DNA of 64,000 nucleotides from NCBI GenBank assembly GCA_016180645.1, contig JACPAV010000003.1, forward strand, positions 186,001 to 250,000, in the 5' to 3' direction. Shown in pieces: positions 1 to 64,000 of this stretch. The notes beneath the pieces were generated by a model. It made no database searches. It saw only the letters and a list, made by a program, of their open reading frames with translations, and was not told the origin of the DNA. Position 1 is the first letter of the stretch. Every line of letters begins with the position of its first letter. The DNA is from Nitrospirota bacterium. GTDB taxonomy: Bacteria > JACPQY01. The translations under genes and the position numbers were made by a program.

Positions 1-609
1 ATAGGAGAGGGAAAGGTGGAGAGAAACAGGCGGCAGGAAGAGCACCGGACCCATCCAGAGTTGGATGAGCCACGAATAGGGCATGAGTTGAACCCATTCC
101 TGCAAGACGGTCAGCGCGGGAATGAGGGCACACCCCGTGAGGGCCAGGAGTTGGGCCACGCGGGCCTGCGGTTTCTTCCAGAGAGCCACAAAGCCCGCCA
201 CGAGGAAGACCAAGCCCGTCACGAACCCGAGCAGGGCCGGACCGAGTCTCCCGTAGGGCTGGAGCGTGAGTGGGCGCTCGATATGCACGCCCGAGTGCTC
301 GACGGTGAACGTCACTTCCCGTCCCGCTTTGAGGGTCCGGCGAATGAGAAACAATTCCACGATCCCGTGGACATCCTTCCCATTCACGGAGACGATCGTG
401 TCTCCTCTTTGGAATCCGGCCCGGCCCGCCGGACTCTCCGGATCCACCGAAGTCACCACGGGGCTGAGCGCCGTGTGAAATCCGGAATAAGGCGAGCGAT
501 AAAGAACGACAAGGGCCACGAAGGCGAGGAGTGTGCCTAGTACCGCCGGCACGCCCAGCCACAGGAGAGGACGCCGGTCCTTGTCCTCCAGCGTCTCGCG
601 CCAACCCAT
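1..609 (-). CDS. PDZ-domain membrane protein, partial (C-terminus beyond window)
   Basis: Reading down from the ATG at 607-609 gives 203 codons with no stop before the window edge, so the gene is truncated there. Residues about 15-38 form a membrane segment. A PDZ-like domain follows (about 45-110) with SPAGRAGFQRGDTIVSVNG, the typical carboxylate-binding and ligand-groove pattern. Further hydrophobic segments follow (GPALLGFVTGLVFLVAGFVA, then VAQLLALTGCALIPALTVL). Membrane PDZ proteins of this kind include sensor kinases and phosphatases whose effector domain would lie beyond the edge, so the role cannot be read here. The start lies two bases after the stop of the LolA-like gene, which suggests an operon with translational coupling. 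Confidence 0.7.
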   Translation of the reverse strand, partial: MGWRETLEDKDRRPLLWLGVPAVLGTLLAFVALVVLYRSPYSGFHTALSPVVTSVDPESPAGRAGFQRGDTIVSVNGKDVHGIVELFLIRRTLKAGREVTFTVEHSGVHIERPLTLQPYGRLGPALLGFVTGLVFLVAGFVALWKKPQARVAQLLALTGCALIPALTVLQEWVQLMPYSWLIQLWMGPVLFLPPVSLHLSLSY

Positions 610-611
610 GG

Positions 612-1316
612 TCACTCCGCGGTTCTTGGGGACACGGGTGCGAGACTGGCCCCTCCCAGGAATTCTTCCAAACTGATGATCCGCGTCTTGGGTCCCGGTT
701 TGTAGGTAAAGGTCTCAACTTCGAATGCCTTTGCCTCTGCAAATCCTTCCAGCTTGATTTTGACCCTCTCTCCCATGGAGCCTTTCATTTCAAATCCGGT
801 GAGGACGGGCGGATCACCCTTGACGTAGAGTTGGATGGGACCGGTCCGGGTTTCCGCCTTGGGCATGAGCAGGATCAGCCACTCGCCTTCTTTGCCCATC
901 GCTGGGGTCACCTCGAACATTTTCTTGAAATCCCCCACCCCCGTGAGAAAGGCATAGCCCATCGGCCCGACCGCATCTGGAGCAAAGGCCCATGAAATCG
1001 CTTCATCCCGTTTCCAGTTGACGAGCCAGAGGTTCCGACCGTCAATGATGATGTCGCTCTTGTCCGGGTCTTCGTAGTCCCACCGCATCCTTGATGGGAT
1101 CATGACATTGACCCGCCCCTTGCGGGTGAAGGGCACATCGGAGCGCGGCAAACGCGTTTCTTCGGAAAAACGAGCGGAGTATCCCTTGATGGAACGGTAG
1201 TAAGCCTGTACCCGATCGACGATGTCGCCCGAAGCGTGAGCCCGCGAACCCGTGAGCCCGTGAACCAGTGAACCAGTAAGAATGAGAAGGAAAGTCTGAG
1301 CGGGACGCCGGATCAC
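612..1316 (-). CDS. lolA: LolA-like outer-membrane lipoprotein carrier protein
   Basis: A 234-residue exported protein matching the LolA/LolB fold family: an amphipathic first helix with YSARFSEE, then GRVNVMIPSRMRWDY and IIIDGRNLWLVNW, the usual LolA core landmarks. LolA carries mature lipoproteins across the periplasm to the outer membrane, which fits the many lipoproteins in this window. The start is GTG at 1314-1316 with no visible Shine-Dalgarno sequence. The signal peptide (about residues 8-28, cleavage after AHA) is encoded by a degenerate 'gttcacgggctcacggg' word repeat that also contains the start codon. The gene follows the lipase-like lipoprotein by 27 bases and precedes the PDZ protein by 2, so it is probably co-transcribed with both. 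Confidence 0.8.
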   Translation of the reverse strand: MIRRPAQTFLLILTGSLVHGLTGSRAHASGDIVDRVQAYYRSIKGYSARFSEETRLPRSDVPFTRKGRVNVMIPSRMRWDYEDPDKSDIIIDGRNLWLVNWKRDEAISWAFAPDAVGPMGYAFLTGVGDFKKMFEVTPAMGKEGEWLILLMPKAETRTGPIQLYVKGDPPVLTGFEMKGSMGERVKIKLEGFAEAKAFEVETFTYKPGPKTRIISLEEFLGGASLAPVSPRTAE

Positions 1317-1345
1317 GGGGTCACGGGGTCACTGGATCACGACTC
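1245..1345. repeat. Degenerate 'gttcacgggctcacggg' word repeat
   Basis: A run of about 7-9-base units (gtgagcccgtgaaccagtgaaccagt and variants) covers the 5' end of the LolA-like gene and the short gap before it. The same words recur in frame inside the FAD-linked oxidase at 26406-26442. Here they encode the hydrophobic and c-regions of a signal peptide. Confidence 0.75.
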
Positions 1346-4300
1346 ACGGCCACCAAGGAGGCGAGCCGAATTCTCTGCACAGCGGATTCGTGATGCACGA
1401 GAGATGTCCGCCGGCGTTGACGCACTCCTCCAGGCTGTCCGTGACGAAACCGTCCAGCCGCTCCGAACCGGATTTCCGCCAGATGTCATCATTCACGAAA
1501 CATTCGCACATCATGGCATCCGGATCGGTGGGCGTAACGTTGCGAATGTATCCGTAGCGGAAAAGCGTCCCCGCCTGCTGCTGCGCGGCCTGCGTCAAGT
1601 CGATATCCAGGTACCCGTTGCCTTTCGCGTGGTCGCCTTCGATGGACTCGTCTTCGAATCCATCAAGCCGACGATTGCCCTCCGGACCGTTCGCGTTCGT
1701 CTCCGGACAATAATTGTCTCCGGACGGATCGGGATTCTCGTAGGGATCGTAGCCGTCCTCGGAGGAATTGAAAATTCCTTTGCCGTCGGCGCCGTCCCTC
1801 CCGATATCCTCATAGGGTATCGGCAGGAGGTACCATGCGTGTTGATCGGCATTGTAGGGGCGGAAGCCGGAAAAGTACCGGCCGTCGCGCGTCTCTTTCG
1901 TCCACGACAGTTCCGAGATCAGCGGCGCCCGTGTGTTCTCGGTCCCTTCCTCGCCGGAGCCGAAGCACGTAGCGCCGGGATCCAGCACCATGCACGCCTG
2001 CTGCCGGAGCGCATATCCATAGGCCAGCCCGGATTTGACGAAAGCAAGATGGGTCAGGTGATCGATGTACCCTGCCGCTCTGGCGAGCGCCACGCCCGTG
2101 TTGATCGGCACGGTCATGTCCCCCGTGGAGACTTGGATCACCACTTTCTTCGGACCGACATCGGCGAGGGGACGCACGTTGTAGAACGGCGCGTAGTTGA
2201 TGGGGTCGGCGCGCTCCATCACCGTTTGGGCCACGGAAGCCAGGAACGTCAGGTGCGATGAGTTACGGTCGGTCCCGAGCCCTTCCTGGCCTTTCTTGAC
2301 CTTGAATTGAGCGCACGGCCAGCCGTATTGGCTCCGGACGTACCGGCAGGCATCCTGCGGAAGGACCACGGCCGGAAGGGTCAGACCATCCGCGGCTTCA
2401 GCGGGAACGGTGACCACAATGGTGTCGCCGGGATCGGCCGCCACACGCCCCGAGAAGTTCCCGCCTTTCACAAAATCCCACGCCGGATCATTTGGATTTG
2501 GACCGGCCGTGAATCGCCTCGCCTCGCCGGATCGCACGTTGTGAATGATCACCGTCGACCCGTCCAGAATCGGAAGCTCGCATTCCTCTTTGACGTCGCA
2601 CGCGAGGTCTTTCACCTTCACCTTGCCGCCTTTGCCCCCGGTTTCGTTCACAGAAAGACCGATGACGCCGTCAAGGATCTGCCCGTCCTTCTCCACCGGA
2701 CGCCCGACCACGGTCGTACCCACAATGCCGAAGTACACCCGCTTGGCCACGGAGCCGAGGCTCGTTCGGATGAGGATGTCCAGCAGCCCCCCCCCCGGAA
2801 CGGTGAGCGCCGATCGGGTGACGAGCGGATCGACACCCGTCAGAATGCTGCCGATGATGCCGCCCAGGGACGTGCTCGTATAATAGATCTCGCGGTCCGG
2901 ACCTCCGACGTCGCAGGTCCCGATCAGGCCGTTCGCGCCCACTTCCTCGTCCAGGTCAAAATTCCCCTCCATCATGTCCAACTTCCCGTTACGGTCGTTA
3001 TCGCGGCAGAAGTTCTTGATCACGCGCGCGAACTGCATGGCATCCACGGCCGACTGACGGAAATGGTCGCGCGTCTTCTGAATATTCACATCGAAGAAGC
3101 TGTCTCCCTGGTCGCGCACGCCGTCGCCGTTCGTATCATGCGACCGCCCGTAGAAGAGGAGCGCACGGAAGAGGCCCACGCTCTTGAGCGCGTCCGACAC
3201 CTCCCGGATGTGCTTGTACTGATCCCGTGGAGGCTCCAGCCCGATCATCGGGAAGATGCTCCCGTTCAGAATGGTCGTCGCCAACCCGGTGATCGCGGGC
3301 ACGAGCGCGCTCACATCGATTCCCGCCACGTTGCCCAGACTTTCCGCATCGACGCCGAACGGTTCCAGAGCCTTGGCGACGTCATCCAAATTCGGGTCCC
3401 GATCCGTCGGCAAGTTTTCAAACAGGCGGAAGAGATCGAACAGCGGTCCGTGGCCGTAATAGTCCAGGCCCGCCGTGGCGATGCAATATCGCGCGAGGTA
3501 GTTTGCTTGGAATAGCGCCGTGAAGCCGGAAGCGGTGTTGCCGTGACCGTAGATGACCACGGGATACGGCGGGGGACCGCAGTTGTTTTCCCTGGTGGGT
3601 TTGGGAACGGTGATGACGAAGGGGATGCCTCGATCGCCGTCCCACGGGTCCTCCATCATGCGCGCGTCGAATTCTCCCGTCGCCGCGTTGAGCGAAAACA
3701 CGCCCCGCTCGTTTTCGACGAACGAGGGTGAAATGAAACTTCCGAACACGGAGTAATCGACGTTGTGGAAGGCCGTCTGGTATTCGAGGGGAAGCGGCGC
3801 CTCGCCGATGGCGCCGGCCACCAGCGATTTCAGCGCGCCATTGAAGATATCGTTCACCAGCCCCGCGAGAAAGGAGCTCCGGAGGATGTAGGGGTTCTCA
3901 TCCCGCTCGATGTCGGGCCGATCCTGGAAGCCGATGAGCTTGACGTCCCTCGCGTTGAGCGGTTCGCGCACGCTCAGATCGTAGAGGGTCAGGATTCGCG
4001 CCGGAAACATCTGCCGGAGCCGGGCGAACGGCCCTTGACCGTCCATCCCCTGCCGGATCTGGACGAGGTCGCACGAGACGCATTGCGTCGTGTAAGCCCA
4101 CATGAAAGCCACTTCACTCTGGATCAAGCCAAAGCGGTCGAGGCCGTCCCACACGGGCCGCAGCGATTCGGTCTGGAAGACGTGGTTGATCGAGTCAAAC
4201 GGCGATCGGATCGATTGGTCATTGAGATCGTGGATTCGAGTGGTGAGAATGACGGCGTATTTGGATTTCTCCACCAGCGGTTCCAGAGGTCTGAACAGAA

Positions 4301-5036
4301 GGGTGTTCGAGGAGTAGTCGAAAAACTCCCAGCGACTCCCCCTCGCCGGATCGGCCATTGGTTTTTTGCCGGATTCGAGCATCGCCTTGAGTTCAAGCGG
4401 TTTCTCCCGCCCCAAATTGAAGAGCGCGCGATTGAAGGGGTGGTACAGGAATGAGGGCCAGTTCTTGAGCGGATCGTTCGCCCAGTAGTCATCCGCGCCG
4501 CCCTTGACGTCGAACGGGAAGAACCCCTCCCCGAGGTCGACCGGCGATGCATCAAGAGTATCGATCCGGATCAGATAGACGCTGTTCGTCCGATCGGCGG
4601 GGTCCAGCGCGTTGTATCGGACCGTATTGACGTTGATCGGACCGTCGAAGGGCACGGTGATCGGCGCATACGTTCCGAAGCCGTCCAATTCATTGAGACC
4701 GCGGCGAACGCTGTTCTCCAGTTCCGTCGATGCGTCCAGCGGGAGATTGACCTTCAACCCCGTGATCGCATCCGGGTCGAAACGCGTGAGCACGTTGTTC
4801 GGAAAGGGAATCCGCGGATCGGGCTTGGCCAGCGGTTCCCACGCCACCTTCACTCCATCGCCCGTGCCACCGTTGACGTCCTTCGTGGGCCGCAGACCGG
4901 CAAGACCGACCCCGCTCCCGCCGAGGCCGTCGCAGGCGGACGTGAGGAGTGATGCGTGAAGCGTGACAAAGAGCGTGATGAGTGATGAGTGATGAGTGAT
5001 GCGATGGATCAAGAATCGGGGTTTCACATCACTCAT
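1344..5036 (-). CDS. Large lipoprotein with alpha/beta-hydrolase (lipase/esterase-like) domain
   Basis: A 1230-residue protein with a lipoprotein signal ending LLTSAC (Cys35). Residues about 65-330 resemble the N-terminal domain of bacterial virulence-factor lipases (IPFPNNVLTRFDPD, TGLKVNLPLD). An alpha/beta-hydrolase core follows: VVIYGHGNTASGF is the oxyanion-type HG motif and TSTSLGG the probable nucleophile elbow. EF-hand-like acidic loops (DTNGDGVRDQGD, DNDRNGKLDMMEG) suggest calcium binding. It is probably surface-anchored and hydrolytic, but the substrate is unknown. The ATG start, upstream region and whole signal peptide lie in 'atcactcatcac' word repeats. The stop is 27 bases before the LolA-like gene. 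The family assignment rests on motifs only. Confidence 0.7.
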   Translation of the reverse strand: MSDVKPRFLIHRITHHSSLITLFVTLHASLLTSACDGLGGSGVGLAGLRPTKDVNGGTGDGVKVAWEPLAKPDPRIPFPNNVLTRFDPDAITGLKVNLPLDASTELENSVRRGLNELDGFGTYAPITVPFDGPINVNTVRYNALDPADRTNSVYLIRIDTLDASPVDLGEGFFPFDVKGGADDYWANDPLKNWPSFLYHPFNRALFNLGREKPLELKAMLESGKKPMADPARGSRWEFFDYSSNTLLFRPLEPLVEKSKYAVILTTRIHDLNDQSIRSPFDSINHVFQTESLRPVWDGLDRFGLIQSEVAFMWAYTTQCVSCDLVQIRQGMDGQGPFARLRQMFPARILTLYDLSVREPLNARDVKLIGFQDRPDIERDENPYILRSSFLAGLVNDIFNGALKSLVAGAIGEAPLPLEYQTAFHNVDYSVFGSFISPSFVENERGVFSLNAATGEFDARMMEDPWDGDRGIPFVITVPKPTRENNCGPPPYPVVIYGHGNTASGFTALFQANYLARYCIATAGLDYYGHGPLFDLFRLFENLPTDRDPNLDDVAKALEPFGVDAESLGNVAGIDVSALVPAITGLATTILNGSIFPMIGLEPPRDQYKHIREVSDALKSVGLFRALLFYGRSHDTNGDGVRDQGDSFFDVNIQKTRDHFRQSAVDAMQFARVIKNFCRDNDRNGKLDMMEGNFDLDEEVGANGLIGTCDVGGPDREIYYTSTSLGGIIGSILTGVDPLVTRSALTVPGGGLLDILIRTSLGSVAKRVYFGIVGTTVVGRPVEKDGQILDGVIGLSVNETGGKGGKVKVKDLACDVKEECELPILDGSTVIIHNVRSGEARRFTAGPNPNDPAWDFVKGGNFSGRVAADPGDTIVVTVPAEAADGLTLPAVVLPQDACRYVRSQYGWPCAQFKVKKGQEGLGTDRNSSHLTFLASVAQTVMERADPINYAPFYNVRPLADVGPKKVVIQVSTGDMTVPINTGVALARAAGYIDHLTHLAFVKSGLAYGYALRQQACMVLDPGATCFGSGEEGTENTRAPLISELSWTKETRDGRYFSGFRPYNADQHAWYLLPIPYEDIGRDGADGKGIFNSSEDGYDPYENPDPSGDNYCPETNANGPEGNRRLDGFEDESIEGDHAKGNGYLDIDLTQAAQQQAGTLFRYGYIRNVTPTDPDAMMCECFVNDDIWRKSGSERLDGFVTDSLEECVNAGGHLSCITNPLCREFGSPPWWP
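4926..5017. repeat. 'gatgagtgatgagtgat' word repeat encoding a signal peptide
   Basis: Tandem 7-base variants (gtgatgagtgatgagtgatg, then agcgtgacaaagagcgtg) fill this stretch. Read on the minus strand they encode residues about 11-34 of the lipase-like lipoprotein, including the hydrophobic core and lipobox. Related words occur at 5018-5145, 26757-26785 and 40997-41127. Confidence 0.8.
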
Positions 5037-5145
5037 GGCACATCACCGTTCACGTCTTCCCGGGGTTTCACTTCACTCATCACACCTCACCCTTCACGTC
5101 TTCCTGGGGTTTCACATCACCCTTCACACTTCACGCTTTACGTTT
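5018..5145. repeat. 44-bp tandem repeat, about 2.9 units
   Basis: The phrase ggggtttcac begins at 5018, 5062 and 5106, an exact 44-base period. Each unit contains 'cactcatcac'-type words and 'ttcacgtcttcc'. The array spans the start codon of the lipase-like lipoprotein (5034-5036) and the stop codon of the enoyl-CoA hydratase (5131-5133), so both codons are made of repeat sequence. Confidence 0.8.
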
Positions 5146-5892
5146 CTCGATGAACGCCTTCACGCCCTCCGCCGCTTCCTGGGTCGTGGAGAGGTATTCG
5201 AACAGGCGGGATTCCAGTTCCAGTCCCTTCGAGGTCGGGAGTTCCATACTCTCCTTAACGGCCTGGAGGATGGCCGCCATGGCGGGACCGGCCTTCTGCG
5301 CCAGTTTCGCCGCAAGAGTGTCCGCCTCTTCCGCCAATTTTTCCGGCGGGACGACTTTCGTGACCAATCCCATCGCAAGGGCTTCCTGGGCGGTGACGAA
5401 ATCACCGGTCAATGTCAGGTGCATCGCCCTCCCCACGCCGACGAGACGCGCAAGCCGCTGGGTGCCTCCCCAACCGGGCATGATTCCGAGGTTGATTTCC
5501 GGCAATCCCATTTTCGCCTTCTCCGATGCAATCCGGATGGAACAGGCGAGCGCAACTTCCATCCCTCCTCCCAACGCGAACCCGTTGATCGCCGCGATGG
5601 TCGGCTTCCGGCACGTTTCAATTTCTCGCGTCACCTTCTGCATCCGCTCGATGAACGCGCGGGATTTCGCCGGATCGCCGATGGGAATCTCCTTCACGTC
5701 CGCGCCCGCCACAAAGGCTTTGTCTCCCGCCCCGGTAAAGAGCCCAACCTTGACCTCCGGATCGCCCGCCAGCGTGGCGACGGCCTCATCCAATTCCCTG
5801 GCCGTGGCCTGATTGATGGCATTGAGGGCGTCGGGCCGGTTGAAGGTGATCTTGAGAACGGAGCCATTCGTTTCGGTCAGAACATTCGGCAA
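5131..5892 (-). CDS. Enoyl-CoA hydratase/isomerase (crotonase family)
   Basis: A 253-residue soluble protein of normal length for the crotonase family, which hydrates trans-2-enoyl-CoA in fatty-acid or related acyl-CoA oxidation. The oxyanion-hole peptides are visible (AFVAGADVKE near 59-68 and NGFALGGGME near 103-112). Both catalytic glutamates of true hydratases are present: Glu112 in GGGMEVAL and Glu132 in LPEINLG. The C-terminal KRKA is followed by a TGA formed by the 44-bp repeat. The next gene upstream is divergent. The exact acyl-CoA substrate cannot be told. Confidence 0.9.
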   Translation of the reverse strand: MPNVLTETNGSVLKITFNRPDALNAINQATARELDEAVATLAGDPEVKVGLFTGAGDKAFVAGADVKEIPIGDPAKSRAFIERMQKVTREIETCRKPTIAAINGFALGGGMEVALACSIRIASEKAKMGLPEINLGIMPGWGGTQRLARLVGVGRAMHLTLTGDFVTAQEALAMGLVTKVVPPEKLAEEADTLAAKLAQKAGPAMAAILQAVKESMELPTSKGLELESRLFEYLSTTQEAAEGVKAFIEKRKA

Positions 5893-6013
5893 GAGATCCT
5901 CCTTCCGCCGAGCATTCTAGAGAGGCCGATCGGTCTTTGCAACGCAAAACCAGGCACGGCTCGGCGGCTTGACTTCACTCCGCGGAACGGTAGGATGGTC
6001 CACGAGGGCCTTG

Positions 6014-9000
6014 GTGCACAAATACGCGATGCTTCCGCTTGCCTTGGCTGCGTGGGGAGGATTTGCCTGCGGCGTGGAGCTGCCCGGCAACGAACAAGGC
6101 GCCAAGGGCCCTGAGGGCGAAGTGGAACACATCATCGACACCGCCCCTCCCGTCAAAATCACAACCCTCGGGGACGCGGTGAAATGGCTCGATCGCATCC
6201 CCGGTCCCATCTCACTCACCGAATCGTTCAAGAAAGAGGATGCGGACGAGGCCCTCAAGTTTTCCCTCCGCGAAGAAGCCCTCTCCATCATCGGACTAGG
6301 TCTATCGGTCGCCGCTCATCTGGATGAAAAGAACATCTTTCCCACTCCGGATGTGAAGGAGGGCGGCACAACGACGCCATCGGACGGCTGCGGAACCGAC
6401 GGGAAGGCCGTTTCGCTGGGGCCATCCTGCCAAGCCTTCTATCAGAAGATATGCGCCTGCCCGGGACTCACGAAGGTCATGGCCGATTCGTGCAAGTCGA
6501 TCTTGGCAGGAGGATCGGTTTGCGAGCTCGATTTGACGCTGGCGGATGAAGCCATGTGCGCAGACATTCTTGGACCAACCGGATTCGATGTCTGCCAGCT
6601 CCTCGGTGCGTCCTCCACGCCCGCCACGACTGCCGGGACCACACCCACAACCCGCAAGGCTTGGAGGTTTCCCTACAGGGCGGAAACCTCCTCCTCCGGC
6701 CCCGGCTCAGGCGGCTCACCCGCCACGGGAGCAACGCCATCCAAGTCCGCCGCCTGCCCTCAAGTGACAAACCGGTCGGACGCCGCCACCGGACTCGTGG
6801 ATATCGCGATCACGGGCGGGTGCACCAACCCTCGCGGACCGATCGGGGAGACCGCATACGCCGGCACCATCACCCTCACCGGAAAATTGACGGATACCGA
6901 AGCCAATCTCCAGATTGCCGTGGCGGAACCCTTCACCCTCCAATCGAAATCGCTCACCCTGGCGGTCAGGGGTTCGGCCCATGCGCAGGGCGTGGCCGAT
7001 CCGGCCGCCCAGACCGGCCGCTTGTCTACGGAGGGAGACCTGTGGGTGGATGTGGCCGGCACCGATCCCATGCCTCTCCTGGTCGGATCGCCGCAGATCG
7101 CATGGAAGACCGGGGAGACAGAAGCAAACGGGTCTCTAAGCTTCTCGCAATGGCTCGTCGACTCATCGGGGCGGGGGCGGATCGGCCCACCCGGTTGGAG
7201 GACGACCACGTTCGGCGCCGCCTACGATCACATGACTGTTCGTGTCGATCCCGCCGGCGTGTTCACCCTGGATGGAACCCTGCGGCTGTCGCAGACGGCC
7301 CAGGGAGGGAAACTCCTCCAAGCGAAGGACGAGGACGAGGTCCCGCCGGAAGGTTCGATCCAAGTCGTCATGAAGAAAGTAACGCGGAGCACGGACTGCG
7401 CGCTGGAGCCTCTCTCCGGCAAGGTCGAACTCAAGGGCGACAAGACCGCCACGGTGACCTTCAACGGCGGGGAAGATTGCGACGGAAGGGCCTTGATCGC
7501 CCTCGCGGATATTGCATCGGCGGAGGTATGCGTGATCGGCGGCCATTGCCCTGCCACGCTCTCCGAGGCCATCGCCGAGTTGGAAATCGCTCCCACGCTC
7601 GCCAAGAAGCCGACGGCGGCCACCACGGGCGCCACGGAGAAGGACCTGCTGGCGGCTCTGGCCCAGGCCACTCCCGAGGAGCTTGCCATCGACGCGAACG
7701 GAAACGGAACGACCGAGGGGGAAGACCTCCTCCGTCTGCTTCGGACCCGGATCGCCTTCGCGCCAAACGAAAGACCCGTTCCGGGCCAAACCCAAACGAT
7801 CACTGAAGCGGCCCTGGAAAGACTCGCCGCCCTCGATCCGGCCCGTTTGGACGACGTCCGCTTTCTGCTTGTCGTTTACAATCTGGCCCAAACTCTGAAA
7901 CCCATTACCGATTTCCTCGGCGCCATGACGGGCCTGTCTTCGGGCGGTTTGCCCGGCGCCAATACCTTCGTCAGCCCCGTGATCTCCATCGTCAGCCCGG
8001 ATACCCCGTGCATCGAGGGAGGGCTCGCCCAATGCGGAAAAGATCTCGCCGGGACGGTCGCCGCCCTCGGAAATTCGATCGCCAAGCCCGGCGGCTACCG
8101 GCTGGGTCCCACCCCAATCGTCCTGGGAAGTTTCACCTTCGAGCTGGGCGGCCTCTACAACGAGGCGGCGTTCCGCACGCTCGGCGCCCTGGGTGAAGGC
8201 CTGCACTCCGCGATCTACTTCCTGGCGGCGCACGTGGACATCACCAGCCTTCTGAGCGAGGCCACGTACCTCATGGACAGTGGATTGAACTTCGATTTCG
8301 AAACGGCGGGCCAAGTGTTGACGACCATCGATCAGGTGGATGGGCTCATTCTGAAACTGCTGGGCGGTCCACTGAGTATCGCAGGAGGAGCAGACCGCCT
8401 CCGAACCGCCCGGGACAGCGCCGTGCAGGCATCGAAGTGGGTCCTGGGCGGCGGCACCGCCAAGCCGGCGCTGGTGACGGCTCTCGAAGCCGGCCGGGAG
8501 AAAGATGCCATCGTGCGGTTCGACGACGGCGGTGACGGCCTCCTGAACGGCTGTGACACCATCACCCTCAACATCCTGCCCCCAGCTTACAGCGCTCTCG
8601 CGTCCCTCCTTCTCCTTCAGACCGCGGCCGAAGGCTGCCCCACCGCGCCCCAAGGGCTGACGCTTCAGCTCCCTCGCACGCAGAATGGACGGGCCATCGA
8701 CTACACAGGGCTCTTCCCGCGTCAAGCCGCCGTCCTCTCCAAGCTTCCCACCGTTCTCACCGACAAATCGAGCGGTCTGACCTCCCGCGAGGTCACCACA
8801 CTCCTGTTCGATACCTTTGCCGACACGTTCGGAGACGCTTTCCAGATCTTTCCGGCCGTCCTCTTCGAGTCGGGCCTGAGCGCCCTCACCCCCGCGTCCA
8901 CCGGCTCCGGCTCCACCACTCGGCTCGTCCTGGAAGCGGAGGTCAACGCGGATGCCCCGAAATGCCCCTACGGCCGTCCAACCGCCCCGGGATACACCTC

Positions 9001-9442
9001 AGCCTACGTCTGCCGGGACAAGCAAGGCGTGAAGGATTGGTCAGCCTCCCTCACCTTCGGCGACAGCGATCATTTTTCCGCCCAGCTCGCCAAGGACGGT
9101 CTTTTTGTAAACGAAGCGCTCCTGAACGCCGCGGGCGCGCCGGCGGACCACCTGTTCAGAGCGGCGAGAGGAGGAGGTTTCCTGCTCTACCTCCGAATGA
9201 AAGATCCCGCCTTGAAAGGACTCTTCAAGGCTTCCGACAGGCTGATCACGGAACTCACAAATACGAGCACCGGCGTGTGCAGCCGGACGATCGGCGCCGC
9301 CCCCGCCACGGGCTACGTTTCCACGGACGACCGTGTCATCAACGCTTTCGTCAACTGGGTCGAGATCCAGGCCGAAGTCTGCGGCGCCACGGGCCAGATG
9401 AGTTCGTACGCCTCTTCCCTCCTCGCCCGAGCATCCCAGTAG
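6014..9442 (+). CDS. Large lipoprotein of unknown function
   Basis: The reading frame is open from 5969, but GTG at 6014 preceded by cgaggg gives a short lipoprotein signal (MLPLALAAWGGFACG, Cys19), so that start is preferred (1142 residues). A cysteine-rich stretch (about 125-190, including CQAFYQKICACPG) is followed by a Thr/Ser/Gly-rich linker, beta-rich segments and a DANGNGTTEGEDLLRLL calcium-loop-like motif. No known enzyme motif was recognised. Long predicted helical parts (FLVVYNLAQTLKPITDFLG) occur in the middle. It is transcribed divergently from the enoyl-CoA hydratase, with about 120 bases between them. It is probably an outer-membrane-anchored protein; function is not assigned. 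Confidence 0.65.
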   Translation: MHKYAMLPLALAAWGGFACGVELPGNEQGAKGPEGEVEHIIDTAPPVKITTLGDAVKWLDRIPGPISLTESFKKEDADEALKFSLREEALSIIGLGLSVAAHLDEKNIFPTPDVKEGGTTTPSDGCGTDGKAVSLGPSCQAFYQKICACPGLTKVMADSCKSILAGGSVCELDLTLADEAMCADILGPTGFDVCQLLGASSTPATTAGTTPTTRKAWRFPYRAETSSSGPGSGGSPATGATPSKSAACPQVTNRSDAATGLVDIAITGGCTNPRGPIGETAYAGTITLTGKLTDTEANLQIAVAEPFTLQSKSLTLAVRGSAHAQGVADPAAQTGRLSTEGDLWVDVAGTDPMPLLVGSPQIAWKTGETEANGSLSFSQWLVDSSGRGRIGPPGWRTTTFGAAYDHMTVRVDPAGVFTLDGTLRLSQTAQGGKLLQAKDEDEVPPEGSIQVVMKKVTRSTDCALEPLSGKVELKGDKTATVTFNGGEDCDGRALIALADIASAEVCVIGGHCPATLSEAIAELEIAPTLAKKPTAATTGATEKDLLAALAQATPEELAIDANGNGTTEGEDLLRLLRTRIAFAPNERPVPGQTQTITEAALERLAALDPARLDDVRFLLVVYNLAQTLKPITDFLGAMTGLSSGGLPGANTFVSPVISIVSPDTPCIEGGLAQCGKDLAGTVAALGNSIAKPGGYRLGPTPIVLGSFTFELGGLYNEAAFRTLGALGEGLHSAIYFLAAHVDITSLLSEATYLMDSGLNFDFETAGQVLTTIDQVDGLILKLLGGPLSIAGGADRLRTARDSAVQASKWVLGGGTAKPALVTALEAGREKDAIVRFDDGGDGLLNGCDTITLNILPPAYSALASLLLLQTAAEGCPTAPQGLTLQLPRTQNGRAIDYTGLFPRQAAVLSKLPTVLTDKSSGLTSREVTTLLFDTFADTFGDAFQIFPAVLFESGLSALTPASTGSGSTTRLVLEAEVNADAPKCPYGRPTAPGYTSAYVCRDKQGVKDWSASLTFGDSDHFSAQLAKDGLFVNEALLNAAGAPADHLFRAARGGGFLLYLRMKDPALKGLFKASDRLITELTNTSTGVCSRTIGAAPATGYVSTDDRVINAFVNWVEIQAEVCGATGQMSSYASSLLARASQ

Positions 9443-9563
9443 TGTAGAACCCCGACCTTCATGCGGCGGTGGCGGCGATCCCTCCTGGTCCTTCCCCCTG
9501 TGCGTATCCTGCGCCTCCGGCGAAAAGACGGATCGCCCGGCCCGCCCTGCGTCGATCGCCTCC

Positions 9564-9701
9564 GTGCGTGAATTGGGACCGCTCGAGACGACGACGGCCG
9601 TGAAGGGACGGGACGGCGGCAAGATCGAGTACGTCACCTACTTCCGTTCCACCGGCCCCTGGACGGGCGAAATCCGGCTCGTCGAGGTGGAACTCCAGTA
9701 G
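9564..9701 (+). pseudogene. Possible small ORF or gene remnant
   Basis: From GTG 9564 to TAG 9699-9701 the frame encodes 45 residues (VRELGPLETTTAVKG...) with a protein-like composition. The same frame stays open upstream without a good start. No family was recognised. The rest of 9443-9741 shows nothing clear. It may be the 3' end of a decayed gene. Confidence 0.25.
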
Positions 9702-9741
9702 CGCCGGGCAAAGGACACCGACCCCGAAGCGTTCCGAAAAA

Positions 9742-10170
9742 CTACTCCAGCTTCAAGACGGTAAGCTCGCGGAAGCGGTGGAAATCTCCGTCGTCCGTCA
9801 AGATCGAGTCGACACCGGACTCCCTGCATAGGGCGACGATCTGTGCATCAAATACCAGATTACCTCTCACTTCGTATTTCCGAATGGTCTCACCCAGAAG
9901 GCCGAGGAACCGATCACCGGGTAGAAGAACCCCTACATTCGGAGATTGGAGGAGTCTTCCGAGAGCTTCCGTCGCCTGATCGTGTGTACGCGGCTCCTTC
10001 AGAATGCCCGGGTGGGTCACCACGCGCAAGAATTCAGCCACGCAGAAGACCGGCAGGCCCCAAGGGTCGTCGCGCCCGGCCAGCTCCTTCAATTTTCCTG
10101 CGGCGAGGTCATGCTTGGGTGAGTCTTCCCAATGGGCGTACACCAGGATGTTGGTGTCAACAGCGACTAT
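9742..10170 (-). CDS. vapC: PIN-domain ribonuclease toxin, VapC-like
   Basis: The PIN-domain pattern is complete only if translation starts upstream of the first canonical start (GTG 10143). The frame reads I-V-A-V-D-T-N-I-L-V-Y-A-H-W, whose first catalytic Asp codon is at 10156-10158. Later acidic positions are E of AEFLRVV, D of VFDAQIVA and D of LTDDGDF. VapC toxins cleave tRNA or rRNA with a Mg-dependent acidic centre. The codon at 10168-10170 is ATA and overlaps the antitoxin TAG as ATAG, exactly where ATGA would be expected. Translation may use ATA or depend on the antitoxin ribosome; otherwise the toxin is dead. It pairs with the RHH antitoxin just upstream. Confidence 0.75.
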   Translation of the reverse strand: MVAVDTNILVYAHWEDSPKHDLAAGKLKELAGRDDPWGLPVFCVAEFLRVVTHPGILKEPRTHDQATEALGRLLQSPNVGVLLPGDRFLGLLGETIRKYEVRGNLVFDAQIVALCRESGVDSILTDDGDFHRFRELTVLKLE

Positions 10171-10406
10171 TTCCGACCCTCCATGATCTCGTAGAGGCTG
10201 TCCCGATCCGATAGATCCACCCCCGGCCTAAGTTCTCCCTTGAAGGTCAACAGCTTGAGCCGGAAGGGTTTCTGCTTCTTCGCCGGCGGGCGAAGAACCA
10301 ACCGGAGGGCATCTTCGATGACGCGCGTAAGCGTCGTGCCCGCTTCCAGCGCCCGCCGCTTGGCCGCGCGCACGAGGCCGTCATCCAGATCCAGCGTCGT
10401 CCTCAT
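10167..10406 (-). CDS. vapB: Ribbon-helix-helix antitoxin, VapB-like
   Basis: A 79-residue protein beginning MRTTLDLDDGLVRAAKRRAL, the typical beta-strand plus helix start of RHH antitoxins with the DNA-reading TTLDL strand. The C-terminal half (KPFRLKLLTFKGELRPGVDL) is the toxin-binding tail. It precedes and overlaps the PIN toxin. RHH antitoxins repress their own operon, and two direct repeats over the start codon are good operator candidates. Confidence 0.85.
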   Translation of the reverse strand: MRTTLDLDDGLVRAAKRRALEAGTTLTRVIEDALRLVLRPPAKKQKPFRLKLLTFKGELRPGVDLSDRDSLYEIMEGRK

Positions 10407-10440
10407 GCAGATTTATGTATCATCTTTGCAGATATATGTC
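10406..10440 (-). promoter_or_regulatory. Putative VapB operator, two direct repeats 21 bp apart
   Basis: TGCAGATTTATGTA (10406-10419) and TGCAGATATATGTC (10427-10440) match at 12 of 14 positions and start 21 bases apart, two helical turns. This suits two RHH dimers on one DNA face. The first repeat overlaps the vapB start codon, and the A/T-rich parts can double as the -10 region. Confidence 0.5.
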
Positions 10441-10454
10441 AATTCCGTAATGAC

Positions 10455-10498
10455 GGTGACAGTATACTCTATTGGATGAAATAAAGTATACTGTCACC
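10455..10498. repeat. Perfect 14-bp inverted repeat
   Basis: Arms GGTGACAGTATACT (10455-10468) and its exact complement (10485-10498) surround a 16-base A/T-rich loop. It lies between vapB and the stop of the 1472-residue lipoprotein. It could be a bidirectional terminator without T tract, an extra regulatory site, or a short mobile-element relic. Confidence 0.65.
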
Positions 10499-10505
10499 TA
10501 TTATA

Positions 10506-13500
10506 CTAGGGATTGACCGCGATGTACTTGAGGTCGGAATCCACCGTGGGGTCCAATGTGTAGCTGATATGAGGATTGCCGCCCGGATCAAGGGCGATCG
10601 AGCAGTACCGCCCGACGTTGCCGGTTGAATCCAGCCTCGTGTTCGTCCAGGCCCCCGACGTATTGGTCGAGTAGAGAAGGTCGAGATCCGTCACATCCTG
10701 GTGGCAGGCGTGGACTTTTCCGTTCGAGTCGACCTTGATGGAAGATTCCGGCGTTGTTGCGCCCGTCAGGAAGGCCATCGTCGAAACGACCCAGGAACCT
10801 GATGCATTGGTCGCATACCGCTGATCCGTATTGGCGTTGTCCCAGAACGATACGTGTGCCTTGTTGCCGGAGTCCAGTGCAATGGATGTTCCCGCGCCAG
10901 GCGCCGTATCGATCGTGGCCGCCACCCAGGCGCCCGAAGCATTGGTCGCATACTTCGGATCGGTATTGGTGACGTCGTAGTAAGCCACATAGGCCTTATT
11001 ATCCGTGCCGACGGCGATACTCGCGTACGTCCCGACATTCCCCCCCGCATCGACGTTCGCCGTAATAACCCAGGATCCCGAGGCATTCGTGGCATACTCC
11101 AGATCCGCATCCGTCACATCGTAGTAGGCGATGTGGACCTTCCCGTTCGAGTCGAGTGCAAGGGATGTGTACTGTCCGAGGTCGGTGCCTGTATTGTCCA
11201 CGGTGGTGGCGACCCACGAACCCGACGAATTGGTCGCGTATTTCAGGGCCGTATTGGTTGCATCGTAGTAGGAGATATGGGCCTTGTTGCTGGAATCGAG
11301 AGCCACGGAAGTATACTGGCCGACGTCGCCTCCGGTATCAACCGATTCAACCGTCCACGTTCCCGTCGTATTGTAGGCATACTTCAGGTCCCCATTGGTG
11401 ACGTCATAGTAGGAGATGTGAGTCTTGCCGTTCGAGTCGACGGCGATGGCGGTGTATCGACCGGCGTTGCCCGTGACAACGGCGGCCTGGCTTACCACCA
11501 TGATGCCATCCGAGGAATCGCAGCGGGAGTTCCCTACTTTGTCGAACGTTTTGACGTTGACGTAGTACGAGGTGCCTTGAGTCAGGGAGAGGGCGCCCAG
11601 ACTGAACGAGGTGTTCAAACTGTTGCTCGCAAAAGCGGTGATATTTGAGGGCGAAGCACCGCTACAGGTGGTGGTTCCCACGGCGAACTCGTACCGGTCC
11701 ACGCCGCTCGTATCGGAGGCCGTCGTCCAGCCGCCGGCAAGGGAGGTCGTTTTCGTCTGGATATCCTGGTCGCCGCCGATCGCATCCCGCACGGTGACGC
11801 TCCCAACACTCGTGTCGCAAGTGCGAGACGCCGCCGTTCCCGTTCCGTTATTTCCCTTCTTGTCCGTCGCCCGCATGTTGAGTGTCAGGCTCTGAGCGTC
11901 CGTGCAGGTGATCCCCGTCCAGGAACATGTCCCTCCCAGGAAAGTAGCAGTTGTCCACTCCGAATCGCACGTTCCGTCTGTGGATTTGCAGTATTCGCAG
12001 AGATCGATGCCGGAGCCGGATTCGGAGAAGTTCGCGCTCAGGTCGAACGGACTGTCCACATGAGTGACCGTCGCTGTACTCGTGACGTTGACCGTACCCG
12101 CCGACGGGGAAACCGTGTCCACGCCCCAAGCGGCCACCGCGGGCGAAAGATCCACGTTTCCGGCTCTGTCCGTCGCGCGGATCAACAGGCTGTAATTACC
12201 GGCCGCAAGGCCCTTGTCGGCGCGCGGCGATGTACAGGCCGTGTAGGCCGCTCCGTTAAAGCTGCATTCGAGCGCGGCGTCGGGCTCGTTGACCACGAAT
12301 TCAAAGGAAGCCTCGGTCCCGGCCACATAACAGAACGTTCCCAAGCTGCAAGGCTGCATGGTGAGAGTCACCTCGGGTGGGCGTTTGTCGTTGAGGAAGA
12401 AGAACCGGTCGCTCTTGTTGCCGAAGGCGTCATAGACAATGAGATACAGGAGATCGTTTGCGTCGCCCTTGTTGTCGCCGAGGTCGATGGAATCGAAGGA
12501 GCCGTCGGAATTCGCCACACCCTCGGCGATCTTCTTGCGCAGGAGATCATCCTCATAGATCTTGATACTGGCCCCCGGCTCGACGGCCTTCGCCGCGCCG
12601 GAGATGGTGTCCGACTTGCCCGGCGCATTCATCGCGACCGTCACCAGGGAAGCGTCCGGCATGGGCGGACGGGTCGTGTCGATCCGCACGGTATTTCCCG
12701 GCTGGGCCACGGTGATCAAATGGAATGCGAACCCGGCCGATTTCCCGTCCGTCGCATTGGCCTCCACAATGAACACCCCCTGCTGCGATGGAGCTGTCCA
12801 CTGGGTTTGGAAAGTCGGTATGGCCGGAGCGGCTTCAGTCGCGGTCGTCACGATATCGTTCTCGCGGCGCGGCGCCGAAGCCACAGCGGCGGCGGAGAGC
12901 GTTCCCCCGTTTGCCTTCCATCTTGCAAATAACGTGTCGTCTGAGTCCGGATCGGCCACCTCGGCCGTGAGAGTAATCGTTTCGCCGGGTTGGGCGGTGG
13001 GAACGCCCTTGATCTGTACCATCGGGGGTGTATTGGTCTGGCGGCCCTGGAAGTTGGCCACAAGAATCGTCACGTCCACGCTTTCCGTTGCGGACAGATC
13101 CACCCGCCTCGAATTCGAGCTGTATCCGGCGCGATTCGCCTGGATCACGTAGCTGATCGGCTGCAACCCCTTGAGGACGAAATTGCCGTTTCCGTCCGCC
13201 GTTGCTTTCTCCGAATCGGGGACGGTAGACACGATGGCGCCGCCGACACCCAATCCATCCGTGTCCACAACCTGTCCCGAGACCGTGCGGGGCTTCACTT
13301 CCGCCGGAGCATGAACCAACTGGACTTCCGCCAGCTTGGTGTCCGACTTCGCCTTGACCTCTACGCTCTCCCACTTGAACGCCTCGAAACCGGGGAACAT
13401 GGCGGCGAGCGGATAGCGACCGACCGGAACATTGAGAAGAATGAAGCTGCCCTTTTCGTCCGTCTTGGCCGTAAAACTGGTTCCGGGCACAAAAACGTCC

Positions 13501-14924
13501 GTTCCGAGATGGTTCTTGGCATCGGACCGGAGTGCTTTCCCGGAGATGGACCCCGACTCCTCTAGTGCCTTGGCCGCCACCGCCACTACGTTCCCCGCGG
13601 CAATCACCACGCTCTGAGACACGGCGTAGGTTTGGCCGCTCCTGCCCTGCTTGCGAATGATGAGCAGGTACTCGCCCGGCGGAGCGCCCGCCAGTTGGTA
13701 ATTGCCGTTCTCGTCGGAGTACGTGCAGAAGCTGGTTCCCTCAAGGCACACCTCAGCGCCCATGATCGTAGCCAAGCCGCTCGCCTGACGGACCACGCAA
13801 TCGGGGTCCGGAACGGCGCAATCCGGATCGCAGGAACCGTTCGAGTATTTCTTTTCGGCAATGCAGACGTCCGGCGCGACTGACGCACAGTCCGTGCTGT
13901 CAGACAATTCGAAACAGGCCTTGAGAAGGCGTGGTAGCGGCGGGTCGTTCGTCCTATGCGGATCCAGATACTGGCCGTAGCCCGAACCGAACCGCCCCTT
14001 ACTGAACTCGTCCTCCGCTCGCTGGTGCACACTCGCGAAATAGCTTGCCGCCGTATACCCGTCAAACCCCCAACTCTCGCAAATGCCGTTGGCCTGGTGC
14101 AGAACTAGAAACTCCTCCTGGCACTGATCCAAACGTCCCATAAACTCATCAATTTCATCCCAGCGAAGCCCTCCTGAGCGATACCCTTCGCTGAACGAGT
14201 CGATTTCATAAGACTCATTCCAGAGGCTGTCCACAACATAGCCACTCCGGGGATCGGGCAACCCACTGATTCGATGGGAATCCAAGTTCTTTCTCCATGT
14301 AGCCCAATCATCAAACGCGTATTCCTCGTATCCTAGATACACTGTAAACGCGGATTCCACGTCTGCTCCCCCCACTTTCACCTCGCCCAAACGGTATGCT
14401 CTCAGATAACTGTAGTAGATCCGAAGCAGGGCAAGTGAACCCGGATCGGGAAGCTTGCAATCCGGATCGAACTGCTGGCAGTTTCCATCGCAAACGTTGT
14501 CGCCGTACTTTTTCGACACCGCGCAAGGATCGAGGGACCCTTCTGCCACCGGATGGCGCGCCGGAACGGCCCGAACACCTTGCTCCGCGCCGCGTAAATC
14601 CATCCCCCGCACGCTGCCCCGGACTCCCCCGCGAACGCCCTGCTCGGCGCCCGTCAAGTCAATGGCCCGCCCCCCCTCCGCCTTCACCGATCCCTTCACG
14701 GCCCCGGTGCCCGGCGGAAGAGCGGCGGTCACCTCTCCGGCGCCGCCCGAGGACAGCTCCCCACTAACGTTTGGCAAAGTCCCCTGGTTCTTAGAGGCAC
14801 TCTCCCCACCCTTGCTCTTGCCGCCGCTACAGCCGAGATTTGCCACGAGGGCAAGAAGACACGCGGCACACCAGAAGCTGCACACAACGGACAGCGGGGC
14901 ACGGTGGACAATTTGAACGTTCAT
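10506..14924 (-). CDS. Giant lipoprotein with carboxypeptidase-regulatory domains and a C-terminal 7-unit beta-propeller
   Basis: The start is ATG 14924, with AGGAGG at 14931-14936; the frame is open further upstream but without a signal. The signal peptide ends NLGC (Cys32). Next come a VRG-rich linker (GAEQGVRGGVRGSVRG), a Cys-rich part with CDGNCQQFDPDC-type motifs, three carboxypeptidase-regulatory-like beta domains (about 430-690), PKD/Ig-like domains, and CEYCKSTDGTCDSEW. The C-terminal ~340 residues hold seven ~48-residue repeats of the form YTSIALDSNGKAHISYYDVT ... LKYATNASGSW, expected to fold as a seven-bladed propeller. It is probably a surface binding protein, paralogous to the two NHL lipoproteins in its N-terminal half. 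A CRP-type site lies upstream. Confidence 0.8.
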   Translation of the reverse strand: MNVQIVHRAPLSVVCSFWCAACLLALVANLGCSGGKSKGGESASKNQGTLPNVSGELSSGGAGEVTAALPPGTGAVKGSVKAEGGRAIDLTGAEQGVRGGVRGSVRGMDLRGAEQGVRAVPARHPVAEGSLDPCAVSKKYGDNVCDGNCQQFDPDCKLPDPGSLALLRIYYSYLRAYRLGEVKVGGADVESAFTVYLGYEEYAFDDWATWRKNLDSHRISGLPDPRSGYVVDSLWNESYEIDSFSEGYRSGGLRWDEIDEFMGRLDQCQEEFLVLHQANGICESWGFDGYTAASYFASVHQRAEDEFSKGRFGSGYGQYLDPHRTNDPPLPRLLKACFELSDSTDCASVAPDVCIAEKKYSNGSCDPDCAVPDPDCVVRQASGLATIMGAEVCLEGTSFCTYSDENGNYQLAGAPPGEYLLIIRKQGRSGQTYAVSQSVVIAAGNVVAVAAKALEESGSISGKALRSDAKNHLGTDVFVPGTSFTAKTDEKGSFILLNVPVGRYPLAAMFPGFEAFKWESVEVKAKSDTKLAEVQLVHAPAEVKPRTVSGQVVDTDGLGVGGAIVSTVPDSEKATADGNGNFVLKGLQPISYVIQANRAGYSSNSRRVDLSATESVDVTILVANFQGRQTNTPPMVQIKGVPTAQPGETITLTAEVADPDSDDTLFARWKANGGTLSAAAVASAPRRENDIVTTATEAAPAIPTFQTQWTAPSQQGVFIVEANATDGKSAGFAFHLITVAQPGNTVRIDTTRPPMPDASLVTVAMNAPGKSDTISGAAKAVEPGASIKIYEDDLLRKKIAEGVANSDGSFDSIDLGDNKGDANDLLYLIVYDAFGNKSDRFFFLNDKRPPEVTLTMQPCSLGTFCYVAGTEASFEFVVNEPDAALECSFNGAAYTACTSPRADKGLAAGNYSLLIRATDRAGNVDLSPAVAAWGVDTVSPSAGTVNVTSTATVTHVDSPFDLSANFSESGSGIDLCEYCKSTDGTCDSEWTTATFLGGTCSWTGITCTDAQSLTLNMRATDKKGNNGTGTAASRTCDTSVGSVTVRDAIGGDQDIQTKTTSLAGGWTTASDTSGVDRYEFAVGTTTCSGASPSNITAFASNSLNTSFSLGALSLTQGTSYYVNVKTFDKVGNSRCDSSDGIMVVSQAAVVTGNAGRYTAIAVDSNGKTHISYYDVTNGDLKYAYNTTGTWTVESVDTGGDVGQYTSVALDSSNKAHISYYDATNTALKYATNSSGSWVATTVDNTGTDLGQYTSLALDSNGKVHIAYYDVTDADLEYATNASGSWVITANVDAGGNVGTYASIAVGTDNKAYVAYYDVTNTDPKYATNASGAWVAATIDTAPGAGTSIALDSGNKAHVSFWDNANTDQRYATNASGSWVVSTMAFLTGATTPESSIKVDSNGKVHACHQDVTDLDLLYSTNTSGAWTNTRLDSTGNVGRYCSIALDPGGNPHISYTLDPTVDSDLKYIAVNP

Positions 14925-15010
14925 GGTTGGCCTCCTTTCGGCTTTGGCGCGATGCGCACACACTGTCGGCATAGACCGGGTCGAACTTAGCACGAAGAAC
15001 CACAATAGTC

Positions 15011-15026
15011 TGTGACTCAGATCACA
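15011..15026. promoter_or_regulatory. CRP-family binding site upstream of the 7-bladed-propeller lipoprotein
   Basis: TGTGACTCAGATCACA is a perfect TGTGA-N6-TCACA palindrome, centred about 94 bases before the ATG at 14924. A weak -10 (TAAGTT at 14984-14989) would put it near position -41, the class II activation spacing. The -10 is tentative. Confidence 0.65.
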
Positions 15027-15118
15027 CGTACCCCCACACTGTGGATCTTGGAGGTCACACTAATTGAACATGCCGCATGCCGGCACCCCCGCGGTCAACG
15101 AGGGAAACGCGGCGGGCG

Positions 15119-18100
15119 CTACGGGATGTTGTAGGCGAGGATCCGGTGGTTGCCGGAATCGACGACCCAGAGGCGGTCGCGGGCGGCATCGAAGGCCGCG
15201 CCCGTGGGGCTCGTCTGGCCGCCGGTATCGGTTTTGGCCGTGCTGGAGATCAGATCGGCCTGCCCGATTTCCGTCTTGGCTGAAAGTCCGTCTGCGAGCG
15301 AGCTGACGTCAAACAGGAGCGTCCGGTTGTTCCCCCTGTCCGCAACGAACAGCCAGTTGTTGTCCGTGTCGTATGCAAGTCCATTCGGCTGATTCATCTG
15401 GCCGGCCGAGAGGCCGCTCGCGCAGGTGCCGAAGCTGCCCTGTCCCAGGACATTCGCCGCTTCCTCCCCGTCCACAACAGTCGACACATCGTATACCACC
15501 ACTCGGTTGTTGGTGGCGTCGGCCACGAAAAGAAGGGAGCCCGATCCGTTGAGGGCGAGTCGCTTCGCATCGTGGAATCGGGACCTGGAGCATTGGTTGG
15601 TATTGTTGTTGAAATTCGTCTGGCCGAGCACATTGACGGCCGCCTGACCGTCGGTGATCACGCCTCCCACGTTGAAGGTGAGGACACGGTTGTTTCCGAC
15701 TCCCGCTCCGGCACCGCCTTCCACCGTGTAAAGCGTCCCGCCGCGCACGGCAACGTCCTCCGGCTGGTACATCTTGGATTGCGTCGTGCCGCTCGAAACG
15801 GTCGTCATGTCCGGCTGGCCAAGAACTTTTGCAGCGGGCTCGCCATTCGTTATGGAAGCCACGTCGTACATGAGGACGCGATTGTTGTTCGTGTCCGCCA
15901 CGTAGAGCCGATTGTTTGTGGCGTCGTAGTCGATACCCTTGGGATTGTTCAGGGTCGTTGCGGTTGCGCCCGAGGCCGTCTCGCTGAAATTCCCCTGTCC
16001 AAGAACAAAATCGGCCGTTCGATCCGTGAGCAGCCTGTTCGCATTGAGGTTGAAGACGAGGATCCGGTTGTTGCTGCTGTCGCTCGCAAAGAGTCTGCCG
16101 TTGGTGAGATCCAGAGCCACATCGTTGGGACTCTCAAAGGCGCTGGCGCGGGGGTTCCCCGCCTCGTTCGCCGTGTAGATTGCCCCGGAAGCGTCAAAAT
16201 GGCCGAGGAGATCGGAGGCGTTGGAGCCGGTCGTGAATGCGGCATAAACCATGACACGTTTGTTACCCGCGTCGACTACCCAGAGTTTTCCTGAGCCGGC
16301 GTCACCCACCAGCCCTGCCGGTGTGCTCATTCTGTTCGTGCCGACGGAGGCGGCCGAGTCCGTATAGTTTGCCTGGCCCAGAACGGCCGTCGCGGCCTCC
16401 GCATCCACGATCGCGTCCACGTCGAAAACCAGGACACGGTGGGCGTTCGAGCTTGCCTGAAAGAACTGTTTCGGAGCGGTCGCCACATAGGCCCCGCCCT
16501 GAACACCGCATGTGGCAGCCGACTGGCCGGCCCCTGGGCACCCGCAGGTCGTGAAGTTCGCCGCGCCAAGGACATTCGCCGCGTTCGGCCCGGGAGGCCC
16601 GCCGATGGGGAGTGCAAACACCAAGGTCCGATAGTTGTCCGATGCAAACAGTCTGCTCCCGGCGGTGTCCAGCGCGACACTCCGCGTTCCGAAGGAAAAC
16701 CCGCTCTGCGTGCAGGAATCCGTATTGCTCGTGAGATCGGCCTGCCCGATCACTTTGGTCGCCGCTTCCCCGTCCGAAATGGCCGTGACGTCATACAACA
16801 GTATCCGATTGTTGGTCTTGTCCGCGGCGTACAGAATGTTTCCCGAGTAGGCCAGGCCGACCGGCATGTTCAGTCCGCAGGCGGTTACGCTCGTTCCCAC
16901 GCCGTCCCCACAGCCCGCGCCGGCATTCTCGGTGTTGGCCGATCCCGTGATGAAGTTGACCTGGCCCAATACCTTGATGGCCGCCTCGCCGTTCGTAATG
17001 GACGTGACGTCGAAGATGAGGATCCGGTGATTCCCGCTGTCGGAAACGTACAGGTACTTGGTGGCCCCGTCACCGTTGTACGCCACACCCCTGGGCCTGT
17101 TCATCCGGGAAGAGGTCGTGGCGGATTCGGTCGAGTACAGGTCCGCTTGACCGAGAACGAAATCCGCAATTCGATCGGCCAGAGTTTCGTTCGAGGGTGC
17201 ATCGGTTAGAGTGAAAACGAGAACCCGGTGGTACATCATGTCCGCCACGAAGAGCCGATTTCCGACCGTGTCGACGGCGATGCCGACGCTGTGATCGCCG
17301 CCATCCGTCGGATTCAGGCCCGTGCCGTCCGGATCGTTAATGCCCCCCCGCGTGTAGACCATGTTGCCGGAGCCGTCCAAGTGACCGGCTCCGTCGGCTT
17401 CGAACATCTCCATCAGCCACACGGTAATTCCGGCGGACGGAGTCTCGACGTTCCCGGCAGCGTCCGTAGCCCGGCTTCGGACATTATGATTGATCTTGGT
17501 GGCCGTGAAGGAGGCGGACCAGGAGGTCGTGCCGGTCGCCGATGAATAGGCCGCGCCACCGTTTGAAGAAGTGTCGACCTTTTGGATGCCCGATCCGGAG
17601 CCATCCGCCGCCGTGCCGGTCAGGTTGACCGTCGGGCCCGCCACCGGGAACAGGGCGCCTCCTACGGGACTGGAGATGGACGAGGAAGGAGCCTGTTTGT
17701 CGATCCTCACGAGGGCCGACTTGGCGTTTTCCTGGTTGCCCACCGCATCCCGCGAGAAGTAACGCACGTACTGCTGGCACACGGTACCCGCCGCGCAGGT
17801 AACGGTCGCACTCGTGCCCCCGGTGTCGGGCGTGCAGATGTCGGACGGGTCCTTGCAGAAGAGCGTGGTGGCGCTCCCGCCGGTGGTCCCGGAGCCGGCA
17901 TCGGTCTTCGTCAGTGTCACCGTGACATCCGTATTGACCCAGGATGCCGGTGCGTCGGAGGTCGTCGCCGGCGCCAGCGTGTCGCATTTCCGGCTCAAGG
18001 CCGTACCGATTGCCACGTTCTGCGCCTGATCGATCGCGCGGAGGTTGAGGGTGAGGTTCTGGGCGTCCGTGCAGGTCAGGGCGGTCGCCGTGCAGGTGTA

Positions 18101-20272
18101 GGTCGGTGGAATCCCTGTGAGTCCCGCAGGTTTCCACTCGGTGTCGCAGGTGCCGTCGGCGCTGAGGCATACTTCGCACGAGGCGAGGCTCGATCCGACT
18201 TCCGTGATCGTTGCCGAGAGGTCGAAGCCGCCGTCCACGTGGGTGGCCGTGCTCGCGTTGGATGCGGTGATCGATCCGACAAGGGGCGCGGACGCATCGA
18301 CCGCCCACGTGAAGGACGCAGGGAAGGGGTCCACGTTGGACGCCACATCCTTCGCACGGACATAAAAAAGGTGGGAACCGTTCGTCAGCGACGAGCTCGT
18401 GAACGGACTCGCGCAGACACCATACGCGCCCTCGTCCAATTTGCATTCGAATGCCGCGCCCGGTTCGGTGGTGTTGAATGAGAACGTCGCCGCATCCTTG
18501 GCGGAAAGACAGGTGCTTTGCCCGGCCGAGCAGGGAGTAGCCGTAATGACCGTATCCGGCGGGGTCTTGTCGTTCACGATGAAGTAGACCGGGCTGAGGT
18601 TGCCGGCTGGGTCGAAAACACCGATGAATATTTGATCGTTCTGGTCACCTTTGTTATCGCCCACTTTCACCGCGGCGAACGCACCGTCCGAGGCGGCGGT
18701 GACCGATCCCAGAAGCGTAGAGAGCAGTCCATCGGCATAGAATTTGACCATCGCGCTCGCTTCCACGCAGCCGGCCTTGCCTTCAATCGAATCGTCGGAC
18801 CCCGGCGGATTCATCTTGACCGTCAGTTTGTCCGGTCGCGGCGGAAACGGCGGAGTCGTGTCCAAGGTCACCGTTTGACCTTCGGGCGCGACGGACACCG
18901 CGGTCGTCGCACGGTCGCTCATCACGCCATCGGTGACCGTCACCTCGATGATGAACACGCCCTTGGATGCGGGAGCCGTCCAGTTCACCTCCGCACTCCA
19001 CGTCGAGTCAAAAGACCCGCCGCTCGATTTCCACTTGAGATACAGCTTGTCACTGTCCGCATCCGAGACGCCGGCCTTGAAGGCGACGGTCGCCCCCGGC
19101 GAAACGGAATTGGGCCCATCGATCGAAACGCTCGGGGCGGCACCGGCTTTGATGCCGGTCTCGGCCGACGAAAGCACCTGCGCGCTGGGCGCCAGGCGGA
19201 TCTCGACCTGATCGAAGAGACTTTCCGTAATATCGACAAACGCCGAATTCTCCGAGAATCCCGGCCGGACGGCGCCAACGAGATAGACGCCCGGTGCGAT
19301 GTTCGAGATGATGAAATTGCCGGCCGAGTCCGTCTGCACCCGCCGCGTATCCGGCACCGTGCTCACGGTTACATCCCTCACGCCCCCGCCCCCGGAAGCC
19401 GTCACCCGGCCGAAAATGCTCGCCGCCGTCGCCTTGTCCTGCGCGGCCCGCTTCAATTCAACCGCCGAAAGTTGTGTCGTTTGCTTGGACTCCACCGCCA
19501 CGTCCTTCCACCGGAACGGCTCGAAACCGGGGAACATGGCTGCAAGTTTGTAGACGCCTTTTGGAACATAGATGATATTGAAGTTGCCATCGTCATCCGT
19601 CTTGGCAACGAAGTTGGTTCCGGGAATGAACACGTCGATGCCCAACTGGCTCGTGGCATCCGTCCTCTTCACCTGCCCCCTGATCGCACCGGTCTCGGCC
19701 AAAGAGAGCGATCCCAGGTCGATCTCCGTGCCGGGCGTTACCGCGGCGCTCTGCGAAAAAGCATAAACCTCTCCGGACTCGCCCTGCTTGTCACCCACGA
19801 TCATGTGGTTCCCAGGCGGTACGAACGGAATGACAAACTCGCCTCTCTCGTTCGAAATCGTTTCGAGGGAGGTGCCCTCAATGCGAACGCGCGCCCCGGA
19901 CACGGGTTGCTCACCCTCCGCCTGCCGACGTGGTTCGACAAGCCTGCCCTGAGCCTGCCGGAGTGCGATCCCGCGCACGCCTCCGCGAACGCCGCCCCTC
20001 ACCCCCTGCTCCGCCCCACCCAAGTCGATCCCCCGCACGCCCGATGCCGTGGCCACTCCCCGCACCGCGCCCGTGTCTTTCGCCGCTGTCGCGGGATCGA
20101 ACGCCACGCCGGTCACCGCCTCCTGAACCGCCTGCGCTTTGGCCTCGCTGGTCGCCGATCCCCCGGACCCCGCGGGTCCAGATTCGGACTTCTTGCCTCC
20201 GCAGCCAATGGGAATGGATAAAAGAAACAAAACAGCGAAAACTTTTCCAGCCAGACGGGTGACATCCTTCAT
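15119..20272 (-). CDS. Giant lipoprotein with regulatory/Ig domains and twelve NHL units
   Basis: The preferred ATG (20270-20272) follows GGGAG; the signal ends PIGC (Cys24) of a 1717-residue protein. The linker GAEQGVRGGVRGGVRG is followed by three carboxypeptidase-regulatory-like beta domains, a PKD-like domain, Ig-like domains (with CSAGQSTCLSAKDAATFSF) and about twelve NHL units. A typical unit is LYVSDSGNHRILIFDVTSI followed by VLGQ. The units fall in two sets of six, each opened by a Gly/Asn-rich 'LGH.D.SG' segment, suggesting two six-bladed propellers. NHL propellers bind proteins, RNA or glycans; here a surface adhesin or receptor is the best guess. It is closely similar along its N-terminal half to the 27766 gene. 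Confidence 0.8.
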   Translation of the reverse strand: MKDVTRLAGKVFAVLFLLSIPIGCGGKKSESGPAGSGGSATSEAKAQAVQEAVTGVAFDPATAAKDTGAVRGVATASGVRGIDLGGAEQGVRGGVRGGVRGIALRQAQGRLVEPRRQAEGEQPVSGARVRIEGTSLETISNERGEFVIPFVPPGNHMIVGDKQGESGEVYAFSQSAAVTPGTEIDLGSLSLAETGAIRGQVKRTDATSQLGIDVFIPGTNFVAKTDDDGNFNIIYVPKGVYKLAAMFPGFEPFRWKDVAVESKQTTQLSAVELKRAAQDKATAASIFGRVTASGGGGVRDVTVSTVPDTRRVQTDSAGNFIISNIAPGVYLVGAVRPGFSENSAFVDITESLFDQVEIRLAPSAQVLSSAETGIKAGAAPSVSIDGPNSVSPGATVAFKAGVSDADSDKLYLKWKSSGGSFDSTWSAEVNWTAPASKGVFIIEVTVTDGVMSDRATTAVSVAPEGQTVTLDTTPPFPPRPDKLTVKMNPPGSDDSIEGKAGCVEASAMVKFYADGLLSTLLGSVTAASDGAFAAVKVGDNKGDQNDQIFIGVFDPAGNLSPVYFIVNDKTPPDTVITATPCSAGQSTCLSAKDAATFSFNTTEPGAAFECKLDEGAYGVCASPFTSSSLTNGSHLFYVRAKDVASNVDPFPASFTWAVDASAPLVGSITASNASTATHVDGGFDLSATITEVGSSLASCEVCLSADGTCDTEWKPAGLTGIPPTYTCTATALTCTDAQNLTLNLRAIDQAQNVAIGTALSRKCDTLAPATTSDAPASWVNTDVTVTLTKTDAGSGTTGGSATTLFCKDPSDICTPDTGGTSATVTCAAGTVCQQYVRYFSRDAVGNQENAKSALVRIDKQAPSSSISSPVGGALFPVAGPTVNLTGTAADGSGSGIQKVDTSSNGGAAYSSATGTTSWSASFTATKINHNVRSRATDAAGNVETPSAGITVWLMEMFEADGAGHLDGSGNMVYTRGGINDPDGTGLNPTDGGDHSVGIAVDTVGNRLFVADMMYHRVLVFTLTDAPSNETLADRIADFVLGQADLYSTESATTSSRMNRPRGVAYNGDGATKYLYVSDSGNHRILIFDVTSITNGEAAIKVLGQVNFITGSANTENAGAGCGDGVGTSVTACGLNMPVGLAYSGNILYAADKTNNRILLYDVTAISDGEAATKVIGQADLTSNTDSCTQSGFSFGTRSVALDTAGSRLFASDNYRTLVFALPIGGPPGPNAANVLGAANFTTCGCPGAGQSAATCGVQGGAYVATAPKQFFQASSNAHRVLVFDVDAIVDAEAATAVLGQANYTDSAASVGTNRMSTPAGLVGDAGSGKLWVVDAGNKRVMVYAAFTTGSNASDLLGHFDASGAIYTANEAGNPRASAFESPNDVALDLTNGRLFASDSSNNRILVFNLNANRLLTDRTADFVLGQGNFSETASGATATTLNNPKGIDYDATNNRLYVADTNNNRVLMYDVASITNGEPAAKVLGQPDMTTVSSGTTQSKMYQPEDVAVRGGTLYTVEGGAGAGVGNNRVLTFNVGGVITDGQAAVNVLGQTNFNNNTNQCSRSRFHDAKRLALNGSGSLLFVADATNNRVVVYDVSTVVDGEEAANVLGQGSFGTCASGLSAGQMNQPNGLAYDTDNNWLFVADRGNNRTLLFDVSSLADGLSAKTEIGQADLISSTAKTDTGGQTSPTGAAFDAARDRLWVVDSGNHRILAYNIP
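19932..19960 (-). repeat. Short dispersed-repeat insertion inside the NHL lipoprotein
   Basis: The stretch contains 'caggctcagggcaggcttg' followed by tcgaacc on the minus strand, a sequence type common as a dispersed repeat in bacterial genomes. It encodes RQAQGRLVEP, which the paralogue at 27766 lacks between its VRG linker and RRQAEGE. Confidence 0.6.
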
Positions 20273-20353
20273 GACTCCCTCCCTTCGCCTTGGCATAGCC
20301 TCACCCCAAGATGCATCTCGTAGAGAAGCCTAGCAAAATGCCGCTTCGTTGTC

Positions 20354-20369
20354 TGTATCGCAGATCACC
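20354..20369. promoter_or_regulatory. Degenerate CRP-like site upstream of the NHL lipoprotein at 15119
   Basis: TGTATCGCAGATCACC matches TGTGA-N6-TCACA at 8 of 10 half-site positions, about 90 bases before the ATG. On its own it is weak; the perfect sites before both paralogues make it plausible. Confidence 0.35.
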
Positions 20370-20428
20370 AGCCGAGAGGGTCGGATCCGACGACCCCTCC
20401 GGCGTGTGGGGATTGGACCGGTGCGAGG

Positions 20429-21949
20429 TTACCCCCCCAGGCGGGTGAACTGGTTGGCGATGTACTCGGCGTTGCGCGTGGCAAACGCCATGATGGTGAT
20501 CTGAGGGTTGACTCCCAGTGAGGTTGGGAAAATGCTCCCGTCGCAGATGAACACGTTCTTCATCTCGTGGACGCGACCATAGGGATCGACAACCGATTCG
20601 CGCGGATTCGATCCCATCCGGCACGTTCCCAACGGATGAAACGCGCTCATCTCCAGGTGGCCTCGCTTCACTTTCATCGCTTCCAGTTTCTTGAGATCGT
20701 CCATGGACTTGAGCACGGGCATGCCGTGGAGCGTCGTGTAGACCTCCTTCGCCCCGGCCGCAAAGAAGATGCGCGACATCTCGACGACTCCCTTCATGAG
20801 TCGGTCCGCGTCGTAACGGTTGATTTGATACCAGACGACCGGTCTCCCCCAGATGTTGTACACCGTCCCCTTCGAAGTATCCGAGACCATCACGCCGAAG
20901 GCCGCCACGTTCTTGATCTGGGCCAGCAGGTCCGCGTATTTCCGTCCTATGAACGGCAAGGATGACGACATGAGCGAAGGTGGACCGTGCGCCCCCTCCA
21001 TCATGATCCCCAGGTCCTTGAACTGGTCCACGTAGTAGCTCTGGGGCACGCCATGCCAGCCGTAGATTTCCTCGTCGAATAGGGCCTGCACCCGCACGGC
21101 GGGATGGATCGTGAGGTTCTTCCCAACCTGTCCGCTCGAATTGAAGAGCCGGTTCTTCTTGAGAAAGAACGGAGTCATGATCGTTCCGCCCGCCACGATG
21201 AAGATCCGGGCCCTCACTTCAAAACGATGGGTGGGCTTGTGCGTTTCCGGATCGATGACATTCCCTTCTACGGCCGCCACGCGCCCTTCCGCGGTGCGCA
21301 GCCGCTCTGCCCGGCAATTCGCATAGACTTTCATGCCCATGACTACGCCGGCCGGGATGTAGGTGAGATGCAGGGCCATCTTCGCATCCGAAGGACAGCC
21401 AAAGCAGCAGACGCCGCATCCCCGACAATTCTCGTTCACGTTGCGCTTCAGAATGCCGTGGCTGTACCCGAGCTGCGCGGCGCCGCGACGGACCACCCGG
21501 GAATTGCGCCCGATCAGTTCCTCTTTCACGGTCGAGACGTTCTGTATCTTTTCGACCTTGGTGAAGAAGCGATCCATGGCCCGCGGCGAAACTTCGGAGA
21601 TCTTGAGATTGCGCTCCCAATGTTCGAGTACCTTGTCCGGCGTTCGAAAGCACGTTCCGGAGTTGATCGTCGTCGTCCCGCCCACGGTCCGCCCGAGAGG
21701 AAGAAGCACGGGAGGGATCCCGATCGTGGCCATCCCGCCGCCGTCACGATACATGAGCCGCGTCATGTCGAACGGCTCACGGTTGAACTGCTCGCGGGTG
21801 AAATGCCCCCCCTCTTCCAGGACGATCACGTCCCGTCCGGCCTCCCGCAGTTCCTTGCCGATCACCGCGCCGCCTGCTCCCGAGCCGATGACGCAGATCT
21901 CCGTCTCAAGCCTGAGGTCCCGTGTGATGTCGCGCCCCGTGACAATCAT
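20429..21949 (-). CDS. GMC-family FAD oxidoreductase with a cysteine-rich insert
   Basis: The frame is open upstream, but ATG 21947-21949 overlaps the stop of the preceding gene as ATGA and gives the normal N-terminus (506 residues). The FAD Rossmann motif VIGSGAGGAVIGKELREAG lies near 19-37. GRTVGGTTTINSGTCFR is a GMC signature, and the C-terminal HPLGTCRMG and GVNPQITIMAFATRNAE segments carry the active-site region. A C-x2-C-x2-CC-x2-C cluster (NENCRGCGVCCFGC, about 190) resembles that of long-chain alcohol dehydrogenases/oxidases. It pairs with a small subunit similar to gluconate 2-dehydrogenase subunit 3. The substrate, an alcohol or sterol, is unknown. Confidence 0.85.
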   Translation of the reverse strand: MIVTGRDITRDLRLETEICVIGSGAGGAVIGKELREAGRDVIVLEEGGHFTREQFNREPFDMTRLMYRDGGGMATIGIPPVLLPLGRTVGGTTTINSGTCFRTPDKVLEHWERNLKISEVSPRAMDRFFTKVEKIQNVSTVKEELIGRNSRVVRRGAAQLGYSHGILKRNVNENCRGCGVCCFGCPSDAKMALHLTYIPAGVVMGMKVYANCRAERLRTAEGRVAAVEGNVIDPETHKPTHRFEVRARIFIVAGGTIMTPFFLKKNRLFNSSGQVGKNLTIHPAVRVQALFDEEIYGWHGVPQSYYVDQFKDLGIMMEGAHGPPSLMSSSLPFIGRKYADLLAQIKNVAAFGVMVSDTSKGTVYNIWGRPVVWYQINRYDADRLMKGVVEMSRIFFAAGAKEVYTTLHGMPVLKSMDDLKKLEAMKVKRGHLEMSAFHPLGTCRMGSNPRESVVDPYGRVHEMKNVFICDGSIFPTSLGVNPQITIMAFATRNAEYIANQFTRLGG

Positions 21950-22434
21950 CTTGAGCCGGGTTCCTCGTTCCTGGTTCCTGATTCCTGGGCTGAAAGCTGA
22001 CCGCTGAGAGCTGATGGCTGCGCCTCGCCCAAGCACATCCGGTCGTACCCAAGCTCCCGCTCGACTTCGTCCATGCTGCAAAAACACATCCCGACCACGG
22101 CCTTGAGCATGAGAAGATAGAGGCGCCGTCCCAGCCACCGGCTGGATTCCCATGAGGAAAGGAAGGCCTCCCGGTCATCCAGGCTCATCCGTGTAAACCT
22201 GGAAAGTCGGAGCGAGAATAAGAACGGCGAGACCTCAATCAGGCGGAGGAGCGACCTCAGACCGGCCCGCTGTTCCGAAGGCATGCTGGAGAGCAATTCC
22301 TCGAATTTCGCGAGCCAGGGTTCACGAATATCCGCCACGGATATCTTCAATCGCTCCCCCTTGGGAATCGCCGCCTCGGCGAAAGCGATGATCAATCGCC
22401 GCTCGAAAGGGGAGAGGAGATCACGTCCGCTCAT
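21946..22434 (-). CDS. Gluconate 2-dehydrogenase subunit 3-like small subunit of the GMC oxidoreductase
   Basis: A 162-residue protein of the family that accompanies membrane-linked GMC dehydrogenases. It has FERRLIIAFAEAAIPKG near the N-terminus and helices ending YLLMLKAVVGMCFCSMDEVERELGY, typical of that family. The final ~23 residues (QPSALSGQLSAQESGTRNEE...) are encoded by a word repeat at 21958-22020 and look foreign to the family. Its TGA overlaps the ATG of the GMC gene, so the two are translationally coupled. Confidence 0.7.
   Translation of the reverse strand: MSGRDLLSPFERRLIIAFAEAAIPKGERLKISVADIREPWLAKFEELLSSMPSEQRAGLRSLLRLIEVSPFLFSLRLSRFTRMSLDDREAFLSSWESSRWLGRRLYLLMLKAVVGMCFCSMDEVERELGYDRMCLGEAQPSALSGQLSAQESGTRNEEPGSR
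21958..22020. repeat. 'gttcctggttcctgattcctg' / 'gctgaccgctgagagctg' word repeats
   Basis: Two word families lie side by side and encode the C-terminal tail of the small subunit. The second family (ctgaaggctgaccgctgaaagc) recurs at 34574-34598 between guaB and lon. Confidence 0.7.
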
Positions 22435-22522
22435 AGGTTCTTCAGGGAGTCGACTCGGAACATGCGCCCCGTTTACCGTGCGGCACGCAGGGAGTCAAAC
22501 CGGGAGGGATCGATCCCGCTGC

Positions 22523-23008
22523 CTACTCTCCCGCCGCCTTCGGTTTCGCCTCGAGCTTCTCGTTCAGTTCCTTCACCTGAAGGTTGACGGCACGCAGTCG
22601 ATCGGACAGGACCCGCGCGAAGCTCTTGAAGAGCTTGATTACGAGGGCGGGATCGGCGATGGCCAGCGTTTCTTCGTCCAGAGCCATCAACGTCGAATCG
22701 GCGCGCGCCGAGGCCTGCGCCGATCGCGGGAGGCCATCAATCAGAGCCATCTCCCCAAAATAGCTCCCGGCAGGAAGGGTCGCCAGGATTTGGTCCGCCC
22801 CGCCCGGCGTCCTCCGATGAATTCGCACCTCCCCCGACAGAATCAAAAACATGCAGTGTCCGGGATCTTTCTCGCGGAAAATGACCTGGTTTTGCTGGTA
22901 CGGCTGAATCTTCGCGTGTTTGAGCAGCTGGAGAATTTCCGCATCGGTGAAATCGCGGAAAAGGGGAACGTTTTTCTTGAGCTTGAGGACGAGTTCTTCG
23001 GCGCCCAA
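22523..23008 (-). CDS. Stand-alone cyclic nucleotide-binding domain protein
   Basis: 161 residues, essentially one CNB (CAP_ED) domain: VPLFRDFTDAEILQLL, then the phosphate-binding cassette GSYFGEMALIDGLPRSAQ with the ligand Arg. A short coiled tail (VNLQVKELNEKLEAK) follows. It has no helix-turn-helix, so it is not itself a CRP. Start is TTG 23006-23008 without a clear Shine-Dalgarno sequence, 15 bases after the HNH-repeat-like gene, and probably in its operon. A signalling role with cAMP or c-di-GMP is inferred. A second CNB gene sits at 58162. Confidence 0.8.
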   Translation of the reverse strand: MGAEELVLKLKKNVPLFRDFTDAEILQLLKHAKIQPYQQNQVIFREKDPGHCMFLILSGEVRIHRRTPGGADQILATLPAGSYFGEMALIDGLPRSAQASARADSTLMALDEETLAIADPALVIKLFKSFARVLSDRLRAVNLQVKELNEKLEAKPKAAGE

Positions 23009-23023
23009 GGAAGCGCAGTCGCG

Positions 23024-23656
23024 TCAGGCCGCGGTCGGTGGTACGGAAATGGCGATCTTCTTTTGAAGCTCGTCGACGGAAATATTCAGGTATTGGGCCG
23101 CGGCTTCGGCGCTGCCGTACAGGTCAACGTACATCTTCAAGATATCCGCCGGAGCCATCCTCTGTTCATCGCCGCCGGCGCCCTCGAACACGCCGCGCCA
23201 CAGATTCTCCAGCATCACTTTCGTTTCCTTCGAGAGCGGGATCGGCTTCCGGCCTTTTTCCCGCCGAATGATCTTCACGTTCTGAAGATCGGGGTCCTGC
23301 TTCAGCGCCTCCTCAAGACTGCCAAAATACTGGATCGTCTTCTTGTAGAGATACGACCCCGCTTTGTAGATCTCCATGATTTCCACCGATTCCCGCGTGC
23401 CGATGAATTCCTTCAGATGCTTGAGGATGGATTCCTTCGTCCACTTGTACGGTCCTTTCTGGCGGCCCCCGCCCTTCATCCGAACCTCGATGCCAAGTTT
23501 TACAAAGGCGCGGCGCAGACTCCCGTATCGTTTCTTGATTTCATCGAAGAGGGCAGGATCCAAACGGCGGATCTCGCGCCAGTGCATCCCCTGGGCTTTC
23601 TCCGCAAGAGCCTGTACCTTCTGCTTGAATTCAGCCTTGGTTGAGAGATCTACCAT
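23024..23656 (-). CDS. Protein with homing-endonuclease-associated-type repeats, putative DNA-binding
   Basis: ATG 23656 is chosen over TTG 23665. Two segments have the pattern 'W.KE.IL..LK...G ... YFGSLEEALK' (about 65-115) and 'MHWREIRRLDPALFDEIKKRYGSLRRAFVKLG' (about 25-57). These resemble the HNH-associated repeat found beside homing endonucleases and in regulators. The C-terminus (ILKMYVDLYGSAEAAAQYLNISVDELQKKIAI) looks like a Fis-type helix-turn-helix. No nuclease motif is present, so a DNA-binding regulator is inferred. It is upstream of, and likely co-transcribed with, the CNB gene. Confidence 0.5.
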   Translation of the reverse strand: MVDLSTKAEFKQKVQALAEKAQGMHWREIRRLDPALFDEIKKRYGSLRRAFVKLGIEVRMKGGGRQKGPYKWTKESILKHLKEFIGTRESVEIMEIYKAGSYLYKKTIQYFGSLEEALKQDPDLQNVKIIRREKGRKPIPLSKETKVMLENLWRGVFEGAGGDEQRMAPADILKMYVDLYGSAEAAAQYLNISVDELQKKIAISVPPTAA

Positions 23657-23689
23657 GGCCGGCAATGCTAGCTCTTTTCAAAAGAAATG

Positions 23690-24280
23690 TCACCCCCCCT
23701 CAAGTTCCAACAATCGTCTCTTAATATCAAGCCCACAGGAGAACCCTCCCAAGCCATTTGCGGGGGTCAGGAGAGACGCCCGCACTTGCCACGTCTCGAT
23801 GCGGCCCGGATGGCCGCGTGAGAAAGCAAGTGATGCGACCACCCGGTGACACGGCAGAAGAATCGGAAGGGGATTTGCGCCCAACGCTCTCCCCACGGCC
23901 CTGGACGCATTCGGCTTGCCGATTCTCGATGCGATCCACCCGTAGGTCCGCACCTCGCCGCGCGGCATGGATTTCAGTACGCGGTAGACCCTCCGCTGAA
24001 ACGAGCTCGCCCCTGAAAGATCAAGATCGAGCGATCCGAAATCGACATGCCGGCCTCGAAAATACCGGTTGAGCAGATCCACCGTCTTGCGGAGGAGCGC
24101 GGACCCCTCCGCCGTTCCACCACAAGGACTTCCGTGTCGACTCGTTTTCAGAAATTCCACCCGCCGGATACCCTTGGGCCCCGCTTGCACTCGAAGGGCG
24201 GGAAATCCCACGGTTCGGAGAATGGTTTCGTTCACGCCGTGCAAATGACTATCTTCCCGGTGATGTCGGAAAACGCTCAA
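23690..24280 (-). CDS. ogt: Methylated-DNA--protein-cysteine methyltransferase
   Basis: 196 residues. It carries the MGMT active site PCHRVV with acceptor Cys at about 144, preceded by RAVGRALGANPLPILL and the DNA-binding helix region FQRRVYRVLKSMPRGEVRTYGWIA. It removes O6-alkyl groups from guanine by transfer to its own cysteine. The start is TTG 24278-24280, backed by GGGAGGA five bases upstream; it overlaps the end of the HAD gene by 32 bases, so coupling is likely. Confidence 0.9.
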   Translation of the reverse strand: MSVFRHHREDSHLHGVNETILRTVGFPALRVQAGPKGIRRVEFLKTSRHGSPCGGTAEGSALLRKTVDLLNRYFRGRHVDFGSLDLDLSGASSFQRRVYRVLKSMPRGEVRTYGWIASRIGKPNASRAVGRALGANPLPILLPCHRVVASLAFSRGHPGRIETWQVRASLLTPANGLGGFSCGLDIKRRLLELEGG

Positions 24281-25025
24281 GAATGTCCTCCCAAGTCACC
24301 TCCGAGAGCGACCGGACGATCCAATCGGCCTTGTGCAACCGTGCCGGAGCATAACTGTTGGTCACGGCTAGGGACCGCATCCCGGCTTTGCGCGCCGATT
24401 CCAACCCCGGGGGAGAATCCTCCACCACCAAGCATTCGTGGGAGTGTATCTTCTTCGCCGTCATCCGATTCAACCGATCGAGAGCTTTCCGGTAACCCTC
24501 CGGATGCGGTTTCCCGCGGGCTACATCGTCCGATGCGACGATCGCCCGAAAGTGACCGTTCAGCCCTGCGCTGCGCAGAATGTGTTTCACCTCGCTCTTC
24601 AGAGCCCCCGAATAGACGGCCAGTGGCACATGACCCGCGGCGACCCGCACGAACCGGCGCACGCCGGGATAGATCTTCAGCCGGCCGTTCGCCAGGAATC
24701 CTCCATAGTGACGGGCTTTTTCCCGCGCGCACTTCAGAATTGCATCGCGGCTCCAGCCGAGCCCATGGTGGACACTGAACGCCGTGAAACATTCCCGATC
24801 ATTCAGCGCGAGGTAGCGGCGGTCGTACTCCTCCCGCGTCATGGAGTAGCCGCGGATTTTCAATACGCGGTTGAACATGGCGTAGTGCGCCGGCTCCGTG
24901 TCCGCAATCACCCCGTCGCAATCGAAAATAAGGGCTCGAATCACCCCACCACCTGAAACCGGCCCGGGGGGCCGAGATTTTCTCGGCCCCGCCGTGCGGC
25001 GGGGCGTTTCGGGTGGTGGGGTCAT
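24249..25025 (-). CDS. HAD-superfamily phosphatase, beta-phosphoglucomutase-like
   Basis: HAD subfamily IA. Motif I is FDCDGVIADTE (nucleophile Asp35 and Asp37 in the 258-residue form), with a helical cap, motif II AVYSGA, motif III Lys in RGKPHPEG and motif IV VVEDSPPGLESARKAG. It dephosphorylates or isomerises a small phosphorylated metabolite. The first 27 residues (Pro/Arg-rich) are encoded by a 78-bp nested palindrome. Translation could instead start at GTG 24942-24944, which begins right at the normal HAD N-terminus (VIRALIFDCDG). Which start is used is open. Confidence 0.85.
   Translation of the reverse strand: MTPPPETPRRTAGPRKSRPPGPVSGGGVIRALIFDCDGVIADTEPAHYAMFNRVLKIRGYSMTREEYDRRYLALNDRECFTAFSVHHGLGWSRDAILKCAREKARHYGGFLANGRLKIYPGVRRFVRVAAGHVPLAVYSGALKSEVKHILRSAGLNGHFRAIVASDDVARGKPHPEGYRKALDRLNRMTAKKIHSHECLVVEDSPPGLESARKAGMRSLAVTNSYAPARLHKADWIVRSLSEVTWEDILERFPTSPGR
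24944..25021. repeat. 78-bp nested palindrome (cloverleaf-like)
   Basis: The outer arms CCCCACCACCTGAAAC (24944-24959) and GTTTCGGGTGGTGGGG (25006-25021) pair with one mismatch. Inside are two hairpins: GGGCCGAGA/TCTCGGCCC and a GCCCCGCC-type arm around GTGC. It encodes the N-terminal extension of the HAD protein. Confidence 0.75.
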
Positions 25026-25060
25026 GGTCGAGCGGGTATCCTTGACCTGTCGGATGAAAG

Positions 25061-25597
25061 ATGCAACCGTTAACGAGGATGAAGACTCTGCTCAAGCTCC
25101 TCCTCATTCCGATCCTCCCCATCGCGGGAATTACCGCATGGATCTTTACCTCTCCCACGGCGGAGCGTTCGGGTGTGCGGCTTCTCGCCTCGGAAGGATT
25201 CAAAGCCGCCACGGCCGGGGACCTGAAGACCGCCGGCCGGTTCCTCAACACCGCCTGGCGGTTCGCACCGTTCCGTGAGAAGCGCAAGCCTCGAATCGTT
25301 CCCGTGGCCCAGCCCACCGCACTGCCGGCGTTGCGGGATCTCTTGTCCGGTAGAGCCCCCGCGGAGGAAAAAGCAGCTCCGTCGGAATCCGCTCTCGAAC
25401 AGCGCGCCGCGGAGATCAAGAGCGGACAGAACAGGGCGTTGGCCGAGGGAAACTACATCTGGAGCCAGCACTGGCTGATGGCGGGCGACAGGCAGCGCGC
25501 CGCACAGCTCATCGACGAAGGGCTCCGTCTGGACCCCGAAAATGCGAATCTCCAGCAGGCCCTTGCGGAACTCGACGCCCTCCTCGGCAGGAAGTAG
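25061..25597 (+). CDS. Membrane-anchored TPR-like hypothetical protein
   Basis: 178 residues with an N-terminal membrane segment (LLKLLLIPILPIAGITAWIF) and two helix-turn-helix repeat blocks with TPR spacing (ASEGFKAATAGDLKTAGRFLNTAWRFAP and MAGDRQRAAQLIDEGLRLDPENANLQQALAELDAL). Such proteins act as scaffolds. The family is not recognised. An internal Met (25079) is an alternative start. It overlaps the open frame of the FAD-linked oxidase. Confidence 0.55.
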   Translation: MQPLTRMKTLLKLLLIPILPIAGITAWIFTSPTAERSGVRLLASEGFKAATAGDLKTAGRFLNTAWRFAPFREKRKPRIVPVAQPTALPALRDLLSGRAPAEEKAAPSESALEQRAAEIKSGQNRALAEGNYIWSQHWLMAGDRQRAAQLIDEGLRLDPENANLQQALAELDALLGRK

Positions 25598-27122
25598 TAT
25601 TCCCTCCCTGCTCTCCCGGCTTCGGCGTATTCTTCCCGCGGACTCTATCCTCGCCGACCCGGCGGCCCTGTCGGCGGCTTCCCTCGATGCCCTCCGAGAA
25701 TTTCGAGGATTCCCCGGTTTCCGGCGTTCTATCCACACCCCCATCGCCGTGGTGCGCCCAAAGTCCACCCGCGAGGTTCAGGCCGTGCTCCGATTCTCCC
25801 GAATACACCGCGTGCCCGTAGTACCCTTCGGGGGCGGCAGCGGCCTCATGGGCGGGGCGGCCACCGTTAGGGAAGGAATCGTGCTTGACCTCCGCTCGAT
25901 GAGCCACGTGCTCAAGATCGACAAGGAATCTCTCACGGCTACCGTCGAACCCGGCATCACATGGTCTTCTCTGACCTCCCACCTCTCACCTCTCGGCTTG
26001 GAAGCCGGCCACGATCCGTGGACGGTCGCGGTCGCCACCGTCGGAGGCGCGGTCTCCACCAACGGGTATGGCTATCTCGCAGGGCGATACGGTTCCGCGG
26101 GCGACCAAGTGATCGGACTGGAGACCGTCCTCGCCGACGGGACCGGCATCCGCTCGCGCCCCGCTCGAAAACGTTCCGTCGGTCCGGATCTGGATCGACT
26201 CTTCATTGGTTCGGAGGGAACGTTGGGCGTCATCACCCAATGTACGCTGGCAGTTCATCCTATCCCTGCGGTTCGAATCCCCGCCCTCTACACGTTCCCC
26301 GATTTTGAAGCCGGCTACCGAGCCGTGCTGGCCCTCTTCGCCTCCGGCCTCGTCCCGACCTCGCTCGATCTCAGCGTCGATCATTGGCCGGAAGCCTCCT
26401 CCCTTCCCGTTCACGGGCTCACGGGTTCACGGACTCACGCCGCCACGCTCCTCATCGTCTTCGACGGCCACGAATCCATTGTGTCCGCGCAGCACCAACT
26501 CGCCCGCGAACTTCTGACGACCCGCGGCGCCACCCCCGAAGTCAGCGCTGCGGCCCAGAACCAATGGGACCAACGCCATGCCATCGCCGAACTTTGGGCC
26601 TCAAGCCCCGAAGCCCGCGACGGCGCATGGCTCCGCGATCTTTCCCCACGTGCGACGTGCAACGTGCCACGTGCAACGATTCCCTCATTTGACTACCTCC
26701 ACGTCTGCCTCCCCCCCTCCCGCCTCTTGGAGTTCCGCAGAGTCGCCCGCTCGCTTCTCATCACTCATCACGCATCACTTCTTCAAGAGGGCATCTGGAT
26801 CCGCCCCGACTTCTACTCGATCATCATGCTTGCGGCCGGGCGTGATGCCCGCCGTACTCTCGACCGTTCCGGCGGACAGGACGTCCGCGATGGAGGGGAG
26901 AGTGCCGATGGACCGCGCGCGCCTCAACGGATGCGGAGCTCCCGCGAAGCCCTCATTCGGCTGGCCCACAAGATGGGCGGCTCGATGGAATACGTCCACG
27001 GCGTCGGCCTCCACCTGAAAAAACACATGCCCGCCGAATGGGGCGCCGGTTTGAGCATTCTCAGGGGCCTGAAAAAACAACTCGATCCCCTCAACCTCCT
27101 CAATCCTGGCAAGCTGTTCTAG
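25542..27122 (+). CDS. FAD-linked oxidase (GlcD / alkyl-DHAP synthase type)
   Basis: The frame gives 526 residues; the first ~20 overlap the preceding gene and the true start is uncertain. The FAD-binding PP-loop is clear: VPVVPFGGGSGLMGG (about 88-102), then GHDPWTVAVATVGGAVSTNGYGYLAGRYG and GSEGTLGVITQ. The C-terminal end, GVGLHLKKHM ... LDPLNLLNPGKLF, is typical of lactate/glycolate-type dehydrogenases. The protein is some 60 residues longer than usual because of four short low-complexity insertions near residues 289, 370, 405 and 436, each encoded by a dispersed repeat. Whether it is still active is not known. Confidence 0.75.
   Translation: MRISSRPLRNSTPSSAGSSIPSLLSRLRRILPADSILADPAALSAASLDALREFRGFPGFRRSIHTPIAVVRPKSTREVQAVLRFSRIHRVPVVPFGGGSGLMGGAATVREGIVLDLRSMSHVLKIDKESLTATVEPGITWSSLTSHLSPLGLEAGHDPWTVAVATVGGAVSTNGYGYLAGRYGSAGDQVIGLETVLADGTGIRSRPARKRSVGPDLDRLFIGSEGTLGVITQCTLAVHPIPAVRIPALYTFPDFEAGYRAVLALFASGLVPTSLDLSVDHWPEASSLPVHGLTGSRTHAATLLIVFDGHESIVSAQHQLARELLTTRGATPEVSAAAQNQWDQRHAIAELWASSPEARDGAWLRDLSPRATCNVPRATIPSFDYLHVCLPPSRLLEFRRVARSLLITHHASLLQEGIWIRPDFYSIIMLAAGRDARRTLDRSGGQDVRDGGESADGPRAPQRMRSSREALIRLAHKMGGSMEYVHGVGLHLKKHMPAEWGAGLSILRGLKKQLDPLNLLNPGKLF
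26838..26905 (+). repeat. Dispersed ~65-bp repeat, copy A (in FAD-linked oxidase)
   Basis: The core ggcggacaggacgtccgcga is shared with 49996-50062 on the opposite strand, and similarity extends over about 65 bases. Here it encodes DRSGGQDVRDGGES. Confidence 0.75.
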
Positions 27123-27155
27123 CCCGCCTCTGTAGTCTGTGCTAAACTTCTTCTC

Positions 27156-27506
27156 GTGACGTACAAACAACTTCACGCGAAGTATCTCAAGGATGCCGAC
27201 CGGCTGTCCAAGAAAGGAGATCGCGTCCAAGCCTCGGAAAAATACTGGGGGGCGGCTGCCGTCCTTCTCAAATTCATCGGAAAAGAGCGCGGGCTTCCCC
27301 ACCATCATCACAGAGACCTCCAAATCATCATCAACCGGCTCTACGATCAAACGAAAGATCGCGATCTATTCGTCTATTTCGACATGGCCCAGGCCTTGCA
27401 CGCTAACTTCTATGAAGATTTCTTGAGAGGGGTGTCGTTTAGGATCCATGTGGAAGGCGCGAAAGAGCTGATCGCCAGGCTTCAGAAACTGAACGGCAAG
27501 AAGTAG
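27156..27506 (+). CDS. PaREP1/HEPN-like small protein
   Basis: 116 residues from GTG 27156. The pattern YLKDADRLSKKGDRVQASEKYWGAAA matches the PaREP1/HEPN-type helical domain (KGD..QASEK.WGA). The KERGLPHHHH segment can supply an R-x4-H motif, the RNase signature of HEPN toxins. It is directly followed by a fragment of a nucleotidyltransferase-like gene, the usual partner of HEPN proteins. It may therefore be the surviving half of a toxin-antitoxin pair, but some PaREP1 proteins have no known partner. Confidence 0.6.
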   Translation: MTYKQLHAKYLKDADRLSKKGDRVQASEKYWGAAAVLLKFIGKERGLPHHHHRDLQIIINRLYDQTKDRDLFVYFDMAQALHANFYEDFLRGVSFRIHVEGAKELIARLQKLNGKK

Positions 27507-27507
27507 C

Positions 27508-27636
27508 GTCTTATTTGGGGAAGATCTCCTAACACCATTCCAACGCGACGTTCTGCACGCCGCGCCGGGAATCCCCGGCATCACCGACCATTTCTACCTG
27601 ACCGGCGGCACACAATTTTCCGATAGCGCGACCTAA
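27508..27636 (+). pseudogene. Truncated nucleotidyltransferase (AbiEii-like) remnant
   Basis: The frame reads ...GEDLLTPFQRDVLHAAPG, then ITDHFYLTGGTQFSDSAT and a stop. 'TPFQRDVL' followed by 'FYLTGGT' is the N-terminal signature of AbiEii/nucleotidyltransferase proteins; everything after the GGT motif is lost. It overlaps the 3' end of the HEPN-like gene. Confidence 0.5.
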
Positions 27637-27658
27637 GCAGTCCACATTTCGAGGCACA

Positions 27659-27674
27659 TGTGATCTTCGTCACA
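27659..27674. promoter_or_regulatory. CRP-family binding site upstream of the NHL lipoprotein at 27766
   Basis: TGTGATCTTCGTCACA is a perfect TGTGA-N6-TCACA palindrome, 92 bases before the ATG. A possible -10 (CACAAT, 27705-27710) lies downstream. Confidence 0.65.
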
Positions 27675-27739
27675 GACGAGTTTGCTCAATTGCGGTAGCT
27701 TTGGCACAATCTATGTCAACCGTGCCTAGACGTCTGGGA

Positions 27740-27760
27740 AGAGGAGGAGGAGGAGGAGGT
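27740..27760 (+). promoter_or_regulatory. (GGA)n ribosome-binding tract
   Basis: Six consecutive GGA/GAG triplets end five bases before ATG 27766. It is an unusually long Shine-Dalgarno-like tract that could slip in length and vary translation. Confidence 0.5.
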
Positions 27761-27765
27761 GGTCA

Positions 27766-30700
27766 ATGAACACGCGTCGCTACGGTTCAGTGGCGGGCTT
27801 TGGAGGGATCCTCGTCTTGTCGATGTGGCTCGTGGGCTGCGCCGGCAAGAAGTCGGAATCGAAGCCGGAGGCGGGAGGGGCGGGCGCCGTTCAGCAGCAG
27901 ACGAAGGCGCAAGCGGTTCAAGAGGCGGTGACCGGCGTGGCGTTCGACCCGGCGGCGGCGGCGGGGGACACCGGGGCCGTTCGTGGTGCAGTCACTTCTT
28001 CGGGCGTGAGAGGGATCGATCTCGGCGGCGCGGAGCAGGGCGTTAGAGGAGGCGTCCGAGGCGGCGTAAGGGCCACACCTCGTCGCCAAGCGGAGGGTGA
28101 ACAGCCCGTGGCCGGGGCGCGCGTCCGCATCGAAGGAACCTCTCTGGAAACAATCTCGAATGAGAAGGGCGAGTTTGTCATTCCGTTCGTTCCGCCTGGA
28201 AACTACATGGTCGTGGGCGACAAGCAGGGCGAGTCCGGGGAAGTCTACGCGTTCTCACAGAACGCCGCGGTAACACCCGGCGGCAGCATCGACCTCGGCT
28301 CGCTTTCTTTGGCCGAAACCGGAGCGATCAGGGGGAAGGTGAAGCGCGCCGATGCCACGAGCCAGCTCGGCATCGACGTGTTCATCCCCGGCATGAGCTT
28401 CGTCGCAAAGACGGACGACGACGGCAACTTCAATATTCTCTATATTCCCAAGGGGACCTACAAGCTCGCGGCGATGTTCCCCGGGTTCGAACCGAACCGG
28501 TGGAAAGATATCGTCGTGGAATCGAAGAAGACGACCGAGCTGCCCGCGGTTGAGCTCAAGCGCGCGGCGCAAGACAAGGCCAAGGCCGCCGGCATCTTCG
28601 GGCGCGTGACGGCCTCCGGCGGCGGCGGCGTGCGCGATGCCGTCGTGACGACGGTCCCGGACACGCAGAACGTCCGATCGGACAGCGCCGGCAACTTCAT
28701 CATTTCGAACATCGCGCCGGGCGTGTATCTCGTGAAGGCCGTTCGGCCCGGTTTCACGGAGAACTCCACGTTCGTAGACCTCACCGAGAGCCTGTTCGAT
28801 CAGGTCGAGATCCGGCTGGCTCCGGGCGCGCAGATCCTGGCCGGTGCGACGACGGACGTAAAGGCCGGTGCGCCACCTTCCATCAGCATCGACGGTCCCA
28901 ACGCCGTAACCCCCGGTTCGACCGTCACGTTCAAGGCGGGGGTGTCGGATTCCGACGGCGACAACCTCTATCTCAAATGGAAGGCCGGCGGGGGGACGTT
29001 CGACAACACGTGGCGCGACGAAGTGAATTGGACCGCCCCCGCGTCCAAGGGCGTTTTCATCATCGAGGTGACGGTGACGGATGGTGTGCTCAGCGACAAG
29101 GCGACCACGGCGGTGTCCGTCGCTCCCGAAGGCCAGACGGTGACATTGGACACGACCCCGCCCTTCCCGCCGCGACCGGACAAGTTGGCCGTCAAGATGA
29201 GTCCGCCCGGCACGGAAGATACGATCGAGGGCCAGGCCGGCTGCGTGGAGCCGAATGCGACCGTGAAATTCTATTCGGATGGCCTCCTTTCAACTCTGCT
29301 GGTATCCGCGAAGGCCTCGGCCGACGGCTCTTTCCCGGCAGTCAAGATCGGCGACAACAAGGGCGACCAGAACGACCAGATCTTCATCGGCGTGTTCGAC
29401 CCTGCCGGCAACCTCAGCCCCGTCTACTTCGTCGTGAACGACAAGACGCCACCGGATACGGTGATCACGGCGACCCCGTGCGGCGCTCAAAACTCCTGCC
29501 TCTCGGCCAAGAACACGGCCGACTTCGAGTTCAATACGGCCGAGATCGGCTCGTCCTTCGAGTGCAAGCTCGATCAGGCGGCTTTCGCCGGCTGCACGAG
29601 TCCCCACACCTTCACGGGTTTGGGGAACGGGGCGCACACCGCTTCGATCCGCGCCAAGGACGCAGCCGGCAACCTCGATCCGTTCCCGGCGTCCTTCAAC
29701 TGGGGCGTGGATGCGGAGGTCCCCTCGGCAGGCGCGGTGACCGTAACGGGCCAGGCCACGGCGACGCACGTCGGACCCTCCTTCAACCTAAACGGCTCCT
29801 TCACGGAAAGCATCTCCTCGCTGACGGGCTGCGACTACTGCCTGAGCACGGATGGGGCCTGCGACTCCGAATGGGCCTTCGCCACGCTCAGCGGCTCCAA
29901 ACCCACTTACACCTGCAAAGTCACCGGGCTCACCTGTACAAACGGACAGACCGTAACAGTGAACCTCCGGGCTTTTGACTCGGCCGGGAACACGTCGACG
30001 GCGACCTCTCTGGCCCGGACGTGCGATACCGCCGCCCCATCGACCGCAACCAATGCCCCTGCCGCGTGGGTGAACGCGGATACGACGGTCGCGCTCTCTC
30101 CCGCCGACACCGGCGCTGGAATGACGGGCGGCGTGGCCAAGACAACCTACTGTCTGGACGCCTTCGACCTCTGCACACCCTCCGTGGCCGGAACCTCGGC
30201 CGCCGTCACCTGCGCGGCGGCAACGATCTGCCAAACCTACGTCCGCTTCGCAGCGCAGGACGCCGCGGGCAACGCGGAGACGACCAAGTCCGTACTCGTG
30301 AGAATCGACAAGCAGGCGCCCTCCAGCACGCTCACCGCCCCGGCGGATGGAGCGCTGTACGCCGGTGGCGGCACGGTCAGCCTGTCCGGCACGGCAGCCG
30401 ACGGCAGCGGGTCCGGCGTGACGCTTGTCCAGTATTCGTCAAACGGCGGTACGAACTGGTCGAACGCGACGGGGACGACGGCTTGGTCCGGTTCGTTCAC
30501 GCTCAGCTCCCTTACTGCCAGTGTGAAATTCCGCGCCACCGACGCCGCGGGAAACGTCGAAACCGCGGGCTCCGGCGTCAGCGCCTGGTACAGCCAACTG
30601 GCCGCCTCGAACATGCTCGGTCAGCTTGGCTCCAACGGTACGCCGAACTACACCATCAAGGACACCAACAATCCCGACGGCACGGGACTCAATAGCCCGA

Positions 30701-32886
30701 AGGACGTGGCGGTGGACCCGGCCGGCGGAAGACTGTTCGTCGCGGACGGAAACAACCGCGTCCTGGTCTTCAATCTGGCCACCGGTGCCCTGGTGGACCA
30801 CAAGGCGGACTTCGTTCTCTGTCAGGCCGACATGATCACGACCGCCGCCCAGACGGTCTCCGCCTCTTCGTGCAGCCCGCAAGGCCTCGCGTACGATGCA
30901 GGAGGCAATCGATTGTTCGTATCCGATTCTCAGGCCCATCGGGTCCTCGTTTTCGACGTGGCCTCGATCACGAATGGCGAAGCGGCCGTCGGCGTCATCG
31001 GCCAAACCGATTTCACCTCGAATTCATCCGGGCTCACCTCGAGTAAGCTGAACAATCCCAACAAGCTCGCGTTCGGGGGAAATCGCCTCTACGTGGCGGA
31101 TAACAGCAACCACAGGGTCATGATCTTCGATGTGACCGCGATATCGAGCCCGGAAATCGCCATCAACGTCCTCGGTCAAGCGAATTTCACGACGGGTACG
31201 GACTCGGGCTGCGATCAGAACGGAATGAACTGGCCCTTCGCACTGGCGTATGACGCCACGAACGACAAGCTCTACGTCGGCACCGGCGCCTATCACAACA
31301 GAATGCTGGTCTTCGACGGCACGCCGGGCTTGGACGGCGAGAACGCCCTCAACGTGCTAGGACAGCCGGGTTTCACGACTTGCACTGTGGGCACAACCCA
31401 GGCCAAGCTCAACATAGACGGCTTCACGTTCGGGGCGGCTTTCGGCGTCTACAACACCTACAACACGCTCTTCGTGGCGGACGGGAAAAATAACCGCCTG
31501 GTCGCGTTCGACGTCCGCACCGCCGCCAGCCCCGCGCAAACCATCTGCGGCACGACGTCCACCTCCGGCATCGTCGATGGAATGAACGCCTCCTGCGTGG
31601 TCGGCCAGACACTGTTTACAACCAACACCGCCGCAACAACTCAGGGGGGAATGAACGGACCGCGGGGCGTGGCCGTCGACACGACCAATAACAAACTGTG
31701 GGTCGCCGACATGACCAACCACCGTGTGCTCATGTTCGACATCGCCGCCATCTCGGACGGGGAGAACGCCGCGGACGTCCTGGGCCACGTGACCACCGCC
31801 GAAACGGTCTCCTATCTGTCGGGAGAAGCGAACAACCCACGCGAGACGTCGTTCAACTTCCCCCAACACGTCGCGCTGGACACGGTGAACCACCGTCTGT
31901 ACGTCTCGGACTTGAACAACAGCCGCGTGCTCGTCTTCAACCTGGATACGAGCAACAATCTGGCGGATCGCGTAGCCGATTTCGTCCTGGGCCAGCCCAG
32001 TCTCCTCACGGTGACGCAGGCAACCACTCAGGCCGGCATGAAGCGGCCGCAAGGATTGGCAGTTGACACCGCCGGGAACCGTCTCTTCGTGGCCGACCAC
32101 GACAACGCGCGTGTCCTGGTGTACGACGTCGCCTCGATCACGAACGGCGAGATCGCCGCCAATGTGCTTGGGCAGACCATTTTCACGTCCAACACCCCGA
32201 ACAACACCTCCAGCACCATGTCCGGGCCGACCGGCCTCGCCTACGATTCAGCGCGCAAATGGCTCTACGTGGCCGATGACATGGATCCGACGATGATGGC
32301 GAAGTTCAACCACCGCGTCACGGTGTACGATGTAAACGCCATCACCGATGGAGAATCCGCCATCAACGTGCTCGGGCAGGCGAACTTCACCGACCAGTAC
32401 GGAAGCTGCGCCAGGGCCAGGCTCAGTGGACCCCAAGGTCTTGCCCTCAACGCAAACGGAAGTCTCCTTTTCGTGGCAGACAACAGCAATGACCGCGTGA
32501 TCGTCTACGATGTGACTTCGATTACCGATGGGGAAAACGCGGAATACGTCCTGGGTCAAGCGAGCTTCGGTACGTGCACGAACGGGCTCCTCAGCGCGAC
32601 CGGTCTCGACACCCCCCTGGGCGTGGCTCTGGATACGGCCGCGTCGAGGCTCTACGTGACCGACCAGCAGAACAGCCGTATCGTGATGTTCGACGTCGCC
32701 ACGATCGTGAATGGCGAGGCGGCCAAGACGCCGATCGCGGGTCAGGCCGATCTCGTCACCGGCACGGAGGCCACATCACAGACCGCCTTTAATCTCCCTC
32801 GCGGCCTCGCCTTCGACTCCGGCAACATTCGGCTGTACGCCGTGGACGAGTACAACCACCGGCTCATGATCTTCAATATTCCGTGA
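27766..32886 (+). CDS. Giant lipoprotein with regulatory/Ig domains and twelve NHL units (paralogue)
   Basis: 1706 residues; signal ends LVGC (Cys25). The order is the same as in the 15119 gene: VRG linker (GAEQGVRGGVRGGVRA), three carboxypeptidase-regulatory-like domains (GEFVIPFVPPGNYMVVGDKQ, GNFNILYIPKGTYKLAAMFPG, GNFIISNIAPGVYLVKAVRPG), PKD and Ig-like domains, then about twelve NHL units (NNRVLVF, SQAHRVLVFDVASITNGE and others with VLGQ). The N-terminal ~560 residues are near-identical to the paralogue (roughly four in five residues by eye). The propeller halves diverge more. It is probably an outer-membrane surface protein with a binding propeller, controlled from the CRP-like site upstream. 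Confidence 0.8.
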   Translation: MNTRRYGSVAGFGGILVLSMWLVGCAGKKSESKPEAGGAGAVQQQTKAQAVQEAVTGVAFDPAAAAGDTGAVRGAVTSSGVRGIDLGGAEQGVRGGVRGGVRATPRRQAEGEQPVAGARVRIEGTSLETISNEKGEFVIPFVPPGNYMVVGDKQGESGEVYAFSQNAAVTPGGSIDLGSLSLAETGAIRGKVKRADATSQLGIDVFIPGMSFVAKTDDDGNFNILYIPKGTYKLAAMFPGFEPNRWKDIVVESKKTTELPAVELKRAAQDKAKAAGIFGRVTASGGGGVRDAVVTTVPDTQNVRSDSAGNFIISNIAPGVYLVKAVRPGFTENSTFVDLTESLFDQVEIRLAPGAQILAGATTDVKAGAPPSISIDGPNAVTPGSTVTFKAGVSDSDGDNLYLKWKAGGGTFDNTWRDEVNWTAPASKGVFIIEVTVTDGVLSDKATTAVSVAPEGQTVTLDTTPPFPPRPDKLAVKMSPPGTEDTIEGQAGCVEPNATVKFYSDGLLSTLLVSAKASADGSFPAVKIGDNKGDQNDQIFIGVFDPAGNLSPVYFVVNDKTPPDTVITATPCGAQNSCLSAKNTADFEFNTAEIGSSFECKLDQAAFAGCTSPHTFTGLGNGAHTASIRAKDAAGNLDPFPASFNWGVDAEVPSAGAVTVTGQATATHVGPSFNLNGSFTESISSLTGCDYCLSTDGACDSEWAFATLSGSKPTYTCKVTGLTCTNGQTVTVNLRAFDSAGNTSTATSLARTCDTAAPSTATNAPAAWVNADTTVALSPADTGAGMTGGVAKTTYCLDAFDLCTPSVAGTSAAVTCAAATICQTYVRFAAQDAAGNAETTKSVLVRIDKQAPSSTLTAPADGALYAGGGTVSLSGTAADGSGSGVTLVQYSSNGGTNWSNATGTTAWSGSFTLSSLTASVKFRATDAAGNVETAGSGVSAWYSQLAASNMLGQLGSNGTPNYTIKDTNNPDGTGLNSPKDVAVDPAGGRLFVADGNNRVLVFNLATGALVDHKADFVLCQADMITTAAQTVSASSCSPQGLAYDAGGNRLFVSDSQAHRVLVFDVASITNGEAAVGVIGQTDFTSNSSGLTSSKLNNPNKLAFGGNRLYVADNSNHRVMIFDVTAISSPEIAINVLGQANFTTGTDSGCDQNGMNWPFALAYDATNDKLYVGTGAYHNRMLVFDGTPGLDGENALNVLGQPGFTTCTVGTTQAKLNIDGFTFGAAFGVYNTYNTLFVADGKNNRLVAFDVRTAASPAQTICGTTSTSGIVDGMNASCVVGQTLFTTNTAATTQGGMNGPRGVAVDTTNNKLWVADMTNHRVLMFDIAAISDGENAADVLGHVTTAETVSYLSGEANNPRETSFNFPQHVALDTVNHRLYVSDLNNSRVLVFNLDTSNNLADRVADFVLGQPSLLTVTQATTQAGMKRPQGLAVDTAGNRLFVADHDNARVLVYDVASITNGEIAANVLGQTIFTSNTPNNTSSTMSGPTGLAYDSARKWLYVADDMDPTMMAKFNHRVTVYDVNAITDGESAINVLGQANFTDQYGSCARARLSGPQGLALNANGSLLFVADNSNDRVIVYDVTSITDGENAEYVLGQASFGTCTNGLLSATGLDTPLGVALDTAASRLYVTDQQNSRIVMFDVATIVNGEAAKTPIAGQADLVTGTEATSQTAFNLPRGLAFDSGNIRLYAVDEYNHRLMIFNIP

Positions 32887-32945
32887 TGTACTGGGGTCAA
32901 GTCTTGAATTGATACTTCTCGGTCCGACGAGAGAGCGACGAGAAG
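32887..32945. repeat. REP-like intergenic sequence with hairpin
   Basis: 'tgtactggggtcaagtcttg' followed by aattgatac resembles the 'tcaagacttgacccc' motif often found beside REP-associated transposases. The adjoining CTTCTCG/CGAGAAG arms can form a hairpin between two convergent genes. No transposase is present here. Confidence 0.4.
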
Positions 32946-34456
<1,511 letters not shown>

Positions 34457-34516
34457 GCCGGAGGCCGAACTGAGGCGCTGTTTGAAAGCCCCATCGCTGC
34501 CGGCGTGGGATTTCCT

Positions 34517-34573
34517 GGTAGTCGCACCCTTTATGGGTGCGTCCTCGGACGCAGGCTGAAGCCTGCGGCTACC
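34517..34573. repeat. 57-bp cloverleaf palindrome, copy 1
   Basis: The outer arms GGTAGTCGC/GCGGCTACC enclose two hairpins, GCACCC-TTTAT-GGGTGC and GCAGGC-TGAA-GCCTGC. A second copy is at 55719-55776; the loops differ but the stems are kept. Confidence 0.8.
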
Positions 34574-34602
34574 GACTGAAGGCTGACCGCTGAAAGCCGT
34601 AG

Positions 34603-34624
34603 AGGGCACGGCGCGCCGTGCCCT
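34603..34624. repeat. Perfect 22-bp palindrome beside the lon stop
   Basis: An AGGGCACGGCG half followed by its exact complement ends four bases before the lon stop codon. It may act as a transcription terminator or RNA stabiliser. Confidence 0.6.
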
Positions 34625-34628
34625 TACC

Positions 34629-37079
34629 TCAGTGCGCCGTGATTTCCTTCTCGGGCAGTTTCGGCTGCTTTTTCGCGAGGCGCGGAAGGATGATCTTCTC
34701 CTTCTCCTTGGGAAACTCTTTCTCTTCCACAAACAGTTTCTCCTCCGCGCCGATCACGATCGCATGCTCCAAGACCTGGTCCATGTTGTCCACCAGCACC
34801 AACTCGAAGGCCTTCGTGATGTTGGTGGGAATGTCCTTCAGGTCTTTCTCGTTCTCCTTCGGCACGATCACCTTCTTGATCTGCGCCCGATGCGCCGCCA
34901 GGAGCTTCTCCTTGAGTCCGCCGATGGGCAGGACTCGACCGCGGAGAGTGATCTCGCCCGTCATGGCCACGTCCTTCCGGATCACCCGGCGGGTAAGGGC
35001 GGAGACGATCGATGTCGCCATCGTCACCCCCGCGGAAGGCCCGTCCTTCGGAACGGCTCCTTCGGGCACGTGTACGTGGATGTCCAGTTTCTGATAGAAC
35101 TCCTTGTCGAGCCCGAGCCGCCCCGCGCGCGAGCGCACGTAGCTCATCGCCGCCTGGGCGCTCTCCTGCATCACCTCGCCCAACTTGCCGGTGATGATGA
35201 GCTTTCCCTTCCCCGGCATGGTCGTCACCTCGGTGGTGAGCAGCTCGCCGCCGAACTCCGTCCACGCCAGCCCGTTGCAGATGCCGATCTGGTTCTCGTC
35301 CTCGGTCATGGTCAGCTTGAACCGGGCCACCCCGAGGTACTTGGGAATGGAGGAGCCGCTCACGACGATCTTCACGCTGTCGTCTTTCTTCTTCATCACC
35401 TCTTTGGCCACCTTGCGGCAGAGCGTGGCGATCTCGCGTTCGAGATTCCGGACGCCCGCCTCACGGGTGTACTTGCGGATCACGGCGAGCGTGCCGCCGT
35501 TGGTGATCTCGATGTTCTCTTCCTTCAGCCCGTTCTCTTTCCGCTGTTTCGGAATGAGGAACTGCTTGGCGATGTGAAGCTTCTCGTCCTCCGTGTATCC
35601 GGGCATGCGCAGAACCTCGAGACGATCCTGGAGCGGCACGGGGATCCCATGGAGAATGTTCGCCGTGGTGATGAACATGACTCGCGACAAATCGTAGTCC
35701 AGATCCAAGTAGTGATCGCTGAACGCGTTGTTCTGCTCCGGATCCAGCACTTCCATCAACGCGGCCGACGGATCCCCCCGGAAGTCCATGCTCATCTTGT
35801 CGATTTCGTCGAGCAGGAACACCGGATTGGATTGGCCTGCCTTCTTCATGCCCTGCACCACTTTGCCGGGGAGCGCGCCGATGTAGGTCCGGCGATGACC
35901 TCGGATTTCCGCCTCGTCCCGCACACCACCGAGGGAAATCTTCACGAATTTTCGGCCCGTCGATCGCGCGATCGACTTGGCGAGCGACGTCTTTCCCACG
36001 CCGGGAGGGCCCACCAGGCAGAGAATCGGCCCCTTCATCTTGGGGCTTCCGGTCTGTTTCTTGACCAGATTCTGCACGGCCAGGTATTCCAGGATGCGCT
36101 CCTTGACCTTGTTCAAGCCGTAGTGGTCTTCATCGAGGATCTTTTCCGCCTCTTGAATGTCCAGCTTTTCATCCGCGTACTCTTCCCAGGGCAACGAGAT
36201 GATCCAGTCCACGTAGTTCCGCACCACCGTGGCCTCGGCCGACATCGGCGACATCATTTTCAGCTTCTTGATCTCCTTGTCGACCTTCTCGCGCCCTTCC
36301 TTGGAGAGCTTCTTCTTCTTCGACTTTTCTTCCAGCTCCTCAATCTCGACGTGGAATTCGTCCTTCTGGCCGAGTTCCTTCTGAATGGCCTTGAGCTGCT
36401 CAGTGAGGTAGTACTCCTTCTGCGTCTTCTCCATCTGTTTCTTCACGCGGGCGCGGATCCGGCGCTCGGCCTGGAGGATTTCCAGTTCGGCCTGGAGAAG
36501 CCCCAGCACGTGCTCGAGCCGTTCCGTTGGATCCTCGAGATCCAGCACCTTCTGCTTGTTCTCAATCTTGAGCGTCATGTGAGCCGCCAGCGTATCCGCC
36601 AGGCGCCCCGGTTCCGTGATGGACGATACGCTCTGAAGCATCTCGGGAGAGAGCTTCCGATTCAGCTTGTGGTAGTTTTCAAAGGCGGTGAGGACGCCAC
36701 GAATCAGGGCCTCGGTATCGGTCCCCGGCTGAACGGCGTCAAACACTTCCTCCACTTCAATCAGGAAATGCGGCTCGCTGGGAAGGAACTTCGCCACTTT
36801 TCCGCGGCGCTTGCCTTCCACGAGGGCCTTGATCGTCCCGTCCGGCAAACGAAGGAGTTGGAGCACCGTCGCAATGGTACCCATCTTGTGGATGTCCTCC
36901 GGCTTGGGGTCATCCGTCTTGGCGCTCCGCTGCGTGGCCAGCAGGATCTCGCGCCCCTTTTGGACGGCGTCATCCAGCGCGTTGATGGATTTCTGCCGCC
37001 CCACAAAGAGCGGCACAACCATGTAGGGGAACACCACGATGTCCCGAAGCGGGAGGAGGGGCATCACCTTTTTGTCCAT
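34629..37079 (-). CDS. lon: ATP-dependent protease Lon
   Basis: ATG 37077-37079 is chosen because AAAGGAG sits seven bases upstream; the frame opens 21 bases earlier. 816 residues: the substrate-binding N-domain ([23 protein letters not shown]), AAA+ module with Walker A GPPGVGKT and Walker [11 protein letters not shown], and a protease domain with catalytic Ser682 (PKDGPSAG) and Lys725 (GGLKEK), spaced 43 as in E. coli Lon. It degrades misfolded and regulatory proteins. It follows tig-clpP-clpX in the same orientation, after a 153-base gap. Confidence 0.97.
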
Positions 37080-37232
37080 GACAAACTCCTTTCTATCCAA
37101 TGGAATTCCCCTACCGCAAGAACGGGACCAATCGAAGGCCCGGCCGCTCGCGGAATTTCTTGACTTTTTCGCTCCATAACTCGCTGACTGCCAATCTGAC
37201 GCGTCACCAGTGCCATTCTGTCACCCAGCCCG

Positions 37233-38486
37233 TCAGGCGCTCTTCAGCTCGGTCTCGTAGATCAACATGGGGGCCACGCCCTTGAGGATGACATCCTCCC
37301 CCACAACACATTCCCGAACATTGGCGTGCGATGGGATATCGTACATCACATCCAGCATGACCTTTTCCAGGATGGCGCGCAACCCCCGCGCACCGCTCTT
37401 CCGCTTGATGGCTTCCCGCGCGATGGCGGCGATCGCTTCGTCCGTGAAGGACAGCTTGACCCGTTCGTATTCGAACAGCCGACGGTACTGTTTCACGAGC
37501 GCGTTTCGAGGCACCTGGAGGATGTCGACAAGCGCTTTCTCGTTGAGTTCATCCAGAGTGGCCACTACGGGCAACCGGCCGACGAATTCAGGAATCAGCC
37601 CGAACCTCAACAGATCGTCCGGCTCCACGTGTTGGAGGATTTCGCCGATGTTCATTTCCTTTCGGCTCCGCACCTCCGCGCCGAATCCAAGGCCCTTCTG
37701 ATTGATCCGCCGCATGATGAGATCTTCCAATCCTACGAAGGCGCCGCCGCAGATGAAGAGCACACCGGTGGTGTCCAACCGGATGAAATCCTGCTGGGGA
37801 TGTTTTCTGCCGCCGCGGGGAGGCACATTGGAGACCGTTCCTTCCAGAATCTTGAGAAGCGCCTGCTGCACGCCTTCGCCGGATACATCCCGGGTGATGG
37901 ACGGGTTGTCCCCCTTCCGCGCGATCTTGTCGATTTCATCGATGTAGACGATCCCCTTCTGGGCCTTCTCGATGTCGAAGTCCGCGTTGTGAAGCAGGGC
38001 AAAGAGAATGCTCTCCACGTCTTCGCCCACGTATCCCGCTTCCGTCAGCGTCGTCGCGTCGGCGATCGTGAACGGAACGTTGAGCACCTTGGCCAGCGTT
38101 TGTGCAAGGAGCGTCTTCCCCGAGCCGGTGGGACCGATGAGCATGATATTGCTCTTCTGAAGATCGACCTCGCCCGGATGTCCGTTCTTGGTGAAAATGC
38201 GCTTGTAGTGGTTGTAGACGGCCACGGCGAGCATCTTCTTGGCGCCTTCCTGTCCCACGACGTACTCGTCGAGAACCGCCTTCAGTTCGACCGGCGTCGG
38301 CAGATACCCGCGCCCGAAACGGCGGTCTTCCTTTTCGCCCTCCGCGATGATGTCGTTGCACAGCTCGACGCATTCGTCGCAGATGTACACGCTGGGGCCC
38401 GCGATGAGCTTGCGAACCTCGTTCTGGCTCTTCCCGCAGAAAGAGCAAACCAAGAGTCCCGACGATCCGGCGCTTTTGGTTGCCAT
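37233..38486 (-). CDS. clpX: ClpX, ATP-dependent unfoldase of ClpXP
   Basis: 417 residues. The N-terminal zinc finger has Cys14, Cys17, Cys36 and Cys39. Walker A GPTGSGKT is at 118-125, and Walker B is in [12 protein letters not shown]. The pore loop GYVGED and the ClpP-contact loop ([13 protein letters not shown]) are visible. It unfolds substrates and feeds ClpP. The ATG lies one base after the clpP stop (TAAGATG), with AAGGAG inside the clpP 3' end. Confidence 0.98.
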
Positions 38487-38487
38487 C

Positions 38488-39096
38488 TTATCTCCTTAGT
38501 TTACTCAAATGGCGTTTTTCCACCACTTCATCCACCAGCCCGTACTCCTTCGCCTCGCTCGCCGACATGAAGTAATCCCGGTCGGTATCCGTTTGAATCC
38601 GCTCCACCGGTTGTCCCGAGTGCTTCACCAAAATGTCATTCAGTCGTTCTCGAAGGCGCAGGATCTCCTTCGTTTGAATTTCAATGTCCTTGGCAAAGCC
38701 TGAAAATCCCCCCAGAGGTTGATGAATCAAGATCCTCGAATTGGGAAGCGCGAATCGTTTGCCTTTCGCACCGGCGCAGAGAAGGATCGCCCCCATGCTC
38801 GAAGCCTGGCCGATGCACACGGTGGCCACGCTGGGCTTGATGTATTGCATGGTGTCGTAGATCGCGAGACCGGCGGTCACCGATCCCCCGGGCGTGTTGA
38901 TGTAGACGAAGACGTCTTTGTCGGGGTCTTCCGATTCGAGGAAAAGAAGCTGGGCGATGACCAGGTTGGAAAGATCGTCGACCACGGCGTTGCCGATAAA
39001 GATGATCCTTTCTTTCAAGAGCCTGGAATAGATGTCAAACGCCCGCTCGCCGCGCGGGGTTTGTTCGACAACGATGGGAACAAGCATCTCGGACAT
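38488..39096 (-). CDS. clpP: ClpP, proteolytic subunit of ClpXP
   Basis: 202 residues. The catalytic triad is readable: Ser100 in GQASSMGA, His125 in ILIHQPLGG and Asp174 in DRDYF. It assembles as two heptameric rings with ClpX caps. It lies between tig and clpX in the classic order. Confidence 0.98.
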
Positions 39097-39237
39097 CCTG
39101 ACGGTGCTACGTGGCGACCCGGCCCCGATCTGAATCAGTGGCCGGCAAAGGGGCTAGATCGCATGGACCGAACATCCCGCACCATTCGGTCGAAGGAAAT
39201 CCGCACCTCGATGCGCAGACTTTGTCAATCTTCCACT

Positions 39238-39270
39238 CATCGTCCCCGCAGCAAAGCGTAGGGGGCGATG
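39238..39270. repeat. Hairpin repeat between clpP and tig
   Basis: The arms CATCGTCCCC and GGGGGCGATG surround a 13-base loop. The layout resembles the other gene-end palindromes here and could terminate or process the tig transcript. Nothing else is seen in 39097-39358. Confidence 0.5.
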
Positions 39271-39358
39271 GGTCTGGCGTCGTGCCCTCATTCCGTCTCT
39301 CCGATCCGTCCTTGTTTGCCCGTCCACTCCATCTTCCATGAGCGAAAAGGATGCCCTT

Positions 39359-40648
39359 TCACTCGGCCATTATAGCATGCGCCAGCATGAGTTCAAGGAT
39401 TTTCTCCTCCATGAGCGCCGCCGCGAGTTCCCTCGCCCGCCGATCGTCCTGATAGTAACGCTTGACCACTTCCAGATTGGATTGGGAAACGGCCGCAAGC
39501 CTCTGGAAGTGCGCCTCCACATCCTTCCGTTCCAACCGGAGGGCCTCCTTTTTGCCGATGAATTCCAACAGGAGCATGGCCGCGGCTTCCCGCCGGGCCG
39601 CGGTGTCGATTTCGTCCTCGCGCTCCTTCACCATCTGCTCCACCTGGGCCTGCTGGAGCCCGGAGAGGAGCATGTCGCGCGCCACATTCTGCGCAATGCG
39701 GGCCCGGTGCATGTCCAGCAGCGAGCGAGGAACGTCGACGGGATTCTTCTCCACCAGTCGAGTCGTCAGGTCCGATTTCATTTTCTGTCGTGCCCGGTCC
39801 TTCGCCCGTTCCAAGAGCCGCTCTTGAAGCTTGGCCTTCACGGGCTCCAAGCCCGTCTCGTTCAAATAGGACTGCGCAAATTCGTCGTTCAACTCCGGAA
39901 GCACTTTTTCCTTCAGCTCCTTGAGCTTGATGCGAAAATGCACCGATTTCCCGGCCACGGTCTTATCCCAGTGGTCCGCGGCAAAAGGCAGGTCGACCTC
40001 CCGCTCGTCGCCGCGATTCATGGTGACCAGTTCTTCCTCGAACCGTTTCTCGAAGAAGCCGGTGCCGACCTCCGCCTGGATGTCCTGCCCGGTGCCCCCT
40101 TTGAACGGCTTGCCATCGAGGCGCCCATCGAGGTCGATGACCACGATGTCCCCTGGCTTGGGCTTCCGGTTCTCCTCGATGACCTTCATCGTGTAGTGGG
40201 CCTTCCGGAGCCGGTCAAGTTCCTCATTCAGCTCGAAATCGGTCACTTTCGGTTCTTCCTTACGAACTTCAAGCCCTTTGTAGACCACGTCCGCAATCTG
40301 AGGTCGAATTTCAACTGAAACGTCAAAGGCGAACGCCTCACCGACCTTCAGGGCCGGTGGATCCGCCTTGGGGGGCGTGAAAGGATCGATCTTGTTCTCT
40401 TCCAGGATCGCCTTCGACACTTCGTTGACGAGGGCCCATCGGGCCTCCTCTCGAATGGCGTCCCCATAGTCGCGCTCCAAAAGATCCAAGGGAATTTTTC
40501 CCGGCCGGAACCCGGGGATCTTCAGCTCCGTTCGATAGCGCGCAAACTGTTGCTTGATCGCTTCATCCACTTTTCCGGGCGGCACCTGAATTCGGATGGT
40601 CTTCTCCGTCGCCGCCGGCGTCTCAATGGTGTATTCAAAGGAATTCAT
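39359..40648 (-). CDS. tig: Trigger factor
   Basis: 429 residues. The ribosome-binding N-domain carries GFRPGKIPLDLLERDYG, close to the GFRxGKxP signature. The PPIase (FKBP-like) domain (KPGDIVVIDLDGRLDGKPF) is central, and a long helical chaperone domain ends the protein. It binds nascent chains at the ribosome exit. It is first in the tig-clpP-clpX-lon series, with two tRNA genes upstream. Confidence 0.95.
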   Translation of the reverse strand: MNSFEYTIETPAATEKTIRIQVPPGKVDEAIKQQFARYRTELKIPGFRPGKIPLDLLERDYGDAIREEARWALVNEVSKAILEENKIDPFTPPKADPPALKVGEAFAFDVSVEIRPQIADVVYKGLEVRKEEPKVTDFELNEELDRLRKAHYTMKVIEENRKPKPGDIVVIDLDGRLDGKPFKGGTGQDIQAEVGTGFFEKRFEEELVTMNRGDEREVDLPFAADHWDKTVAGKSVHFRIKLKELKEKVLPELNDEFAQSYLNETGLEPVKAKLQERLLERAKDRARQKMKSDLTTRLVEKNPVDVPRSLLDMHRARIAQNVARDMLLSGLQQAQVEQMVKEREDEIDTAARREAAAMLLLEFIGKKEALRLERKDVEAHFQRLAAVSQSNLEVVKRYYQDDRRARELAAALMEEKILELMLAHAIMAE

Positions 40649-40667
40649 ACGCGCTCTCGTTCGCTTT

Positions 40668-40695
40668 TAATTACCAGAATAGTGGACTGAGTCAA
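40668..40695 (-). promoter_or_regulatory. Sigma-70-type promoter of tig
   Basis: TTGACT (40690-40695), 16 bases, then TAATTA (40668-40673), read on the minus strand, about 20 bases before the start codon and just downstream of tRNA-Leu. Confidence 0.45.
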
Positions 40696-40715
40696 TGCCC
40701 CTTTCAAGCCCCGCA

Positions 40716-40796
40716 TGGGCGAGAGAGGACTTGAACCTCCACAGGTTTCCCTGCCAGCTCCTAAGGCTGGTGCGTCTGCCATTCCGCCACTCGCCC
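40716..40796 (-). tRNA. tRNA-Leu (anticodon UAG)
   Basis: The minus strand folds as a tRNA with acceptor stem GGGCGAG/CTCGCCC, anticodon arm CAGC-CTTAGGA-GCTG, a short class II variable arm, and T-arm GGTTCAAGTCC. CCA is not encoded. Confidence 0.93.
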
Positions 40797-40854
40797 AGGA
40801 TCAATCCGGACTGACGCGTGAGATCATCCGAACATCACGGGCGGATGACCCTGT

Positions 40855-40920
40855 GCCCTCCTTCGCCAAGCCTACGGAGGGCATCCTCCATAGCTCGCAT
40901 CCTGCGAGCGACGGAGGATG
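40855..40920. repeat. Double-hairpin repeat between the tRNA genes
   Basis: Hairpin 1 pairs GCCCTCC (40855-40861) with GGAGGGC (40876-40882). Hairpin 2 has outer arms CATCCTCC/GGAGGATG and an inner stem GCTCGCA/TGCGAGC. It ends exactly at the 3' end of tRNA-Ala. Confidence 0.75.
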
Positions 40921-40991
40921 GAGCTGAGCGGATTTGAACCGCTGACCTGCCGCACGCCAAGCGGCCGCTCTCCCAACTGAGCTACAGCCCC
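40919..40991 (-). tRNA. tRNA-Ala (anticodon GGC)
   Basis: The minus strand has acceptor stem GGGGCTG/CAGCTCC, D-arm TAGCTCAGTTGGGAGAGC, anticodon arm CCGC-TTGGCGT-GCGG, and T-arm with GGTTCAAATCC. CCA is not encoded. Confidence 0.95.
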
Positions 40992-40996
40992 GAATT

Positions 40997-41127
40997 CGTG
41001 AAGCGTGAACAGTGAAGAGTGATGTGATATCCCAATCCCCTCAGAAACAGTCCAACAGCTTCTTTCCCATCACTCATCACTCGTCACTCATCACTCTCCA
41101 CTCTTCACCCTTCACGCTTCACGCTTG
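40997..41127. repeat. 'atcactcatcactcgtcactc' word repeat
   Basis: 7-base variants of gtgaagcgtgaa and atcactc fill the gap between tRNA-Ala and the NtrC-type regulator and end eight bases before its stop. The same family encodes the signal peptide at 4926-5036. Confidence 0.75.
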
Positions 41128-41134
41128 TACCATC

Positions 41135-42499
41135 CTACTTCCGTTCCTTCAAGTTGTGCTTCCGTACCTTGTAGTGGACCGTCTGCCGGGGAACACCGGC
41201 CGCTTCGGCGGCCTGGGTGATGTTGCCGCCGGATCGATCGAGGAGCCGCGTAAAATACTCGATTTCAAATCGGTCCTGCGCCTCATGCCAGGGCAGTCCG
41301 AAAATCTCCAGGAAGCCGGAAAGCGACATCTTCCCCGTAACCGTTTGGGGAAGAATCGTCTCATCCAGCTCGTCCTTCTCACAAAGGATAACCGCCCGCT
41401 CGATCGCATTCTCCAGTTCGCGCACATTCCCCGGCCACGGATGATCCAGGAGGCGTTTCATCGCGCTTTCGGTGAACCGGGTCACGCTCTTGCTCAATTT
41501 CTCCGAAAACTGCTTCAGAAAGTGGTGAGCCAGAATCGGAATGTCTTCAGGACGCTCGCGCAGGGGCGGCAGTTTCAGCTCGAAAACATTGAGCCGATAG
41601 TAGAGATCCTCGCGAAAGGTTCCCTCTTTGACCGCGGCTTTGAGATCCTGGTTCGTCGCCGCGAGGACCCGCACATCGACCATCACGCTGCTACTGCTGC
41701 CCACACGCTGGATCTGCCGTTCTTCCAACACCCGGAGCAGCTTGATTTGGAAGCCCAGCGACGTATTGCCGATCTCGTCCAGGAAGATCGTTCCACCTTG
41801 TGCCTCCTCGATCAGCCCCCGCCGGGTGCGCACGGCCCCCGTGAACGCCCCTTTCTCGTGGCCGAAAAGCTCGGAGCTGAGCAATGTCTCCGTAAGGGCC
41901 CCGCAATCCACCGCAACGAATTTCCCACTCCCGCGGAGGCTGTTGAAGTGGACAGTCTTGGCCAGCAGTTCCTTGCCCGTCCCGCTTTCCCCCACAATCA
42001 AGACGTTGGCTTCCGTAGGCGCGATCTTCGCCACGTTCTTATACAGCTCCTGCATCGGCTTGGATTTTCCCAGGAGGCCGTCGAACTGAAACCTCTGGGA
42101 TACGCTCTGCCGCAATTGCTCCAGATCACGCCGAAGTCGACCTTGAAGAAGGGCCCTCCTCAGACGCAACCCCACCTCGGAATCGCTCCTGAACGGCCGC
42201 GCGATGTAGTCGGCCGCACCCTGGCGCATCGCTTCCACGGCCTTCTCCGTCTCGTCGGGACCCGTTACGATCACCACGCCTCCATCGGTCTCGCGTTCCT
42301 GCAACTCCTTCATGACTTCCTGAAAGTCGGCGCCCTGCAATTGTGAATCGGCCAGATACAATTCGTACGGACCGCGATTGCGCATCAACTCATTCCAGTC
42401 CACGGCCTCGTCGCTTTCCACTTCTTCGGCTTTTAAGCTGCCGATCAGGAGAGACCGAAGAGTGGGATCGGAAACCGCCACCAACGCCCGGGTACTCAT
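41135..42499 (-). CDS. NtrC-family sigma-54 activator with degenerate receiver
   Basis: 454 residues: receiver (1-115), AAA+ sigma-54 interaction domain (about 140-375) with Walker A GESGTGKE, the sigma-54 loop GAFTGA (217-222) and Walker B FLDEIG, and a C-terminal Fis-type HTH (TQAAEAAGVPRQTVHYKVRKH). The receiver keeps Asp51 and Thr79, but the first acidic pair is reduced to a single Asp and the conserved Lys of the KPF motif is Arg101. Phosphorylation may be weak or absent. No kinase gene is adjacent. Target genes are not evident, though the position next to a surface-polysaccharide and flagellar block is suggestive. Confidence 0.93.
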   Translation of the reverse strand: MSTRALVAVSDPTLRSLLIGSLKAEEVESDEAVDWNELMRNRGPYELYLADSQLQGADFQEVMKELQERETDGGVVIVTGPDETEKAVEAMRQGAADYIARPFRSDSEVGLRLRRALLQGRLRRDLEQLRQSVSQRFQFDGLLGKSKPMQELYKNVAKIAPTEANVLIVGESGTGKELLAKTVHFNSLRGSGKFVAVDCGALTETLLSSELFGHEKGAFTGAVRTRRGLIEEAQGGTIFLDEIGNTSLGFQIKLLRVLEERQIQRVGSSSSVMVDVRVLAATNQDLKAAVKEGTFREDLYYRLNVFELKLPPLRERPEDIPILAHHFLKQFSEKLSKSVTRFTESAMKRLLDHPWPGNVRELENAIERAVILCEKDELDETILPQTVTGKMSLSGFLEIFGLPWHEAQDRFEIEYFTRLLDRSGGNITQAAEAAGVPRQTVHYKVRKHNLKERK

Positions 42500-42558
42500 G
42501 ATTTCATTCTAGCACGGTTGAGGGAGAGCCCGGAATCGAGTCCGATTCGGAGTCACCT

Positions 42559-44760
42559 TCATGGCTCCTCACTGAGGGACCCCGCCTCGGTGGCCAAGCG
42601 GCGATATTCCCGTGCCCTTCTGCGGTTTCCCGTTTTCTCCTCCAATCTCGCCAGCGCATCATAGACACGGCCTTTTCGAGAGCCGGCCACCTCTAGGGCG
42701 GCAAGCAGTGCCTCCCGCGCAGAGGTCCAATCGCCCGCATCCGCCCTCAAACGTCCTTTCCACATCAGGTAGTAGCCGGAACGGGGAGACGGCTTCAACA
42801 TTTGGTCGACCCAGGCCTCGGCCGCCAGGGGCCGGCCGAGATGCGCGTACGCTTGGATCTGGTATCGGGCGACCTGAGATAAACGATCGGGATACAGATT
42901 GGTGAATTGAACGACCACGGGAGGGATTTTCCGCCATTCTCTCCTCTCCTGATAGAAACGGAGGAGTTCCTCCGGAAGCGAAGGAGAGGAGGGGTGGTGG
43001 CGCAGGGCCTCCAGGAGGTTGGACTCCGCCTCGGCCTGCCGCGAGGAGAATTCAGGCGTCTGCCAATATAGGCGGCCAAGCCACCAGTAGTTGCTGAACT
43101 CCTCGGGACCCCATCGGATGGCCCGCCGCGCTTCAACCTCGGCCATGTCCAAATGAAACTTCCGCTCTTCCGGACGGGGAGACAGTCGGGCGGCCTCGGA
43201 AGCATATCGGCTGAGCGACTGGCGCGCTTGGGCATTCCAAGGAAAGAAACGGAGCGCCCATTCCTGCAATGCGATGGCGCGCAGGATCCGCCCCCGGTCC
43301 GACTGCGAGCGGCCCATCTCGTATGCCCGATCTTCCAGTTGTTGTGAAATGAATTGAACCGAAAGAAGCACCACTGCCGCCAAGTAGCCGACGCAAAGAA
43401 CCAAGAGCCGTGTGCGGGTCAGCGGCCGTCCTCCCACCCGAAGTCGAATCCCCAGGAGCAGATGTTTCAGGCGGGACCCTTCCTCGCTCGCAACCCGATC
43501 TTCGGAATCTTGGGATCGGCCCAAGAATGCGCAGACTGCCACGTTCAAAGCTGAAACGTTGAGGATGGCGGGAACCACCAGGTTGAAATCGACCATGCTT
43601 TGCGCGAAGACGGACGCCAGGGCGCCGCCGGCGGAAGCCAGCAGAACACGATCCCCATCATGGCGGAGGCGGCTCCTCAGATGGAAAAGGTATGCATACA
43701 GAGCCCCGATCCAGCCCAGGAGAAGGAGCAACCCTGGGACGCCCGTTTCCTCCAAGGCCTGAAGGTAGTCGTTGTGAACAAAAAAATGGTGGAGCGATTT
43801 GAAGAGGGTGAGATCCTTCAAGCGTACATGGGTGAGATGGAATGTGGCCAGTCCCGACCCCCAGAACGGGTACTCGCGACAAGCCTTCCATGCGCTTTCC
43901 CAGATAAAAAGCCGGGTCACTCCGGAGCCTTGCGCCTCCCAGATCCGCTTCAAATGCTGGGCCAGCGGCAGTCCCGAAAACAGGATGGTGAGTGCTCCGG
44001 CGGCAACGGCAGCCAGCCCCGGTTTCCAAATCCGCCGCCAAAAGTGGGGAACTCCGTAGAGCAGGGCGAACACGGCCAGTCCGGCCGCAAGACCTATCCA
44101 TCCCCCAATGGATCCGGTGTAGATGGAAGCCACGAGGGCCGAGATGAGATAACCGATCCAAAGGATCTTCGTGGCACGAGCGCCGGTCGTCTCTTTTTCT
44201 CCCTGCGCGGGGGTCCGACCGCGCAGAAAGAATCCCAACGCGGAGAGAAAGCCCAGATTGACATAGGCCGCGAGGGTATTCGGCGTTATGAAGATGGAAT
44301 TGACCCTCCCGGTCAACTGCGTGAGCCCCATCGAATACTGGTAGAAACCGAAAACGACAAAGATAGCGGCGGACACTATGACGGTGCCCAGGAATCGGTC
44401 AAAGGTCTCCCGTGCCTGCCACAGCATGAAGGGGAGGGTCGCGCCCGCCGCGAAGACGATGAGTTTGGTTCCCTGGTAGACGGTAAGGTAGCGATTGATG
44501 CTGTAGGCAAACGTGGCACAGGACCAGGCCGCCCACGCCAGCAGGAGCCAGGAGTGGAGTGGGATCCGAATCCCCCTGGGTTCCCGTTCCGCGGCTATGG
44601 CCACCACCGCCATGGCCGCCAAGGTGGCCATCAGGATATTGAGGACCACGCTTTCCAGAAGACTACGCGACCCGAATTCGAACGGAGAAAGAAGCAGAAA
44701 GCAGGCGTAAACCCAGGCGCACCTCATCCGAAATCGAGAAGCAGGATCGGTGGTCACCAT
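42559..44760 (-). CDS. O-antigen ligase/polymerase-like membrane protein with C-terminal TPRs
   Basis: 733 residues. About ten membrane segments lie in the first 450 residues. The Wzy_C-type signature region contains WESAWKACREYPFWGSGLATF and FFVHNDYLQALEETGVPG, the periplasmic loop of O-antigen ligases and O-oligosaccharyltransferases. The last ~230 residues are helical TPR-like repeats (LLEALRHHPSSPSLPEELLRF, ALLAALEVAGSRKG). Such enzymes join polymers to lipid A-core or glycans to protein. It lies beside the flagellin locus, so a role in filament or surface glycosylation is possible but unproven. Confidence 0.8.
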   Translation of the reverse strand: MVTTDPASRFRMRCAWVYACFLLLSPFEFGSRSLLESVVLNILMATLAAMAVVAIAAEREPRGIRIPLHSWLLLAWAAWSCATFAYSINRYLTVYQGTKLIVFAAGATLPFMLWQARETFDRFLGTVIVSAAIFVVFGFYQYSMGLTQLTGRVNSIFITPNTLAAYVNLGFLSALGFFLRGRTPAQGEKETTGARATKILWIGYLISALVASIYTGSIGGWIGLAAGLAVFALLYGVPHFWRRIWKPGLAAVAAGALTILFSGLPLAQHLKRIWEAQGSGVTRLFIWESAWKACREYPFWGSGLATFHLTHVRLKDLTLFKSLHHFFVHNDYLQALEETGVPGLLLLLGWIGALYAYLFHLRSRLRHDGDRVLLASAGGALASVFAQSMVDFNLVVPAILNVSALNVAVCAFLGRSQDSEDRVASEEGSRLKHLLLGIRLRVGGRPLTRTRLLVLCVGYLAAVVLLSVQFISQQLEDRAYEMGRSQSDRGRILRAIALQEWALRFFPWNAQARQSLSRYASEAARLSPRPEERKFHLDMAEVEARRAIRWGPEEFSNYWWLGRLYWQTPEFSSRQAEAESNLLEALRHHPSSPSLPEELLRFYQERREWRKIPPVVVQFTNLYPDRLSQVARYQIQAYAHLGRPLAAEAWVDQMLKPSPRSGYYLMWKGRLRADAGDWTSAREALLAALEVAGSRKGRVYDALARLEEKTGNRRRAREYRRLATEAGSLSEEP

Positions 44761-44844
44761 GGGGCCGGCTCAACCATCCGGGAATCATACGGATGAAGGA
44801 GAGGGAGCCGCAAGCGGGATCGAGCGCCCCCGCGGCGCTGATAC

Positions 44845-44989
44845 CGTAGGGGAGGGTCTTCAGACCCTCCCGTCGAGGGGGAGCATCTAAGAGCCTCTAA
44901 CAGAATGCCGATTCGTAGGGGAGCATCTTCAGATGCTCCCTCTTGTCGGGAGGGTCTGAAGACCCTCCCCTACGCATTCTGTTAGAGGC
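44845..44989. repeat. Nested palindrome cluster ending in the fliS stop codon
   Basis: The outer arms GCCTCTAACAGAATGC (44893-44908) and their exact complement (44974-44989) enclose two perfect hairpins, GGGAGCATC/GATGCTCCC and GGGAGGGTC/GACCCTCCC. A third such hairpin lies just outside (44849-44871). The right arm supplies the C of the fliS stop complement. It could terminate the fliD-fliS transcript. Confidence 0.8.
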
Positions 44990-45393
44990 TAGCGGATGGC
45001 GGGAAGGTCGGGGATCTCGTGACGCTTCTCGGCGATGATCGTTTTCCAGCCGTCGTACAGGGTGCTGAGCAGATTGACCACCTGATCGATGTGGCCGGTG
45101 GAATTCCTGATATTGGCCTCCGTGAGGTGCCGCGTCATGAAGAAGTAGAGACTTCGAAGGTTCTTGGCGATCTCGCCTCCAGCCTCCTCATTGATGGCCA
45201 TGTTGAGGGCCGAAATGATGCTGATGGCCTTCGTGAGGTGCTTCCCTTTCTCAGGGATGTTCTTCTGCTCCATTTTCTCCCGGGCCATCTTGAGGTGATT
45301 CACGGCGCCCTCGTACATCATCAGGATGAGTTGACCCTGCTGGGCCGTGTTTATGGAAGCTTGCCGGTAGGCCTTGACGGGATCAAATGGCAT
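44989..45393 (-). CDS. fliS: Flagellin export chaperone FliS
   Basis: 134 residues with the FliS helical pattern: AYRQASINTAQQGQLILMMYEGA, then GKHLTKAISIISALN and YFFMTRHLTEANI. It binds flagellin C-termini in the cytosol before export. It follows fliD by 57 bases and was probably transcribed with it from the sigma-28 promoter at 47409. Confidence 0.95.
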   Translation of the reverse strand: MPFDPVKAYRQASINTAQQGQLILMMYEGAVNHLKMAREKMEQKNIPEKGKHLTKAISIISALNMAINEEAGGEIAKNLRSLYFFMTRHLTEANIRNSTGHIDQVVNLLSTLYDGWKTIIAEKRHEIPDLPAIR

Positions 45394-45450
45394 TCACTCA
45401 CCTCCTTCGCCGATTATCCAAGCTTACCATCGGTTGGAAAGCTTTCAACT

Positions 45451-47286
45451 TTACTTGCCGGTTGCGATTCCGGACCGGGAGGCCAGGAAGTCTCCCTGCG
45501 ATTGGAAATTCGCCAGGGCCGATTCCAGCGCGGTGAATTTTTTCTGCAACCGCTCCTCGATTCCCGCGATGTAGTCCTCCTGGTCCTGCAATCTCTGATT
45601 GTAGAAGAAATTAAGGTCGCCCAGTTGATCCATTTCGCTCTGGAGGATGCCCGCCGCGGAGCCCGTCCCGTTGATGAGGTCCTTGAGAATGTCTTCAAGC
45701 CTGGAGCCGATGCCCGGCGAAGTGTTTTTCACGGTGGTAAATCCTGCGCCCGAGACCAAGCCCAAGGTCACTTCCGCCGATCCCGAGCTCAAGCTCTTGA
45801 CGTCTTCATCGTAGAGAATGTTGTCCCCGTAAAGCGCGAGCCGGACGGTGCCATCGGGCTGTTCGACCACTCTCGCATTGAGGATTCCCCGACCGTCCTC
45901 GTTGATGATGTCCCGTAGGGAGTTGAGCTGCGTCTGGTTGTCGCCGGCGGTCACCGTTCCGGACACGCTGATCGTAATGCCCTTGATGTTGAAACTCATG
46001 TTGACCGTTCCACCGCTGAGCGAAACATTGTTGGCTGTCTTCGTGAAATTGTCGGATGTGAATTTGTAACCGCGGAACAATTCTCCCACGTCGGCGAAGC
46101 TGGAGGCCATCCTGCTCTGGAGATCGGCGGTATCAAAGAGGAGCAGGCCGGTCCGGTCGAACTCCAGTCCCATGTCCGGGGCATTGCGATAGTTCTTCGG
46201 CTGTCCGATGACATCGAGGCCCAGAGCGCTGATCATGGAATCGCGCATTTGGCGGACGGCCGAGTCCGACTGAAGGATCCCGGCCGTCTGGGTCTCTTCG
46301 TCGAAAGTCGTCTGCTTTTTGACAAATGTCTGCACGTTGTTGACCGCGTCCACAAGCGACTGGATGTTGTTCTGGAGCGTGGCGGTGTCGTTGTTCACCG
46401 TGAGCGTAACCGTGCCCGAGCCGAACGTGCTGATAAACTCCAAACCCACACCCGGAATGAGGGTCGAGACGGAGTTGGTGTCAAATGAGAACGCCACATT
46501 GCCGACGGAGAGCGAAAGGTCGAGGTTGTCCTGAACGACGTTTGATTCCTCACTGTCGATCGTGAGAGCATCGCCGGCATAGCCGGTAGAGACGAGCCCC
46601 AGTGCCTTGAAGTCGGTCAACGCCGCGCTCCCCGAATTAAGCGAAAACGAGATGTCTCCGAGGGCTCCACGGCTATCGTCAACGGCATCCCCCCCGCCGA
46701 GAGTCGAGCCGGTGTTCTTGGCGACGATCATGAGCCGCGCATTGTCGGTGCCCGAATTGACAACAAAGGCGTTGACGATGTCGCCGGCGTCCTGATTGAT
46801 GTCCGTCGCCAATTGCGCCAGTTGGTCCTCAGGGTCGATGGTGGAGAAATCCACGGTGGACACCGACCGGGTGACGCCATTGGATTTGATTCCGAACGAC
46901 AAGGTGTTGTCGCTGATCGCTCCCCCACCCAGCGTGGTCATCGAGGCCAGAATTTCACCTTGGGCCAGCTTTCGAACCTGCGTAATGGGGTACGCTCCTG
47001 TGAGCGCGTTGGAGCCAACGGAGGAGATTCGGATCTTGTTCGTGTCGCTGCTGGTGGCCGTCTTGGGGCGGGCGCCGGAAACGGTGTTCAGTTTGGCCGC
47101 GGCGGATTTGACGGCGCCGATCAGAGAGTTGAATTCCCGGAGCTTGTCGATCCGCTCGATATTCTTCTGGATCGACCGCTCGATGGGCGCAATGCGTTGA
47201 TCCCGCTCGATCTGGATGAGCTGGGAAATGATCGAATTGAAATCGATGCCGGAGACGAGTCCGGTAACGGTGATTCTACCGCCCAA
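45451..47286 (-). CDS. fliD: Filament cap protein FliD
   Basis: 611 residues. The N-terminus TVTGLVSGIDFNSIISQLIQIERDQ is the FliD_N signature. FliD_C motifs follow near the end, with a coiled-coil C-terminus (YNQRLQDQEDYIAGIEERLQKKFTALESALANFQSQ). FliD caps the growing filament and folds flagellin into place. A sigma-28 promoter lies 120 bases upstream, and fliS follows. Confidence 0.95.
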   Translation of the reverse strand: MGGRITVTGLVSGIDFNSIISQLIQIERDQRIAPIERSIQKNIERIDKLREFNSLIGAVKSAAAKLNTVSGARPKTATSSDTNKIRISSVGSNALTGAYPITQVRKLAQGEILASMTTLGGGAISDNTLSFGIKSNGVTRSVSTVDFSTIDPEDQLAQLATDINQDAGDIVNAFVVNSGTDNARLMIVAKNTGSTLGGGDAVDDSRGALGDISFSLNSGSAALTDFKALGLVSTGYAGDALTIDSEESNVVQDNLDLSLSVGNVAFSFDTNSVSTLIPGVGLEFISTFGSGTVTLTVNNDTATLQNNIQSLVDAVNNVQTFVKKQTTFDEETQTAGILQSDSAVRQMRDSMISALGLDVIGQPKNYRNAPDMGLEFDRTGLLLFDTADLQSRMASSFADVGELFRGYKFTSDNFTKTANNVSLSGGTVNMSFNIKGITISVSGTVTAGDNQTQLNSLRDIINEDGRGILNARVVEQPDGTVRLALYGDNILYDEDVKSLSSGSAEVTLGLVSGAGFTTVKNTSPGIGSRLEDILKDLINGTGSAAGILQSEMDQLGDLNFFYNQRLQDQEDYIAGIEERLQKKFTALESALANFQSQGDFLASRSGIATGK

Positions 47287-47408
47287 TGCTTCCCCCAGTC
47301 CGGCGGAACTCGGAGATTCGGCCCGCGCCGGAATCGATTCTCTTCAAAACGTGTCCCTCCTTGGACATCATGGTGTCTACCCTGGAGCGCAACGCGCTCC
47401 TATCGACA

Positions 47409-47435
47409 TGATCGGCATCCCCCGGAAAAACTTAA
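47409..47435 (-). promoter_or_regulatory. Sigma-28 promoter of fliD-fliS
   Basis: TTAAGTTT (47428-47435), N11, GCCGATCA (47409-47416), read on the minus strand, close to TAAAGTTT-N11-GCCGATAA. Confidence 0.75.
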
Positions 47436-47457
47436 GAAGACTTCCTAACTTGGGCGC

Positions 47458-47487
47458 CTCTCCCGCTCGCTTCCGCGAGCGGGAGAG
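47458..47487. terminator. Hairpin downstream of flagellin 1
   Basis: CTCTCCCGCTCGC, loop TTCC, then the exact complement: a 13-bp perfect stem 21 bases after the flagellin 1 stop. There is no T tract, but it separates flagellin 1 from the fliD promoter. Confidence 0.6.
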
Positions 47488-47508
47488 ACAACCCGAAAGG
47501 ACTGCGGC

Positions 47509-48435
47509 CTAGCCGAGCAGGGTGAGCACGCTCTGCTGGAGCAGGTTGGCCTGCGCCAGAAAGGCCATGCCGGCCTGCGTCAGGATCGACTTCGACGTGA
47601 AGTTCGCCACTTCCGACGCGAAGTCGACGTCGCGGATCTGCGAGAGCGACGCCGTCAGATTGGCATTGGTGTTCTCATCGCTCTTCTGCGCCTGGATGAA
47701 CGTATCCTGCGCTCCGCCCAGGGCGCCCCGGAAGAATGAGAGCGACTTCACCGCCGCGTCCACAGACGTCAACACGCTCTTGGCCGAGGAGATGGAAGAC
47801 ATCGTGCCAAGTTGCAGCATGCCGGCGTTCGTGGCGGCAGCCCCCGTAACGATTCCGCCGGCCACGCGCAACGAGTTCTCCACGGAGGAGATCCCGTTAC
47901 CGAAGACGAACGGAACCAGATTGTTCGCCGCCGGACCCAAGGCAAACTTGAGCCCCGACAGGGTCTGGCTCGTTGAAATCGATACGGCCGATCCGGTTCC
48001 ACCGGTCGAGTTCGTGGTGGCCATGAGCGAGATGCTCCCGTACTTGGTCGTGCTCAAGACGCGCTGGACTTCGCTCTTCAAATTGGTGAACTCGATGTCG
48101 AGCCCTTTCCGGCCCGCCGAGTCAACCGTACCGTTCGTCGCCTGCAATGAGAGCGAGCGCATCTTGTTCAGGATATCCACGACTCCCGACGTGGCGGAAT
48201 CCGCCATCTGGATCAGGTTGATCGCCTCGGCCGCGTTCCGCCCGGACTGGGCGAACCCGACGGCGTCCGCATTCAACCTCTGGGAGATGGCCAGCCCCGG
48301 AATGTCATCCGATGGACTGACGATTCTCAATCCCGAAGACAGTTTCTGGATGGAACTCTGAGCCGAAGAGAAATTCCGGTTCAGGTTGAGGGTCGCCAGA
48401 ATGGCGCCCATGTTGGTGTTGATTCTTGTACCCAT
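47509..48435 (-). CDS. fliC: Flagellin 1
   Basis: 308 residues. The conserved D0/D1 ends are intact: MGTRINTNMGAILATLNLNR and IQKLSSGLRIVSPSDD at the start, SILTQAGMAFLAQANLLQQS at the end. The variable middle is short, with a conserved LKFALGPAANNLVPFVFGN segment, so the subunit lacks large outer domains. AAGGAGG precedes the ATG. The sigma-28 promoter is about 430 bases upstream, leaving a long leader. It is closest in sequence to flagellin 2. Confidence 0.95.
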   Translation of the reverse strand: MGTRINTNMGAILATLNLNRNFSSAQSSIQKLSSGLRIVSPSDDIPGLAISQRLNADAVGFAQSGRNAAEAINLIQMADSATSGVVDILNKMRSLSLQATNGTVDSAGRKGLDIEFTNLKSEVQRVLSTTKYGSISLMATTNSTGGTGSAVSISTSQTLSGLKFALGPAANNLVPFVFGNGISSVENSLRVAGGIVTGAAATNAGMLQLGTMSSISSAKSVLTSVDAAVKSLSFFRGALGGAQDTFIQAQKSDENTNANLTASLSQIRDVDFASEVANFTSKSILTQAGMAFLAQANLLQQSVLTLLG

Positions 48436-48632
48436 GGTATTGCCTCCTTGCCTTTTGCCGACGGGCGATCAAACCCGTCTACTCCTTGTTGCCTTGTGGC
48501 CGTCGGAACGCTGTTTCCCTCAGGTTCCGTCGACCCTGTTCCTTTTGTGTTACGGTGTGTTACCTTGAATGCCTACTTTCTGCGAGAGGGGCATCACCCC
48601 TGGTCAGATTCAGGACCTCCTTTCCAAATGAA

Positions 48633-48726
48633 CCCCGTTAGAGGCTCTCACGAAGCTTCCGACCCCGTGCTACGCGAAAAAGGTTTGCCTCCCTCCCCGC
48701 CCCAAGCCGCAGGGCCTCTAACGGGG
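48633..48726. repeat. Inverted-repeat element with 13-bp perfect arms
   Basis: CCCCGTTAGAGGC (48633-48645) and its exact complement (48714-48726) flank about 68 bases. The GTTAGAGGC core is shared with the fliS-end palindrome at 44974-44989. It lies in the flagellin 1 leader and overlaps the tail of a small ORF. Confidence 0.75.
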
Positions 48727-48857
48727 TGAAGTGCCTTGTACACCAGAGCTGCCGTTCCCACGATGGTTGCCAGGCATGTGGCCACGGTGGTCAAAAGCAT
48801 GCCGTCCAGTAGGACATGACTCGCTCCGAGATACGCCGATTCCAAGTCAATAATCAT
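48648..48857 (-). CDS. Possible small membrane protein in the flagellin 1 leader
   Basis: 69 residues. The first ~44 (MIIDLESAYLGASHVLLDGM followed by a hydrophobic LLTTVATCLATIVGTAALVY segment) look like a single-pass membrane protein. The last ~20 are encoded by the inverted-repeat element. The ATG is 13 bases below the sigma-28 -10 box, so the leader would be only a few bases long. It may be spurious. Confidence 0.3.
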   Translation of the reverse strand: MIIDLESAYLGASHVLLDGMLLTTVATCLATIVGTAALVYKALHPVRGPAAWGGEGGKPFSRSTGSEAS

Positions 48858-48870
48858 CCTTGATCGACAA

Positions 48871-48897
48871 GATCGGACCGTCCCGTAGAAACTTTAG
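48871..48897 (-). promoter_or_regulatory. Sigma-28 promoter upstream of flagellin 1
   Basis: TAAAGTTT (48890-48897), N11, TCCGATCT (48871-48878), minus strand. The -35 is a perfect match to the sigma-28 consensus. Apart from this promoter, the small ORF and the palindrome, nothing else is seen in 48436-49016. Confidence 0.75.
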
Positions 48898-49016
48898 TTG
48901 TTTCAGCATCTTAGCAAACAGGCTTCGATTACCATGACAAGAATCTCCAACTTGTACGCCGGCTCACATAGGAACGCGACTCAAGTCCGCGACCGGTCCG
49001 ACGATTCTCGAAGTGG

Positions 49017-50483
49017 GTGAATATGCCGCGGAGGCCTATCCTATTCTGGGCAATGTGGCCGGATGAAATCTCGGCCCAGTTCGAGCGTTATTTCAAGGTC
49101 GTATATTTACAGGAACACCCGAACACCTATGCCGTCGGGCCCAATCATCGATTGGACCAGCGATTCGAGGATCTCGCGCGCACAAGCCCAGACACCCCAC
49201 GAATCTTCTTTCTTAACAGCTGGACCAAGTGCGACTCCCTGCTCGGCCTCGATCGAATCCACGCGCCAAAGGTGGCTTACCTCCACGACTCGCATTTCGA
49301 CCTTGAATCCTTCGACTGGGATCTGGCTCAGGGCTTCTCGCACGTACTCTTGGAGAACCAGATCTCGGTCGACTACCATGTGCGCCGCGGCGCCAGAAAC
49401 GTAGTGACGTGGTGCCCGCTCTATTTCAAGGGCACCCGTGCCGAGGCCCGACAATACCTCCCTTCGACGACTCGCCCGCTCGACGTGGTCTTCGTCGGAA
49501 ATACCAAGGAACAGATCCACCCGGGGCGCGTGGATTTTCTCCGTGCCTTGGAACGTCGGCTGGGCGATCGAGTTCGATGTTTCTTCGGCCCCGGAAATCT
49601 TCGAGAAATCTACCCGCGCGCCAAGATCGTCATCAATGAATCCTGGCGGCCTCAGACGGGATCTACGGACGCGGCCTACGGCGTCAATTTCCGCGTATTC
49701 GAAGCGATGGCCTGCGGGGCCTTCCTCCTGACAGACTCCCCGTCCCCTTCCATGTCCGTCCTCTTCAAGGAGGGGGGTCACTTTGCGAGTTTTCGCCATG
49801 GGGATGCCGAAGATGCCGCAGACCGGATCCAATACTATTTGTCCGCAGAGGGGGAAAGAGTCCGGATGGCTACGGCCGGCTGGGAGGAAACCTGTCGTCT
49901 GCATACCGTCGACGCTCGAGCGGATTCGCTGGTCCCCCTCCTGGAGGAACTGGCCGAGAAAGGCATGGGTGTCCCGGCCATGCCGCAGGGTCACACTCTC
50001 CCCCCCATCGCGGACGTCCTGTCCGCCGAAAAGGTCGAGAATACGGCCGGCCTCACGTCCGCCCGCGTCTCCTTCCACCTCGGTCGCGCCCTTCTGCGGT
50101 CGCTCCTGGCCTGGAGACAGCAGGGAGCGAGCGAGCGGAATTTCTATTTTGTTGAGCGCCTTGAAGAAGCCCACCGGCTGCTCCGAGATGCCCTCCGCTC
50201 CCCCGAATGGGCGGGAGCAGCGACCGCACTCCTCCCCGTGATCCGTTTTGCACTGGGGGATCGACAGGGTGCGATCGCAGAGTGGACGAGCCTCATGGAT
50301 TCACCTCCTTCGGCGCCCTACTGCGGCATGATTCTGGGAGTGCTCCTCGATCGGGTTGACGCGGTTGGCCGAAACGCCACACTGAAACGCCTTTCCCAGC
50401 TAGCCACCACCCGCCTGTCCAACGAGGAGAGCAGGATACTCGCCGAAATCGCCTGTCGTGCCTTCTACGCGGAAGCGGCGTGA
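49017..50483 (+). CDS. Glycosyltransferase, CgeB/GT1-like, in the flagellin locus
   Basis: 488 residues from GTG 49017, or from ATG 49023. The fold is GT-B-like: an N-terminal half with PKVAYLHDSHFDLESFDWDLAQ, then a C-terminal donor-binding half with LDVVFVGNTKEQIHPGRVDFL and VNFRVFEAMACGAFLLTDSP (E-x7-E-type acidic region). This resembles the CgeB/'glycosyl transferase 1-2' group found with flagellin glycosylation genes. Residues about 327-349 (LPPIADVLSAEKVENTAG) are encoded by the dispersed 65-bp repeat. Its TGA lies in a 57-bp repeat leading to the next glycosyltransferase. Flagellin is the likely acceptor, by context only. Confidence 0.75.
   Translation: MNMPRRPILFWAMWPDEISAQFERYFKVVYLQEHPNTYAVGPNHRLDQRFEDLARTSPDTPRIFFLNSWTKCDSLLGLDRIHAPKVAYLHDSHFDLESFDWDLAQGFSHVLLENQISVDYHVRRGARNVVTWCPLYFKGTRAEARQYLPSTTRPLDVVFVGNTKEQIHPGRVDFLRALERRLGDRVRCFFGPGNLREIYPRAKIVINESWRPQTGSTDAAYGVNFRVFEAMACGAFLLTDSPSPSMSVLFKEGGHFASFRHGDAEDAADRIQYYLSAEGERVRMATAGWEETCRLHTVDARADSLVPLLEELAEKGMGVPAMPQGHTLPPIADVLSAEKVENTAGLTSARVSFHLGRALLRSLLAWRQQGASERNFYFVERLEEAHRLLRDALRSPEWAGAATALLPVIRFALGDRQGAIAEWTSLMDSPPSAPYCGMILGVLLDRVDAVGRNATLKRLSQLATTRLSNEESRILAEIACRAFYAEAA
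49996..50062 (-). repeat. Dispersed ~65-bp repeat, copy B (in glycosyltransferase)
   Basis: Read on the minus strand this matches 26838-26905 along most of its length, including the palindromic GGCGGACAGGACGTCCGC core. The host genes read it on opposite strands. Confidence 0.75.
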
Positions 50484-50590
50484 ATCCGTATTACTTTTCC
50501 GATCGCCGTCCCCGAAGCGAAGCGAAGGAGGGCGGCGTGAATCCCCATCACTTTTCCGATCGCCGTCCGTGCAGCGAAGCGGAGGGGACG
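50478..50590. repeat. Tandem pair of a 57-bp repeat joining two glycosyltransferase genes
   Basis: Units 50478-50534 and 50535-50590 share 'cttttccgatcgccgtcc' and a CCGTCC...GGACGG (or GGGCGG) hairpin. Each begins gcgtgaatcc and ends with a GGAGG-like tract. Unit 1 supplies the TGA of the first gene; the end of unit 2 (ggaggggacg) is an ideal ribosome-binding site for GTG 50593. A third copy is at 63021. Confidence 0.85.
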
Positions 50591-50592
50591 GC

Positions 50593-51900
50593 GTGAGCGG
50601 GGTGGGACAACCCTCCAATCCACTTACCCGGCCATCCGACTATCCGTTTCTTGAACCCGGCGTCCTCATCGGTGAATTGAGCGAACAGTTCGGCAAAGCA
50701 GCCCGCAACCCTTCCCAATGGTCCGTCCTTGTCCACCAGTCCCTGAACGACGCCGAAGAGGCCGGCGGCGCTCGAATTCTTCAGCCGCTTGCCAGGATCT
50801 ACCTCTTCGCCCTCGTCAGCGTGGCCATGCGGGAGAATCGCGCCCAGGATGTAGACGCCATCCTGCGCCGCTACCTCCTGGCCGCCCCGGATGACTTTCT
50901 CCTCCTGTATCTTCATACGACTCTGTGCAATTTCCTGGGCTGCGACTCGTCGGATCGGCAGCGGCTGCTCCATTCCATCGCAGACGCCCCACGGCCGGAA
51001 GCCCCCGGCTTCGACATTCGTCCGCCGCGGTGTTCCCCCCCCCGGATTTCCATTGCGATTTCAACATGGAACCGTCTGGAGTCGTTGGGGCAAGCGTTGG
51101 ATGCCCTTCGCCACAACACGCGCCACCCCTACGAGGTGATCGTCTATGACAATGCCAGTACGGATGGTTCCCCGCGGGCCCTCCGCAATTGGCAGGAAAG
51201 CTTCCCCCAACTCGGAGTGATAAGTTCCTCCGGCCCCCGCGCCACATCGGAATCCTATAACCTGGCGCTTCGAGCGGCCAGAGGGGACATCGTCGGCTTT
51301 CTGGCGGACGACGTGGAAGTCGCTCCGGACTGGGATATTCAGATTTGCGATACCCTGAGCGGGCGGGCGGAAACGGGCGCCGCGCACTCTCTCGTGCTTG
51401 ATTCCGCCGGCCGGATCACCTTCAGCGGCACCTACTTCGGACACCTCAGCCGCAAACACGCGTGGATCAACGGCACGGCCAATCCGCATCCGCTGGAAGG
51501 AACCCTGCTGGGGCATGCAACCCTCCCATCCGAGCCGTGGAACGCCGATGTAGGAGCGTACCTCTTCATGCGCAGGGACGTGTTCGAGCAAGTCCATGTC
51601 TTCGACACGCGCTACTCCCACTACTGGGGAGACTACGACGCCAGCTACCAAATTCGCGGCATGGGATTGGAGATCAAGATATGCCCGCAAAGCCGGATGG
51701 TGGACCTCCAAGGCCGCGCTTTGGATTCGCCCCGCGAGGACGCCGCGGACGTAACCGCTCTCGCCGACCTCTTCTACGCTCCCGAACGCGTACTCAGCGA
51801 GCTACGGGCCCCAACTTCCGCCATGCTCCGATGCTTCCGTGATCGACTCCTGTTCGAATCCAAGTGGTTCGCCTACCGAAACAAATCACGTCCAACCTAG
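50593..51900 (+). CDS. Family 2 glycosyltransferase in the flagellin locus
   Basis: GTG 50593 with GGAGGGG seven bases upstream is preferred; the frame is open through the repeat from 50458 but that part is repeat-coded (about 435 residues retained). After a ~150-residue helical N-domain comes a GT-A domain: ISIAISTWNRLESLGQALDALR, VIVYDNASTDGSPRAL, the DxD-like LADDVEVAPDWD and later HYWGDYDASYQIRGMG. Such enzymes add a sugar from a nucleotide donor. It is coupled to the preceding glycosyltransferase and lies between flagellins, so flagellin modification is the likely role. Confidence 0.8.
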   Translation: MSGVGQPSNPLTRPSDYPFLEPGVLIGELSEQFGKAARNPSQWSVLVHQSLNDAEEAGGARILQPLARIYLFALVSVAMRENRAQDVDAILRRYLLAAPDDFLLLYLHTTLCNFLGCDSSDRQRLLHSIADAPRPEAPGFDIRPPRCSPPRISIAISTWNRLESLGQALDALRHNTRHPYEVIVYDNASTDGSPRALRNWQESFPQLGVISSSGPRATSESYNLALRAARGDIVGFLADDVEVAPDWDIQICDTLSGRAETGAAHSLVLDSAGRITFSGTYFGHLSRKHAWINGTANPHPLEGTLLGHATLPSEPWNADVGAYLFMRRDVFEQVHVFDTRYSHYWGDYDASYQIRGMGLEIKICPQSRMVDLQGRALDSPREDAADVTALADLFYAPERVLSELRAPTSAMLRCFRDRLLFESKWFAYRNKSRPT

Positions 51901-51902
51901 CC

Positions 51903-51938
51903 AAAAAAAGCCCCCCACCACAGCGTGGCGGGGGGCCG
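51903..51938 (-). terminator. Rho-independent terminator of flagellin 2
   Basis: On the minus strand, GCCACGC-type stem (GCCCCCCACCAC/GTGGCGGGGGGC, one G.T) is followed by seven T residues (complement of 51902-51908), about 25 bases after the flagellin 2 stop. Confidence 0.85.
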
Positions 51939-51962
51939 GGGGACTATCCGCGAAATTGCGGA

Positions 51963-52889
51963 CTAGCCGAGAAGCGTGAGGACTGACTGAGCCAGCAGAT
52001 TCGCCTGCGCCAGGAAGGCCTGCGAAGCCTGCACCAGGATCGACTTGGACGTAAAGTTCGCCACTTCCGTCGCAAAGTCGACGTCTCTCACCGCTGAGAG
52101 TGAGGCCTGGAGATTGGCGTTTGAGTTCTCATCGCTCTTCTGCGCCTGGATGAGCGTATCCTGCATGCCGCCCAGCGCGCCTCGGAAGAACGAGAGCGAC
52201 TTCACCGCCGCGTCCACGCTCGTCAGCACGCTCTTCGCCGAGGAGATGGACGACATCGTGCCCAGTTGCAACATTCCGGCGTTCGTGGCGGCAGCCGCCG
52301 TAACGATTCCGCCGGCCACGCGCAACGAGTTCTCCACGGAAGAGATGCCGTTACCAAACACGAACGGCACCAGGTTGTTGGCCGCCGGACCGAGCGCGAA
52401 TTTGAGTCCGGGCAGCGTCTGCGCCGCGGAAATGGAGGCGATGGAGCCGGTTCCGCCGGAGGAGTTGGTCGTCGCCATCAGCGTAATCGTGCCGTACTTG
52501 GTCGTGCTCAGCACGCGCTGAACCTCGCTCTTCAGAACCCTGAACTCGATATCGAGCCCCTGCCGGCCCGCCGAATCGATGGTGCCGTTCGCCGCCGAAA
52601 GCGCGAGCGAACGGACCTTGTTCAGGATATCCACGATGCCGGCGGTAGCGGAATCGGCCATCTGGACCAGGTTGATGCCCTCGGCCGCGTTCCGGCCCGA
52701 CTGCGCGTATCCCACCGCGTCTGCGTTCAACCGCTGTGAAATGGCCAGGCCGGCAATGTCGTCGGCCGGCCGCACAATGCGCAAACCGGACGACAGCTTC
52801 TCAATTGAACTCTGAGCCGAAGAGAAATTCCGGTTCAGGTTCAGGGTCGCCAGTATGGCGCCCATGTTGGTGTTGATCCTTGTGCCCAT
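51963..52889 (-). CDS. Flagellin 2
   Basis: 308 residues, nearly identical to flagellin 1 in both conserved ends (MGTRINTNMGAILATLNLNR; SILVQASQAFLAQANLLAQS) and in the middle segment LKFALGPAANNLVPFVFGN. AAGGAGG precedes the ATG. Its own sigma-28 promoter (53092-53118) gives a leader near 195 bases with a TGAGGGA/TCCCTCA hairpin. A strong terminator follows. It is divergent from the large FliD-like gene. Confidence 0.95.
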   Translation of the reverse strand: MGTRINTNMGAILATLNLNRNFSSAQSSIEKLSSGLRIVRPADDIAGLAISQRLNADAVGYAQSGRNAAEGINLVQMADSATAGIVDILNKVRSLALSAANGTIDSAGRQGLDIEFRVLKSEVQRVLSTTKYGTITLMATTNSSGGTGSIASISAAQTLPGLKFALGPAANNLVPFVFGNGISSVENSLRVAGGIVTAAAATNAGMLQLGTMSSISSAKSVLTSVDAAVKSLSFFRGALGGMQDTLIQAQKSDENSNANLQASLSAVRDVDFATEVANFTSKSILVQASQAFLAQANLLAQSVLTLLG

Positions 52890-52946
52890 AGTAGTGTCGC
52901 CTCCTTGGAACCGCCCCTCCCAGAGCGGTTCAAATCTGACTTTTAT

Positions 52947-52967
52947 TGAGGGAGAAACCTTCCCTCA
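52947..52967 (-). other. Leader hairpin of flagellin 2
   Basis: TGAGGGA, 7-base loop, TCCCTCA inside the 5' leader. A second perfect Shine-Dalgarno (AGGAGGTGA, 53033-53041) upstream precedes a two-codon ORF (ATG TGC TGA, 53022-53030). Confidence 0.4.
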
Positions 52968-53091
52968 TTAAGTTTGGACAGTCAGTGAAGTTTTGAATCT
53001 ACGGACCAAGCCAACGATGCTTCAGCACATGTCACCTCCTAGTTGCTCCGTTCCTTGCCTGGCCGCTTCTTAAGAAACGGCCTTAATCGAC

Positions 53092-53118
53092 CTATCGGAA
53101 GCCTCATGGATAACTTTA
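53092..53118 (-). promoter_or_regulatory. Sigma-28 promoter of flagellin 2
   Basis: TAAAGTTA (53111-53118), N11, TCCGATAG (53092-53099), minus strand. It is back-to-back with the promoter of the FliD-like gene. Confidence 0.75.
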
Positions 53119-53156
53119 ATGTTATCAATAACTTAGAACACATTCTGAGGTTATCC

Positions 53157-53184
53157 TAAAGTTTGTTCTCAAGTTTGCCGATGT
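53157..53184 (+). promoter_or_regulatory. Sigma-28 promoter of the large FliD-like gene
   Basis: TAAAGTTT (53157-53164), 12-base spacer, GCCGATGT (53177-53184). It ends 15 bases before ATG 53200, so the leader is very short and ATG 53209 may be used. The rest of 52890-53199 is leader sequence. Confidence 0.7.
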
Positions 53185-53199
53185 CGAATAGGGAACCTT

Positions 53200-55677
53200 A
53201 TGAACGTTATGAACTTAAGCTTGCAGATCGCTCCAACTTTGACCCTCCAGCCCCCGCCCGATCAGTCTGAGAAGGAACGCAAAGTTCGACGGCCCCCCGA
53301 TCAGGCCTCTCCCCCCTCGGAACACGAAATCCGGGAAAACGATTCCGCCGATTCCGACTTCGCGACCATTGACATGATGTTCTTCAATGCAGACGGCGTT
53401 CCCGTCGTGGTTCCCTTCCAATTCCATCCCTTGGCCGTCACCGCGGAAGAACTGAAGAATGTCAGCCTCAACAATGCCCGGGCCCGGCTCTCCGACTCCA
53501 AAATCACCCAGGATATTCGATTCGCCTACTCCATGGTCGATGGAAAACTGGCCATCTCCGGCGCGACGACGGCAGCAAGCTTTGCGCCGCAAGGTGGAGC
53601 CACGGTGGATTCGTCTCCCGGAGACGCCGTCGTTCGGCAGACGATCAGCTTCATCGACTTGAAGAGCCTCAACGACATCGCCACCACCTCCTTCCTGTTC
53701 ATTCGACGACGGGTCCCCCCGATGATCCTGAACGACTCGATCCCCTCGGCGTTGAGGGCGAGGGATGCCTTGGACGAGATCGCCCGCTATCAATCCTCCA
53801 ATTCCATCCAATCCAACCTCGACTCCAATTCACGGATGGTGGGTCTGCGGATGGCCGCGTTCGAAACGGTCAAGTCCCAGCTCGCCGACCTCCGGAGCCA
53901 GGTCCGCCCCCTCCTCCGGGCCGCAAGTTTCGTCGTCAACGGCGTAGGCTCCTCGGACGATTCCATCGTCAGGGGCGCTGCGGACAATTCAGCCGCGGAA
54001 GGAATACTAAACGTGGCTGTAAAACAGGTCGCGCGCCCGCATATCATCGAGTCGGACGCCGTCAGCAACGCCAACACCGTCCTCACCAGCCTCGGCGGGG
54101 GTAATCTCTACGGCAGCTTCAAGATCAACGGCTACACGATCCTCGTGGATACCCGTGACAATCCGGAAGACCGAGATACGGTCGGCGCCCCCGGATCGCC
54201 CTACGGCGTCTCACCGAACGACTTCACGACAAGCGAACGCAAGGCCATCGCGGCCCGGATGCGCACGTTGCAAGGTATCGCCGACCAAATCAACTACGGC
54301 CTCGAAGACCTGAACAAGAACGGCATCATCGACGGCCCCATTCAGATGTCGCAACTCGGCCCCAACCTCTACGGTTTCATCCGCGTGTCGGAGGATCGGA
54401 TCGTCGATCCGAACGAATTCAGAACAAACTACATCGCCGACGATGACAAGCTGGAAAGCTCGCGGAACCTCGACGGGATCGTGACCACCCGTGCCGAACG
54501 TATCGGCGTAAAGGCCTCCATCCGGAACGGACGCCTTCGGCTTGAAAGTCTCGACCCCGCCCGGCGAATCACGCTGGAGAACACGTCCTCCCTCGGAGAA
54601 GGGAACATCATCCATCAGCTGGGGCTGACGTACAAGGACGCCCACCAAATCATCGAGAGCGACGAAACGGCTCTCACCTACAACAACTTCTCCTTCAAGA
54701 ATTCCGTTCAGGATGAGCAGCGTTCCATCGTGGTTTCCGCCGGCACGCGCCGAAGCGAATACTCCACCACCATCACCGACTTCCAGACCGGCCTGGACCT
54801 GCTTCTCGAAGGCACTTCTCATTCGGTCAAGATCCCTGTCACCCGAACGGGCTCGCTCAATCAGGGCACCTACATACGCGGAGCCAACAGCTACACGCGC
54901 TACTCCTCGGACACCGTCAATGAGCCGATCGACGACGTGGTCCGCAACCTCATTCGATACGGGGTGATCCTTCCTACGGAGTCGGACCGGCTCTCTTATG
55001 ACAATGAGACTCTGACCACGCGGTTCACGGCGAAGAACCTGTTGGAATCCGTCCGCACGTTCATTTCCACCTACAACGATACGATGCGCACAATCAATGA
55101 TCTCCTCGCGGGGAACCGTGCGCTTCTGGATGATCCCACGCTCGAATCGGTTCGCACCGATCTGGTCAGGGGCGCGGAGTTTCCTGTGGGAGTGCTGGAC
55201 AAGAATCAGGATGAACTCAAAGAAATCGGCCTCGAGAATTCGAAGCCGGAGAAGATGACCTTCCTCGAAACATCCGTCTTCTCCCTTCTCCAACGACTCC
55301 GGCTCGGCCCTGCCGCCGGGTCGAATGTGCCAAAGGGTGAGCGCTCGATCTTCGCCAAACTCGACTCCGTGGGGATCACCTCCCTTACGGATGATTCGCT
55401 CAAACTGGACGAACAACGTTTCCTGTTCGAAGCGAGCTACCGCCCCGACCGGATCCAGGATCTATTCATCCCCGAAAACGCACCCGGAGTCGCCGACCGA
55501 CTGGATGAGATTCTGCGTCGATTCACGAAGGATGGAACGGGGGCGATCGATCTCCACCTCACCCAGTTCCAGCGAATCCTTGACAGGCCGGAGGACGCGC
55601 GACGGCTGCCCCAGGAGGCCGGACGCATCCAATCGCTCCGGCTCAAGGGCGGGATCCTCAAGGACCTCCTGGTCTAG
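53200..55677 (+). CDS. Large FliD-like filament-cap or hook-associated protein
   Basis: 825 residues. Residues about 215-290 (SRMVGLRMAAFETVKSQLADL, then SDDSIVRGAADNSAAEGILNV and VKQVARPHII) match the FliD N-terminal pattern of short helix followed by 'A..G...I.V.QLA'. The C-terminal third (LLESVRTFISTYNDTMRTIND, ESVRTDLVRG) matches FliD_C. Extra parts are an N-terminal ~200-residue domain without a known match and a long middle insert with calcium-loop-like LEDLNKNGIIDGP. At 825 residues it is well above usual FliD length, and a normal fliD lies nearby. It may cap a second filament type or carry a surface-exposed binding domain. Confidence 0.65.
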   Translation: MNVMNLSLQIAPTLTLQPPPDQSEKERKVRRPPDQASPPSEHEIRENDSADSDFATIDMMFFNADGVPVVVPFQFHPLAVTAEELKNVSLNNARARLSDSKITQDIRFAYSMVDGKLAISGATTAASFAPQGGATVDSSPGDAVVRQTISFIDLKSLNDIATTSFLFIRRRVPPMILNDSIPSALRARDALDEIARYQSSNSIQSNLDSNSRMVGLRMAAFETVKSQLADLRSQVRPLLRAASFVVNGVGSSDDSIVRGAADNSAAEGILNVAVKQVARPHIIESDAVSNANTVLTSLGGGNLYGSFKINGYTILVDTRDNPEDRDTVGAPGSPYGVSPNDFTTSERKAIAARMRTLQGIADQINYGLEDLNKNGIIDGPIQMSQLGPNLYGFIRVSEDRIVDPNEFRTNYIADDDKLESSRNLDGIVTTRAERIGVKASIRNGRLRLESLDPARRITLENTSSLGEGNIIHQLGLTYKDAHQIIESDETALTYNNFSFKNSVQDEQRSIVVSAGTRRSEYSTTITDFQTGLDLLLEGTSHSVKIPVTRTGSLNQGTYIRGANSYTRYSSDTVNEPIDDVVRNLIRYGVILPTESDRLSYDNETLTTRFTAKNLLESVRTFISTYNDTMRTINDLLAGNRALLDDPTLESVRTDLVRGAEFPVGVLDKNQDELKEIGLENSKPEKMTFLETSVFSLLQRLRLGPAAGSNVPKGERSIFAKLDSVGITSLTDDSLKLDEQRFLFEASYRPDRIQDLFIPENAPGVADRLDEILRRFTKDGTGAIDLHLTQFQRILDRPEDARRLPQEAGRIQSLRLKGGILKDLLV

Positions 55678-55718
55678 GTATGCTCGACGCGGTCACAAGT
55701 TGCGCTTTTCCTAACGGT

Positions 55719-55776
55719 GGTAGCCGCACCCTTTACGGGTGCGTCTTCGGACGCGGGCATAAAAGCCCGCGGCTAC
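55719..55776. repeat. 58-bp cloverleaf palindrome, copy 2
   Basis: Same design as 34517-34573: GGTAGCCGC/GCGGCTACC outer arms, GCACCC-TTTAC-GGGTGC and GCGGGC-ATAAAA-GCCCGC hairpins. It lies after the FliD-like gene. Confidence 0.8.
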
Positions 55777-55862
55777 CAGCCAACGCCATTTCGGGTGCGG
55801 TGGGGTTGGCAAAAAAGTTCAAATTGTGACCGCGCTTGGTATAACCATCTTTGTGCCCGACG

Positions 55863-55892
55863 GCCCCCATCCACAGGAGCGTGGATGGGGGC
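55863..55892 (-). terminator. Terminator-like hairpin after flagellin 3
   Basis: GCCCCCATCCAC, six-base loop, exact complement: a 12-bp perfect stem 20 bases after the flagellin 3 stop. The T tract is weak. Confidence 0.6.
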
Positions 55893-55912
55893 GCGTCTTA
55901 GACGATTGCCGA

Positions 55913-56836
55913 CTACCCGAGAAGCGTGAGCACGCTTTGGGAGAGCAGGTTGGCCTGGGCCAGGAACGCCATGCTGGCCTGGCTCAGAATCGATCTCGAT
56001 GTGAACGCCGCCACTTCCGTCGCGAAGTCCACGTCTCGAATCTGCGAGAGCGATGCCGTCAGGTTCGTGTTGGTGTTCTCATCGCCCTTCTGCGCCTGGA
56101 TGTAGGTGTCCTGGGCAGCGCCGAGCGCCCCCCGGAAAAACGACAGCGATCGAACCGCCGCATCCACGGAGGTCATCACGCTCTTGGCCGAGGAAATCGA
56201 AGAGAACGTGCCTAGCTGGAGCATGCCGGAGTTGGTCGCGGTGCCCGTGACAATGCCACCAGCTACGCGCAACGAATTCTCCACCGAAGAGACGCCGTTT
56301 CCGAAGGACAACCCCGAGAGGACGTTCGCCGACGGTCCCAATGCGAACTTCAGCCCGGGGAGCGTCAAGCTCGTGGTGATCGACGCCAGTGAACCCGTCC
56401 CGCCGGAGGAGTTCGTCGTCGACAGCAACTGGATGCTCCCGTACTTTGTCGTGCTCAGCACACGCTGCATCTCGCTCTTGAGATTCGTGAATTCCGTGGT
56501 CAAGCCCACACGTCCCGCCGAGTCCACCGTTCCATTGGTCGACTGCAGCGCAAGGGTGCGGAGCTTGTTCAGGATATCCACAATTCCCGATGTCGCCGAA
56601 TCCGCAATCTGGATCAGCGTCACGGCCTCCGCCGCATTGCGGCCGGACTGGGCAAAGCCGATCGCATCCGCGTTCAACTTCTGAGAAATCGAGAGGCCGG
56701 GAATATCGTCCGACGGCCGGACAATCCGAAGTCCGGACGACAATTTCTGAATCGAGTCTTGAGCCGCCCCGAAGTGGCGGTTCAGGTTCAGGGTCGCATT
56801 GAGCGCCCCGATGTTGGTATTGATCCTTGTGCCCAT
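55913..56836 (-). CDS. Flagellin 3
   Basis: 307 residues with intact ends (MGTRINTNIGALNATLNLNR; SILSQASMAFLAQANLLSQS) and the short middle LKFALGPSANVLSGLSFGN. AAGGAGG precedes the ATG. No sigma-28 promoter was found in the 194 bases upstream, so it is probably transcribed from the flagellin 4 promoter or another type. An imperfect hairpin lies in the gap. Confidence 0.95.
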   Translation of the reverse strand: MGTRINTNIGALNATLNLNRHFGAAQDSIQKLSSGLRIVRPSDDIPGLSISQKLNADAIGFAQSGRNAAEAVTLIQIADSATSGIVDILNKLRTLALQSTNGTVDSAGRVGLTTEFTNLKSEMQRVLSTTKYGSIQLLSTTNSSGGTGSLASITTSLTLPGLKFALGPSANVLSGLSFGNGVSSVENSLRVAGGIVTGTATNSGMLQLGTFSSISSAKSVMTSVDAAVRSLSFFRGALGAAQDTYIQAQKGDENTNTNLTASLSQIRDVDFATEVAAFTSRSILSQASMAFLAQANLLSQSVLTLLG

Positions 56837-56884
56837 GGTGTCACCTCCTTATGATCACACGCCTTCCGACAGCTCCAGGAATGG

Positions 56885-56940
56885 GCGCAGACAGTTCCGA
56901 AGGTGCGGACCGCTTTCCTCCGTCGGTCCGGCACTGTGCG
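56885..56940 (-). other. Long imperfect hairpin between flagellins 4 and 3
   Basis: CGCAgACAGT pairs with ACTGTGCG, and GTGCGGACCG with CGGTCC(G)GCAC. It could attenuate read-through from flagellin 4 or stabilise the flagellin 3 mRNA 5' end. Confidence 0.45.
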
Positions 56941-57030
56941 CCTCCCCGGCTGAACGCAATGGCGTTGGCACTTACATCTTGACGTATTCTTTTTCAGGTA
57001 CGGTCGAAATCTACATCTCTGCCTCCTTTT

Positions 57031-57927
57031 CTATCCGAGCAACTGCAGAACGGATTGATTCAGCAGGTTGGCCTGGGCCAGGAAGGCCGTGGCCGCCTGC
57101 TGCAAAATGGATGCTTGAGTAAAATTCGCCACCTCGGATGCAAAATCGAGGTCTCTCACCTGGCTCAGCGCGGCGGTGACGTTGAATCCCATGTTCTCGT
57201 CCGCCTTCGAAGACACGCCCAGGGCGTCCTGGGTGCCCCCCAGGGCTCCCCGGAAGAAGGACAGCGAACGAATGGCGGCGTCGACGGATGTAATGACGCT
57301 TTTTGCGGCGGAGACCGAGCTGAGCGTCCCGTAGAGCAGGTTCGACGTGCCTCCGGACACCCTCATGGAGTTCTCAATGGAAGATACGCCGTTGATGAAA
57401 TTGACCGGCATCATCTGATCCGCACTCGGTCCCAACGCAAATTTCACACCCGCCAGAGTCAAACTGGTGGTCAGCGCCCCGGTGGATCCGGATCCTCCCG
57501 CGGAATTGGTGGTCTTGAGAAGAACGATGTCACTGTAGCGCGTCGTATTCATGACGCGTTGGATCTCACTCTTCAAGTTTGTGAACGCCGCGCTCAGGCC
57601 CGTCCGACCCGCCGAATCGACCGTCCCATTCGCGGCCTGGAGCGAGAAAACCCGGATCTTGTTCATGATGTCGACGATATCCGCCGCGGCGCTGTCGGCG
57701 ATCTGGATCACCTCGATGCCTTCGCTGGCGTTCCGTGCGGATTGCTGGAAGGCCATGGCATCGACGCGAAGTTTGACGGAAATGCCGATGTACCCCGGAT
57801 CGTCCGCCGCCTTCATGATGCGGAGCCCCGAGGAGAGGTGTTCGAGCGAGTTCTGCGCGCGCTGGTTGTGCCGGTTCAGATACAGAGCTGTATCCAGCGC
57901 GGCCAAATTGGTGTTCAGACTGATCAA
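57031..57927 (-). CDS. Flagellin 4 (divergent)
   Basis: 298 residues from TTG 57925-57927, with GGGAGG seven bases upstream. The ends are flagellin-like (ISLNTNLAALDTALYLNRHN; SLEHLSSGLRIMKAADDPGY; SILQQAATAFLAQANLLNQS), but it is the most divergent of the four. It lacks the MGTRINTN start and has the middle segment VKFALGPSADQMMPVNFIN. A sigma-28 promoter lies about 140 bases upstream. It may form the proximal or a minor part of the filament. Confidence 0.93.
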   Translation of the reverse strand: MISLNTNLAALDTALYLNRHNQRAQNSLEHLSSGLRIMKAADDPGYIGISVKLRVDAMAFQQSARNASEGIEVIQIADSAAADIVDIMNKIRVFSLQAANGTVDSAGRTGLSAAFTNLKSEIQRVMNTTRYSDIVLLKTTNSAGGSGSTGALTTSLTLAGVKFALGPSADQMMPVNFINGVSSIENSMRVSGGTSNLLYGTLSSVSAAKSVITSVDAAIRSLSFFRGALGGTQDALGVSSKADENMGFNVTAALSQVRDLDFASEVANFTQASILQQAATAFLAQANLLNQSVLQLLG

Positions 57928-58069
57928 CGCTTACCTCCCTGTAAGCTGGTCCGCCTATGGGCGGACTCCTCTCGCCCCGAATCCTTTCGGAGCGTTCTTC
58001 CATCGGGCGCGTCCTAGGTGGAGCTGGCCGCTTCCCTTTCTCCTAGCGCAATTTCAGCCCGTATCGACA

Positions 58070-58096
58070 CCATCGGAAGGATCGGTAGAAACTTTA
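58070..58096 (-). promoter_or_regulatory. Sigma-28 promoter of flagellin 4
   Basis: TAAAGTTT (58089-58096), N11, TCCGATGG (58070-58077), minus strand. Confidence 0.75.
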
Positions 58097-58140
58097 GGGG
58101 AGGTAGGATCCCCGCCCCGGCGCGGGGAGGGGCGGCGGCA

Positions 58141-58162
58141 GGGGCGAGGCATGCCTCGCCCC
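58141..58162. repeat. Perfect 22-bp palindrome carrying the CNB-gene stop
   Basis: GGGGCGAGGCA followed by its exact complement; its last base begins the stop complement of the CNB gene at 58162. A G+C-rich hairpin-forming stretch (58111-58135) adjoins it. It probably terminates the nuo transcript. Confidence 0.65.
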
Positions 58163-58635
58163 TACTGCTCGTTCTCTCGAATGAGACTCATGAAACGGAC
58201 AAGGCGCTCATCCGTTTCCCGGAGCCTCGAGCACAGAGAGCGGGCGATATTGAGAACCAGGTGAAAGGCAAAACTGGAGTGGTTTGCGAGAAATTTCTTC
58301 AATTCGTCTTCAGGAAGGAATTCGCAAATGGTGGCTTCGGACGCAATGATGGCGGCAATGGTGGGCTGCCCGTCCAAGAACGACATCTCACCGAAAAATT
58401 CCCCGTCGCTGAGATAGGCGATGACCTCGGGACCCGACGATCCCCTCTTTTTCACCACCCCCACTCTCCCATTTCGAATGAAATAAATGCCCCCACTCAT
58501 CTCTCCCTCTTCGATGATGGACTGCTTGCCCTCGAAGAAACGCTCCTGGGAAAGCTGGAGGATCTCTTCGGACTCTTCAGGCGTGAGTTTTCTGAAAATG
58601 GGGTGGTTTTGGAAGAACCCCTTTCGCTGAATCAA
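58162..58635 (-). CDS. Cyclic nucleotide-binding domain protein at the end of the nuo operon
   Basis: 157 residues, one CNB domain: LTPEESEEILQLSQERFFEGKQSIIEEGE and the cassette DGEFFGEMSFLDGQPTIAAI. The phosphate-contact Arg found in cAMP binders is replaced (PTIAA rather than PRSA), so it may bind another ligand or none. There is no DNA-binding domain. Its ATG overlaps the nuoM stop by four bases. It may regulate or sense the state of complex I; this is inference. Confidence 0.8.
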   Translation of the reverse strand: MIQRKGFFQNHPIFRKLTPEESEEILQLSQERFFEGKQSIIEEGEMSGGIYFIRNGRVGVVKKRGSSGPEVIAYLSDGEFFGEMSFLDGQPTIAAIIASEATICEFLPEDELKKFLANHSSFAFHLVLNIARSLCSRLRETDERLVRFMSLIRENEQ

Positions 58636-60134
58636 GAACCGGCTCCCATAATCTGAAGTAGACTCTCCACTGTTCTCGCCATCACGTCAAGCGCCGGGGC
58701 GGGATACACGCCTAGAAAGAGCACCAGGACGGCCAGAGGCGCCAGCGTGAGGATTTCCAAACGATCCACATCCGGAAGACCGGCAAATTTCGGATTCAGC
58801 GGGCCAAGAAACACCCGCTGGAGGGTCCACAACACGTAGGCCGCCGTGATCACAATGCCAAGCACACTCACCACGGTCAGCCAGCGATACGGGCCGAAGG
58901 CCCCAAGGAAGCAAAGCACCTCGCTGACAAAGCTGCTAAGCCCCGGCAGGCCCAACGCGCCGAAAAATGCGAGGCCCGAGATCGCGGCGTATAAAGGCAT
59001 GCGGACCGCCAGCCCTCCAAACCCGTCCAGGTCTCGGTGGTGGGCCCGATCGTAGATCACGCCGACCAAAAGGAAGAGCATCGCCGTGACGGCTCCATGA
59101 TTGAACATCTGGAGGAGGCCGCCGTTCAGTCCGTGTGCGGTGAAGGACGCCATCCCCAGGGTGGCGATACCCATGTGGCTGATACTCGAGTACGCCACCA
59201 GTTTCTTGAAATCCTTTTGGGCCATGGCGCAAAAGGCGCCGTAGATGATGTTGATCACGGCGAGGGCCGGCAGCACGTAGATCTCCTTCGAGAACCAGAA
59301 ACTCTCCTCGGGAAGCATCGTGAAGTTGATCCGGTAGAGGCCGTACGTCCCCATCTTGAGGAGAACTCCGGCAAGGATGACGCTGACGGCGGTGGGCGCC
59401 TCCACGTGCGCATCGGGAAGCCAGGTATGAAACGGGAATAGGGGAATCTTGATCGCGAACCCGATGAACAGGAGAACGAAAATGAATTTCCAGAACGGCC
59501 CGTCGAAGGCGGCACGCTGGGCGATGATCTGCGTCATGTCGAAGGTGTGGGGTTGCGTGTTGAAGTAGAACGCCAGCATCGCCACGAGCATCAGCACACT
59601 CCCAAGGAGCGTGTAGAGGAAGAACTTGATGGCCGCGTATTCCTTCCGGGGCCCGCCCCAGATCCCGATGAGAAAATACATCGGCAGAAGCATCACTTCC
59701 CAGAAAACGTAGAAAAGGAAAAAGTCCAATGCGAAGAAAACGCCCAGCATGCCCGTCTCCAAAAGCAGGAATAGGGCAAAGTACCCCTTGGCGCCTTTTT
59801 GGATCGAACGGGAGGCCGGAATACAGAGCACACTGAGCAGACTGGTCAGGACGACCATCAGAATGCTCAGGCCATCCACCCCCATGAAATACTGGACATT
59901 GAAGGCGGGAATCCATGCGGCCTTCTCTACGAATTGAAGACCGGAACCATCGATTCCCGCCGCGGTGCGGTCGAACGCAGCGAAGAGCCAAACGGACAGA
60001 ACAAGCGACGGTAGGGTGGCGATCTGGCTCACACCCCGGATCCATCGGATTTTTCCGGACGGAACCATGAGAACAAGGACCGCACCGGCCAGGGGCAGGA
60101 ACGTGATGAGCGTGGGAAGGTGGTTTCGAATCAT
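58632..60134 (-). CDS. nuoM: NADH-quinone oxidoreductase subunit M
   Basis: ATG 60132-60134 overlaps the nuoL stop as ATGA and is preferred over the frame start at 60152 (500 residues). It is a proton-pumping antiporter-like subunit with about 14 membrane segments. Key residues are visible: FYVFWEVMLLPMYFLIG holds the conserved Glu, then FAIKIPLFPFHTWLPDAHVEAPTAVSV holds the channel Lys and the LPDAH motif, and KKLVAYSSISHMG follows. The last nuo gene seen here; nuoN is not downstream. Confidence 0.95.
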   Translation of the reverse strand: MIRNHLPTLITFLPLAGAVLVLMVPSGKIRWIRGVSQIATLPSLVLSVWLFAAFDRTAAGIDGSGLQFVEKAAWIPAFNVQYFMGVDGLSILMVVLTSLLSVLCIPASRSIQKGAKGYFALFLLLETGMLGVFFALDFFLFYVFWEVMLLPMYFLIGIWGGPRKEYAAIKFFLYTLLGSVLMLVAMLAFYFNTQPHTFDMTQIIAQRAAFDGPFWKFIFVLLFIGFAIKIPLFPFHTWLPDAHVEAPTAVSVILAGVLLKMGTYGLYRINFTMLPEESFWFSKEIYVLPALAVINIIYGAFCAMAQKDFKKLVAYSSISHMGIATLGMASFTAHGLNGGLLQMFNHGAVTAMLFLLVGVIYDRAHHRDLDGFGGLAVRMPLYAAISGLAFFGALGLPGLSSFVSEVLCFLGAFGPYRWLTVVSVLGIVITAAYVLWTLQRVFLGPLNPKFAGLPDVDRLEILTLAPLAVLVLFLGVYPAPALDVMARTVESLLQIMGAGS

Positions 60135-62113
60135 AGTCGGATTTGGAGCCATAGCACAAGAAAGACACCGATGAAAATGACGAAGACATAGTTTTGTACG
60201 ACGCCCGACTGGACCAGCCGGAGCGCGCGTCCGAATCCGTCAAAGAGCCAAGCCGTGAGATTCACAGCGCCATCCACCCCTCGCAGGTCAACCGTTCCAC
60301 TCGCGAAGGCCGTTTCCTTCGTCAAGCGCCCCGCTCCGTTGACCGCTCCGTCGATGACGTCGCGGTCGAAGGCCCCGAGTCCGTCCTTGAGATGAAGTAT
60401 CGGCATGACTACCGCCCGATCGTAGGCCTCATCGACGAAAAAGCGTCCCTTGACCCATCGGACCAGTGCCGGGATCCATCGATCGGCCTGCGCCTGAACC
60501 TGCTTCCCGCGTCGGTGCACCCACCAAGCCGTCAGGATTCCCAACAGCGCGACGCCGGAACCACCGATGGCGGAGGCGACGACTCCACTCCCGGCCCCCC
60601 CGTGAGCTTCGGCGCCCGGTTCCAGGAAATCCTGCAAGAAACTGTGACCCAACCAATGGGGCAATCCGAGCCACCCACCCGCCGCCGCGCCGACCGCCAG
60701 AAACAAGAGCGGACCCAGCATCACCCAAGGGCTCTCGTGAATGTGGTGGTAGACGTGTGAGTTCCCCCTGAAGGAGCCCCCGAAAACCGAGAACATGAGC
60801 CGGAAAATGTAGAACGCTGTCAGGAAGGCGACCGCGAGCGAGGCGATCCACGTCAGCCGATCCGTCTGCCAAGCGCTCACGAGAATCTCATCCTTGCTGA
60901 AGAACCCCGAGAAGGGCGGCACGCCGGCCAGGGCAAGCGATCCGATCAGAAACACGGCAAAGGTCCAGGGCAATTTCCGAATCAGTCCCCCCATCTTCCG
61001 CATGTCCTGCCTGTCGTTTTCGTTCTCCGCGGCGTGCAGAGCATGAATCACGCTCCCCGCGGAAAGGAACAGCAGCGCTTTGAAGAAGGCATGGGTGGTG
61101 AGGTGAAACATCGCCGCACTTCTCGCATGCCCTCCCGCCGCCACGAACATGAGGCCCAGTTGACTCACGGTGGAATAGGCCAGAACCTTCTTGATGTCAT
61201 TTTGTCCCACGGCGATCAGACCTGCCAGGAGGGCCGTGGCCAGACCCACGATGGCGACAAGGTGGGAGGCCGTGATGGCCACATCGTAGATCGGGGAGGC
61301 ACGCACGACCAGGTACACACCGGCCGTAACCATTGTGGCGGCATGGATCAACGCGCTCACCGGCGTGGGGCCCGCCATGGCGTCCGGCAACCAGACGTAG
61401 AGCGGGATCTGGGCCGACTTCCCGGCCGCTCCGCAGAAGAGGAGCAGGCCGATGAGATTGGCGAGGAACGGAGTCGCGTACAATGCCGGCCCGCCTAGAG
61501 AGGCAAAGGAGAGGGGAGATACTCCCGCCCCGGCCTCCTGCCGCGACAGAAGGAGCACCGCCACAAGGAAACCGAAATCCCCGATTCGATTGACGATGAA
61601 CGCCTTCATGCCGGCTTTCGCCTTCTGGATATCCGTGAACCAGAAGCCGATGAGAAGGTAGGAACAGAGACCCACCCCTTCCCATCCAATGAACATCATC
61701 AAGACGTTCTCACTGAGAACCAGGACGAGCATGAACGCAACGAACAAATTCAGGTAGGCGAAGTAGCGGGAGTATCCAGAGTCTCCCTTCATGTATCCAA
61801 CCGAATAGACATGAATGAGAAAACTGACCCCGCTGACGACCAAGATCATCCAGGACGAAAGGGGATCGATCAGGAAGGCGAACTGAGCCGTGACCGGCCC
61901 GGCCCGCAGCCACGTGAAAAAGGAAATGATCTCCGAGGCACCGTGTGGAGCGCGCAGCACCGACTGAAACGTTCGAAGCGAAAGCAGGAATGACGCGAGC
62001 ACCGCCCCCGGAGCCACCACGGAGACGAAACGGGGCCCGAGCTTCTTCCCGAACGCGCCGCAGAGGATGGCTCCCGTCAAAGGGGCAAGAACGATCCAGA
62101 TTTCGGGATGCAT
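60131..62113 (-). CDS. nuoL: NADH-quinone oxidoreductase subunit L
   Basis: 660 residues. Antiporter-like core with GWEGVGLCSYLLIGFW, AGKSAQIPLYVWLPDAMAGPTPVSALIHAATMVTAG and KKVLAYSTVSQLG, plus the lateral C-terminal helix region. It forms the distal proton channel of complex I. It begins two bases after nuoK and overlaps nuoM. Confidence 0.97.
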   Translation of the reverse strand: MHPEIWIVLAPLTGAILCGAFGKKLGPRFVSVVAPGAVLASFLLSLRTFQSVLRAPHGASEIISFFTWLRAGPVTAQFAFLIDPLSSWMILVVSGVSFLIHVYSVGYMKGDSGYSRYFAYLNLFVAFMLVLVLSENVLMMFIGWEGVGLCSYLLIGFWFTDIQKAKAGMKAFIVNRIGDFGFLVAVLLLSRQEAGAGVSPLSFASLGGPALYATPFLANLIGLLLFCGAAGKSAQIPLYVWLPDAMAGPTPVSALIHAATMVTAGVYLVVRASPIYDVAITASHLVAIVGLATALLAGLIAVGQNDIKKVLAYSTVSQLGLMFVAAGGHARSAAMFHLTTHAFFKALLFLSAGSVIHALHAAENENDRQDMRKMGGLIRKLPWTFAVFLIGSLALAGVPPFSGFFSKDEILVSAWQTDRLTWIASLAVAFLTAFYIFRLMFSVFGGSFRGNSHVYHHIHESPWVMLGPLLFLAVGAAAGGWLGLPHWLGHSFLQDFLEPGAEAHGGAGSGVVASAIGGSGVALLGILTAWWVHRRGKQVQAQADRWIPALVRWVKGRFFVDEAYDRAVVMPILHLKDGLGAFDRDVIDGAVNGAGRLTKETAFASGTVDLRGVDGAVNLTAWLFDGFGRALRLVQSGVVQNYVFVIFIGVFLVLWLQIRL

Positions 62114-62115
62114 CC

Positions 62116-62421
62116 CTACCCCTTCAATTCCCGAACTTCATCCGCATTGGCTGTGCGAACCTGGTGGTAGATCGCCAACGTGGCCGCGAGCACGACCACG
62201 GCTTCGGCGGCCGCGAGAAGGATGACAAAAATCGCCGCGACCTGACCTTCGAGTGGAACTCCTCGGAGCTTGGCTGCGGCCGCAAAGTTGAGCGCCGCCG
62301 AATTCAAGATCAACTCGACCCCCATGAGCACACCGACCGCGTGCTTTCGGCGGATCACGCAGAATCCCCCAAGGAGAAACAGGCCGGCCGCCACCATCAT
62401 GAAATGGTGAGGAGGGATCAC
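62116..62421 (-). CDS. nuoK: NADH-quinone oxidoreductase subunit K
   Basis: 101 residues, three membrane segments, with GVLMGVELILNSAALNF containing the conserved membrane Glu and EAVVVLAATLAIYHQVRT containing the second. It overlaps nuoJ by four bases (ATGA). Confidence 0.96.
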   Translation of the reverse strand: MIPPHHFMMVAAGLFLLGGFCVIRRKHAVGVLMGVELILNSAALNFAAAAKLRGVPLEGQVAAIFVILLAAAEAVVVLAATLAIYHQVRTANADEVRELKG

Positions 62422-62930
62422 TCCGGTTTCCCTTCGGGGCGGAGCTCTTTGCGAACCAGTATGACGGCCCCCAAAAGCGTGATCACCATAACCAACGAGA
62501 TCAGTTCGAAGGGAAAGAGATACTGTCCCACGAGGGCGTTTCCGATCTCTGCCGTTCCGGCATCGGTTTCGGGCCGGCTCCCGCCTGGAGGAAGCGCCCG
62601 GGTCACGCGCCAGAGAACGAATCCGAGGCCCGCCATCACCAAAACGGCCGGGAACGTGGTCAGCGCACTACGAGAAACCTGGACATCATAGGAATGCCGC
62701 GTGAGCATGACACCGAACAGCACCAGAATCTGGATGCCCCCAACGTAAACAAAGACCTGGACCCCCGCGAGGAATTCAGCCGACAACAGGATGTACAGGC
62801 CGGCAACACCGGCGAAGGTTCCAAAGAGAGCGAACGCAGCTCGGACGATATTCCGACTGAAGACCACGACAGTCGCCGTTCCCAGTGTAAGTGCGACAAG
62901 GGCAGAGAAAATGATCTGTTGCGCACTCAT
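62418..62930 (-). CDS. nuoJ: NADH-quinone oxidoreductase subunit J
   Basis: 170 residues, five membrane segments, including FALFGTFAGVAGLYILLSAEFLAGVQVFVYVGGIQILVLF, the NuoJ signature with its pi-bulge helix. First of nuoJKLM, with a near-consensus sigma-70 promoter just upstream, so this half of complex I is separated from nuoA-I. Confidence 0.96.
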   Translation of the reverse strand: MSAQQIIFSALVALTLGTATVVVFSRNIVRAAFALFGTFAGVAGLYILLSAEFLAGVQVFVYVGGIQILVLFGVMLTRHSYDVQVSRSALTTFPAVLVMAGLGFVLWRVTRALPPGGSRPETDAGTAEIGNALVGQYLFPFELISLVMVITLLGAVILVRKELRPEGKPE

Positions 62931-62962
62931 TTCGGGATTGTCCGGGTCTTATGTCCGCGCGG

Positions 62963-62990
62963 ATTATATCGGGGGAACCCCAAACGTCAA
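62963..62990 (-). promoter_or_regulatory. Sigma-70-type promoter of nuoJKLM
   Basis: TTGACG (62985-62990), 16 bases, TATAAT (62963-62968), minus strand, about 30 bases before the nuoJ ATG. Confidence 0.75.
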
Positions 62991-63020
62991 CCCACGTGGC
63001 TGACGCGCCGCGTCATTCCG

Positions 63021-63077
63021 GCGTGAATCCCAATCACCACTCCGATCGCCGTCCGTGTAGCGAAGCGAAGGGGACGG
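63021..63077 (+). repeat. 57-bp repeat, third copy, upstream of the nuoJ promoter
   Basis: gcgtgaatcccaatcac then ccgatcgccgtccgtgtag and a CCGTCC...GGACGG hairpin match the pair at 50478-50590. Here it lies about 30 bases upstream of the nuoJ promoter -35. Confidence 0.8.
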
Positions 63078-63251
63078 AGGATCGATTAAACTCAACGGGC
63101 TGATGGAGCATGCAAGCCGGCCACAACCGGAGCATCCGCGTGCTATGGGAAACATCACCTGTCCATCAGATTGCAAAGTTGCCTATTTATTCGGCACTCA
63201 CGGAAATCCCGTCCAGCCAAAGTGATGCGATCAACGTCCCGGTCTGGTTAT
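63078..63251. other. Intergenic stretch with no recognised feature
   Basis: Between the repeat and the mazG stop no gene, tRNA or clear regulatory site was seen. Confidence 0.5.
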
Positions 63252-64000
63252 TCACAGTCTATCCACTTTTTCTGTGGAGAACTTCTTGGCTCTCCCCCAT
63301 AATTTTTCCCATTCGCTCGCCTTCAATCTTGAAATGTCGAGTCCCAACCGACTTGCTTCCGATTCCATGTATTGAAAACGCTGCACAAACCGATTGACCG
63401 TTCCATGAAGCGCCGATTCGCCGTCTACTCCCCAGAATCGACCCAGATTGATGAGCGTAAAGAAAAGATCTCCCAATTCCTCCTCGACACGACGCTTTTT
63501 CCCATGCTTCAATTCATGCTCAAGCTCGCCGAACTCCTCTTTCACCTTCCTGAGAACACCGCGTGAGTCCTTCCAATCGAAACCCAGCCGGGCCGCTTTC
63601 TCCGAAACTCGTCTTGCCCTCATCAGCGCAGGCAGCGCCCTCGGAACGGAGGCCATCACAGACCGACCGTTTCCCTCCCGCGCCTTGGTGCGAGCCCACT
63701 GCTTGAGAACTTGATTCGCGGTTCGGAGCCCGGTTCGTTTGAACACGTGTGGATGACGGCGAACCAATTTGCTCGACAGCGCATCGGCCACGTCGTCCAC
63801 ATCAAACCATTTCTTTTCCCACGCCATTTGAGACAGGAAAAACACCTGATATAGCAGATCTCCCAACTCCTCCTTGAGGCCTTCTCTCTCTGCTCGCGAC
63901 ACAGCGGTATGCACACTGCGCTTCCGGCCGCCTCTGTGATCCTGTTGTCCGCGGTGACGGGAAAATTGTTCCAAACACTCGACTACCTCATAAGCTTCCT
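63252..64000 (-). CDS. mazG: Nucleoside triphosphate pyrophosphohydrolase MazG, partial
   Basis: The frame is open to the window edge, so the start lies outside. It enters with EAYEVVECLEQFS, the first MazG metal-binding helix, and has ELGDLLYQVFFLS followed by VDDVADALSSKLVRRHPHVF, completing the first domain. The second domain has VKEEFGELEHELKHGKKRRVEEELGDLFFTLINL. MazG hydrolyses NTPs to NMP and pyrophosphate. Between EYEV and EELGD there are about 20 more residues (GQQDHRGGRKRSVHTAVSRA) than usual, a possible insertion. Confidence 0.93.
   Translation of the reverse strand, partial: EAYEVVECLEQFSRHRGQQDHRGGRKRSVHTAVSRAEREGLKEELGDLLYQVFFLSQMAWEKKWFDVDDVADALSSKLVRRHPHVFKRTGLRTANQVLKQWARTKAREGNGRSVMASVPRALPALMRARRVSEKAARLGFDWKDSRGVLRKVKEEFGELEHELKHGKKRRVEEELGDLFFTLINLGRFWGVDGESALHGTVNRFVQRFQYMESEASRLGLDISRLKASEWEKLWGRAKKFSTEKVDRL

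Follow-up and report, generated by a model that had tools for sequence, protein, structure and literature searches.

Genes and promoters at the fliD2 locus

The 64,000-nucleotide stretch of DNA that we analyzed (the window), from a groundwater bacterium, carries a flagellar gene cluster in which fliD2, encoding a divergent FliD paralogue of 825 aa, was assigned to 53200–55677 on the plus strand by its ORF, Pfam matches and profile comparison. The ORF is intact and extends for 825 codons from an ATG start. As the original prediction stated, fliD2 is divergent from the gene of flagellin 2 (51963–52889, minus strand), a 308-aa protein with ordinary D0 ends as judged by Pfam and end comparison. 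The ordinary fliD said to lie 6 kb off was found 5.9 kb away; this gene, fliD1 (45451–47286, minus strand), encodes the ordinary flagellar cap protein of 611 aa and gave Pfam scores of 99.5 and 55.2 bits. The flagellin chaperone gene fliS (44989–45393, minus strand) was also assigned by Pfam. In the window, flagellins 1–3 share 78–88% identity with one another, and their ends are ordinary.

When contigs were scanned with patterns derived from the N-terminal domain of FliD2, the orthologue alone matched. It is located on JACPQY010000060.1, from a groundwater MAG labelled Nitrospirae (locus L015). The phylum of the window is sampled by these two genomes, a metagenome assembly and, for the window, a draft of 65 contigs, and both have FliD2. 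The gene order in both is fliS, fliD1, flagellins and finally fliD2, which is transcribed divergently from a flagellin gene; a glycosyltransferase gene and another flagellin gene lie nearby. No chaperone gene adjoining fliD2 was found in the window or in L015. Comparison of fliD2 with its orthologue gave 0.32, 0.25 and 0.54 differences at the first, second and third codon positions, respectively, and protein identity was 57.5% for FliD2 and 61.6% for FliD1. In both genes most changes fall at third positions. This excess, together with an identity near that of FliD1, therefore indicates that fliD2 is an ordinary conserved coding gene.

A motif scan located a sigma-28-like promoter of fliD2, TAAAGTTT-N12-GCCGATGT, at 53157–53184 (plus strand), with 43 bp from the start of the box to the ATG. 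It belongs to the TAAA-N15-GCCGATAA type, with a spacing one base longer than usual. The promoter is kept in L015 (at 7941) as TAAAGTTC-N11-GCCGAAGA, in the same place 42 bp 5' of the start codon, which bears out the claim that fliD2 has a sigma-28 promoter of its own. On the minus strand, flagellin 2 is preceded by the sigma-28-like promoter TAAAGTTA-N11-TCCGATAG (53092–53118, motif scan). At a threshold of 13 or more out of 16, the window contains six such sites (two of them overlapping), against 0.4 expected by chance from simulations that preserved its dinucleotide composition, and all six fall inside the flagellar cluster. The fliD2 promoter is of the same kind as those 5' of the flagellins and fliD1.

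The genome of the window has two FliD_C genes and eight Flagellin_N matches, which were assigned by reading and Pfam as seven flagellins and one FlgL-like protein. Since this genome, which is 97% complete, contains one copy of FlhA, it has a single flagellar export apparatus, and a separate second flagellar system was rejected. Three observations were made on other genes. At 49017–51900, the flagellin genes are interspersed with two glycosyltransferase-like genes, perhaps for flagellin glycosylation, the first of which has a homologue in L015. The flagellin cluster of the relative is adjoined by a 127-residue 'mini-flagellin' (L015:12197-12580, minus strand), which retains parts of the two end regions only, the N-terminal one being degraded. 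Elsewhere in the window, two very large lipoprotein-like genes (15119–20296 and 27766–32886), which contain repeated segments and each encode about 1700 residues, are very similar to one another.

Domain organization of FliD2

Both Pfam FliD families matched FliD2 above their cut-offs, as the predicted FliD-like identity required: FliD_N at residues 207–280 (profile positions 23–96; 53818–54039, plus strand) with 31.5 bits against 24.8, and FliD_C at residues 572–790 (profile positions 19–195 of 236; 54913–55569, plus strand) with 32.8 bits against 25.4, leaving the last 41 profile positions unmatched. Profile–profile alignment by hhalign placed residues 172–825 on residues 1–531 of FliD1 (probability 100%, E 1.5e-46). 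The single FliD2 sequence found no FliD match among PDB chains; with the family profile, solved FliD chains were matched at E about 1e-21, and the alignment with the best full-length chain stops at residue 434 of 467. AlphaFold2, given a two-sequence alignment only, yielded pLDDT values of 30 for the whole protein and 32 for the N-domain alone, both too low for the models to be used. The sequence comparisons support FliD2 as a true FliD homologue. The leg and head of the FliD/HAP2 cap (PF02465, PF07195; PDB 9u4r, 5fhy) align with residues 172–825, whereas FliD2 differs from this cap in forming a separate clade, in a calcium-type loop in the head hairpin, in the lack of the D0-C helix, and in a long N-terminal extension.

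The head domain (residues about 295–480; 54082–54639, plus strand) was delimited by sequence comparison and is enlarged on a hairpin of the Flagellin_IN type, GSFxINGxxIxV...IN. Directly after the 'IN' of the hairpin comes the calcium-type loop DLNKNGIID (residues 370–378; 54307–54333, plus strand), identified by motif alignment as a signature of the FliD2 clade. The FliD2 of G006, a genome of another phylum, has this calcium-type loop at the same place (INFGEDQNRNGILD in G006, INYGLEDLNKNGIID in the window). The DxNxNGxLD loop was present in 39 of 39 FliD2 proteins, which were sampled by similarity to FliD2 rather than drawn at random and did not include the relative in G236, and in none of 29 FliD1 proteins. 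The motif, more fully DxNxNG(x)(L/I)D, is conserved in position and occurs in one to five copies per protein. EF-hand, dockerin and thrombospondin-3 loops have DxNxNGxLD in common with FliD2, and an EF-hand protein and lanmodulin were the next, non-significant PDB matches of the family profile (E 0.26–0.3). Unlike proteins of these types, FliD2 of the window has one clear loop only, and it matched no calcium-binding domain family in the library. Loops of the calcium type are characteristic of proteins whose folding is extracellular. Of the large middle insert that was proposed to carry a calcium-loop-like motif, the motif was confirmed, but the insert is an enlarged FliD head and not a separate domain.

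The FliD core is preceded by an N-terminal extension of 171 residues (residues 1–171; 53200–53712, plus strand), bounded by the start of the hhalign core at residue 172. Its first part, about 50 residues long, is enriched in P, E, K and D and is followed by a domain. A novel N-domain of about 200 residues had been proposed; an extra domain does exist, but it occupies residues 58–135 (53371–53604, plus strand) of this shorter extension. These residues are homologous to the N-terminal parts of the FliD2 proteins of G236 and G388 (z 7.7–12.7, a score reached by none of 1000 shuffles). HExxH is present in the N-domains of G236 and G388, whereas the window has TAEELKN in its place and the orthologue lacks the motif too. 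A profile built from four N-domain sequences matched small stand-alone proteins from five further genomes (E 4e-5 to 6e-4), and most of these proteins have HExxH and a GGxT end. Since these small proteins have no known family, the N-domain is best read, from its profile matches, as belonging in degenerate form to a small HExxH...GGxT domain family that is undescribed. Most FliD2 proteins of the second phylum, that of G006, do not carry this domain. The FliD2 N-domain differs from the matched proteins (L178, L179, L180 and L182) in being fused to FliD and in the loss of HExxH in the window and the orthologue. None of the small HExxH proteins scored over the cut-off of any Pfam or NCBIfam family; the four are mostly of the GGxT kind, and some have CPECGR.

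The C-terminal tail of FliD2 (residues 763–825; 55486–55674, plus strand) is short and lacks the D0-C helix of FliD1, as revealed by comparison of tail lengths. Counted from a conserved C-terminal column, the tail has a median length of 62 residues in FliD2 (61–79; 63 in the window) and 88 in FliD1 (81–103), with no overlap, so that the C-terminus of the clade is about 26 residues shorter. A D0-C helix of ordinary length and pattern was not found in FliD2, whose FliD_C match ends at profile position 195 of 236. A stretch of the SGL..SGLD type was not recognisable at the extreme N-terminus of FliD2, the FliD core starting at residue 172. In Salmonella FliD, the C-terminal D0 part catches the N-terminus of the incoming flagellin (PMC12221982), and both ends of Campylobacter FliD contribute to contacts within the oligomer and with the filament (PMC7316729). 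In Pseudomonas FliD, the extreme terminal helices alone are intolerant to change; removal of 18, 38 or 69 C-terminal residues from the P. aeruginosa protein reduced swimming, and filaments were lost in all but one of the truncations (PMC8533109). Because the helix required in the FliDs studied is missing, capping of a filament by FliD2 through the known mechanism is not to be expected. Since the end helices are needed for the cap and the genome has one FlhA, the proposal that FliD2 caps a second filament is unlikely to hold in this organism, and the ordinary ends of flagellins 1–3 likewise speak against it.

Distribution and neighbours of the FliD2 clade

A search of 60 genomes with FliD2 returned the orthologue and one weak match, in G006. 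In the phylum of G006 (the second phylum), 52 of 77 genomes matched the FliD2 profile, and about 13 of 24 genomes gave a strong match in a third phylum, that of G335 and G205. When 386 genomes were searched with the family profile, six full-length members scored above 500 bits, whereas ordinary FliDs scored below 100 bits. A relative from one further lineage, G236, scored lower; it shares the upstream gene and extends further at the C-terminus. A check with PF07195 in 31 genomes showed that, in nearly all of those with FliD2, a canonical FliD is encoded at another place. In a tree of 54 proteins, FliD2 and FliD1 fell on the two sides of one branch (SH-aLRT 99%); the tree was made by a quick method, drew compositional warnings and has an unknown root, so that it shows separation and not direction. 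Recent duplication of fliD1 as the origin of fliD2 was rejected on the basis of the tree. On these sequence data, FliD2 is a distinct FliD clade that spans at least three phyla and no local oddity. Scans of viral contigs found no FliD2 relatives, and no paper on a second FliD of this kind was found in the open-licence literature (subscription papers were not covered). The G006 gene itself (L017:9761-11556) is split into two frames by a frameshift or an assembly error, and its relatives are not.

At most loci of the second phylum, fliD2 is followed by a gene for a FlgN-like chaperone. Of three such genes tested, two score above or just short of the Pfam cut-off, and the chaperone matches FlgN, the chaperone of FlgK and FlgL, better than FliT. 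The genes 5' of fliD2 encode a disordered protein, a conserved protein of 200 residues without a known family, and a short flagellin that is usually transcribed in the opposite direction, with a FlrC-type regulator nearby. The conserved protein of about 200 residues, which ends in DWVLLADLLEYEL..., was seen in two lineages (L106:4388-5005, L152:406-1026 and equivalents), and these sequences matched no known family. In the flagellin beside the FliD2 operon, the first 10 or so residues and the last ones do not follow the usual D0 pattern; this flagellin (L106:3417-4262, L109:11033-11878, L115:13048-13890 and equivalents) lacks the N-terminal INTN and the C-terminal LLG. Judging from these ends, its D0 may have been altered together with FliD2 in the second phylum, and the unusual ends would fit a separate type of filament, at least there.

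Possible roles of FliD2

We tentatively favor the reading, which we consider quite possible, that FliD2 is an ancient paralogue of FliD that does not act as a cap and is exported as an accessory of the single flagellum. Two observations speak against this reading: no chaperone gene adjoins fliD2 in the window or L015, and the flagellin beside the FliD2 operon of the second phylum has unusual ends. FliD2 would be made late, together with flagellin, and would pass unfolded through the single flagellar export apparatus, as suggested by the FlgN-like chaperone that relatives encode beside fliD2. Its head would then fold around calcium outside the cell, while the remaining leg helices might dock on the filament end, on FliD1 or on the hook–filament junction. 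Docked in this way, FliD2 would display its head and N-domain, most simply for binding to surfaces or polymers, and capping would be left to FliD1, whose end helices are intact. A tip accessory or adhesin is our best guess as to its role, and the earlier suggestion of a filament-tip adhesin is compatible with the evidence.

An alternative cap for the one type of basal body, acting at some special stage or on filaments of particular flagellins and docking in another mode in place of the end helices, seems a rather unlikely role for FliD2. The altered-end flagellin that adjoins the FliD2 operon in the second phylum is consistent with such a cap, as the cap may have changed in step with the flagellin ends, and so are the seven flagellin genes in the genome of the window. 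However, the ends of the flagellins neighbouring fliD2 in the window are ordinary, FliD1 is retained beside FliD2, and the missing D0-C helix is the one whose truncation disables caps (PMC8533109). If FliD2 were instead an exoprotein, secreted by way of flagellar export and acting free or on the cell surface as an adhesin, scaffold or former protease without being part of the filament, this would account for the calcium-type loops, the relationship of the N-domain to small HExxH proteins and the loss of the terminal oligomerization helix. We regard this as unlikely, since the FliD-homologous leg regions, needless for a free exoprotein, are conserved across phyla and HExxH is lost in the window. 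A role for FliD2 at the hook–filament junction, like that of FlgK/FlgL, or in regulation as an exported protein, like that of FlgM, is very unlikely: the adjoining chaperone gene of the relatives points this way by matching FlgN over FliT, but FliD2 itself resembles FliD and not FlgK/FlgL.

FliD is usually treated as one protein with one job. The retention, in several phyla, of an old FliD class that lacks the capping helix alongside the real cap suggests reuse of the FliD fold for another task, and FliD2 makes it testable what FliD heads do apart from capping. The loop in the hairpin and the short tail provide a signature for sorting genes annotated as 'flagellar hook-associated protein 2'. 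A bolder and rather unlikely reading is that FliD2 marks a widespread, undescribed tip structure in at least three phyla, composed of a calcium-dependent non-capping FliD, altered-end flagellins and a chaperone of its own, which would build either a tip for sensing or adhesion or a minor filament, without needing a different basal body.

The idea of an enzyme-type domain on a filament protein is shared with flagellinolysin, a proteolytic flagellin (PMC5595980). In FliD2, however, the domain is N-terminal on a FliD homologue, apparently belongs to another family and, in the window, lacks the catalytic motif. A separate 549-residue flagellin (G000:C33:31123 onward; L013:1474-3120) matched no peptidase family in Pfam; it has ordinary ends and HEMVH in its middle part, and resembles the flagellinolysins (PMC5595980).
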